Virus record (IMG/VR): IMGVR_UViG_3300047457_000168
Coordinates: 1-30,732 of that record
Direction: 5' to 3' (one strand)
DNA length: 30,732 bases
DNA from: a virus
Position numbers and translations under genes: made by a program
Part shown: piece by piece, positions 1-30,732 of the stretch
Layout of the letters: each line of letters opens with the position of its first letter
How positions within the stretch are numbered: the first letter of the stretch is position 1
Notes under the pieces: model-generated
The model's database searches: none
What the model was told of the DNA's origin: nothing
The model's input: the letters and a program-made list of their open reading frames with translations, nothing else

Positions 1-127
1 ATAAAAAGTCACGCGATTTTGGATCAAGGTCTTTCAAAACCTCATGCACCAAAATAAGCGCGCACGCTTTACGCGTAATCTTTGTTTTGACCTTGTCGCT
101 ATATTCGACAACATCAAACAAATCGAA
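1..127. repeat. Left copy of 127-base terminal direct repeat
   Basis: Bases 1-127 are identical to 30606-30732. A perfect repeat at the two ends of a contig means the molecule closes into a circle or is circularly permuted; the unique length is then 30,605 bp. The length of 127 equals a k-mer size widely used by short-read assemblers, so this is more likely an assembly overlap than a physical terminal repeat. The repeat lies inside a coding sequence that becomes intact on closing. Confidence 0.97.
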
Positions 128-157
128 AAGGTATTGCGCGCGCTCTTTTGCGTTCAT
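1..157 (-). CDS. Small conserved phage protein, 5' part (cut by contig end)
   Basis: ATG is at 157-155, one base beyond the stop of the ERF gene. The frame runs off the left end of the contig and continues at 30605, ending with TGA at 30568-30570, which gives 64 residues beginning MNAKERAQYLFDLFDV and ending KVNLLEL. I do not recognise a function. It resembles the 81-residue protein encoded next in the operon (30326-30571): both open with a KE(K/R)A helix, share a central K-x-CALI-x-V-x-E block and end with YW-x(2)-(V/I)K. They look like tandem paralogues. The location between an ERF annealing protein and a YqaJ-type exonuclease suggests an accessory role in recombination or replication; that is inference only. 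Confidence 0.85.
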   Translation of the reverse strand, partial: MNAKERAQYLFDLFDVVEYSDKVKTKITRKACALILVHEVLKDLDPKSRDFL

Positions 158-158
158 T

Positions 159-695
159 TTATAATTGGTTGATTTGTTCCGGTGTTAGTGAATAGGTTCC
201 CTTCAATTTCTCAACGGTGAATTTCCCGTCCGCAATGGCTTTTTTTGCGTTTTGAAAACGTTCGTCGTCAATTGTCGGTTTTGTACAAGGTTTGCTTGCC
301 TCGTTCCCGTCGTCGTCGATTGCTTGTAATGACAATAAAGATTGCAACGTTCCGCGTCGAAAATAAGTAATGCAAGCCAACGTTTTTTGTGGATCGGTTA
401 TGTTCAACGGAATGTCCATAAATGATTCGGTTGATTCGCCCGTTTCGATGTCCGTTATAATAGTAAACACCGTATTTCCTTTGACTGGTTGCAATAATAT
501 CAAACCATAACTTAAAAGAATCGGTTCGACCGTTTCAAGCAATGCGTTGATGTCGGCGTAATTCTTTTTAAAATGTGGATTAATTGCATTCTTTGAAACC
601 TTACCAATGTGTTGTTTTGCTGAATGCAATTTGTGGAATAAACCCTTCGGTTGTTCCGGTGTGACCGCTTCGGTCGTTTTTCTTGTTGTCGCCAT
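159..695 (-). CDS. erf: ERF-family single-strand annealing protein
   Basis: The 178-residue protein carries the ERF signature near residues 35-70: a KN-x-NPHFKK-x-YADINALLE stretch followed by PILLSYGLILLQP. ERF proteins bind single-stranded DNA and pair complementary strands, letting phages recircularise or recombine without host RecA. The C-terminal part (from about residue 130) is a charged linker and a short helical tail, shorter than in many ERF proteins. The start is the ATG at 695, 22 bases downstream of a promoter (718-747). On the circular map it leads an operon with two small genes and a YqaJ-like exonuclease, which makes a Red-like exonuclease plus annealase pair. Family assignment is firm from the motif; the partnership is inferred from gene order. 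Confidence 0.85.
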   Translation of the reverse strand: MATTRKTTEAVTPEQPKGLFHKLHSAKQHIGKVSKNAINPHFKKNYADINALLETVEPILLSYGLILLQPVKGNTVFTIITDIETGESTESFMDIPLNITDPQKTLACITYFRRGTLQSLLSLQAIDDDGNEASKPCTKPTIDDERFQNAKKAIADGKFTVEKLKGTYSLTPEQINQL

Positions 696-717
696 AATTA
701 TATGTTTTAAATTTCAC

Positions 718-747
718 CAAAGATAAAAATAATTTTCATTCGTGCAA
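718..747 (-). promoter_or_regulatory. Bacteroidetes-type promoter for the ERF operon
   Basis: Read on the minus strand, TATCTTTG (725-718) matches the Bacteroidetes -7 consensus TAnnTTTG exactly. A TTG (747-745) lies 19 bases upstream at the -33 position. It sits in the 62-base gap between the 758-1237 gene and the ERF gene, and would give a leader of roughly 15-20 bases. Confidence 0.7.
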
Positions 748-757
748 CATCGAAACA

Positions 758-1237
758 TTAAATTGTTAACAAATCTTTGTTGGTAATTATCCAAGTATCC
801 GATTTGAATTGAAAAAACGGTCCATCGAATTCGCCTTTTTTCTTGAAAATTTTGATTTCATCGAATCGATGTCGTGAAATTGCACCCTTGATCCAAGCGC
901 GTGAATAATCATTCAAAACGTCAACGAAAATAAAATAGTCACAACGTTGTTTTGAATTATGATTCGACAAATGACAATTGTTTTCCAGTTTAGGAATTCC
1001 ATTCCTTGCCATTGTTTTGACCTCGACTTTGAATCCTTCAATCAACAAATCAAAATTGAAATCTTGAGCATGAACAACCTTTCGTCCTTTGCTCGAATAG
1101 TAATCGAACACCACAATTTCACCCAGCGCCCCGGTCAATTTTCCGTCACCTTCGCGAATGGAATTGTTCAAGATTCCGAAATCAAACAAGATTTGCGCGC
1201 GGTCGCGTTGGTTTTGACTTATTTCAATTTCAATCAT
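758..1237 (-). CDS. PD-(D/E)XK nuclease-like protein
   Basis: The 159-residue protein has the layout of a restriction-endonuclease-like fold: a helix with GALGE (Glu40), then a strand with Asp63 (FNFDLLIEG) and the E-V-K triad at 72-74. This gives a D-x8-ExK active-site pattern, followed by a hydrophobic strand (YFIFVDV, about 101-107). The C-terminal part AWIKGAISRHRFDEI resembles the terminal subdomain of small type II endonuclease-like proteins. The substrate is unknown; in the replication block it could process recombination intermediates or degrade host DNA. It starts inside the stop of the VRR-NUC-like gene (ATGA overlap at 1234-1237), so the two nucleases are translationally coupled. 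No methyltransferase partner is present, which argues against a restriction-modification system. Confidence 0.65.
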   Translation of the reverse strand: MIEIEISQNQRDRAQILFDFGILNNSIREGDGKLTGALGEIVVFDYYSSKGRKVVHAQDFNFDLLIEGFKVEVKTMARNGIPKLENNCHLSNHNSKQRCDYFIFVDVLNDYSRAWIKGAISRHRFDEIKIFKKKGEFDGPFFQFKSDTWIITNKDLLTI

Positions 1238-1686
1238 GCCTTTACGAATTCATCAAACCATTCAACAAAAGAATCGAAATCGCGCGCAATTAGGTAAACA
1301 CCCCCAGCGCGTTCGATGTCCTCTTGATATTTTTTTTGTGCTTCGCTTTGTCGGTCTTTACCAATTTTGACCTCGATTTTCACCGAACGTCCGCGAATGG
1401 TTGCGGAAATATCCGCGCTCCCTTTGGTTGTTGTTCCTTTGGTCCACGTCACACCGATTAATTTTCCGCCCGTGGTTCTTTTTTCCCTTGCAACCCCCAT
1501 TGTATTGATTCGTTCCGCTTGAAAACCGTTGTATTGAATAAACGATGTTATTGCCTTCGTCAATCCGTTCGCGGTCTTGTCGTCCCATTTCGTTTTAACA
1601 TGATACGCTGGCGGGATTGACGGGTATCGTTCGACGTCATGCGCTAATTTAAGCGCGTCAAGACGTTGTTTGTTTATCTTTTCCAT
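1234..1686 (-). CDS. VRR-NUC-type nuclease (Holliday-junction-resolvase-like)
   Basis: This is a 150-residue protein with the VRR-NUC pattern: GSADISA (89-95, motif Asp92), then the strand IEVK with the ExK pair (Glu105, Lys107). A helix with conserved Gln (RQSEAQKKYQ, about 112-121) and the GGVYLIARDFDSF strand-helix end (128-140) follow. Phage VRR-NUC proteins are stand-alone nucleases in replication and recombination modules, acting on branched or flapped DNA. The N-terminal 50 residues are a charged helical extension. It overlaps the downstream nuclease gene by ATGA, and its own start overlaps the end of a small membrane-protein gene. The family call is from the motif; the exact substrate is not known. 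Confidence 0.8.
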   Translation of the reverse strand: MEKINKQRLDALKLAHDVERYPSIPPAYHVKTKWDDKTANGLTKAITSFIQYNGFQAERINTMGVAREKRTTGGKLIGVTWTKGTTTKGSADISATIRGRSVKIEVKIGKDRQSEAQKKYQEDIERAGGVYLIARDFDSFVEWFDEFVKA

Positions 1687-1814
1687 TCAATCAATAGTGT
1701 TGTAATGATTCCAAAGGTCAAACATCCAACCGCACCCCACCAACCGAATCGATAAATCGCAATCCACCAAATCGCAATCATTGTTAAACTTGCTAAAATA
1801 ATAGGTCTTTTCAT
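1674..1814 (-). CDS. Small two-helix membrane protein (46 aa)
   Basis: ATG at 1814-1812 opens a frame to TAA at 1676-1674, just after the primase gene. The product is a short, strongly hydrophobic peptide. A Lys-Arg start is followed by a membrane segment rich in Ile and Trp (about residues 5-22), a turn with Arg and Gly, a second membrane segment (about 25-43), and a basic end (EWKR). It overlaps the start of the VRR-NUC gene by 13 bases, consistent with the tight packing here. The function is unknown; possibilities include a superinfection or membrane-associated replication accessory protein. The gene is short, but its clean hydrophobic pattern and fit between neighbours make it credible. 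Confidence 0.65.
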   Translation of the reverse strand: MKRPIILASLTMIAIWWIAIYRFGWWGAVGCLTFGIITTLLIEWKR

Positions 1815-1825
1815 GTATATTTATT

Positions 1826-4186
1826 TTAATTATTTGCTGGTGATGAATCGGTCAAGATAAAATAACGCCCGGAATGATTGTGTCCCTCGGTGTATTTATA
1901 ACCTTTAAAAATAGCAAATTCGCGAACCCATTTTTTGAACTTTTGCGTTGACAAATCTTTGAAAGAATTCGTTTCACTTTGAAATTCTTGTAGTTTGGTT
2001 TGATTGTAATTGTATACATCCAACGGAATGTTGCCTTCACGGGTGAATTCAAAAAAGTCCTTGCACGTCGATTGAATGAATCTTTTTGCATCGGCGTTGA
2101 TGCTGGTTGTTTTTATCAATCGATTAGTCAAATATTTTTGCAAGTTCGAAATCATGTAATTGTCAAATCGCGACCAATCGTCTCCATCCCATGAATCAAA
2201 CAACATTCTTTTATATTCGTCCTCCGGTGAATGATTCGCGTTAAAATACTGAAAAAATTCTATTTCGTGCCGTCTTCGGTCATGCGATGAACCCGCGCCA
2301 TTAATAACGTAATTTGTTGTAATTACGATTTTTGGCGCCCTTGTGAATGGAATGTATATTTCATCTTTGTTTTTTCGATTCACCGCGATTCCTTGCGTCA
2401 CGATTGAAAATAATTGTTCGAAATCAAAGTTCTTTTTAACGTCGTCGAATGCCAAAATTTGCGTGTCTAAATTCACGCGCTGGTAAACGAAATCATTTTT
2501 CATCGAACTAAATTGTTTTCCGTCAATCGTCACAATGTTTCGAAAGTAACCCAGCGCCGTCAACATTAATGATTTTCCCGAACCTCCGTTGGCGTTGTCG
2601 TCAATTTCTTGATCGTTGAAAATAATCGCCTTTTGTTCGGTCTTGTCCTTAAATGTATGCATTAAATAACCCAATGTGGATTCCAGCGCATCGATTCGTT
2701 GGTTGTCCTTATTAGAAACCTTACAAATGAAATCTTGAAAATCATTTTTGAATTCCTTGACTGGGACAAAGTCACGGTTTAAAATTTGATTTTCCCAAAT
2801 GTAGCCGTCAATATCAATGTACGATTTCAATGTGACGTCTTTTTTTGTCACAACCACAACGCCGTTTTTAAAAGGAATATAGGAAAGGTCTTTGCTATCT
2901 TGCAACATTTTCAAATCGATGCTTTCCAACATATTCAAATGATTTTCCGAAAACAAATATGTTGATCGTGAACAATAATTCCACACGGCAATTTCGCCCC
3001 GGTCCCGTAGGTAATTTAAAACGAAATCTTTGATTTGTTCAACCGCCGACAATCGAACTTTGTTTTCATTTACGACCACGAATGTCGGTGACAACGCCCG
3101 TTCGGGGTAATATTTCCCGAATCCATTCTTTGCCAAAAAATGCGAATATTCGTTCGGTTCAATTATTATTCGTTCACCTTGTTTTGTTTGAATGACCTTC
3201 CAAAATACGTCGTTGTTGGTTTGAATTTCTTCCTTGATTTCATCCAGTTGTTCGTTATCGATGTTCAATTCCCTTTGAATGTCAATGTCTGAATGTCCTT
3301 TTCGGATTTTCATTTTTGCTTTTGCCAGTTTATCGACGTCCTCAAAATACTTAGAACCGAATTGAGCGATTCGGTACGCGCTTTTGATTGTGTTAATCAA
3401 TTCGCTTTGCGTAAATGATTCGTCAACATAGTTTTTCAAATGGTATTCGGCGACGTCGCGCATGATTCCAAATTCGCATAGACAAGCGGACACGTTGAAA
3501 ATGTAATTATTTCGGTTTCCTTTCGTGAATTCACCGCCGAAATCGAACTTAAAAATTCGGTCAATGATTTTCCCTTCATCAGTTAAACGGCAAATGGGTG
3601 CGCGTTCCTTATAAATGTAACCTTGTTCCTCTTCTATTTTTGTAAATTCATCGCAAAATTCATTAAGATACGCGTCGGGATCGTAACTTTCGAAACAAAC
3701 CCTTGAAACGTTTTGACTGGATGCGTCGAAATAATCCGAATTGAATTCCTTTTCAAGCGCTTTGAACCTTCGTTTGTGTTCATCTTTGCTTGATTTGGGA
3801 ATCTTTACAACTACTTTCAAACCTTTATTCGATGGTGAAGTAAACACCATGTAAACGAACGAAAGTAATCTAAAACGTTTTTTGTCCTCGTTCATGGTCG
3901 ATTCGTCCGGGTAATCGTCAAAATCAAGAATGCACAACCCGGAATGTTCAATAAGTCCGTTGTCGGTTCGTTCGTTAAACGTTCCATTGAACATAATTGC
4001 AAGCAATGAATTTTTCAATGAACGGTAACTTTCCAAGGAATCGTCCATTTCGCGCAATCGGTTTATTTTTGAAATCAGTTCTGGATATCCCTTTTTGATT
4101 CGGTTGTAAACATCGACCACGTTCATCGTGTACGGTGTTTCCTTTGCGTTAAATAGTGACTTGAAAACGGAAATGTTCGGAATCAT
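1826..4186 (-). CDS. Primase-helicase: BT4734/VirE-type N-terminus with D5-like SF3 helicase
   Basis: The 786-residue protein combines two activities. Residues about 15-185 resemble the BT4734-like (VirE N-terminal) primase domain, with LDFDDY (87-92) as acidic metal ligands, the SPSNKGLK loop (117-124) and the VSRVCFESYDP block (160-170). A helical linker follows (about 205-320). Residues about 500-700 form a superfamily 3 helicase: Walker A GGSGKS (534-539), Walker B ILAFDDV (577-583), the sensor strand IVITTNY (620-626) and the arginine cluster HDRRRH (635-640). Such proteins unwind DNA and prime synthesis at phage origins. The gene is immediately downstream of the 4187-4553 control region, whose folded leader would be part of its mRNA. 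I saw no phage DNA polymerase, so replication probably uses the host enzyme. Confidence 0.88.
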   Translation of the reverse strand: MIPNISVFKSLFNAKETPYTMNVVDVYNRIKKGYPELISKINRLREMDDSLESYRSLKNSLLAIMFNGTFNERTDNGLIEHSGLCILDFDDYPDESTMNEDKKRFRLLSFVYMVFTSPSNKGLKVVVKIPKSSKDEHKRRFKALEKEFNSDYFDASSQNVSRVCFESYDPDAYLNEFCDEFTKIEEEQGYIYKERAPICRLTDEGKIIDRIFKFDFGGEFTKGNRNNYIFNVSACLCEFGIMRDVAEYHLKNYVDESFTQSELINTIKSAYRIAQFGSKYFEDVDKLAKAKMKIRKGHSDIDIQRELNIDNEQLDEIKEEIQTNNDVFWKVIQTKQGERIIIEPNEYSHFLAKNGFGKYYPERALSPTFVVVNENKVRLSAVEQIKDFVLNYLRDRGEIAVWNYCSRSTYLFSENHLNMLESIDLKMLQDSKDLSYIPFKNGVVVVTKKDVTLKSYIDIDGYIWENQILNRDFVPVKEFKNDFQDFICKVSNKDNQRIDALESTLGYLMHTFKDKTEQKAIIFNDQEIDDNANGGSGKSLMLTALGYFRNIVTIDGKQFSSMKNDFVYQRVNLDTQILAFDDVKKNFDFEQLFSIVTQGIAVNRKNKDEIYIPFTRAPKIVITTNYVINGAGSSHDRRRHEIEFFQYFNANHSPEDEYKRMLFDSWDGDDWSRFDNYMISNLQKYLTNRLIKTTSINADAKRFIQSTCKDFFEFTREGNIPLDVYNYNQTKLQEFQSETNSFKDLSTQKFKKWVREFAIFKGYKYTEGHNHSGRYFILTDSSPANN

Positions 4187-4202
4187 TCTAATATCAAATA
4201 AA

Positions 4203-4281
4203 AATGGGACGACCTTTCAACCATGGCGCGGGTTTACTCGGTCGATCCCATTAATAAATTTTTTTGTTGTTGCGCCATGGT
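4203..4281 (-). promoter_or_regulatory. Interleaved inverted repeats (pseudoknot-capable leader of primase gene)
   Basis: Arm A1 (4203-4214, AATGGGACGACC) pairs with A2 (4240-4252) over 12 base pairs with one bulged base (4245). Arm B1 (4220-4229, ACCATGGCGC) pairs perfectly over 10 bases with B2 (4272-4281, GCGCCATGGT). The order A1-B1-A2-B2 is the topology of an H-type pseudoknot, with B1 in the loop of stem A. In the minus-strand transcript it ends 17 bases before the primase start codon, so it could control translation. At the DNA level, B1/B2 could instead be paired protein-binding sites. Confidence 0.5.
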
Positions 4282-4335
4282 CACAAAACTAATTATTTTT
4301 TTTATTCATAATCAATCCGCGACAAAAATATTTTT

Positions 4336-4492
4336 TTGTAACGCGTTTTGTAACGGCTAAAACGTAGTGTGGTATTGACTTTGAACCAAAGCGCGACAAA
4401 ATTACAAAACTTTTGACCCCCTCCCCCTTGTTTTTTTTAAATTTTTGCTGGGACCCGGTTAAAGGGATTCGTAATTTTGTAACGTTGTAACG
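4336..4492 (+). repeat. Four TTGTAACG repeats in two pairs (iteron-like)
   Basis: TTGTAACG occurs at 4336-4343, 4348-4355, 4477-4484 and 4485-4492, all in the same orientation. The left pair starts 12 bases apart; the right pair is directly tandem. The surrounding bases (TTTTGTAACG) are also partly shared. They lie only in the non-coding region beside the DnaA-like gene and could be binding sites for that protein or for a repressor. Confidence 0.55.
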
Positions 4493-4500
4493 CTCGAACA

Positions 4501-4530
4501 AAAAAAAAACACCCCATTTTCACGGGGTGT
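4501..4530 (-). terminator. Intrinsic terminator after the DnaA-like gene
   Basis: On the minus strand a perfect 7-bp stem (4530-4524 with 4515-4509, ACACCCC/GGGGTGT) with an 8-base loop is followed by a run of nine T (4508-4500 region). It starts 24 bases after the stop of the DnaA-like gene and would end the operon that begins at the 6067-6097 promoter, separating it from the primase operon. Confidence 0.85.
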
Positions 4531-4553
4531 CTTTCAAGCAAATTAAAACAAAA

Positions 4554-4967
4554 CTATGTTAATGCAAATATAAGCGAAATATCTTTTCGGTTGTATTTTC
4601 CATTTAATTTTTCAATCATTCGTTTTGAAAATTTGCCTTCGATTGTCAACGTCGTTTCGTTGCAATGGCAATCGTAAATGTATTTTTTCGATACGCGTTC
4701 CGCCTCGATGTCAAGTGTTTGTTCGAGCGGGTGAATTCCGCGCAGATATTCCATATCGCGAATTTTCCACCAAAATTTATGTTGTTTTATCCCATGAATT
4801 ACGCTTGAATGGTCCCTTTTAAACATTTCACCGATCGCCGTTTTTGTCATGTTCCCGCGCGAATCCGCGACCGCCATGAGAAAATAACGTTTGTAGGTGA
4901 ATTCGCGTTTTCGATTCGGTTTGTCAAGCTGGTATTCTTGAATTAATTCTTTGATGTCTTGATTCAT
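4554..4967 (-). CDS. DnaA domain IV-like DNA-binding protein
   Basis: The 137-residue protein carries the DNA-binding signature of DnaA domain IV: a basic helix (RKREFTYKRYFLM, 19-31), the helix-turn-helix TKTAIGEMFKRDHSSVIHGIK (41-61) and the DHS(S/T)VIHG motif itself (52-59). The AAA+ ATPase domain of true DnaA is absent. Residues after about 85 form a separate C-terminal part of unknown role. Such phage proteins may recognise the phage origin or compete with host DnaA. It begins in an ATGA overlap with the preceding small gene and ends before a strong terminator; the adjacent TTGTAACG repeats are possible targets. They do not resemble the classical DnaA box, so direct recognition is unproven. 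Confidence 0.78.
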   Translation of the reverse strand: MNQDIKELIQEYQLDKPNRKREFTYKRYFLMAVADSRGNMTKTAIGEMFKRDHSSVIHGIKQHKFWWKIRDMEYLRGIHPLEQTLDIEAERVSKKYIYDCHCNETTLTIEGKFSKRMIEKLNGKYNRKDISLIFALT

Positions 4968-5107
4968 ATCTTTTCAATTACAAAGTGACCAAATCGGTGT
5001 GTACCTAATCGATACAATTCGCGCGCTTTCCAGTTCGCCAGCGCCTCCGTCGGGAATGTATACGATTCCTTTAGTGTCTTGTTGTGGAAATAGAGTAGTT
5101 TATACAT
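4964..5107 (-). CDS. Hypothetical protein, 47 aa
   Basis: The frame from ATG at 5107 to TGA at 4964 encodes MYKLLYFHNKTLKESYTFPT and 27 further residues, with an ALANWKAREL helix and a basic C-terminus. It overlaps the stop of the preceding gene by eight bases and its own stop overlaps the start of the DnaA-like gene (ATGA), so it sits in a coupled chain. I do not recognise it. The fold could be a small sheet plus helix. The evidence for reality is the exact fit between two overlapping neighbours. Confidence 0.65.
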   Translation of the reverse strand: MYKLLYFHNKTLKESYTFPTEALANWKARELYRLGTHRFGHFVIEKI

Positions 5108-5240
5108 TGTTTTGAAGTTTAATTTCACAAATTTTTAAATAAAGTTCGACGTTGAACGATCCGCCCTTGTCGAATGCAAAGGATGGTTTTGACCACCAAC
5201 GAATAATGGCGGGTAATGTCATGGGTTTAAATTTTTTCAT
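5100..5240 (-). CDS. Hypothetical protein, 46 aa
   Basis: I take the ATG at 5240, one base beyond the stop of the 5242-5568 gene. Upstream in-frame ATGs at 5264 and beyond would run back into that gene. The product starts MKKFKPMTLPAIIRWWSKPS, has an aromatic pair (WW) and a C-terminal strand-helix (FNVELYLKICEIKLQ). There is no recognisable family. It is part of the tightly packed early operon between the 6067 promoter and the 4501 terminator. Confidence 0.55.
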   Translation of the reverse strand: MKKFKPMTLPAIIRWWSKPSFAFDKGGSFNVELYLKICEIKLQNNV

Positions 5241-5241
5241 T

Positions 5242-5568
5242 TTAATATGGTTTGTGTAATTCATAATAATAACATAATTTTCGAGCGCTTTCCTCGGAAA
5301 TGTATTCGTAAAAATCGAAAACATCCGGATTGTCAAGCATGAATTCTTTGATTTCATTTTCGATTTGTTTTTCTTGTGTTCTGGTTAATTTGATTTCGAT
5401 TTCATGACCATTTTCGTTGTTGGTAAATGACCAAATTTCGGTGAAATGTAGGTCAAAATCGACCGTTCCAAATTCGTCCATAATTATAACATCTATTTCA
5501 AACGTGACCGAACCGTGTACATTTTCGATTTGAAAATCGAACCAATGTTTGTCAATTGAATTTACCAT
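5242..5568 (-). CDS. Hypothetical acidic protein, 108 aa
   Basis: Starting at the ATG at 5568 (MVNSIDKHWFDFQIENVHGS), the protein alternates short beta-like stretches with acidic residues in its first half (VTFEIDVIIMDEFGTVDFDL). A charged helix follows (KLTRTQEKQIENEIKEFML, about 65-83), then an aromatic tail. The start is chosen because ATGGTAA overlaps the stop of the preceding 32-residue gene; an in-frame ATG at 5580 lies inside that gene. I do not recognise the family. An acidic beta-rich protein in an early operon could be a DNA mimic or host-takeover factor, but nothing here proves that. Confidence 0.7.
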   Translation of the reverse strand: MVNSIDKHWFDFQIENVHGSVTFEIDVIIMDEFGTVDFDLHFTEIWSFTNNENGHEIEIKLTRTQEKQIENEIKEFMLDNPDVFDFYEYISEESARKLCYYYELHKPY

Positions 5569-5660
5569 GTTGCTATACAATAAAAGATTAATAAAAAACC
5601 GCTTGCCATGAACCCGACCAGTAACACAAAGTCAAGTATTATTTTAGTATATTCATTCAT
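5562..5660 (-). CDS. Tiny single-helix membrane protein, 32 aa
   Basis: The frame 5660 to 5562 encodes MNEYTKIILDFVLLVGFMAS and 12 more residues ending IATW. Nearly the whole peptide is one membrane segment (about residues 8-30). Its start overlaps the stop of the gene before it (ATGA) and its stop overlaps the start of the gene after it (ATGGTAA). Overlap on both sides is the main evidence that it is translated. No function is known; small membrane peptides in early phage operons often act on the host envelope or in superinfection exclusion. Confidence 0.55.
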   Translation of the reverse strand: MNEYTKIILDFVLLVGFMASGFLLIFYCIATW

Positions 5661-5815
5661 AATTCATCGACTTGAACGGTTGCGACATCCCATGTTGTTG
5701 TTGCCAAAATTTCGTTGGCATATTTATACGCTTCGATGAAATCGAATTGTTCCGTTATTTTGTGAAACATTTCGTTTCCGTCGTGGTCGAAAAAGGTAAT
5801 TTTAAAAGTTTCCAT
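5657..5815 (-). CDS. Hypothetical protein, 52 aa
   Basis: ATG at 5815, four bases beyond the stop of the preceding gene, opens a frame of 52 residues beginning METFKITFFDHDGNEMFHKI and ending with TGA at 5657. The pattern is a two-stranded sheet with a turn (DHDGNE) followed by an amphipathic helix (FIEAYKYANEIL) and a final strand. Small proteins of this beta-beta-helix-beta type are common in Bacteroidetes phages without known role. It is coupled to the next gene through ATGA. Confidence 0.65.
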   Translation of the reverse strand: METFKITFFDHDGNEMFHKITEQFDFIEAYKYANEILATTTWDVATVQVDEL

Positions 5816-5819
5816 GATT

Positions 5820-6026
5820 TTAAAGATTTTCAAATGTTTGAATTAATAAACATTCACAATGAGCAATCGCCATTGCATTTTTGTATTCGTTATCGTCGTC
5901 GTTGAAATAATCGAACGCCTCCGAATCGGTTGTAATTGCGCTAACCTCGACACCGTTAACGATTCCAGTCACTCGATAATGACCGTAGCTTTTTGTCCTT
6001 TCAATTTTCATGTTTTCAGTTTTCAT
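5820..6026 (-). CDS. Hypothetical protein, 68 aa, first gene of early operon
   Basis: The ATG at 6026 is about 40 bases downstream of the promoter box at 6074-6067. The product begins MKTENMKIERTKSYGHYRVT, then has a small sheet (GIVNGVEVSAITTDSEAF), a very acidic stretch (DYFNDDDNEY) and a C-terminal helix (NAMAIAHCECLLIQTF). A second possible start is Met6. It looks like the same general class as the 52-residue neighbour: a short sheet followed by an acidic patch and helix. I do not recognise a function. As the first gene behind a strong host-type promoter it is probably expressed early. Confidence 0.65.
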   Translation of the reverse strand: MKTENMKIERTKSYGHYRVTGIVNGVEVSAITTDSEAFDYFNDDDNEYKNAMAIAHCECLLIQTFENL

Positions 6027-6066
6027 AATTTTGTTTTTTTAATTGTTTTCCGCCTTATTGACCTTA

Positions 6067-6097
6067 CAAAGATACACACTTTTTTATATATGCAAAA
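6067..6097 (-). promoter_or_regulatory. Bacteroidetes-type promoter for the early/replication operon
   Basis: On the minus strand TATCTTTG (6074-6067) matches TAnnTTTG and TTTTG (6097-6093) lies 18 bases upstream, a near-ideal host sigma promoter. It stands in a 142-base AT-rich gap between the late operon end (6169) and the first early gene (6026). Confidence 0.8.
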
Positions 6098-6106
6098 CTT
6101 TTTGCA
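6091..6106. promoter_or_regulatory. Palindromic operator candidate over the -33 box
   Basis: TGCAAAACTTTTTGCA has 7-base inverted arms (TGCAAAA/TTTTGCA) around a two-base centre and covers the -33 element of the early promoter. Next to it, CACATTTTTT is directly repeated (from 6106 and from 6116). A repressor bound here would block the promoter; the small helix-turn-helix protein at 28571-28780 is a candidate. Confidence 0.4.
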
Positions 6107-6136
6107 CATTTTTTCACATTTTTTAACAAAATAATT

Positions 6137-6165
6137 TTAAAACCATTATAAAATAAAGGTTTTAA
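6137..6165 (-). terminator. Possible weak terminator after the late operon
   Basis: An 8-bp stem (TTAAAACC/GGTTTTAA) with a 13-base loop begins a few bases after the phosphoesterase stop codon on the minus strand and is followed by an AT-rich stretch (AATTATTTTGTT). The stem is AT-rich with only two G-C pairs, so termination would be incomplete. Confidence 0.4.
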
Positions 6166-6168
6166 TCC

Positions 6169-7200
6169 TTAAAAAATATGTGTTAAACGCGCGATTTGAC
6201 CGTGTTCCTTGTGATGAATGAACCCTTCAATCGCTTTTGGCGAGTGCTGGTAACCATTTCGATGATGCCATGAATCGGTTCCGGACGGTGAACGCAATGA
6301 TTCAACGGTGACACCGATAAAATCCTTCGACATTTTGTGGTGTACATGATGCGTGTAAACATAACGGTGTTTCGTTTTTGCCCATTCAAGCGGGAATTCT
6401 TGTGCCATCAACAACGGCAAATCTTGTAATTTCGCCCCGTCCCCGTGTGTTGTACCGATTAAACTTGTCCCGTATTGAAACGCCTTTCGATGCGAAATAG
6501 AACAATCGAATGTAATGTTTTTACAATTTCGAAACCACGATTGAATGACATCCGCAAGGAAAAACCCGTTCGTATAATCATGATTTGACGGATTGAACGT
6601 GAAATGAACGTCCGCGATTGTAATTAATTTTTCAAGGATTTCGACGTACAAACGTTTCGCGTTAATAAAGTTTTCATACCACATTCCGTCGGTGTCTTGT
6701 GGTGTTCCCGCGGTCGTTTGTCTTTTCGGCGTGTCAATGTGCAAAATGTCATTTCCTCCGATAAATAAAATCTTGTCGATTTGGAATCCGCTTGACTTGT
6801 CCAAAATACCTTGAACGCCTTCGTGAACGCGCTTGACCGCAATTTGTTGGTTGTATTCCTCGCCCGTTTCGAATGCTGTCGCCAGTTTTCCGATATGAAC
6901 GTCCGCGGGATCAATGACCAACAAATGACCATCCTTTGATTTGGTCCTTTTGATTGTCGGGTAAACTGGGGAATGTTCATCGATTGACTTGATTATGTCA
7001 ACGCGCAACTGTTCCATTTTTCCGAATAGTTCGTTTTGATATTCGGGATTTTTAAAAAACAAGCTGGTGTTCTTTGATTTCAACCAACCATGTTTTACGT
7101 TTTTGACGTCGATTCCTTGGTCGTCGCATTCGCGCTTGATTCTTCGATATTGTGCGACAACCTCGAATTCTTCGCGCGTTATTCGTGGTCTAAATTTCAC
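6169..7200 (-). CDS. Calcineurin-like metallophosphoesterase
   Basis: This 343-residue protein has the metallophosphoesterase motif series in order: DVHIG (100-104; D-x-H), GGND (148-151), SNHD (205-208; variant of GNH(D/E)), THGDG (251-255) and the histidine cluster THHVHHK (283-289). These residues bind two metal ions; relatives hydrolyse phosphodiesters or nucleic acid ends. The N-terminal 90 residues are a charged helical extension. The start is GTG at 7200, since no upstream ATG exists and the next internal ATG would remove the N-terminal region. It overlaps the spanin gene by 11 bases and is the last gene of the late operon. The substrate is unknown; a DNA-processing nuclease is the usual guess for such phage proteins. 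Confidence 0.75.
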   Translation of the reverse strand: MKFRPRITREEFEVVAQYRRIKRECDDQGIDVKNVKHGWLKSKNTSLFFKNPEYQNELFGKMEQLRVDIIKSIDEHSPVYPTIKRTKSKDGHLLVIDPADVHIGKLATAFETGEEYNQQIAVKRVHEGVQGILDKSSGFQIDKILFIGGNDILHIDTPKRQTTAGTPQDTDGMWYENFINAKRLYVEILEKLITIADVHFTFNPSNHDYTNGFFLADVIQSWFRNCKNITFDCSISHRKAFQYGTSLIGTTHGDGAKLQDLPLLMAQEFPLEWAKTKHRYVYTHHVHHKMSKDFIGVTVESLRSPSGTDSWHHRNGYQHSPKAIEGFIHHKEHGQIARLTHIF

Positions 7201-7675
7201 CCCTATATTTTAATAATAAAGCAATTCGATTGAAAACCGATGAATTTAAAATGAATCGTAAAACAAAACCAAGAATGAACGCAAACAAAACCAACCACCA
7301 ATTGGTTCTATATTTCACAACTTGGTTGTTTTTTACCTTCGCTTGTTGTTTAACGATCTTGATCTCGGTGTCACCTTTGATTTTCAAGGTCTTGATTCGT
7401 TCCTTGTATCGAATTCGTTCTTGAAATCTCGTTGTTGGAACGTATATGTTTCTATATTGTATAACCGTATCGCGATACGCGATAATTTTTTCCCAAACAA
7501 TCGAATCGTTGACAATTACCGGGAACGAATCAACGGTTGCAATTCGAATTGTGTCGGTGTCTTGTGTGAATTTAGCGCCATGTTTTAGCGCTTTTCGGAC
7601 GTGGTATTGTGCTTTCCTTTCGGACGAACACGAAACAAGCGCCAACGCCAGCAAAACAAATAAAATCAACCTCAT
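7190..7675 (-). CDS. One-piece spanin (u-spanin) candidate: lipoprotein with C-terminal membrane helix
   Basis: From ATG 7675 the 161-residue product starts with a lipoprotein signal (MRLILFVLLALALVSC; lipobox LVSC with Cys16). A periplasmic region with a charged, coiled-coil-like centre follows (RFQERIRYKERIKTLKIKGD, then EIKIVKQQAKVKN). Near the end is a single membrane helix (WWLVLFAFILGFVLRFIL, about residues 126-143). A lipid anchor at one end and an inner-membrane helix at the other is the layout of unimolecular spanins such as T1 gp11, which fuse outer and inner membranes in the last lysis step. The start overlaps the endolysin stop (ATGA), completing a holin-endolysin-spanin cassette. 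The call is from topology and position, not sequence similarity. Confidence 0.72.
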   Translation of the reverse strand: MRLILFVLLALALVSCSSERKAQYHVRKALKHGAKFTQDTDTIRIATVDSFPVIVNDSIVWEKIIAYRDTVIQYRNIYVPTTRFQERIRYKERIKTLKIKGDTEIKIVKQQAKVKNNQVVKYRTNWWLVLFAFILGFVLRFILNSSVFNRIALLLKYRGEI

Positions 7676-8265
7676 ATTTCGAGCAATGTATACGAAAATT
7701 TGTTGCCGTGAATCTTTGACGCCTTTTTGCAAATGAACATAAACGTTTCAAAATCTTTTGCGCGCTTGAATACTTGACAACCTTCGGACCAATTTTCCAC
7801 CCAAGTCGAATCCGTTCCCGCCTTGTGGATGTTTATTCCAAACATTCCCGTGTCCGTTTTGATTTCGTCAAATTTCATATCTCGATTTCCGTCCCTCCAA
7901 ACCGTAACGTTGCCTAATCGTTGACAAAGCGCGTCGTATTTTCCTTGATGCTTGTCAATCGACCAAACCCCGCGATATTGACCCGCTACCAACCGCGCAA
8001 CGCCTTTTGAATTATGGAATTTCTCAACACCTTTTTTTCCGGGATCCGTCGTCGCGTTCCAACAAAAAAATTGCCACGTTCCGTTTGCATCTTTAAATGA
8101 AATTGTTATAAAATCGTCAAATACATTTGTCACCTTGTCGGCGATGCTGGGGGAATTGTTTCGAACGCCTACAATATTAACGTCGTAACCTTTATTCGAA
8201 TGGTCCTCGAACCATTTAAATCCCTTTTCTTTGACCGCCTTTTCGATTTTTTCCCTTGTATACAT
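7672..8265 (-). CDS. Endolysin-type peptidoglycan hydrolase (L,D-transpeptidase-fold-like)
   Basis: The 197-residue protein lies between holin and spanin. Its C-terminal part has GINIHKAG (143-150; His147) and, 16 residues on, NWSEGCQVF (158-166; Cys163). This His-x(n)-S-x-GC spacing recalls the active site of YkuD-type L,D-transpeptidase folds, which in this context would cut cell-wall peptides. There is no signal peptide, so it must reach the wall through the holin. It starts three bases before the holin stop region and is coupled to the spanin gene (ATGA at 7672-7675). The lysis role is well supported by context; the exact bond cut is not known, and other hydrolase families cannot be excluded. 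Confidence 0.7.
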   Translation of the reverse strand: MYTREKIEKAVKEKGFKWFEDHSNKGYDVNIVGVRNNSPSIADKVTNVFDDFITISFKDANGTWQFFCWNATTDPGKKGVEKFHNSKGVARLVAGQYRGVWSIDKHQGKYDALCQRLGNVTVWRDGNRDMKFDEIKTDTGMFGINIHKAGTDSTWVENWSEGCQVFKRAKDFETFMFICKKASKIHGNKFSYTLLEI

Positions 8266-8268
8266 AAT

Positions 8269-8697
8269 TTAGTTTTTGAATTCGTCCCATTCTTGTTTTT
8301 TCGCCGTCAAAAATTCTTTAAATGACTTCAAAACATCTTTTCCCGTGACCTCAAAATAACTTTCGTTAATTGATTTGATTTCGATGAATGCACAAAAAAA
8401 CGTAAATGCTTTCGTTAACACCAATTCAACGGACACAAATAAACCAATTAAATCCGAAATAACATATTTTTCGAGGAAAAAAAACGCAACAATTCCGCCA
8501 GCGTAAAGCAATGATTTTGAAATCGTGCGTGCAAGTCCACGGGAACGAATCGAATTCCAACCTTTCAAACGAACGCTTCGCCAAACACCGAAACACAAGT
8601 CAAGCCAAATGAACGCAATTGCAATTAAAACCATAGGTTTGACTGGCGCTAAAATCGAAAGTAAGGAAAGCGCAAAAATTGAAAATTTAGTTTTCAT
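8269..8697 (-). CDS. Phage holin
   Basis: This is a 142-residue integral membrane protein. Hydrophobic segments lie at about residues 3-17, 20-38 (PMVLIAIAFIWLDLCFGVW), 61-77 (SKSLLYAGGIVAFFFLE) and 82-105, followed by a charged C-terminal tail (SFKEFLTAKKQEWDEFK). The pattern LDLCFG-x-W-R-S followed by a basic loop and a second membrane hairpin is typical of holins of Bacteroidetes phages. Holins form membrane holes at a set time and release the endolysin. It is followed directly by the endolysin gene and overlaps the upstream small membrane-protein gene by 11 bases, which could encode a regulator of hole formation. Confidence 0.75.
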   Translation of the reverse strand: MKTKFSIFALSLLSILAPVKPMVLIAIAFIWLDLCFGVWRSVRLKGWNSIRSRGLARTISKSLLYAGGIVAFFFLEKYVISDLIGLFVSVELVLTKAFTFFCAFIEIKSINESYFEVTGKDVLKSFKEFLTAKKQEWDEFKN

Positions 8698-8872
8698 CCG
8701 GATGTTGATTGACGTATATTTCGTAAATTATTTGATATGTATTATAAAAAAACATGGACCATCCCAACATTTGCAAATAAAACAACTGTTGAAACCATAG
8801 CGCGAATGCCGTTACATACGAACAAAGGAAATAAATCCAAGCCAATTGGCGAACGTGGGATTCTTTAATCAT
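8687..8872 (-). CDS. Small membrane protein upstream of holin (61 aa)
   Basis: I place the start at the ATG at 8872 (MIKESHVRQLAWIYFLCSYV), since longer starts run far into the upstream gene. Two hydrophobic segments (about residues 10-30 and 33-50) rich in Phe, Tyr and Trp are separated by a short turn, and the C-terminus is acidic (NQHPDEN). It overlaps the neck gene by eight bases and the holin gene by 11. It might be an antiholin, a second holin or a host-membrane factor; position is the only evidence for a lysis role. Confidence 0.6.
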   Translation of the reverse strand: MIKESHVRQLAWIYFLCSYVTAFALWFQQLFYLQMLGWSMFFYNTYQIIYEIYVNQHPDEN

Positions 8873-9329
8873 TGCCAAAATCGTAATTGTCCATCGGAAT
8901 TTTGCACCAGTCCTCCGAATCATAAACATTCATGGCAATTGTCATTGTCCATCCCGCCGTGACATCGTGTGAACGGTTGATAAATGGTTGTGTTCCAATT
9001 GTTCCAGTCACATCGAGGAAATCTTCAAACCTCCATTGCTTCAAAATGACGTGAATGTCTTTGCAAATGGACAAACAATCGGAATGTATTTCGTTGATTT
9101 GTCTATATTCTTGAATGTTATATTTGTCGGCGATTGAAATAACGGCGTTAACTTGAACGCCAAAATCGGAAATCGAACCCGGTTGCAAGGTGACAACCAT
9201 CAACGGGTAATCGACGGCGTCCCTTGACACGGCGTCCAAATAATCCCCTTGGAAAAAATCATTTATCTGTAGATGTTCGTTCGCGATTATTTCGAATTCG
9301 CGCATCAATTGGTTTAACGTCTTTTCCAT
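8865..9329 (-). CDS. Tail terminator / neck protein candidate
   Basis: The protein has 154 residues, with an N-terminal helix (LNQLMREFEIIANEHLQIND), then DYPLMVVTLQPGS. A central helix follows and a closing strand GWTMTIAMNVYDSEDW (about 126-141). The order helix, strand, long helix, terminal strand fits small tail-completion or tail-terminator proteins. It follows portal and connector genes. No sequence motif is decisive; the assignment rests on size, secondary-structure pattern and position just after a head-tail connector. An alternative is another connector-ring component. Confidence 0.5.
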   Translation of the reverse strand: MEKTLNQLMREFEIIANEHLQINDFFQGDYLDAVSRDAVDYPLMVVTLQPGSISDFGVQVNAVISIADKYNIQEYRQINEIHSDCLSICKDIHVILKQWRFEDFLDVTGTIGTQPFINRSHDVTAGWTMTIAMNVYDSEDWCKIPMDNYDFGND

Positions 9330-9390
9330 TCTTTAAATATTTGTTCAATTTTTCAATGTCTTTTTTTCCGGGAACAAACCGTTTGTTCAT
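9259..9390 (-). CDS. Small basic protein in connector operon (43 aa)
   Basis: ATG at 9390 overlaps the stop of the connector gene (ATGA at 9387-9390). The product starts MNKRFVPGKKDIEKLNKYLK, is strongly basic, and ends RIRNNRERTSTDK at 9259. It runs 71 bases into the next gene, a deep overlap. The frame extends upstream without a stop, but the start at 9390 is the one that fits the overlap. No function is recognised; a basic peptide made beside head-completion proteins could be a DNA-associated virion component. Confidence 0.5.
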   Translation of the reverse strand: MNKRFVPGKKDIEKLNKYLKNGKDVKPIDARIRNNRERTSTDK

Positions 9391-9905
9391 ATAATCCAGT
9401 TTAAAGGTGAATAACCCGTTTGATCCTTTGTGACCTTTTCGTGACACATGGACGGCGATCCGCAACAATCAATGTATTCGGGGTAATTGTCGCCGTTGTC
9501 GTCCATCAAAAATCCGATTAATCGTTCCTTATAAAATTGCGCGTCTTTTAACAATTGGTCGCGGAAAACATAAGTGTTTTGACGGTCGTTTGCTTGAATG
9601 TTTTCATCGGAAACACGACCGACCGATTTGTTTGTCAATTTCTCATTCAATAATAAACAACAACGATAGTCAACGTAGGCAACCAAACACGGGACAACGT
9701 AATCATTCATCAATGTTAAATAAGTCGGCGTCCATGAATTCGTTTGAACGCGTTGCAACAATGCTTTGTAAAGGGGTGTCCCCAAAGCTGGTTGAACGTT
9801 GATGTCTTGACTTCGCCGAATAGCCACGGCAAGAATTTTCGTGTCGGTGTTTTGATGAATCAAACCTAATTTCTTTAGGTTTTCAACTGATAAAAGATAG
9901 TTCAT
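9387..9905 (-). CDS. Head-tail connector (DUF6712-like)
   Basis: This 172-residue mostly helical protein begins MNYLLSVENLKKLGLIHQNT and contains RRSQDINVQPALGTPLY. The pattern of a helix, an aspartate- and proline-containing turn (LGTPLY), and long helices (YLTLMNDYVVPCLVAYVDY) matches the DUF6712-type head-tail adaptor proteins I associate with Bacteroidetes phages, analogous to HK97 gp6 and SPP1 gp15. They form a ring below the portal. The C-terminal end carries three Cys (YIDCCGSPSMCH), which is unusual and could bind metal. It lies eight bases downstream of the portal gene. Confidence 0.65.
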   Translation of the reverse strand: MNYLLSVENLKKLGLIHQNTDTKILAVAIRRSQDINVQPALGTPLYKALLQRVQTNSWTPTYLTLMNDYVVPCLVAYVDYRCCLLLNEKLTNKSVGRVSDENIQANDRQNTYVFRDQLLKDAQFYKERLIGFLMDDNGDNYPEYIDCCGSPSMCHEKVTKDQTGYSPLNWII

Positions 9906-9912
9906 GTTTTAA

Positions 9913-11874
9913 TTATTGTGCAATTACTAATTGTTGAACCCATTCGTGACGGCAAAACGGCGTTGTTGCTTTCGTTTTTGGATTCGTATACCAACCGCCA
10001 CGGTAACGCCAAACGTCACGGTCAACCCTTGCGGAAATGTTGTCAATATCTTGTCGCGAATAACTTCGATTCAATTCGATTAATTTAACACAAAACGCCC
10101 TTGATTGCGTCTTGACTGGGGGAACGTCGGGACGTGTTTGATATGTATACCTTACCTCAAACCTCGAAATCGGAATATCAAGGTTTTCAATGACCGACTT
10201 TCCCAGCGTGTTAACTTCGCCTCCTTTCGAAATCAAATCAAGTTCACGAATCAATTGAATTCGTTTCGCGATTTCTTCAACCGACGTGTTCAACGCCTTC
10301 GCGATTGCGTCGCTTGATTCCCCGTCCGACAAAAGTTTTAAAACGTCTTTATCGCCTCCGGTCAACTTGGCGGAAATTTCGCCAACTTTATCAAACAATT
10401 GTTGACTTCGTGCGAAAACGTCCGCGCTGGGGGTGTCCCATTCAATCGGTTCGGAATGCAATACAATGTAATTGTCATTCGATTCGCCGAATTCCGCGAA
10501 AACTTTTATTTCATCGTCCCCGAATTCGTGTCGGTCGCATGATTGAACAATCGGTGTTTGTTGAACCGCTGGCATTCCAACGATACGACGCGCGGTTGTT
10601 TCGCTAATTGTCGGGAATGATGCGACCAATATGTTCAACGCGCTTTCGGGTGTTAAAATACCTTCTTTGATTTTTGCGACAACATCAATTAACGACGCAA
10701 TTTGCGCCCCATTCAAGGCGGATTTTGCCACGTCCAGCGTTTCGGGTGCTGGTTGCCCATCAACGGTTTGAACCGGTTCATCTTTTGGCAACGGTTGAAC
10801 GTCTTTTAATTTTACCTTGCCAGCGTAACCACTTAATTCAACCATGAAATTCAACAACCATTCAATTCGCTTTTGTTTCGTTTCAACGTACGTCGCCTTA
10901 AAAATATTAAACAAATCGTCGGATTCCGCTGAATTGAACGATCCCTCCATTCGGACCCCGAATAATTGCGGGGACGTAATCGCGTGCGCGACAAGGATGT
11001 TTTGTTGAACGCTTTTTTCCGTCGCCAAATAACGTTGGTCAAGATTGTTCCCATTCAATGATAAAATGGTCGGCGCTTCATCTTTGCCGTTGCTAAATGT
11101 TAGGATTATTTCGCCCGCGTCCTCAACCGATTGCGAACGTCCTTTAACGTCTGCTTTGATTCGGTTCAATTCCTCCGTTGTTTCGGGGTATCCGCTGGGA
11201 AAATTTATTAAACTTCCCGACTTGAAACCGTTCTGCAATTCATACATATGGAATTTCGAAATGTCAACATCCGTTTGAATCGCCGTTATTCCGCCATAAT
11301 ACGACGGTTTCGGGTATACGCCTAATTCCTTGCGACCTTTTAAATGTGGTTCTTTGTAATAAAGAATAAATGAACCCGTTCGATTGTCTTTGTCAAAAGC
11401 TGGTAAAATTCTCAAGTTCGTTTTTTCCGGGGATTGATTCAACGCCGTCCAATCGTCACTAATATAATAAGTCCTTTCGTCTTCAGATGCGCGAATCATG
11501 TCAATCGGAATGTGTTCCCACATCACAACCTTTGTTTGTTCTTTGTTCCAAGTCCCTTTGACCGCGAAACCTCCGAACAATTCGCCATCGAACGCAAGCC
11601 GTTCGGCAATTTCGTTCATGTCAAAATCCGACCATTTGTTGTCAATGAATGGTTGAACCATTCCGGTCACGATTTGAACACCCCCGCCCGCTATGTAATG
11701 CGTTTTATTTTTTATTATTCCTTGGTGATATGCCGACCCGTTGTAAAGGTCCGCTAAAAAAAAGGGGTAATCATTCTTTTTTCCCCATTTCACGAATCCA
11801 AGTGAACGGTCCTTTTCTTCGTCCGGTTTTTGAAAATCTTTTCGAAATGAAATCGACGTTAATTTATTATTCAT
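9913..11874 (-). CDS. Portal protein with C-terminal HTH and CRHxW domain
   Basis: I use the ATG at 11874 (MNNKLTSISFRKDF), eight bases inside the previous gene's end, giving 653 residues. The N-terminal 450 residues look like a phage portal: KNDYPFFLADLYNGSAYHQGII, IDMIRASEDERTYYISDDW, FNSAESDDLF and a helical wing ending SALNILVASFP. Portals form the 12-fold ring for DNA entry. The C-terminal 200 residues are extra: a helix-turn-helix-like part (DVLKLLSDGESSDAIAKALN), then a terminal domain with AFCVKLIELNRSYSRQDI, DVWRYRGGWY and PFCRHEW (Cys-Arg-His near 641-643). Similar ends occur in phage minor head proteins. The protein thus looks like a portal fused to a minor head protein domain. It is encoded after the capsid genes. 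Confidence 0.78.
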   Translation of the reverse strand: MNNKLTSISFRKDFQKPDEEKDRSLGFVKWGKKNDYPFFLADLYNGSAYHQGIIKNKTHYIAGGGVQIVTGMVQPFIDNKWSDFDMNEIAERLAFDGELFGGFAVKGTWNKEQTKVVMWEHIPIDMIRASEDERTYYISDDWTALNQSPEKTNLRILPAFDKDNRTGSFILYYKEPHLKGRKELGVYPKPSYYGGITAIQTDVDISKFHMYELQNGFKSGSLINFPSGYPETTEELNRIKADVKGRSQSVEDAGEIILTFSNGKDEAPTILSLNGNNLDQRYLATEKSVQQNILVAHAITSPQLFGVRMEGSFNSAESDDLFNIFKATYVETKQKRIEWLLNFMVELSGYAGKVKLKDVQPLPKDEPVQTVDGQPAPETLDVAKSALNGAQIASLIDVVAKIKEGILTPESALNILVASFPTISETTARRIVGMPAVQQTPIVQSCDRHEFGDDEIKVFAEFGESNDNYIVLHSEPIEWDTPSADVFARSQQLFDKVGEISAKLTGGDKDVLKLLSDGESSDAIAKALNTSVEEIAKRIQLIRELDLISKGGEVNTLGKSVIENLDIPISRFEVRYTYQTRPDVPPVKTQSRAFCVKLIELNRSYSRQDIDNISARVDRDVWRYRGGWYTNPKTKATTPFCRHEWVQQLVIAQ

Positions 11875-12235
11875 ATATGTTAAAATAAATCGGTGAATCG
11901 TATTCGTAACTCGGTGAATCCGCCTCAATGACGTGCGCGCGTCCCGTTTCGACCAATCCTTGAGAATTCACGGGGTCAAGGTTGCCCGGTGACGATTGTT
12001 GGTAAATGTTGTAAATATAATATCCGTCGTAAATGAAATTCACGTCAACGCCATCAATCAAAACGAATTCGTCGAACCTTGGAATCCCTTGTGAAATGTT
12101 GGTCAAGACACAAGTTTGGTTGTCAAACGATTGTTCGTGGATAAACTCAAATAGATAGTTCGGATTCGGGATTGTTGTCAATTCCGTCACCGTCACGATC
12201 AACGACGTCGTTCCGTTTTTTTGTATTTTTTGCAT
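11867..12235 (-). CDS. Beta-rich virion protein, 122 aa
   Basis: Start at ATG 12235 (MQKIQKNGTTSLIVTVTELT). The protein is beta-rich with many aromatic residues (NPNYLFEFIHEQSFD, VNFIYDGYYIYNIYQQ) and closes with an acidic, tyrosine-rich tail (SPSYEYDSPIYFNIYE). Proteins with a V-x-V-T-L-T-E strand followed by P-x-YLFEF recur among structural genes of Bacteroidetes phages; I would expect a head-decoration or tail-associated role. It lies between the probable tail tube gene and the portal, and overlaps both neighbouring genes. The function is not established. Confidence 0.6.
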   Translation of the reverse strand: MQKIQKNGTTSLIVTVTELTTIPNPNYLFEFIHEQSFDNQTCVLTNISQGIPRFDEFVLIDGVDVNFIYDGYYIYNIYQQSSPGNLDPVNSQGLVETGRAHVIEADSPSYEYDSPIYFNIYE

Positions 12236-12389
12236 TTTCTTTTTTAACAAGGTTTGGTTTTTCGAATTCGAAAATGTCAATGATTCCCATGGACAAGTAA
12301 TCGTCGCCTTTTCCAGCTTCTATTTTGACGTACCTTTGTAGATTTGGCGCCCAAACACGGCACCCAATCATTTCGCTTTTTATTTTCAT
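12147..12389 (-). CDS. Small protein, 80 aa, first gene after internal terminator
   Basis: The ATG at 12389 is four bases after a TATATTTG promoter box. The protein starts MKIKSEMIGCRVWAPNLQRY and forms a short sheet (YVKIEAG, MGIIDIFEF) followed by a lysine-rich linker. The end (VDRDGDGIDNNPESE) resembles a calcium-loop pattern but lies in the region overlapping the next gene in another frame, so I give it no weight. The overlap of 89 bases is large; the N-terminal half is the convincing part. The role is unknown, probably structural or accessory. Confidence 0.55.
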   Translation of the reverse strand: MKIKSEMIGCRVWAPNLQRYVKIEAGKGDDYLSMGIIDIFEFEKPNLVKKENAKNTKKRNDVVDRDGDGIDNNPESELSI

Positions 12390-12393
12390 GAAT

Positions 12394-12422
12394 CAAATAT
12401 ATAAAAAAAAGGGACGGGACAA
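12394..12422 (-). promoter_or_regulatory. Bacteroidetes-type promoter inside a terminator, leaderless
   Basis: On the minus strand TATATTTG (12401-12394) lies 18 bases after TTG (12422-12420) and only four bases before the ATG at 12389. Transcription would begin at or next to the start codon. The -33 TTG sits in the loop of the terminator hairpin at 12403-12432. It could restart transcription of the portal-connector-lysis genes. Confidence 0.5.
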
Positions 12423-12432
12423 CGCCCATCCC
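12403..12432 (-). terminator. Intrinsic terminator after the tail tube gene
   Basis: On the minus strand GGGATGGG (12432-12425) pairs with CCCGTCCC (12418-12411) over eight base pairs (one G-T) around a six-base loop, followed by eight T (12410-12403). It lies about 22 bases after the stop at 12455. Confidence 0.8.
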
Positions 12433-12454
12433 CTAATTTAAGTTAGTTCAACGA

Positions 12455-12988
12455 TTAAATTGACGGTGATTGTTGCGCCAACAAGTTATTGTAAAGTGTT
12501 GCGTTCACGTCTGGAACCTCGTCGTTTTCCATTCCTCGCAAAACAATAACGTGTCCTTTTCGGTCGCTCTTCAAAACCCCGGACGTGTATTCGTTCGCGT
12601 CCGCAACTTGCAATCCTTCGCCTAATCCAAGCGCTACAATTGTTCCGTCGGCATTTTCAACCAAACAAACACATTCGTTTTGTGCAAGCAAATGAATTTC
12701 GCTTCTCAATTCTTTTGAATCGGACGCAAGAATCATTGACAATTCGTGTTCGTACCACAACGTCCCATTGTTTTTGTCAACTCGAACTGGCGCCGTGTAG
12801 CTTGATAAGTTTGACTTTAACTTGTAAAGGAATGTTTCACCCGTTACAGTCAAAGACGTTAGTTCATTTGTCGGTGAAACAACCGCGCCAGATGTTGCCC
12901 CCAAAGGGAACAACAAAACGCTTTTGATTCCGCCTTTTCCGTTGGTACACGTTCTATCGTTGTACCCCGTGGTCATGTTACAAGACAT
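12455..12988 (-). CDS. Probable major tail tube protein
   Basis: This 177-residue protein begins MSCNMTTGYNDRTCTNGKGG with two early Cys, then IKSVLLFPLG and a beta-rich body. The pattern Met-Ser-Cys, a second Cys about ten residues later, GGI-K-x-V, then a middle part with YEHELSMILASDSKELRSEIHLLAQNE and a VALGLGEGLQV strand is one I associate with a structural protein of Bacteroidetes phages, most likely the tail tube. It lies directly downstream of the capsid gene and is bounded by hairpins on both sides, so it may be expressed at its own level. The alternative is a capsid decoration protein. No other good tube candidate is present in the window. Confidence 0.55.
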   Translation of the reverse strand: MSCNMTTGYNDRTCTNGKGGIKSVLLFPLGATSGAVVSPTNELTSLTVTGETFLYKLKSNLSSYTAPVRVDKNNGTLWYEHELSMILASDSKELRSEIHLLAQNECVCLVENADGTIVALGLGEGLQVADANEYTSGVLKSDRKGHVIVLRGMENDEVPDVNATLYNNLLAQQSPSI

Positions 12989-13016
12989 TGATTTTTATTT
13001 TTTAATGTTTAAAATA

Positions 13017-13034
13017 GGGGGGACGAATCCCCCC
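13017..13034 (-). terminator. Hairpin after the capsid gene (terminator or attenuator)
   Basis: Six G (13017-13022) and six C (13029-13034) form a perfect stem with a six-base loop, seven bases after the capsid stop. On the minus strand it is followed by TATTTTAAAC, a poor T-run, so partial termination or mRNA 3'-end protection is more likely than full stop. Confidence 0.65.
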
Positions 13035-13041
13035 GTGTTAA

Positions 13042-14007
13042 TTACGATATTTGTTCGAATGTTCCAACTTGGTCAAGGAATGGCACTTGAACCCCAGCGC
13101 GGAATTTAGAACGTAGATAAATTACATCGTCGTCGAAGCTATACCACAAATCGTATGATTCGAAATCGCTTGACAAGTCAGTTCCGAAATAGAAATGTGA
13201 CGCGCGACCAGTGTATATTTTGGTCGTTCCGTTCAATCCGTTCAATTTAACAACTCGCATATTTGTTCCCGGTAACATGATTTCGTTCATTGTTCCGATT
13301 TGTGCTGGGTTGTAATGGAACATATTTAAATCAACCAAGTTTTTCAAAAGGAAATTGAAATTGCTTCGTGACGTGAAACAAATGAAATCTTGACCTTCTG
13401 CGATGTTTGACGGTGTGTTGGTAAACGCTTCGTAAAAAATATCAAAGGCGTTTGTTGCGTCAATTGTCACCGCACCGAACGTAGTGTTCAAGTCAACACA
13501 ACCATTCGCAACAGTTAGGAATGAATTGAATCCGTTCATGAACGCAAGGTTGCCCGAACCAGAAACCTTGTTCCCTTGCCAAATTAATTTTTCAAGTTCG
13601 AACGCGTGTAACTCTAAAAGGTAGTTAATTAAAACTTGTTCGAATGGCAACGTTTTGTCCTCCGCCATTGCACCCGGACGCAATGCCAATTGTGTCCAAA
13701 ATCCAGCTAAATCTTTTTGGCAAAACTTCTTTAAATAACCGATTGTTTCAACGGAAATTTGACGATCGGTGAAAATCGTGTCACCACTTGGTGACATGGA
13801 ACAATCGCCGTTTTGGTAAACGATTGAATCGTTTAACAATTTAAGGTCTTCAGTTCCTTTGATTCCTTGCTGAATTGCAATGTAACTTAACGTTTGCGCT
13901 TCAGTTACTGAACGGTGAATAAGGTCTTCGCGTTGGTCGTCAACGTAAGGCGCTAATCCAGATACATCGTAGTCAAAATTTGACTTTACATACTTTTTAA
14001 TAGACAT
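13042..14007 (-). CDS. Major capsid protein (HK97-fold)
   Basis: The protein has 321 residues and starts MSIKKYVKSNFDYDVSGLAP. Capsid-like features are an N-terminal helix with E-x-L-I-x-R-S (about 28-33), a spine-helix region (QVLINYLLELHAFELEKLIW), a loop with FMNGF (an I-x-G-type strand), the P-domain stretch FDIFYEAFTNTPSNI, and a closing LMLPGTN-like strand plus YFGTDL and FRAGVQV. The glycine- and aromatic-rich end is typical for the final strands. It follows a protease and scaffold gene, the classical head assembly order, and is followed by a strong hairpin. The high codon quality and terminator fit an abundant product. Confidence 0.82.
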   Translation of the reverse strand: MSIKKYVKSNFDYDVSGLAPYVDDQREDLIHRSVTEAQTLSYIAIQQGIKGTEDLKLLNDSIVYQNGDCSMSPSGDTIFTDRQISVETIGYLKKFCQKDLAGFWTQLALRPGAMAEDKTLPFEQVLINYLLELHAFELEKLIWQGNKVSGSGNLAFMNGFNSFLTVANGCVDLNTTFGAVTIDATNAFDIFYEAFTNTPSNIAEGQDFICFTSRSNFNFLLKNLVDLNMFHYNPAQIGTMNEIMLPGTNMRVVKLNGLNGTTKIYTGRASHFYFGTDLSSDFESYDLWYSFDDDVIYLRSKFRAGVQVPFLDQVGTFEQIS

Positions 14008-14010
14008 GAT

Positions 14011-14745
14011 TTATAGATTTTTATAAGTTTTTAAAAATTGTTGCTTGGCAGTAAGGTTGCCAGTCCTTGCGAATTTTTCGCTTTCTTTTGTTTCATTTGA
14101 CGGCATCGCCTTGAACGATTCGAAATCGTTTCGCACTGTAGCGATTTCATTTTTCAATTGTGCGTTTTCGTCGGAAATACCTTTCATCATTTCCGCAACG
14201 GCTTCGATTGATCGTGCGAATGATTCAAGTTTTCCGTTGACGATTGCTTCAACATCAATTGCCGACATTGATTCCTCAACCGTTTCGGTTGTCATTTCAT
14301 TTATCTTGGTAATTACGGCGCTTGCAACGTCGTACGCTTTGTCCATTTCAAGTCCTAATTCGGACGCGATTATTTCGGTAACGCCTTCCAAAACCGCGGG
14401 TAAAATTTCACCGGGAACCGCTTCAAATTCCGCGGATGTTTCTTCGGTTGTGGTTTCGCTTGAACCCCTTTCGTCTACAACTTCGGAAATAAATCCATCC
14501 GCGTCAACGGTAATTGTCACACCCATGTAATCGCCTCCGAGCGCGTGCGTTCCTTCGGGTGCTGGGATTCGACCTTCATCTGTTACGATAAAAACTTGTT
14601 GACCAACTTCCAAAGATTCGAATTCAATGGTTGTTTCGCCATCTAATAAGGTAGCCGTTTCAAAGTTCGTTTGAACTTTTTCGGCATTTTCGAACATGGT
14701 CTTGATTCGACCAAGTTCATTCATTACTTTTTCAAATGCGTTCAT
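14011..14745 (-). CDS. Scaffold protein with N-terminal beta domain
   Basis: The 244-residue acidic protein starts MNAFEKVMNELGRIKTMFEN. Residues about 31-90 form a beta-like part (ATLLDGETTIEFESLEVGQQ, VFIVTDEGRIPAPEGTH, VTITVDADGFI). A low-complexity acidic Thr/Glu linker follows (SSETTTEETSAEFEA), then helices with coiled-coil character (IEAVAEMMKGISDENAQLKN) and a basic C-terminus (LTAKQQFLKTYKNL), which in scaffolds binds the capsid protein. Position between protease and capsid supports this. The linker may be where the protease cuts. The start lies 17 bases downstream of the repeated 19-base late motif (14763-14781). Confidence 0.75.
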   Translation of the reverse strand: MNAFEKVMNELGRIKTMFENAEKVQTNFETATLLDGETTIEFESLEVGQQVFIVTDEGRIPAPEGTHALGGDYMGVTITVDADGFISEVVDERGSSETTTEETSAEFEAVPGEILPAVLEGVTEIIASELGLEMDKAYDVASAVITKINEMTTETVEESMSAIDVEAIVNGKLESFARSIEAVAEMMKGISDENAQLKNEIATVRNDFESFKAMPSNETKESEKFARTGNLTAKQQFLKTYKNL

Positions 14746-14762
14746 TTATTTGTTTTTTGTTT

Positions 14763-14781
14763 ATTATGTAATCTTGTTCGA
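14763..14781 (-). promoter_or_regulatory. Late-gene motif copy A (upstream of scaffold)
   Basis: Plus-strand ATTATGTAATCTTGTTCGA. It ends 17 bases upstream of the scaffold start codon on the minus strand. It differs from copy C (24091-24109) only at the second and last base. See the finding on the four copies. Confidence 0.55.
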
Positions 14782-14783
14782 AA

Positions 14784-15689
14784 TTATAATTCGCCCAATT
14801 CTTTCAATTTAGATTCCGTCCATCGCAACCCAGCTTTTCCGCCCCACATTAAATATGAAATTGTTCCACACGCGGACGTGTCGGATTCGTTGTAATATGT
14901 TTCCGCGCGCGATAAATACGAATACATTCTTTTAATGACATCCAACGAAACGGTATCGCGGTTCGCCAACGTGGTCGCGCGTAATCGACCAACTCTCGTT
15001 GCGCATTTATTCCCGTTCTTTTCGTTCAATTCCAAACCACGTTTTGCGTTATTCGAAACCGCTTCCGGGTAATCGTTAAACATTCGGATTCGTTCAACGT
15101 TTCTTTTCCAAAGTTGAATTTCTTTTAAAATCGCTTCGAATTCGGATTCTTGTGTCTTGTCGGTTTCGATTAAATTAAAAACGCCCTCGATTGAAAACCC
15201 GTTGAATTCGCCATTCTTTGCCCGCTCGAATAGTGCTTTATCCGTTACCTTATAAGAAACTAACCACGAACCGTCGTTCGCATCTTTGAAACGTTCGGGT
15301 GCTGTGAATCCCCTTGCGTTGTCGATTTGGTAGCTCATAATCATATAAACCCCATCAACAACCTTGTGCGGATTGTGGTCAAGATTGACGTTGTTAAAAT
15401 TGTTCCGCCTTGCGTAATCAAAAATAATATCGCGAATCGCTTGTTTCGTGAACACGACGTAATATTCCTCCTTTGATTTGTCGTCGTATCGATAAATCGG
15501 TGTGTCCGATGAAATCGCAATTCCGGTAATTACTTGTTGTTCATCGTTGAATTCGTATGCAATTCGCTTGTTGAACATTTCAAAGTTCTTTTCATGCGCG
15601 GGAAATTCAACCATTGCATTGTAGGACACCGTTGTTTCTGGATCGTCCAAGTCAATCATGATTTCGTAAATTGGTAGTTCTTTTCTCAT
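14784..15689 (-). CDS. XkdF-like prohead protease with C-terminal LWGG domain
   Basis: I use ATG 15689 (MRKELPIYEIMIDLDDPETT); an in-frame ATG at 15767 lies inside the divergent gene. Residues 1-200 resemble the XkdF-type (PBSX) prohead protease: YDDKSKEEYYVVFTKQAI, NVNLDHNPHKVVDG (His in the conserved N-x-DH pattern), WLVSYKVTD and GEFNGFSIEGVFN (Ser-Ile-E-G near the active site). Such proteins process scaffold and capsid. The C-terminal 105 residues form a second domain: SNNAKRGLELNEKNG, TRVGRLRATTLANRDTVSLD, IKRMYSYLSRAE and SYLMWGGKAG. A domain with this A-x2-LANG-x-x-VS ... WxLWGG pattern is attached to several phage head proteins; I do not know its function. Confidence 0.75.
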   Translation of the reverse strand: MRKELPIYEIMIDLDDPETTVSYNAMVEFPAHEKNFEMFNKRIAYEFNDEQQVITGIAISSDTPIYRYDDKSKEEYYVVFTKQAIRDIIFDYARRNNFNNVNLDHNPHKVVDGVYMIMSYQIDNARGFTAPERFKDANDGSWLVSYKVTDKALFERAKNGEFNGFSIEGVFNLIETDKTQESEFEAILKEIQLWKRNVERIRMFNDYPEAVSNNAKRGLELNEKNGNKCATRVGRLRATTLANRDTVSLDVIKRMYSYLSRAETYYNESDTSACGTISYLMWGGKAGLRWTESKLKELGEL

Positions 15690-15695
15690 GTTTAT

Positions 15696-15714
15696 ATTAT
15701 GTATCTTTGTTCGA
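15696..15714. promoter_or_regulatory. Late-gene motif copy B, in a divergent 24-base gap
   Basis: Plus-strand ATTATGTATCTTTGTTCGA. It ends six bases upstream of the protease start on the minus strand and, on the plus strand, contains an exact TAnnTTTG box for the Stealth-like gene. Compared with copies A and C, the changes are confined to the AATC/ATCT core. Confidence 0.55.
15702..15709 (+). promoter_or_regulatory. TATCTTTG promoter box of the plus-strand gene
   Basis: TATCTTTG matches the Bacteroidetes -7 consensus and ends four bases before the ATG at 15714, the same spacing as at 12394-12389, so the transcript would be leaderless. I see no clear TTG at the ideal -33 distance, which lowers confidence. 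Confidence 0.5.
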
Positions 15715-16376
15715 TGACTTTTGTTTTCCCTTATCGACGCGGACGCGATGAATTCGAAATTCAACAATCAATCCGATTCATTCGAATGTCATTCCCGAAT
15801 GCGGACATTGTAACCGTTGGCGACAAGGTCGCTGACATTGACAACATTCCATGTCCACAATTCAACAACATTCGCGGTTGTGACGTGACCAATAAGATGT
15901 TGACCTTTGCCCGTGAACGTGGGGGTGAATTCATTTATATGAATGACGATTTCTTCGTGACGCCAAAACTTCGAGCCGACATTCCTATTCATTCCGGGAC
16001 GCTTGAAATTGTGGATCAACATCCCGCGCATTACCGCGAAGCCATGTTTAACACAATTGAATTCTTGAAATATTATGAACGCCCGTTGTGGAATTTTGAA
16101 ACGCATTCCCCCGTTTTAATGGATTCCGAAAAACTACTTCAAACCTTTGAATTGATTGACTGGAAAAAATACAACCATTTTGTAAAGTCAATTTACCTCA
16201 ACATGAACTTACCCGAATTTATTCGAAAAGGTCACAACGTTAAATTGCATCAAGACAATATCGACAAAGCTACGGAATTACTTCAAACCTATGGATGTTT
16301 TTCAACCAATGAAACATTTTTAACCCCGCGCGGTCGGTCGTGGCTTACCAACTTGTTTTGGATTCTTGAAGTTTGA
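15714..16376 (+). CDS. Stealth-like sugar-phosphotransferase / GT-A-type protein (only plus-strand gene)
   Basis: From ATG 15714 (MTFVFPYRRGRDEFEIQQSI) the product has 220 residues; an in-frame ATG at 15699 would overlap the promoter box. The arrangement R-x-x-EF-x-IQQSIRFI, a VTVGD strand (34-38), PQFNNIRGCDVTNKML (48-63) and FIYMNDDFF (73-81) closely follows conserved region 2 of Stealth proteins, which transfer hexose-1-phosphate in capsule synthesis. NDD would bind the metal and nucleotide. Later conserved blocks are less clear, so a related glycosyltransferase is also possible. It runs against all neighbours, sits 24 bases from the divergent protease start and overlaps the end of the tape measure gene by 32 bases. 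This looks like a cargo gene that alters a surface polysaccharide or the virion. Confidence 0.65.
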   Translation: MTFVFPYRRGRDEFEIQQSIRFIRMSFPNADIVTVGDKVADIDNIPCPQFNNIRGCDVTNKMLTFARERGGEFIYMNDDFFVTPKLRADIPIHSGTLEIVDQHPAHYREAMFNTIEFLKYYERPLWNFETHSPVLMDSEKLLQTFELIDWKKYNHFVKSIYLNMNLPEFIRKGHNVKLHQDNIDKATELLQTYGCFSTNETFLTPRGRSWLTNLFWILEV

Positions 16377-19152
16377 CCTTGTTTTGCGTCGCGGAAATAT
16401 CCGATTCCAAAACAAAAACTTGCGTCGACGTGGTCGGCGTTCCTTGAACGGCGCCCCCTAACAATCCAGCGGTTGCGGTTGTGTTCGGTGTTGACGTGAA
16501 CGAACTTGCCGACGCCCCCGCAATCGATGAACCCGCGCCCCCGGTTGATGTTGACGGCATCGACGGGACCCCGCCCGCCTTATATTGTTGGTTCGCAATC
16601 GCCATTGCTTGCGTTATTCCGATGACGCCAGCCGTAGCAATTCCCGCGATTCCCAACGGTGACGGCGGGGGACCATATTCCGCGATCGCTTTCACGATTG
16701 CCGACGCCGTGTCGATTGCGACTTGACTTAATTTGATTGCTTTGTCCCGGTTAAATTGCGCTTTCTTTATTTTTTCCTCTTGATTGTAGGCGTTCAATTG
16801 CACTTGATATTTTTGCTTGGCGAAATTTTGTTCGATTTGTTTCTTTTGTTCTGCGGTCAAGTTTTCCGCGTTCAATTCCGCTTGCATTTTCGCGTCAAGA
16901 TTTGCGAGGTCTTCGTCACGATTTTTTTGTAATGAATTAATTCGCGCTTGGTCGATTTGATTAAACAAGTCATTTAAAACCTTGACGGTGTCAAGTCCCT
17001 TTTGTAATTTACCAAGTGTATCCGTTAACCCTTTTAATTGTTCTTCGCGTGCCTTTTTTTCTTGTTCTTTTATGTAATCGTTTTTCTTTTTATTTATTTC
17101 CTTTTCCTTTTCCGCAAGTTCGGTTTGCAACTTCAATTTAGCGTTGGCAAATTGGTCCTCGGTAATTACGCCCAACTTTAACGCCTCTTCTAAATCTTTG
17201 ATTTGTGTCGCTTGTTGAATTTTCAATTCCTCCGTTTCCTTGTCGAATTCGTCGGTAATTAACAACGTAAACATTTCGCGCAATTCCATTTTGCGTTTTT
17301 CCGTTTCCGCTAAATTCTTGATATCTTCGTCAAGGTATTTCAAATTAATCCCTTGAATATCTTTTCGCAAATTGGTTTCCGCTTGCGTCAACAACGCCTT
17401 TTCCTCGGCGCTTAATTTTTCAATTGCGTTTTTCCGTAGGTTAGCAATTGCGGTTTCATATTCTTGACGTTTCATTTTGTTATCTGCAAAACGCTTGTCA
17501 AGTTCCGCCTTTTCCTCTTTGGTCGCATTAATTAAAAATTGTTCCTTATAATTATTGAATTCCTCTTGACGCAACGCGATTTCCTTTTGAATCCCCGCAT
17601 CCATCCCCGCAATTTTTTGTTTTTCCGTTTCGTCCGCAAGTTTGATTTCGTTATTGTAAAGTTTTTCAAGTTCTGAAATAACACCCTCGCGTTGTTTTCG
17701 CGCTTCGTCAATCCTTCCCTTTGTCGCTTGCTTTTGTTGGTCTTGTTGTTTTTTAAGATTGTCGGCTTGTTGTTTTTGCGCATCCGCTTGCGCCTTTTGT
17801 TGCGCTTTCAAATCGTCCGCTTGTTGTTTTTTTACGTCCGCTTCAAACACCGCAAGCGAATTCGTTGCGTCTTTTAAGTCCTCTTGTGATTTGGCAAGTT
17901 CCCTTTTGCTGGTTTCAATCGCTTTATAAAGTTCATTCAATCGCGCGATTTCCTCCTTTGAACCAAAAACCGTTGTCCCTTCGCCTCGTCGCAATGTTGA
18001 TTTGAACAATTCATATTGCAACGCCGTTTGTTTAACGATGTTTTCGTTTTCCTTTACCAAATCTTTTCGATATTGAATCGACGCCTTGATTCGTGCGCGT
18101 TCCAAATCGGTCGTGTTTTTTCCTTGTGCTTTTGCCAACGCGATTTGTCGTCCAAATTGCGCGTCTTCTTTGTTGAATGAATCCGTTCGCGCTTGCATTC
18201 GTTGACGCGTCTTTTCAATTTCGCGGTCGATGTTGGCAATTTGTTGTTCGGTTCTTTTTTTGTCTTCCCTTGACATTCCAGCGCTGGCGTTGTCGGTCAA
18301 ACCAATCGCATCCGTCAACCAATTAAAACCATCCGCAACGTAATCAATAACCCCGGACAACTTGTCAAGGTTTGCAATCAACATCCCAACCCCAACGATC
18401 AACGCGCCTATTCCCGTTGAAATCAACGCGCCCCTCAAAACCTTTAACGCCGTCGATGTTCCGGTTGTCGCCGTTGTCATTCCAATTTTTGCGCTGGTGT
18501 TTGCTTTGGTCGATGCGGTTTCGGAATTTATAGCCGTAATCGAACCCGTCATGATAAAGTTTTGCGCCTTTTGTAACGCGGTCCGAATTTGAATTCCGAG
18601 AATCGCCTCCTTATTTAGGTTGTTTGCAATTGTAGAAACCGCGTTGACAAGTCCTTGAGTCGCTTGCAATTTTACCATTGTTTGCGTCAACTTCTCATTT
18701 TCGATTCCAGTCAACGCAACCGCGCTTGTCACACCTTGGAAAACCGCGACACCCGTTCCAATTCCAGCCATTGCCGTGTCAAGTCCAACGAAATCGCTCG
18801 ACAACGCGGTCGTTTGCGCTTTCAAGTCACCGATTCGGTCCTTTAAATCGGACGCGTTTTGTAACGCTTGCGCCCCAACGGGGGATTGCGACCCGGTATT
18901 GATTGCGATGTTTTGGTATTCCTTCATGACTTGCGTCATTTCCCGCATCGACAACCCGCCCGCCTCAAGTTTGGCGTCTAATTCCGCCAGCTTTTGCGCG
19001 TAGGCATCCAAACCGCTATTGTCCTTTGCGGTCGTTTGCGCTTTTTGTAGGTCCTTGTCAAGGTCTTTGACGGCTTTATCCGCGTTTTGTAGGTCTTGAA
19101 CGGAATTACCGGTGTTAACTTGTACCGTGAAAATTGCTTGTTTTTCAGCCAT
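16345..19152 (-). CDS. Tape measure protein
   Basis: The longest gene: 935 residues. It starts MAEKQAIFTVQVNTGNSVQD, has long coiled-coil stretches (about residues 15-120 and 275-720, rich in Ala, Lys, Glu and Gln, including KAQADAQKQQADNLKKQQDQ), a hydrophobic segment (ALISTGIGALIVGVGMLIAN, 242-261), and a Gly/Pro/Ser/Thr-rich C-terminus preceded by GIAGIATAGVIGITQAMAIA. These are hallmarks of tape measure proteins, which fix tail length and line the tail tube. By the usual rule of about 0.15 nm per residue the tail would be near 140 nm, a siphovirus length. Its last 32 bases overlap the convergent plus-strand gene. Confidence 0.9.
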   Translation of the reverse strand: MAEKQAIFTVQVNTGNSVQDLQNADKAVKDLDKDLQKAQTTAKDNSGLDAYAQKLAELDAKLEAGGLSMREMTQVMKEYQNIAINTGSQSPVGAQALQNASDLKDRIGDLKAQTTALSSDFVGLDTAMAGIGTGVAVFQGVTSAVALTGIENEKLTQTMVKLQATQGLVNAVSTIANNLNKEAILGIQIRTALQKAQNFIMTGSITAINSETASTKANTSAKIGMTTATTGTSTALKVLRGALISTGIGALIVGVGMLIANLDKLSGVIDYVADGFNWLTDAIGLTDNASAGMSREDKKRTEQQIANIDREIEKTRQRMQARTDSFNKEDAQFGRQIALAKAQGKNTTDLERARIKASIQYRKDLVKENENIVKQTALQYELFKSTLRRGEGTTVFGSKEEIARLNELYKAIETSKRELAKSQEDLKDATNSLAVFEADVKKQQADDLKAQQKAQADAQKQQADNLKKQQDQQKQATKGRIDEARKQREGVISELEKLYNNEIKLADETEKQKIAGMDAGIQKEIALRQEEFNNYKEQFLINATKEEKAELDKRFADNKMKRQEYETAIANLRKNAIEKLSAEEKALLTQAETNLRKDIQGINLKYLDEDIKNLAETEKRKMELREMFTLLITDEFDKETEELKIQQATQIKDLEEALKLGVITEDQFANAKLKLQTELAEKEKEINKKKNDYIKEQEKKAREEQLKGLTDTLGKLQKGLDTVKVLNDLFNQIDQARINSLQKNRDEDLANLDAKMQAELNAENLTAEQKKQIEQNFAKQKYQVQLNAYNQEEKIKKAQFNRDKAIKLSQVAIDTASAIVKAIAEYGPPPSPLGIAGIATAGVIGITQAMAIANQQYKAGGVPSMPSTSTGGAGSSIAGASASSFTSTPNTTATAGLLGGAVQGTPTTSTQVFVLESDISATQNKVKLQESKTSW

Positions 19153-19345
19153 GTAAAGAAATTAAAAAATCGTTGATGTCCTCGAATGATTCGCCGTTGA
19201 TTGACATTGTGGTGTCCATAAAAATGACACCGCGATCCGTTGAAACGTGCGCTTGTGTTTTGTCAAGAATTTCGTCTTGACCTTCAAATGTGAATTCGAT
19301 TTCATTCATGATAAAACCGTTTTCGATTGTGGTTAAATTAGTCAT
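19145..19345 (-). CDS. Small protein upstream of tape measure (66 aa)
   Basis: The protein begins MTNLTTIENGFIMNEIEFTF. An alternative start is Met13 (MNEIEFTFEGQDEIL), at 19309. It is acidic, with a sheet-like centre (VIFMDTTMSINGESF) and a hydrophobic C-terminal end (DINDFLISLHG). It overlaps the tape measure start by eight bases and the end of the fibre gene by eight. Small genes before a tape measure sometimes encode tail-assembly chaperones, but this one is far smaller than usual and has no visible slippage partner. The function is unknown. Confidence 0.6.
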   Translation of the reverse strand: MTNLTTIENGFIMNEIEFTFEGQDEILDKTQAHVSTDRGVIFMDTTMSINGESFEDINDFLISLHG

Positions 19346-20033
19346 AAATTTGAACTATGTATTTTTTGTGTCCTAAATTGTCCGGTGTTGTCGTTGAATT
19401 TTGAACGGCAAAAATCAAATAATTGTCAACCAAATTGTTGAACGCAACATTTGAAATTGTCGACGCGGTTAAATCCGTCGCGAATCCATTCACAACACTA
19501 ATGCAAATTAAATTCGTCCCATCAAACAAAAAATTCCTTTCGAATCGTTGAAAATAACTTGAGCCATTCATTGATTGACTACTCGCAAGTAATGTTGCAC
19601 CCGTCAACGAATTCGTTGTGTTTATATAAATTCGACCCGTTGACGTTGTTGATCCCGCGCTTTTCGTTAAAATGTTTCGAACCCAAATTGATTTATTTGC
19701 CGTCAACGTTCCCGCTGGTATTAAAACCGACGCGCTAATTTGATTCGTTGTACCGGTTAAATTCAACCCCGTTCCACTTGCCAACGTAATCGGATTCGTT
19801 TGAATCGTAATGTTGCCCGAACCAAGCAAAGACGTTGAGTTGATTGTTTTGATATTCGTCCCGGAAATCAACGTCGCTTGACGTCCCTCTTGTGCGCTGG
19901 TAATTATTTCCGCGCCCGTTATTGACTTTGTTGCGTAGCCATCCGGTGCAACCTCCGAAATCATTAATAAATCGGTTGAATCAAGCGCCCGTTCTTTTGG
20001 CGTCAATTGTGAAATTTTCTTTTTTTCTTGCAT
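19338..20033 (-). CDS. Tail fibre-like protein
   Basis: The 231-residue protein opens MQEKKKISQLTPKERALDST, followed by DLLMISEVAPDGYATKSITGAEI, an N-terminal attachment pattern seen in tail fibres of Bacteroidetes phages. Next comes the shaft signature INSTSLLGSGNITIQ (about 65-80), a repeat type found in many fibre proteins, then a Ser/Thr/Asn-rich beta body (SAGSTTSTGRIYINTTNSLT) and a terminal domain ending KYIVQIYD. It probably contacts the host surface at the tail tip; it is shorter than most receptor-binding proteins, so it may be an accessory fibre. It is encoded directly after the large tip protein. Confidence 0.65.
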   Translation of the reverse strand: MQEKKKISQLTPKERALDSTDLLMISEVAPDGYATKSITGAEIITSAQEGRQATLISGTNIKTINSTSLLGSGNITIQTNPITLASGTGLNLTGTTNQISASVLIPAGTLTANKSIWVRNILTKSAGSTTSTGRIYINTTNSLTGATLLASSQSMNGSSYFQRFERNFLFDGTNLICISVVNGFATDLTASTISNVAFNNLVDNYLIFAVQNSTTTPDNLGHKKYIVQIYD

Positions 20034-20034
20034 T

Positions 20035-22341
20035 TTATTGTTCGGTTATTATTGTATTTTCTTCGCCTTCGGTTATTATTTCGTCGTATGGTTGCGATTC
20101 AATAATGATTTCATCGCTTGCCATTCCTTCGCCTTGAATCAATCGCAACAATTCAACTTGCGTTGTTCGTTCCTTGGTCGAATCGTAATCGCTAATCTTT
20201 TGCAATCGGTAAACAACGCCGTTGATGTTGATTAGATTTCGAAAATCAAGCGCGTTAATTATTGACGTGTCAATCTTTACATAACAAGTCAAAAGTTTTC
20301 CGTACCTCGAAACCAATTCTTGAATAAACGTGTTGTGGTAATTCAACAAATTGTTATTGGTGTACGTCAACGCTGGGTAATATACGACTTGAGGAACACC
20401 GAAATTCAAATCGAACGTTGGCGTGTCAATGTCGTCAAGGTGTCCGACGTATGGGTATTGAATTAAATTGTGCTGGTTGTTGAATTCGTCATGATATTTC
20501 CACGTCGCGTTTCGCATGGCTCCCAAATTAACAATGAACGCCGTTCCTTTTTTCGGGACCTTTTGCCCGTTGGCGGAATCGTCAAGGTTGATTTGAAACG
20601 CGCAAGGAACAATCAAGTCCGGATGAATTTCAACCAATGGTTTTTGACTGAATGGTAACGCCATGTTGGTGACTTCGGTCGCGTATTGCGATTGACTTAA
20701 TATGGCGAATTCGCCGTAATTGGTCAAATATTCGTTTTGATATTGATCGTTATAATAGTCCTCATCTTGTTTGAATTCGAAATTGTATTCTTTTGACGCG
20801 TAATTAATTGTTGGCGTGACTTGTAATTCTTGAGAATAGTCAACCAATTGCGTCCAGTCAAGCGCGTTTTGTGAACCATTGTAAAATTCCGACAAAGGTT
20901 CAATTTCCAAAACCGTTGGGTCAAACGTTGACGGCTTTATCATTAAATTGAACATCGTTGTCAATCCTTTTAAAAATACATCGCCCGTCATGTCGGGTAA
21001 AAACGAACCAATCGCAACCGTTCCTCCGGGGACAAGTTCTTGAATTGACTTGTTGAAATTAACTTGCGTGACCAACGTTTGCAATCCGATTGTTCGCGTC
21101 AATGTTGGCGCCCCTAATGATTGCGCATTTTTGATTTGCAAATTAACTTGAAACGAAAACACGTCATTTATTGCGCAATTCAATTGACGCGAATAAGTGA
21201 ATGTAAATAAGTTCGAATAATTTCCAAAAATGGTCGATGCCGTGTCTTGATAAATAATGTCATTCGATACAACCGTTCCGTTTTTCAAAATAGACAAACG
21301 AAATTCAACGTTGAAATAGTGTTGCGCTAATTGGTCAAAGGTAATGTCAAGTTGATGTTGACCGTTATATTCAACGGTGTACAATCCATTCGTTCCCGCC
21401 GTAATCGACAACGGTGTTGTGGATGTTGCTTGTCCCAAAGGATCGACCACACCAACCACGTCGACAATGTCGTTCGTGTTCGTGTCGTTCCAGTAAATCA
21501 ACCCCGAACCGCCTATTCCGAATGTTTGCCCATATATAATGTAACCGCCCGCGTTGTTGTTTTCATAAGATTGAACCGAATCGTTCAACGCTTGCGCTGG
21601 GGTAATCGTTGGAAAATTCCCGCCATAATAGGCAACCAATAATTTTTTGAACAATTGACTTTCGATAAAATCCGATTGCCATGTAATGCCAACGTAATCG
21701 AATAACTTTTTCAAGATTCCGTAAACGAAAACTTGCGGGGGTATTTGGTCGCAATCGAACTTGTCGGACGTTGGTCGCGGGTATCCGTAATCAATCAACC
21801 CATAATAATAACCCTCCCCGTTCCAGTCCATCCCCGTCATGATTGACGTTGAAACACCGTTGATTTGGTTGAACCCCGTCCATGTTTCGGTTTGATTCGC
21901 CATGGTCAACGCATGGTTGTATTCCGAAAAATCAAGTTCGTTTATCTTGACCTTATTCAATCGACCAATATAGTCAATGGTATCGGACACCAATGTCACG
22001 TCAAAATTCCACGTTCCGTTTTTCAACTTGCATTCTTGTAATTGCGCAACCCCGTTGAACTCCAAAATCCCATTGTTATAATAACGCGCCGTAGCTTTGA
22101 CGCTTGGGTCAAAATCAAGAAACGCGGAATTCGTGGACGTTGTGTCGTCGGTGTACGTCAATAAGAAAATCGAGCGGAAAATTGCACAATTCGAATTCGT
22201 TCCGGGAATCGTAATCGTTTTCGATTTGTTCCCTTTTCTCGAACTCAAATCGCGGATGTCCGAAATATTGAACGTCAACGGGAACGGTAACGTTTCGTCG
22301 ATGTCAATCAATCGGTTATTTATGTATAATTCCCCAGCCAT
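20035..22341 (-). CDS. Large tail-tip / baseplate hub-like protein
   Basis: This 768-residue protein starts MAGELYINNRLIDIDETLPF and soon contains the pattern ISDIRDLSSRKGNKSKTITIPGT (about 25-48). The combination of a conserved short sheet and the S-R-K/Q-G-x-x-S-K-T-x-x-x-PGT stretch recurs in large tail proteins of Bacteroidetes phages. The rest is beta-rich with many Asn, Gln and aromatic residues. A helix-poor middle part has FVYGILKKLFDYVGITWQSD (about 208-227), typical of hub-like proteins. By position (between tip protein and fibre) and size it would be the hub or central tip protein (Tal analogue). There is no visible peptidase motif. Its start overlaps the previous stop by one base (TAATG). 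Confidence 0.6.
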   Translation of the reverse strand: MAGELYINNRLIDIDETLPFPLTFNISDIRDLSSRKGNKSKTITIPGTNSNCAIFRSIFLLTYTDDTTSTNSAFLDFDPSVKATARYYNNGILEFNGVAQLQECKLKNGTWNFDVTLVSDTIDYIGRLNKVKINELDFSEYNHALTMANQTETWTGFNQINGVSTSIMTGMDWNGEGYYYGLIDYGYPRPTSDKFDCDQIPPQVFVYGILKKLFDYVGITWQSDFIESQLFKKLLVAYYGGNFPTITPAQALNDSVQSYENNNAGGYIIYGQTFGIGGSGLIYWNDTNTNDIVDVVGVVDPLGQATSTTPLSITAGTNGLYTVEYNGQHQLDITFDQLAQHYFNVEFRLSILKNGTVVSNDIIYQDTASTIFGNYSNLFTFTYSRQLNCAINDVFSFQVNLQIKNAQSLGAPTLTRTIGLQTLVTQVNFNKSIQELVPGGTVAIGSFLPDMTGDVFLKGLTTMFNLMIKPSTFDPTVLEIEPLSEFYNGSQNALDWTQLVDYSQELQVTPTINYASKEYNFEFKQDEDYYNDQYQNEYLTNYGEFAILSQSQYATEVTNMALPFSQKPLVEIHPDLIVPCAFQINLDDSANGQKVPKKGTAFIVNLGAMRNATWKYHDEFNNQHNLIQYPYVGHLDDIDTPTFDLNFGVPQVVYYPALTYTNNNLLNYHNTFIQELVSRYGKLLTCYVKIDTSIINALDFRNLININGVVYRLQKISDYDSTKERTTQVELLRLIQGEGMASDEIIIESQPYDEIITEGEENTIITEQ

Positions 22342-23561
22342 TAAAACAATTGTGAATTGTATGTATACGTTCTTTGAATGTTCACTACTTCGCGAATCAA
22401 TCCGTCAACCCTACGTTGTCTTAACGTGTAATCGCCATTCGTAATTTTAACGGGTTCGAACGCGCCCGGTGTTGATTCCAAATAAACTTTTGGCGATTCG
22501 TAAAGATCGCGGACCAACCAATTTTGAAAAGATTCGTGCATCCAGTCACTATTCAAAACAAGGATGTCCGTTGAATATTTGTTGAACGCCATTTGTTCAC
22601 CGTGGTATTTATTGTAATTCCAAGCCGTGCCGTTTGTTGACCATTCCCCACGTTCGCGCTGGTAATCGCTTGTAATGACTTGCGACGAATCAACCGACAC
22701 AAGCGTAAATGTATACGAATCCCAACCGCCCAATTTATTCAACCAATGTAGTCGGCGCGTTTCGTAGCGGTGACATTCTGTGTCAATCCAAAATGTAAAG
22801 ATTTCGGAATAACCCGAAAACAACGCCGGGGTGTCGGTTGCTTGAACTCTTATTGTATAATATGCGGACGCGTTGAAATTCGCCAGCGTGACCGTTGTGT
22901 TTGCGATTAGGTTATTCGGCGAAACATCCAACACACCCATGTTCAACGCAAGCGCGACGGCGATTGTGTCGGTTGCAATCAAGGTATTTGTAATGTCGTA
23001 AAGATTCAATTCAAAATTGGTTGTTGCCGAACCGCCTCGATTCAAAAACGAAAGGAATACCGATTCATTCAATCCGACGAAATATTTTCGCGCCCGTGGG
23101 AAATCAGTTAAAAATAAAATGTTTCCCGAATTTGGATTGATTCTTGAAACCATGTAATCGTAATGATTGTAGGTAATGAAATCCGGGTGTCGCAAAGATG
23201 AATTCCAAGCGCGCGAAATTTGACTTTGTGCGGGTGTTGGTTGTATGGTCGCGGGTGTTCCGTATTTTTCGTAAACCTTAATTTGAACGAATCCGATTGC
23301 GGGATCGGTGAAATTCAACAACGCGCCCGTCGTTACCATTTCGGAGGTCAATAAACAACGCAAGTCACCCGACGCGTCGAACTTCGCATAGTTCAAAGAT
23401 TCGTTGAAAACTTGGTGTGTTGAAACCAAAACGAAATCAACATACAATTCAACGATGAACGAAAAATTCGGTTGTGCGGTTTGCGTCGATTCGAAAACCC
23501 AAACGTATGGGTTGCAAGCTGGTTGAAAATATTGGGGTTGTTGTGTTATTGTTATTGCCAT
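22341..23561 (-). CDS. Tail-tip structural protein, 406 aa
   Basis: The protein starts MAITITQQPQYFQPACNPYV and continues WVFESTQTAQPNFSFIVELY. The I-x-Q-QP-x-x-x-x-P-A-x-NP opening is one I associate with a structural protein next to the tail hub in Bacteroidetes phages. The sequence alternates short beta strands with loops; there is a Cys/Trp-rich middle section (WIDTECHRYETRRLHWLNKL, about 253-272) and a YNKYHGEQMAFNKY stretch. It may be a distal tail protein (Dit analogue) that joins tube and hub. The exact role is unproven. Confidence 0.55.
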   Translation of the reverse strand: MAITITQQPQYFQPACNPYVWVFESTQTAQPNFSFIVELYVDFVLVSTHQVFNESLNYAKFDASGDLRCLLTSEMVTTGALLNFTDPAIGFVQIKVYEKYGTPATIQPTPAQSQISRAWNSSLRHPDFITYNHYDYMVSRINPNSGNILFLTDFPRARKYFVGLNESVFLSFLNRGGSATTNFELNLYDITNTLIATDTIAVALALNMGVLDVSPNNLIANTTVTLANFNASAYYTIRVQATDTPALFSGYSEIFTFWIDTECHRYETRRLHWLNKLGGWDSYTFTLVSVDSSQVITSDYQRERGEWSTNGTAWNYNKYHGEQMAFNKYSTDILVLNSDWMHESFQNWLVRDLYESPKVYLESTPGAFEPVKITNGDYTLRQRRVDGLIREVVNIQRTYTYNSQLF

Positions 23562-24073
23562 TTTTCCGTGGTCTTTTCAAAATTAATTTCAAATGTTAAT
23601 CCCGTCACTTCGCTCAAATCTTTTGCGATCCGTTCCAACACGTCGTCGGTTATAACCGAATCAGTAATGTTTTTCGGTCGCAACCCTCGTTGTTTTATAT
23701 TCGATGCAACCGCGAACGCGTGCGACATTTCCAACCCCTTCCATTCACTTATTGCCGTCGCCATGTTATAACCAACAAACGGCGTCTTGAATGAGAATTC
23801 ACTACCTACATTCGACGCGATTCCGTTCACCCCTTGGTCCACGAACTTATAATAATAGTCCGCTTGGATTTCAAACGACAACGCGCCCGTGGGGAAATAA
23901 ACAACCGATTGCGCCAACGCCCCGGTATTGTTTGCGTTTTGTGTTATGTATTCTCGGAGGTCTTTGGTAATCTTATTCCCTACGTCAAGAATGAATTGTT
24001 CGTAAACGTTCGACGGATTTTCCGCATCTTGAACCGACACCCCGAATTCATCAAGAAAATCGAATTCAGCCAT
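23552..24073 (-). CDS. HK97 gp10-like neck/tail-completion protein
   Basis: The 173-residue protein starts MAEFDFLDEFGVSVQDAENP. The sequence NNTGALAQSVVYFPTG followed by SFEIQADYYYKFVDQGVNG (about 47-88) follows the gp10-family pattern: G-x-L-x-x-S, a strand, then Y-x-x-(Y/F)-V-(E/D)-x-G. Members close the head-tail interface or tail end. The C-terminal half has helices (AISEWKGLEMSHAFAVASNI, then DDVLERIAKDLSEVTGL). It starts 17 bases downstream of a copy of the repeated late motif (24091-24109) and is the first gene of a tail block. The family call is moderate; the position is consistent. Confidence 0.65.
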   Translation of the reverse strand: MAEFDFLDEFGVSVQDAENPSNVYEQFILDVGNKITKDLREYITQNANNTGALAQSVVYFPTGALSFEIQADYYYKFVDQGVNGIASNVGSEFSFKTPFVGYNMATAISEWKGLEMSHAFAVASNIKQRGLRPKNITDSVITDDVLERIAKDLSEVTGLTFEINFEKTTEKWQ

Positions 24074-24090
24074 TGCGCGATTGTTTACTT

Positions 24091-24109
24091 AATATGTAAT
24101 CTTGTTCGT
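24091..24109 (-). promoter_or_regulatory. Late-gene motif copy C (upstream of gp10-like gene)
   Basis: Plus-strand AATATGTAATCTTGTTCGT. It ends 17 bases upstream of the start codon at 24073, the same spacing as copy A, in a 54-base gap between genes. Confidence 0.55.
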
Positions 24110-24127
24110 CCTTTAGTTTTAGATAGT

Positions 24128-24850
24128 TTATCCAAAATAATGTTTCGATGTATGGTCGTTTAGTAATTTCATTAATTGGTCGTCCGAATTCATTTCCCAA
24201 TCGATGTAGGACCTTGGTCCATGTGAACCATTCGTTGTCCTTAATTTCGTTTCGATTTGTTTCGTCATCAACATCGCTTTCAAGGTCTGAATCCCCAATA
24301 TAGCGTTGCTCCGCTTTTCGGATTCGAGCAAAAAAAAACCAAAGAAATTCATAAATTCAACACCGTCGAATTGTTCCTTGAACACCTCATATCGTTTCGC
24401 GTTAGGATTCAGCACTCGCCCGCGTTCGTCCTCTTGACAATATTCCATCCCCTTTTCAATATAACAAATCGCCAGCGCTTGACACGGATCGCTCGAAATG
24501 TCTTCGATTAATTTCAAGTCAATAATTTGACCGGTTGAAATATATTCAAAGTTTTTTTCAAAAACATACGTTTGACCTTTGATTGTAATTTCACCCGTCG
24601 GTTCTTTGTATTCGTACGACGAAAGCAATTTGAATAAATGCTTCGACAATTCTTGTACGTCGGCAACGTTTATTTTCTTAACCTTGTTTAAAGGTATCCC
24701 CGAAAAAATCGAAATCAATTGACATTGAAAATCAAGCATTCGAAACAAATCTTCGTCGGTCTTTTCCTTAATGACATCCGCCAACATCAACCATTTAGTC
24801 AATTGCTCCGGACGGCATTCGTTCAATGTTGCGGGTAAAGTTATTTTCAT
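24128..24850 (-). CDS. Tail-assembly chaperone-like or accessory protein, 240 aa
   Basis: Opens MKITLPATLNECRPEQLTKW, then LMLADVIKEKTDEDLFRMLD and LISIFSGIPLNKVKKINVAD. A run of helices with an F-SGI-x-L-x-x-V-x-x-I turn is the pattern of many tail-assembly chaperones and of similar proteins in Bacteroidetes phages. A conserved-looking strand part follows (GEITIKGQTYVFEKNFEYIS) and a Gln/Glu helix (SSDPCQALAICYIEKGMEYC). I see no evident -1 frameshift extension. It is coupled to the terminase gene through ATGA (24847-24850). The assignment is tentative. Confidence 0.4.
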   Translation of the reverse strand: MKITLPATLNECRPEQLTKWLMLADVIKEKTDEDLFRMLDFQCQLISIFSGIPLNKVKKINVADVQELSKHLFKLLSSYEYKEPTGEITIKGQTYVFEKNFEYISTGQIIDLKLIEDISSDPCQALAICYIEKGMEYCQEDERGRVLNPNAKRYEVFKEQFDGVEFMNFFGFFLLESEKRSNAILGIQTLKAMLMTKQIETKLRTTNGSHGPRSYIDWEMNSDDQLMKLLNDHTSKHYFG

Positions 24851-26049
24851 ATTCTCATGGTTTGATATTTCCCTTTGTGTTTATTCGACTTCAAAGAATT
24901 GACCGCAAGCGCCAACGAAATCACGCCGTCGTCATGCAATCCAACGGGTGCGCTATATTGAACGCCCCTTGTGTTTGGGTTGTAAATATAGGTAAATGAA
25001 TCCAGTTCGTCAAGCAACCAACCAACATCATTCACACGAATGTTCCTTTGCTCGAATGACAACGCGAGGTCTTCAATCAATTGCGGTTTGCTTTTCGACG
25101 TGGTCACGAATGGAACAATTTTCCCCGGTAATTTCTTCGAAAGCATTTCCGCGAAAACATCCCCTTGATTGTTTACTTCGACCGTTGTAATCGCGTTGTA
25201 ATTACGAATCAAGTCCGCTACCTTGTCAATGATGCGCGACCAATCGTCATGACGCCAGCGTTGAACCGTTACCATTTCGCCCCGTTCGTTCAAGATAGTT
25301 AACACCGTGTAATCGTCCGCGCGACCGATGTCAAGTCCTCCGTAATTACGCGATGAACGTTCACCGTGTCCGATGCAATTACGAACGCCCTTGAATAATC
25401 CGCCAGCATTGTCGAGGAATTCCGCAAGGTATTCTTGTTTGAAAACGTGTTCGGGTAATGACCGACGCCGTTCGTCCAATTCCTTCGGATCAATCAACGG
25501 ATTGTCGTAACTTGTGAAATGAAAATATTTGTAGCGGTCGTCGTAATTCGGTTGCAAGCAAACACGATGAAAATGATTTTTGCCTTTCGGCGTTGATATG
25601 AACAAAACCTTTTTTCCCTTGACCATGACCGTCGCGGACAATACTTCATCCCAAAGTTCGGGACGCGTGAAAGCGAATTCATCAATGACCATGTAATTGA
25701 ATGTATTTCCTCGAATGTTGTCGGGACGTTCCCCGGAAAAGAATTCAATCGACGAACCGAATCCAGTTATTCGCAAGTCCGATTTGTTGAATTCAAATAA
25801 ACCAGACTTGGAAACCGCTCGTTCCATTTCGGCGAAAACTTTTTTACCTTGTTTGTATACCGGCGTCACCCATGCAATCGAACACCCTCGGTCATTGATT
25901 GCCCACCAAAGCAATTGGTTGATTCCAAGTAAAGTTTTTCCGAATTGCCGACCAATGTTTAACGCAAAATATTTTTCGGTACCTTGGTTGATTGCTCGAT
26001 GTATTTCGAGCTGGCGTGAATGCGGTTTGTATCCCTTAATCGTTGACAT
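24847..26049 (-). CDS. terL: Terminase large subunit
   Basis: Start ATG 26049 (MSTIKGYKPHSRQLEIHRAI), 400 residues; the frame extends upstream, but that part lies in the small-subunit gene. The ATPase part has Walker A GRQFGKT (33-39), the segment FNYMVIDEFAF with Walker B (VIDE) and the coupling motif ISTPKGK. The nuclease domain has the metal-binding acids in GGLDIGRADDYT (first Asp), TTVEVNNQGD (Glu) and GLHDDGVISLALA (Asp pair). TerL packages DNA into the prohead and cuts it. All expected motifs are present. It overlaps the small-subunit gene by 14 bases and is coupled to the next by ATGA. Confidence 0.92.
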   Translation of the reverse strand: MSTIKGYKPHSRQLEIHRAINQGTEKYFALNIGRQFGKTLLGINQLLWWAINDRGCSIAWVTPVYKQGKKVFAEMERAVSKSGLFEFNKSDLRITGFGSSIEFFSGERPDNIRGNTFNYMVIDEFAFTRPELWDEVLSATVMVKGKKVLFISTPKGKNHFHRVCLQPNYDDRYKYFHFTSYDNPLIDPKELDERRRSLPEHVFKQEYLAEFLDNAGGLFKGVRNCIGHGERSSRNYGGLDIGRADDYTVLTILNERGEMVTVQRWRHDDWSRIIDKVADLIRNYNAITTVEVNNQGDVFAEMLSKKLPGKIVPFVTTSKSKPQLIEDLALSFEQRNIRVNDVGWLLDELDSFTYIYNPNTRGVQYSAPVGLHDDGVISLALAVNSLKSNKHKGKYQTMRI

Positions 26050-26443
26050 CGAAATCGAACCTTTCCACGTTGCGCGTTTCGACTTGTTGTCGGTCGTGCA
26101 TCCCCAGTTTGTTTTTCGCGTAGAAAATTCCCTTGCCTTCGTTGGCAACAATGTCACGCGCCAACGAATTGAAAATTTCGTCGATGCTTTTTATAGTGTT
26201 CGACAATGGATGACTTTCATCTTTCATGGCATCGTACCAATTCGTTCGAGAATAAAAATCAAAATGTTCCCTACGCAACCAATGTAAAAGAAAATACGAC
26301 ACGGTCGGAATGTGACGTTCACGAACTTGTTTGACACCCGAATTCGTGGCGATTTCTTTTGTCGACGCGATACAATAATCGCAATAACGATGCGCCATTG
26401 TCATCAATTCGTCTTTATCAATATTTCGGTGTTTATTTGCCAT
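26036..26443 (-). CDS. terS: Terminase small subunit
   Basis: The 135-residue protein starts MANKHRNIDKDELMTMAHRY and has a helical N-terminal part ending in a helix-turn-helix-like block (STKEIATNSGVKQVRERHIP, then TVSYFLLHWLRREHFDFYSR). A central helix pair (LSNTIKSIDEIFNSLARDIV) and a basic-acidic tail with NKLGMHDRQQVETRN complete it. The K-N-x-x-G-x-x-D-x-(Q/K) tail is common in small terminases, which bind the packaging site and hand DNA to the large subunit. It lies directly upstream of terL, and its start is 21 bases after copy D of the late motif. Confidence 0.8.
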   Translation of the reverse strand: MANKHRNIDKDELMTMAHRYCDYCIASTKEIATNSGVKQVRERHIPTVSYFLLHWLRREHFDFYSRTNWYDAMKDESHPLSNTIKSIDEIFNSLARDIVANEGKGIFYAKNKLGMHDRQQVETRNVERFDFDVND

Positions 26444-26464
26444 AAGAATATAATTGTCCCAAAT

Positions 26465-26483
26465 ATTATGTTTACTTGTTCGA
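26465..26483 (-). promoter_or_regulatory. Late-gene motif copy D (upstream of terminase genes)
   Basis: Plus-strand ATTATGTTTACTTGTTCGA, 21 bases upstream of the terS start. It overlaps the last codons of the preceding glycosyltransferase gene. Confidence 0.5.
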
Positions 26484-27101
26484 AATGCGTTTAAGTCCTT
26501 TGAATTTACTAAAAGATGTCATCCCTTCGCCGTCCTTAATATCGACCAACATCAAATCGTTTTGTTTTAAACTTGTGACGTGAATCTTTGCTTTTGCTTG
26601 ATTGACCCTTTGCCATGAAATTTTGTCAAGTCCTCGATCCCTTGCAACGTCAAAAAGATTCCAGTTCAAACATTCAAGGAATTTCCGTGAATAAACTTTC
26701 CCCGCACCACATGGTTCCCCCCGTCGGTTGTTGTCGTAACCGGACCAATAATACAACCCTCCGTCGTGCTGAAAATAAATGTCTTTAAATCCAATCATGT
26801 CGTAATTCGGAATCGTTCGTTCAACGTAGCGAATGAATGCTTCGTCAATGTAGTCGTCGGACCCCAGCAAAACAACCGCGTCGAAATCGATTTGTTCGAG
26901 CGTTCGAATTGCCATGTTCCATTTGTACGACAACGGTTCGTTTCTATATTTCGCCATCGCAAAAATATCTTGTGTCTCAAGGAACGCGCCGTCTTCATCA
27001 TTTGAATAAATATAAACCTTGTCGATGAACGGCATTCTTTGAATGCATTCGGCAACGGTCTTGTGGCGCCCATGCATGGCTGAAACGGTAATGATTTTCA
27101 T
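26472..27101 (-). CDS. GT-A fold glycosyltransferase-like protein
   Basis: The 209-residue protein starts MKIITVSAMHGRHKTVAECI. It has a first beta strand followed by a helix (nucleotide-sugar-binding N-terminus), the stretch KVYIYSNDEDGAFLE, then FDAVVLLGSDDYIDEAFI with the metal-binding DD (82-83), the GT-A hallmark. After it come FKDIYFQHDGGLYYWSGYDN, an acceptor-side loop (RRGEPCGAGKVYSRKFLECL) and a C-terminal WQR helix. It most resembles family 2-type glycosyltransferases, but the sugar donor and acceptor are unknown. It overlaps the LpxA-like gene by ATGA (27098-27101), so the two are translationally linked. Possible targets are host surface glycan or phage virion proteins. Confidence 0.65.
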   Translation of the reverse strand: MKIITVSAMHGRHKTVAECIQRMPFIDKVYIYSNDEDGAFLETQDIFAMAKYRNEPLSYKWNMAIRTLEQIDFDAVVLLGSDDYIDEAFIRYVERTIPNYDMIGFKDIYFQHDGGLYYWSGYDNNRRGEPCGAGKVYSRKFLECLNWNLFDVARDRGLDKISWQRVNQAKAKIHVTSLKQNDLMLVDIKDGEGMTSFSKFKGLKRISNK

Positions 27102-27580
27102 TTGTTATTGGATCGAATTATTCGCGCTGGATTGCCGACCAAAACGGTGTTTGGTTCGGTCGGTGTTTTCTTTGTAATTACCGCCGACATCCCGACCATA
27201 CATTTCGCGGGTATCGTGACGCGCTGGTGAATCGTGGCATTCATTCCGATGTTTGTTTCTTCGTGTATTTCAACGAATCCGCCAACCACAACGTGCGGGG
27301 AAATTGTCACGTTCTTGTGAATTATTGCGTCGTGTCCGACGTGTACGGTTTTCATAATATAGGCGCCGTCGTCAATTATTGTTGGACGTTCACAACCCGC
27401 GTCAATTGTGGCGTGACCGTGAATAGTGACATCGTTACCAATAACAACACCGAAACCCGGTTGTCCCTCGTGACGTTTCGATTCCGCTGGCGCTCCGATT
27501 ATGCAAAAGGGACCGATTGTGACGTTTTTACCAATTGTCACACCGGGATAAATTACGGATGTCGGGTGAATGTCAACCAT
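27098..27580 (-). CDS. LpxA-like hexapeptide-repeat acyltransferase
   Basis: The 160-residue protein opens MVDIHPTSVIYPGVTIGKNV and continues with left-handed beta-helix hexapeptide repeats through about residue 150 (VTIGPFCIIGAP, VVIGNDVTIHGH, VTISPHVVVGGF, NIGMNATIHQRVTIP). Compared with E. coli LpxA, VHVGHDA (79-85) corresponds to its AHIAHDC: His83 matches catalytic His125 and His118 matches His160, while His144 is replaced by Phe102. The end VLVGNPARII is typical. Known LpxA moves a 3-hydroxyacyl chain to UDP-GlcNAc; the missing C-terminal helical domain and the Phe swap suggest a different sugar acylation here, such as O- or N-acetylation. It is coupled to the glycosyltransferase gene. 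Confidence 0.78.
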   Translation of the reverse strand: MVDIHPTSVIYPGVTIGKNVTIGPFCIIGAPAESKRHEGQPGFGVVIGNDVTIHGHATIDAGCERPTIIDDGAYIMKTVHVGHDAIIHKNVTISPHVVVGGFVEIHEETNIGMNATIHQRVTIPAKCMVGMSAVITKKTPTEPNTVLVGNPARIIRSNNK

Positions 27581-27947
27581 TTTTTAGGAATTGTTCAAGA
27601 TCTTGACGTGTTGTTGTTCGTGTTGGTTTGAAACCCAGTTCAATCGCGTCGCGTCGCAATTCGGCGAATGTCTTTTGTTTCGTGCCAACGAAATGTAAAC
27701 GCGGGGGTTGTTCGTTCATGTGACGTTCGTTGTTTTGTTCGCGGACAACGGGACGAACTTTGTCCTTGTTTTCGTTTAGTTTGTCCATTGCGATACGAAC
27801 ACAAGTGTTGCACGACTTGTTTAGTTTCCCGAATCCCAGCGCTTTGTAGTGCATAGCTAACTCGGTTTTCAAGGTATCGTCTAAATGCGCGTAACGATTT
27901 CGCCCGAAATTTTCAAGCTGGATTCTTAAAGAATTACTTATGTTCAT
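27573..27947 (-). CDS. Hypothetical protein with CxxC motif, 124 aa
   Basis: Starts MNISNSLRIQLENFGRNRYA. Contains SCNTCVRIAMDKLNEN (Cys pair near residues 46-49), a basic linker, then a C-terminal helix-loop-helix (KTFAELRRDAIELGFKPTRT followed by TTRQDLEQFL). The C-terminal pattern resembles SAP/LEM-like or Rho N-terminal small helical nucleic-acid-binding folds. The gene overlaps its neighbours by 14 bases on one side and eight on the other. I cannot name the family; a role in virion DNA handling or gene control is possible. Confidence 0.6.
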   Translation of the reverse strand: MNISNSLRIQLENFGRNRYAHLDDTLKTELAMHYKALGFGKLNKSCNTCVRIAMDKLNENKDKVRPVVREQNNERHMNEQPPRLHFVGTKQKTFAELRRDAIELGFKPTRTTTRQDLEQFLKNG

Positions 27948-28137
27948 AAATCAACAATAAATCGGACATTAAGTAACTTAAAAAAGCATAAGGAATCATT
28001 GAAACGTCAATGAAACAATACAAGACAACCGCCGTCCAAAACGACAAGCATGATTGACAATTGAACGGTTTAATGTCTGGAATTTCAAAGGTCATGAACG
28101 CCCGCGCAATTGCGACCGCAATAATCGAATAAATCAT
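27934..28137 (-). CDS. Small membrane protein with CxxC (DUF1360-like)
   Basis: I use ATG 28137 (MIYSIIAVAIARAFMTFEIP), giving 67 residues; the start lies in the end of the sigma-like gene (53-base overlap). An N-terminal membrane segment is followed by PFNCQSCLSFWTAVVLYCFI (24-43): a C-x-x-C-L-x-FW pattern typical of DUF1360-like phage membrane proteins, in which a membrane helix directly follows the Cys pair. A third hydrophobic stretch leads to the charged end (IYEHK). The function of that family is not known. Confidence 0.6.
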   Translation of the reverse strand: MIYSIIAVAIARAFMTFEIPDIKPFNCQSCLSFWTAVVLYCFIDVSMIPYAFLSYLMSDLLLIYEHK

Positions 28138-28567
28138 TTTTAAATTGTTTAATGGTTTTATGAATAGTGTCAAGCGAAATGCCGGTCAATTCTTTAATTT
28201 CTCTGAATGTCATTCCGCAAAGGTGCATTTTCGTTATTTCTTTTATGAAATTTTCTTGATCCGTCGAACCGCTTTGTTCCAAAAATTCCGCAAGTTTTTC
28301 GCTAAATTGATTTTGTGACGGCGATTCGTTGACGTCCACAACATCGTTGATTGCGTCACCGTCCGACCTATATAACCGCCAAAATTCCGACCTTTTCCAC
28401 GTCCATTGATTCCATGCGAATCTTGAAAATATAGCGGGAATATCGGCATCGTTAAAGTTAAAACGGTGCATGAGAATAAAAACATGACCAACCAAATCAC
28501 CCGCAAGTTCATGATTCGACGTGATTTTTCGAGCGATTTGATAGGCGTCATGTTGCCAAAATTTCAT
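28085..28567 (-). CDS. Sigma-factor-like protein
   Basis: The 160-residue protein starts MKFWQHDAYQIARKITSNHE. Residues about 12-60 (ELAGDLVGHVFILMHRF, then IPAIFSRFAWNQWTWKRSEFWR) resemble region 2 of ECF-type sigma factors, including the helix that melts the promoter. Residues about 115-150 (MTFREIKELTGISLDTIHKT) form a region 4-like helix-turn-helix. Between them is an acidic, Ser-rich linker (DVVDVNESPSQNQFSEK). It is expected to direct RNA polymerase to phage promoters, most likely late ones, because it is the first gene of the late region. Several late genes share a 19-base motif that could be its target. Region 2 is weakly conserved, so it might instead be a transcription co-activator. 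Confidence 0.65.
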   Translation of the reverse strand: MKFWQHDAYQIARKITSNHELAGDLVGHVFILMHRFNFNDADIPAIFSRFAWNQWTWKRSEFWRLYRSDGDAINDVVDVNESPSQNQFSEKLAEFLEQSGSTDQENFIKEITKMHLCGMTFREIKELTGISLDTIHKTIKQFKNDLFDYCGRNCAGVHDL

Positions 28568-28570
28568 GGA

Positions 28571-28780
28571 CTAATTTACAAAATATTTAAACCAAGCGAT
28601 AAAAAATTCTTGACCGACTGGTTTCCCGTTCATAAATCGATACAACATCGAATAATTTACTTTCATATCTTCGGCAAGGTGTGTCATCTTATAACGCTTG
28701 TCAAGTCGTGACGTTGTCATTTTGCGCATCCAGTCGACAACGTTGGAATCGTCAGAAAGGTAAATCGTCATCGTTTTCAT
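28571..28780 (-). CDS. Small helix-turn-helix protein (Cro/repressor-like)
   Basis: The 69-residue protein starts MKTMTIYLSDDSNVVDWMRK. Alternative starts are Met4 and Met18; the longest overlaps the SSB stop by 29 bases. The central part (YKMTHLAEDMKVNYSMLYRF, about 30-49) is a helix-turn-helix of Xre/Cro type, followed by MNGKPVGQEFFIAWFKYFVN. Such proteins bind operator DNA. A possible target is the palindrome at 6091-6106 over the early promoter. No integrase or lysogeny cassette is seen, so it is more likely a timing regulator than a lysogeny repressor. Confidence 0.6.
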   Translation of the reverse strand: MKTMTIYLSDDSNVVDWMRKMTTSRLDKRYKMTHLAEDMKVNYSMLYRFMNGKPVGQEFFIAWFKYFVN

Positions 28781-29084
28781 TCTCCATTGGTGTTTCTTGT
28801 ACTGGTTTTCCGATTAGTTTAATTGACCACGCTTCGACGGTGTTAAAATACTTTGTGACGTTTTCCGGGGAAATCCATTCGCGACCGCGCAAATTGTATT
28901 TGACCTCGACGTCATCGCCAGTATTCAAATTGCGGACAAGGTCGCATTTATCATTGACCGTTTGAAATGTCAAGAATTGCGGGTATTCGGTCCACGTTTT
29001 TATTGTGAATTCTTGTTTTCGGAATTTATCCGAAATCGTTTGCAATGGCGTCACTTGGACAACCGTTCCTTTTTCTTCATTCAT
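28752..29084 (-). CDS. ssb: Single-stranded DNA-binding protein (DUF3127-like)
   Basis: The 110-residue protein opens MNEEKGTVVQVTPLQTISDK and has an OB-fold strand pattern: KFRKQEFTIKTW, QFLTFQTVNDKCDLVRNL, GDDVEVKYNLRGREW. This matches DUF3127-type SSB proteins of Bacteroidetes. The C-terminus is an acidic tip ending DDDLPF, the same form as the DDDIPF tip of bacterial SSB that recruits partner proteins. It would protect single-stranded DNA during replication and exonuclease/annealing recombination. It is coupled to the preceding gene by ATGA. Confidence 0.85.
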   Translation of the reverse strand: MNEEKGTVVQVTPLQTISDKFRKQEFTIKTWTEYPQFLTFQTVNDKCDLVRNLNTGDDVEVKYNLRGREWISPENVTKYFNTVEAWSIKLIGKPVQETPMENENDDDLPF

Positions 29085-29305
29085 TTGTTTATATTTATTT
29101 GGTTTTCGTTTATAATTTCGTAAAATTCTTCCCTTATTTTCTCAACAATATCATATTGCCATTGATTCAACGTTTCGTCGTATTTGTAAATATTTCGCAA
29201 CATCCTTTCGATTTCAATCAACGCACAAAACATTTTTGGCGCCTCATTCATCAATTCGAATTCGTTTTGGTCTTCCGGTAAAATGAATTCAAATGTTGCT
29301 TTCAT
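29081..29305 (-). CDS. Conserved phage hypothetical, 74 aa
   Basis: I use ATG 29305 (MKATFEFILPEDQNEFELMN); in-frame ATGs at 29341 and beyond fall inside the previous gene. The MKATF-x-F-x-LP-E-(D/E)-Q-x-E-F opening followed by an acidic helix is a pattern I recall from many small phage genes, with no known function. The rest is helical and acidic (FCALIEIERMLRNIYKYDE). It overlaps the SSB start (ATGA) and the previous stop. A role near DNA replication is suggested only by company. Confidence 0.65.
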   Translation of the reverse strand: MKATFEFILPEDQNEFELMNEAPKMFCALIEIERMLRNIYKYDETLNQWQYDIVEKIREEFYEIINENQININK

Positions 29306-29507
29306 TTCCGAATGTCTTTTCAATATATTCGTTCGCGTCACCGTTCACCCCTTGATTCCATTCGCCGTTTTCATAAGCGCTGGCGATTTGTTCACGTTCC
29401 ATTTTTTTCGCGTCTTGAATTATTTCAACAACCCACGGAATGTGGTTAGCCATGACTTGCAATTCAAGTTTTTCAATTAAATAGTTCAATGCGGTTTGTT
29501 TATTCAT
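29289..29507 (-). CDS. Conserved phage hypothetical, 72 aa
   Basis: I use ATG 29507 (MNKQTALNYLIEKLELQVMA). The layout of an N-terminal helix MNKQTAL-x-x-L-x-E-x-L, a middle part AKKMEREQIASAYENGEWNQ and a short tail with YIEKTFGN is one I associate with small proteins of Bacteroidetes phages. No function is known. It overlaps the upstream gene end by eight bases and the downstream start by 17, in a continuous translation chain. Confidence 0.65.
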   Translation of the reverse strand: MNKQTALNYLIEKLELQVMANHIPWVVEIIQDAKKMEREQIASAYENGEWNQGVNGDANEYIEKTFGNESNI

Positions 29508-29709
29508 AATTGTTAAAATTTTTAAATTCATCAACGGTCACCGATTTTACATCAAATTGACCTTGTTTTGATGTCACCGAAATAATGTAAAAATGACCAA
29601 GTTTGTTCATATATTCAGTAAGGAAATACGCTCCTTCTAATTCATCGAAATGACATTCAATAATGAAATACTTTTTTTTTGGTATTGGAGGCAATGGTGT
29701 TTGTGGCAT
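29500..29709 (-). CDS. Hypothetical protein, 69 aa
   Basis: Starts MPQTPLPPIPKKKYFIIECH. A Pro-rich beginning with basic residues is followed by alternating strands (KKYFIIECHFDELEG, HFYIISVTSKQG, FDVKSVTVDEFKNF). This could be a small beta-sheet fold. I do not recognise it. It lies two bases downstream of the exonuclease gene and overlaps the next gene by eight bases. Confidence 0.6.
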   Translation of the reverse strand: MPQTPLPPIPKKKYFIIECHFDELEGAYFLTEYMNKLGHFYIISVTSKQGQFDVKSVTVDEFKNFNNYE

Positions 29710-29711
29710 TA

Positions 29712-30329
29712 TTATTTCTTTTTTAGTTTATTCATTCGTTCGTTATAATAATCCGTCGCCAGCTTGCAACGTTCAATTATTTGATTTTCAAGTTCAAAGT
29801 CACGTTCAAACGTTACCGACGTAATTCGAAAACGCGGGTCGATATGGTCGACCTTGTGAATCGTTTTATCGTCGTATTGCGTCAAGAATTCGTCCCATGT
29901 TGACACCATGCAATAAATAAGTTCGAATTCGTGCTTTTCATATAACATCATGTAGGCGCGACCTTGAAATTCGTACTCTTTGGAATCGATGTCCTCCGGT
30001 AATTCCGGGAACGTGTCCAACGACCACGATGTTTTGATGTCAATGATTTTTTCATTCGTAAGGATGTCGCATTCACCCGTCAACCATTCGTTTTCGATTC
30101 GTTCGGTGTTCTTTTCATAATTCTCAAATCGAACCGAATTCAACAATTGAATCGATTCAATTTCTTGATTGATTCCCTTGTCAAGGTAACGGTTGACAAT
30201 GGGGGATTCATAACCATAAAAATGTTCCTTTGCAAGTTGCTCAATATAAGATTTCGCCGTTTGTCCCATGTTTTTTCCGGAACGGTCGTTGGTCATGAGT
30301 TTTCCGATTTGTGATGCTCGCCATTTCAT
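29712..30329 (-). CDS. YqaJ-like exonuclease (lambda-exonuclease-type)
   Basis: The 205-residue protein starts MKWRASQIGKLMTNDRSGKN. RASQIG is the YqaJ-family N-terminal pattern; E57/E59 lie in NQEIESIQLLN, followed by TGECDIL (Asp88) and IIDIKTSW with Asp97 and Lys99, giving the PD-(D/E)XK core D-x8-D-x-K. A late block (YEFQGRAYMML) is the usual Q-containing helix. Such enzymes resect double-stranded DNA from an end, feeding single strands to an annealing protein. The ERF protein at 159-695 is in the same operon after circularisation. It is coupled by ATGA to the 81-residue gene upstream. Confidence 0.85.
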   Translation of the reverse strand: MKWRASQIGKLMTNDRSGKNMGQTAKSYIEQLAKEHFYGYESPIVNRYLDKGINQEIESIQLLNSVRFENYEKNTERIENEWLTGECDILTNEKIIDIKTSWSLDTFPELPEDIDSKEYEFQGRAYMMLYEKHEFELIYCMVSTWDEFLTQYDDKTIHKVDHIDPRFRITSVTFERDFELENQIIERCKLATDYYNERMNKLKKK

Positions 30330-30571
30330 AATTGTTGTATTTCTTTTTTAATTTGTTTCCAATAATGGAAACCGAATTCAAATTTATTAATATCAGTGTT
30401 TGCAATTGCATTCAATATTTCATCAACTGAAATCAAAGCGCATTTTTTTGCAATTGGTTGAATGATTCGAAACCTTTCCGATCTTTCATTTCCGTCATTG
30501 ACTGGAATCAAATTACAAATTTTACCGTAAAATTCAACGACTAACTCATTCGCTTTTTCTTTTGGTGTCAT
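30326..30571 (-). CDS. Conserved phage hypothetical, 81 aa
   Basis: Starts MTPKEKANELVVEFYGKICN and contains KKCALISVDEILNAI and, at the end, FGFHYWKQIKKEIQQL. The MTPKEKA-x-EL opening with KKCAL-x-x-VDEI and YW-x-x-(I/V)-K is a pattern I know from Bacteroidetes phages, of unknown role. The junction-spanning 64-residue protein upstream shares these three blocks, so the pair looks like a gene duplication. Overlaps are ATGA on both sides (30568-30571 and 30326-30329). Confidence 0.75.
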   Translation of the reverse strand: MTPKEKANELVVEFYGKICNLIPVNDGNERSERFRIIQPIAKKCALISVDEILNAIANTDINKFEFGFHYWKQIKKEIQQL

Positions 30572-30732
30572 AATTCAAGTAAATTTACTTTAACATTCAT
30601 CCAGTATAAAAAGTCACGCGATTTTGGATCAAGGTCTTTCAAAACCTCATGCACCAAAATAAGCGCGCACGCTTTACGCGTAATCTTTGTTTTGACCTTG
30701 TCGCTATATTCGACAACATCAAACAAATCGAA
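30568..30732 (-). CDS. Small conserved phage protein, 3' part (second copy of junction gene)
   Basis: This is the right-hand part of the 64-residue junction gene described at 1-157. The reading frame enters at 30732, passes through the repeated 127 bases, and ends with TGA at 30570-30568, which overlaps the ATG of the 81-residue gene (ATGA). The part beyond the repeat encodes WMNVKVNLLEL. Joining 157-1 to 30605-30568 gives exactly 195 bases, 64 codons plus stop, without a frame break, which is good evidence that the closure is correct. Confidence 0.85.
   Translation of the reverse strand, partial: FDLFDVVEYSDKVKTKITRKACALILVHEVLKDLDPKSRDFLYWMNVKVNLLEL
30606..30732. repeat. Right copy of 127-base terminal direct repeat
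   Basis: Identical to 1-127. The base before it (30605) is the last unique base of the circle. Confidence 0.97.

Follow-up and report, generated by a model that had tools for sequence, protein, structure and literature searches.

What is the short sequence that stands before four late genes of an uncultured phage genome, and which protein would read it? We examined this question in IMG/VR record IMGVR_UViG_3300047457_000168, the whole 30,732 nucleotides of which are referred to here as the window. A sequence-only reading of this DNA had described a 19-base motif in four copies and proposed a phage-specific late promoter, with a boundary for module exchange as the alternative. None of the papers searched reported the motif CGAACAA-N4-ACATAATA or described how phages of this kind control their late genes. 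We consider it probable that the motif is a late promoter, most likely read by the phage's own sigma-like protein. The strand bias of the motif, its recurrence before the same genes in relatives, and the predicted fold and co-occurrence of the candidate partner argue for the promoter first proposed; its role, its reading by the protein encoded at 28085-28567 and the timing of its use are what we infer here.

The phage genome and its relatives

The record carries an exact 127-bp direct repeat at its ends (1-127 = 30606-30732). The window is thus probably the whole of a circularly permuted genome, 30,605 bp in length, although the record is classed as linear, and the four motif copies would be the full set. 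End repeats of a like kind are present in many relatives. Protein-seeded scans yielded 132 loci from uncultured relatives, and the full-genome comparisons were made on the window and 17 full relatives. These phages form an uncultured family with genomes of about 31 to 33 kb and, probably, Bacteroidota hosts. Among annotated phages, neither a nucleotide search nor a search with the capsid protein found a relative, and a scan of genome collections for the host gave nothing decisive: one MAG has a short contig with a 91% capsid match, and a Prevotellaceae MAG matches weakly. As for a T7-type single-subunit polymerase, none of the four open reading frames of more than 500 amino acids in the complete genome had a polymerase match in Pfam.

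Two other regions of the minus strand were noted in passing. Between the early block and the TerS gene, 26472-27580 holds an acyltransferase-like hexapeptide-repeat gene (27098-27580) and a gene of unknown function (26472-27101), both missing in about half of the full relatives. Near the primase gene, 4554-4967 encodes a small protein with a DnaA C-terminal DNA-binding domain (PF08299), possibly an origin-binding protein.

Four copies of a two-block motif before late genes

The motif copies and the first gene past each of them are as follows, with bit scores from a matrix built only from relatives.

26464..26483, minus strand: copy D, TCGAACAAGTAAACATAATA, 5' of the TerS gene, gap to ATG 21 nt, 30.5 bits
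26036..26443, minus strand: small terminase subunit (TerS), first gene past copy D, phrog_606
24090..24109, minus strand: copy C, ACGAACAAGATTACATATTA, 5' of the gp10-like gene, gap to ATG 17 nt, 26.8 bits
23552..24073, minus strand: gp10-like gene (name from the earlier reading), first gene past copy C, phrog_29822, unknown function
15695..15714, minus strand: copy B, TCGAACAAAGATACATAATA, 5' of the protease gene, gap to ATG 6 nt, 28.4 bits
14784..15689, minus strand: head maturation protease, first gene past copy B, Peptidase_S78_2 (PF14550)
14762..14781, minus strand: copy A, TCGAACAAGATTACATAATA, 5' of the scaffold gene, gap to ATG 17 nt, 30.8 bits
14011..14745, minus strand: scaffold-like gene, first gene past copy A, so named from its composition and its position between the protease and major capsid genes

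The scaffold-like gene (14011..14745) had no family match, and copy D overlaps the stop codon of its upstream gene (26472). The sequences, coordinates and minus-strand distances to the scaffold, protease, gp10-like and TerS genes (17, 6, 17 and 21 nt) given in the sequence-only reading were all exact. The motif that it described is real, but the conserved unit is 20 nt long rather than 19 and consists of two blocks, CGAACAA-N4-ACATAATA. With the relatives' matrix, the four copies score 26.8 to 30.8 bits and everything else in the window stays below 10 bits. The consensus of the four copies, with up to three mismatches, matches the window 6 times against 1.19 expected from dinucleotide shuffles, and 0 of 100 shuffles reach 6. 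It had also been claimed that every gap between late genes of more than about 20 bases without a terminator hairpin contains a copy; this is true of the stretch between TerS and the major capsid gene but fails at 9330-9386. In the middle of the late region, the minus strand at 12281-12454 shows a terminator-like hairpin and T run (GGGGATGGGCGTTGTCCCGTCCCTTTTTTTT) directly followed by a host-type promoter match (12394-12422), which is unexpected at such a position.

Conservation of the motif in uncultured relatives

The motif is kept in about a hundred uncultured relatives. In 61 non-redundant sites it reads CGAACAA, four AT-rich bases and ACATAATA, with GAAC nearly invariant and little information in the flanks. 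Across the 132 loci, TCGAACAANNNNACATAWT with up to two mismatches was found 183 times in the coding sense and 11 times in antisense, compared with 9 and 5 times for a reversed control. In the window and the 17 full relatives, the relatives' matrix at 16 bits or more gave 73 sense sites, 0 antisense sites and 0 in the Markov control, nearly all of them before the TerS, gp10-like, protease or scaffold genes. Six genomes (G002 and G012-G016) have an additional class of the motif, mostly GAGAACAAYTAAACATAATA, before a small membrane-protein gene. When block spacings of 0 to 25 nt were scanned, enrichment was seen only at 5 nt from GAACA to ACATAWT, equal to 4 nt between the blocks. Among relatives identified by TerL at 33-38% identity, the motif is absent.

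A matrix scan and recurrence in related phages had both been put forward as checks on the promoter proposal. In the scan, no copy within another gene scored as high, and the sites in relatives lie at the same genes and on one strand only.

A phage-encoded sigma-like protein as the candidate reader

28085..28567, minus strand: ECF-sigma-like protein of 160 amino acids, proposed late sigma factor, from an AlphaFold2 model and PDB fold matches

That the phage encodes a sigma-like protein, as the sequence-only reading had it, is borne out by a predicted two-domain fold of region 2 and region 4, while ECF sigma profiles match the protein below their curated cut-offs. The AlphaFold2 model (pLDDT 74.8, pTM 0.46) has helices at residues 2-66 and 87-149, arranged as in sigma2 and sigma4. 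Its matches in the PDB are mostly sigma factors, the best being Mycobacterium tuberculosis SigL, which aligns over residues 1-156 at Z 8.8 but differs in how its domains are placed (rmsd 23). Region 4 of Escherichia coli sigmaE matches the model at an rmsd of 2-3, and the best Foldseek E-value was 0.007. Among annotated phages, no protein had sequence similarity to the sigma-like protein at an E-value of 1e-5, and the single weak match had an E-value of 0.1.

A homologue of the sigma-like protein is found in 18 of 18 motif-bearing records and in 0 of 6 that lack the motif, a co-occurrence that other early genes show equally well; more distant carriers of the protein likewise have the motif. 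In one clade, ACTTAAT replaces ACATAAT at all four sites, which points to a change in one shared trans-acting reader. Residue Gln54 of the sigma-like protein, in a stretch that HMMER aligns with region 2 of SigE, is invariant in 116 of 119 homologues, and Glu is found only in the three sequences of the ACTTAAT clade. When 18 conserved proteins of the ACTTAAT genome were inspected for changes at otherwise invariant columns, the sigma-like protein had one, TerL one and the primase six; the pairing of Gln54Glu with ACTTAAT is a single event and only suggestive. In addition, motif position 2 is C at 97 of the 98 sites that go with an intact D133/T134/H136 and at 0 of 34 others, a count at the level of sites that on the tree represents 2 to 3 independent events and is not significant. 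Residues 133, 134 and 136 lie in the recognition helix of sigma4. The comparisons make the link between the sigma-like protein and the motif plausible.

An unusual spacing of the two blocks

GAAC is the typical -35 box of promoters read by ECF sigma factors. The motif carries a box of this type without the ECF spacing of 16-17 bp between -35 and -10: its blocks are 4 bp apart, and none of the known sigma70-family geometries fits a GAAC box and a -10-like box at such spacing. A normal -10 element was rejected: placed 16-17 bp from GAAC, it would coincide with the beginning of the protease gene or lie within it, and it shows no conservation. Downstream of the motif nothing further is conserved in the 61 non-redundant sites. 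The consensus has neither the GG at -24 nor the GC at -12 in the right place for sigma54, and its sense strand lacks the TAnnTTTG of the Bacteroidota primary sigma.

Either region 4 of the phage sigma would sit unusually, or a second factor would read GAAC. A tentative version of the former is that one ECF-like sigma reads a compressed promoter with region 4 about 12 bp nearer the start, which would be a new geometry of the holoenzyme; at one site this promoter would be overlaid on an opposite-strand host promoter, so that an early and a nearly leaderless late promoter share 20 bp. We regard this fuller reading as possible, with the odds somewhat against it.

A second factor appears in the alternative that fares best, in which the host sigma-polymerase is recruited by a phage activator, as in T4 middle transcription. 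The activator would bind CGAACAA, leaving ACATAATA to serve the host sigma as a poor -10/-7 element; this role could fall to a conserved 69-amino-acid protein encoded at 28571-28780 or to the sigma-like protein, if it acts as a DNA-binding protein. Such an arrangement accounts for blocks that lie closer together than a -35/-10 pair could, and the 69-amino-acid protein is present in all 17 full relatives. However, the 3' block lacks TAnnTTTG, the box of the likely host, and in the clade with the changed motif the invariant columns of the 69-amino-acid protein are all unchanged, whereas the sigma-like protein has one change. We consider an activator unlikely.

Distance to the start codon

In all classes of the motif, the distance to the start codon is 4 to 23 nt and never less than 4. 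At the protease genes the gap is 4-8 nt, and the N-termini of these proteins are conserved from the first residue. Together these point to transcription beginning within a few bases of the motif, which would put the 3' block at the -10/-7 position. The tightest copies would then give leaderless or almost leaderless mRNA. In Bacteroides thetaiotaomicron, 5' untranslated regions of less than 10 nt are rare, at about 3.7% (PMC7366714).

A motif that always stands just 5' of start codons could also act in the RNA, at the 5' ends of late mRNAs, in ribosome recruitment, processing or regulation rather than as a promoter. The variable distance to the ATG speaks against a ribosome site, each genome has the motif before just 4-5 genes, the 3' block is -10-like, and the 5' block contains GAAC like ECF -35 boxes. 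An element of this kind is quite improbable, more so than the activator.

Two faces of the site before the protease gene

Copy B differs from the other copies in what lies on its opposite strand.

15702..15709, plus strand: host-type -7 box TATCTTTG (TAnnTTTG), opposite strand of copy B, four bases before the ATG of the divergent gene at 15714
15714..16376, plus strand: divergent gene of unknown function, sharing the copy B region, homologue in 16 of 17 full relatives

TAnnTTTG is the -7 box of Bacteroidota (PMC7366714). The copies had been said not to fit this host box on the minus strand, which is correct for the sense strand; the fit of copy B on the plus strand had been missed. The divergent gene is the only long gene on the plus strand, its start codon overlaps the proposed late promoter of the protease, and it had no Pfam match; the apparent host-type box would give it a leaderless mRNA. 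TAnnTTTG is present in 29 of 29 distinct protease-upstream sequences that have the divergent gene and in 0 of 2 that lack it. Only in these 2 of the 31 (L094 and L109) is the gene absent. In the other classes of the motif, TAnnTTTG occurs at 3 of 127 sites.

The 29 of 29 would suit an explanation in which copy B is primarily the host promoter of the divergent gene and the late motif there a by-product. Against it, L094 and L109 have lost both the gene and TAnnTTTG and keep a weaker late motif before the protease, and the other classes have the motif without TAnnTTTG, making this account very unlikely.

A coding overlap before the gp10-like gene

Copy C is real and stands 5' of the gp10-like gene, but it is not in plain intergenic DNA as had been assumed and overlaps a coding frame. 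The gene at 24128-24850 continues out of frame to about 24066 (..LKDEQDYILSKQSRNG), a continuation that is conserved and contains copy C, and part of the similarity at copy C is that of coding sequence. Within copy C, however, Ile is encoded by ATA in 15 of 17 distinct sites, compared with 15.7% of Ile codons in these genomes, a preference that indicates a constraint at the DNA level. Copy C is lost or broken in three genomes (G015, G017 and G018). The gene thus extended (24066-24850, minus strand) overlaps the next start through its conserved C-terminal part, which lies in another frame, and a T run at about 24338 (GGTTTTTTTTTGC) may be a site of programmed frameshifting like those of tail assembly chaperones.

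Least probable of all is the boundary for module exchange, in which A/B and C/D mark exchangeable cassettes: the copies do flank the protease and the terminase block, but they have a single orientation 4-23 nt before a start codon, their N4 differs among copies in one genome, the sites of a clade all change in concert, and both the protease (between A and B) and the terminase diverge in step with neighbouring genes, all of which counts against the boundary originally offered as the alternative.

Discussion

Our preferred reading remains a late promoter recognized by the phage's own sigma-like protein, and its likely course can be outlined on the circular map. Host polymerase would transcribe the early and replication genes from TAnnTTTG promoters, the best host-type match being the following.

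6067..6096, minus strand: best match to a host-type (Bacteroidota) promoter, TTTGCATATATAAAAAAGTGTGTATCTTTG, from a pattern scan, before replication genes

This match has the form TTTG-N-TAnnTTTG and is the best of its type on the minus strand. On the circular map this block runs on as far as the ECF-sigma-like gene at 28085-28567, which lies immediately upstream of the first late promoter. The product of that gene would then recruit host core polymerase to each of the four late promoters, with late units starting at TerS, the gp10-like gene, the protease and the scaffold. In the promoter, ACATAATA would be the -10/-7 element for sigma region 2, and GAAC is the type of box that ECF region 4 reads.

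By our comparison, the closest known systems appear to be the sigma factors of phages phiEco32 and 7-11. The phiEco32 sigma factor gp36 reads middle and late promoters with a single element, tAATGTAtA, and a start 6-8 bp downstream, and gp47 of 7-11 reads late promoters of the form GTAAtg-16-aCTA (PMC8948821). As in phiEco32, a small phage sigma-like protein would act with host core polymerase on a phage-specific motif before late genes (in phiEco32 also middle genes), with early promoters left to the host sigma. Unlike the single element of phiEco32, whose host belongs to the Enterobacteria, the motif here has two blocks with GAAC. As in 7-11, the late promoter would be bipartite and read by a phage sigma, with a copy at each of several late operons, but the spacer is 4 bp here and a normal 16 bp in 7-11.

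To our knowledge, T4 late promoters have no upstream box, which is a difference from the present motif. Both late (gp55) and middle (MotA/AsiA) transcription in T4 resemble the proposed system in combining phage-specific late control with the host core polymerase, and T4 middle promoters also have an upstream box outside the -35 position (PMC2988020, PMC6755090). The GAAC core of the upstream block and a sigma2-sigma4 model are shared with ECF promoters, as in E. coli sigmaE region 4 on -35 DNA (PDB 2h27), although the block lies about 12 bp nearer the start than the ECF -35 box. Promoters of the Bacteroidota primary sigma (TTTG / TAnnTTTG, with the box close to the start; PMC7366714) have a counterpart in copy B, on its opposite strand, and differ from the motif, the sense strand of which has no TAnnTTTG.

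With a promoter, a candidate factor and natural variants of both (the ACTTAAT clade and Gln54Glu), a single purified protein is enough to test the mechanism. The unusual spacing would probe how rigid the promoter geometry of the sigma70 family is and, if it works, the pair of promoter and sigma could be an orthogonal expression switch in Bacteroidota.
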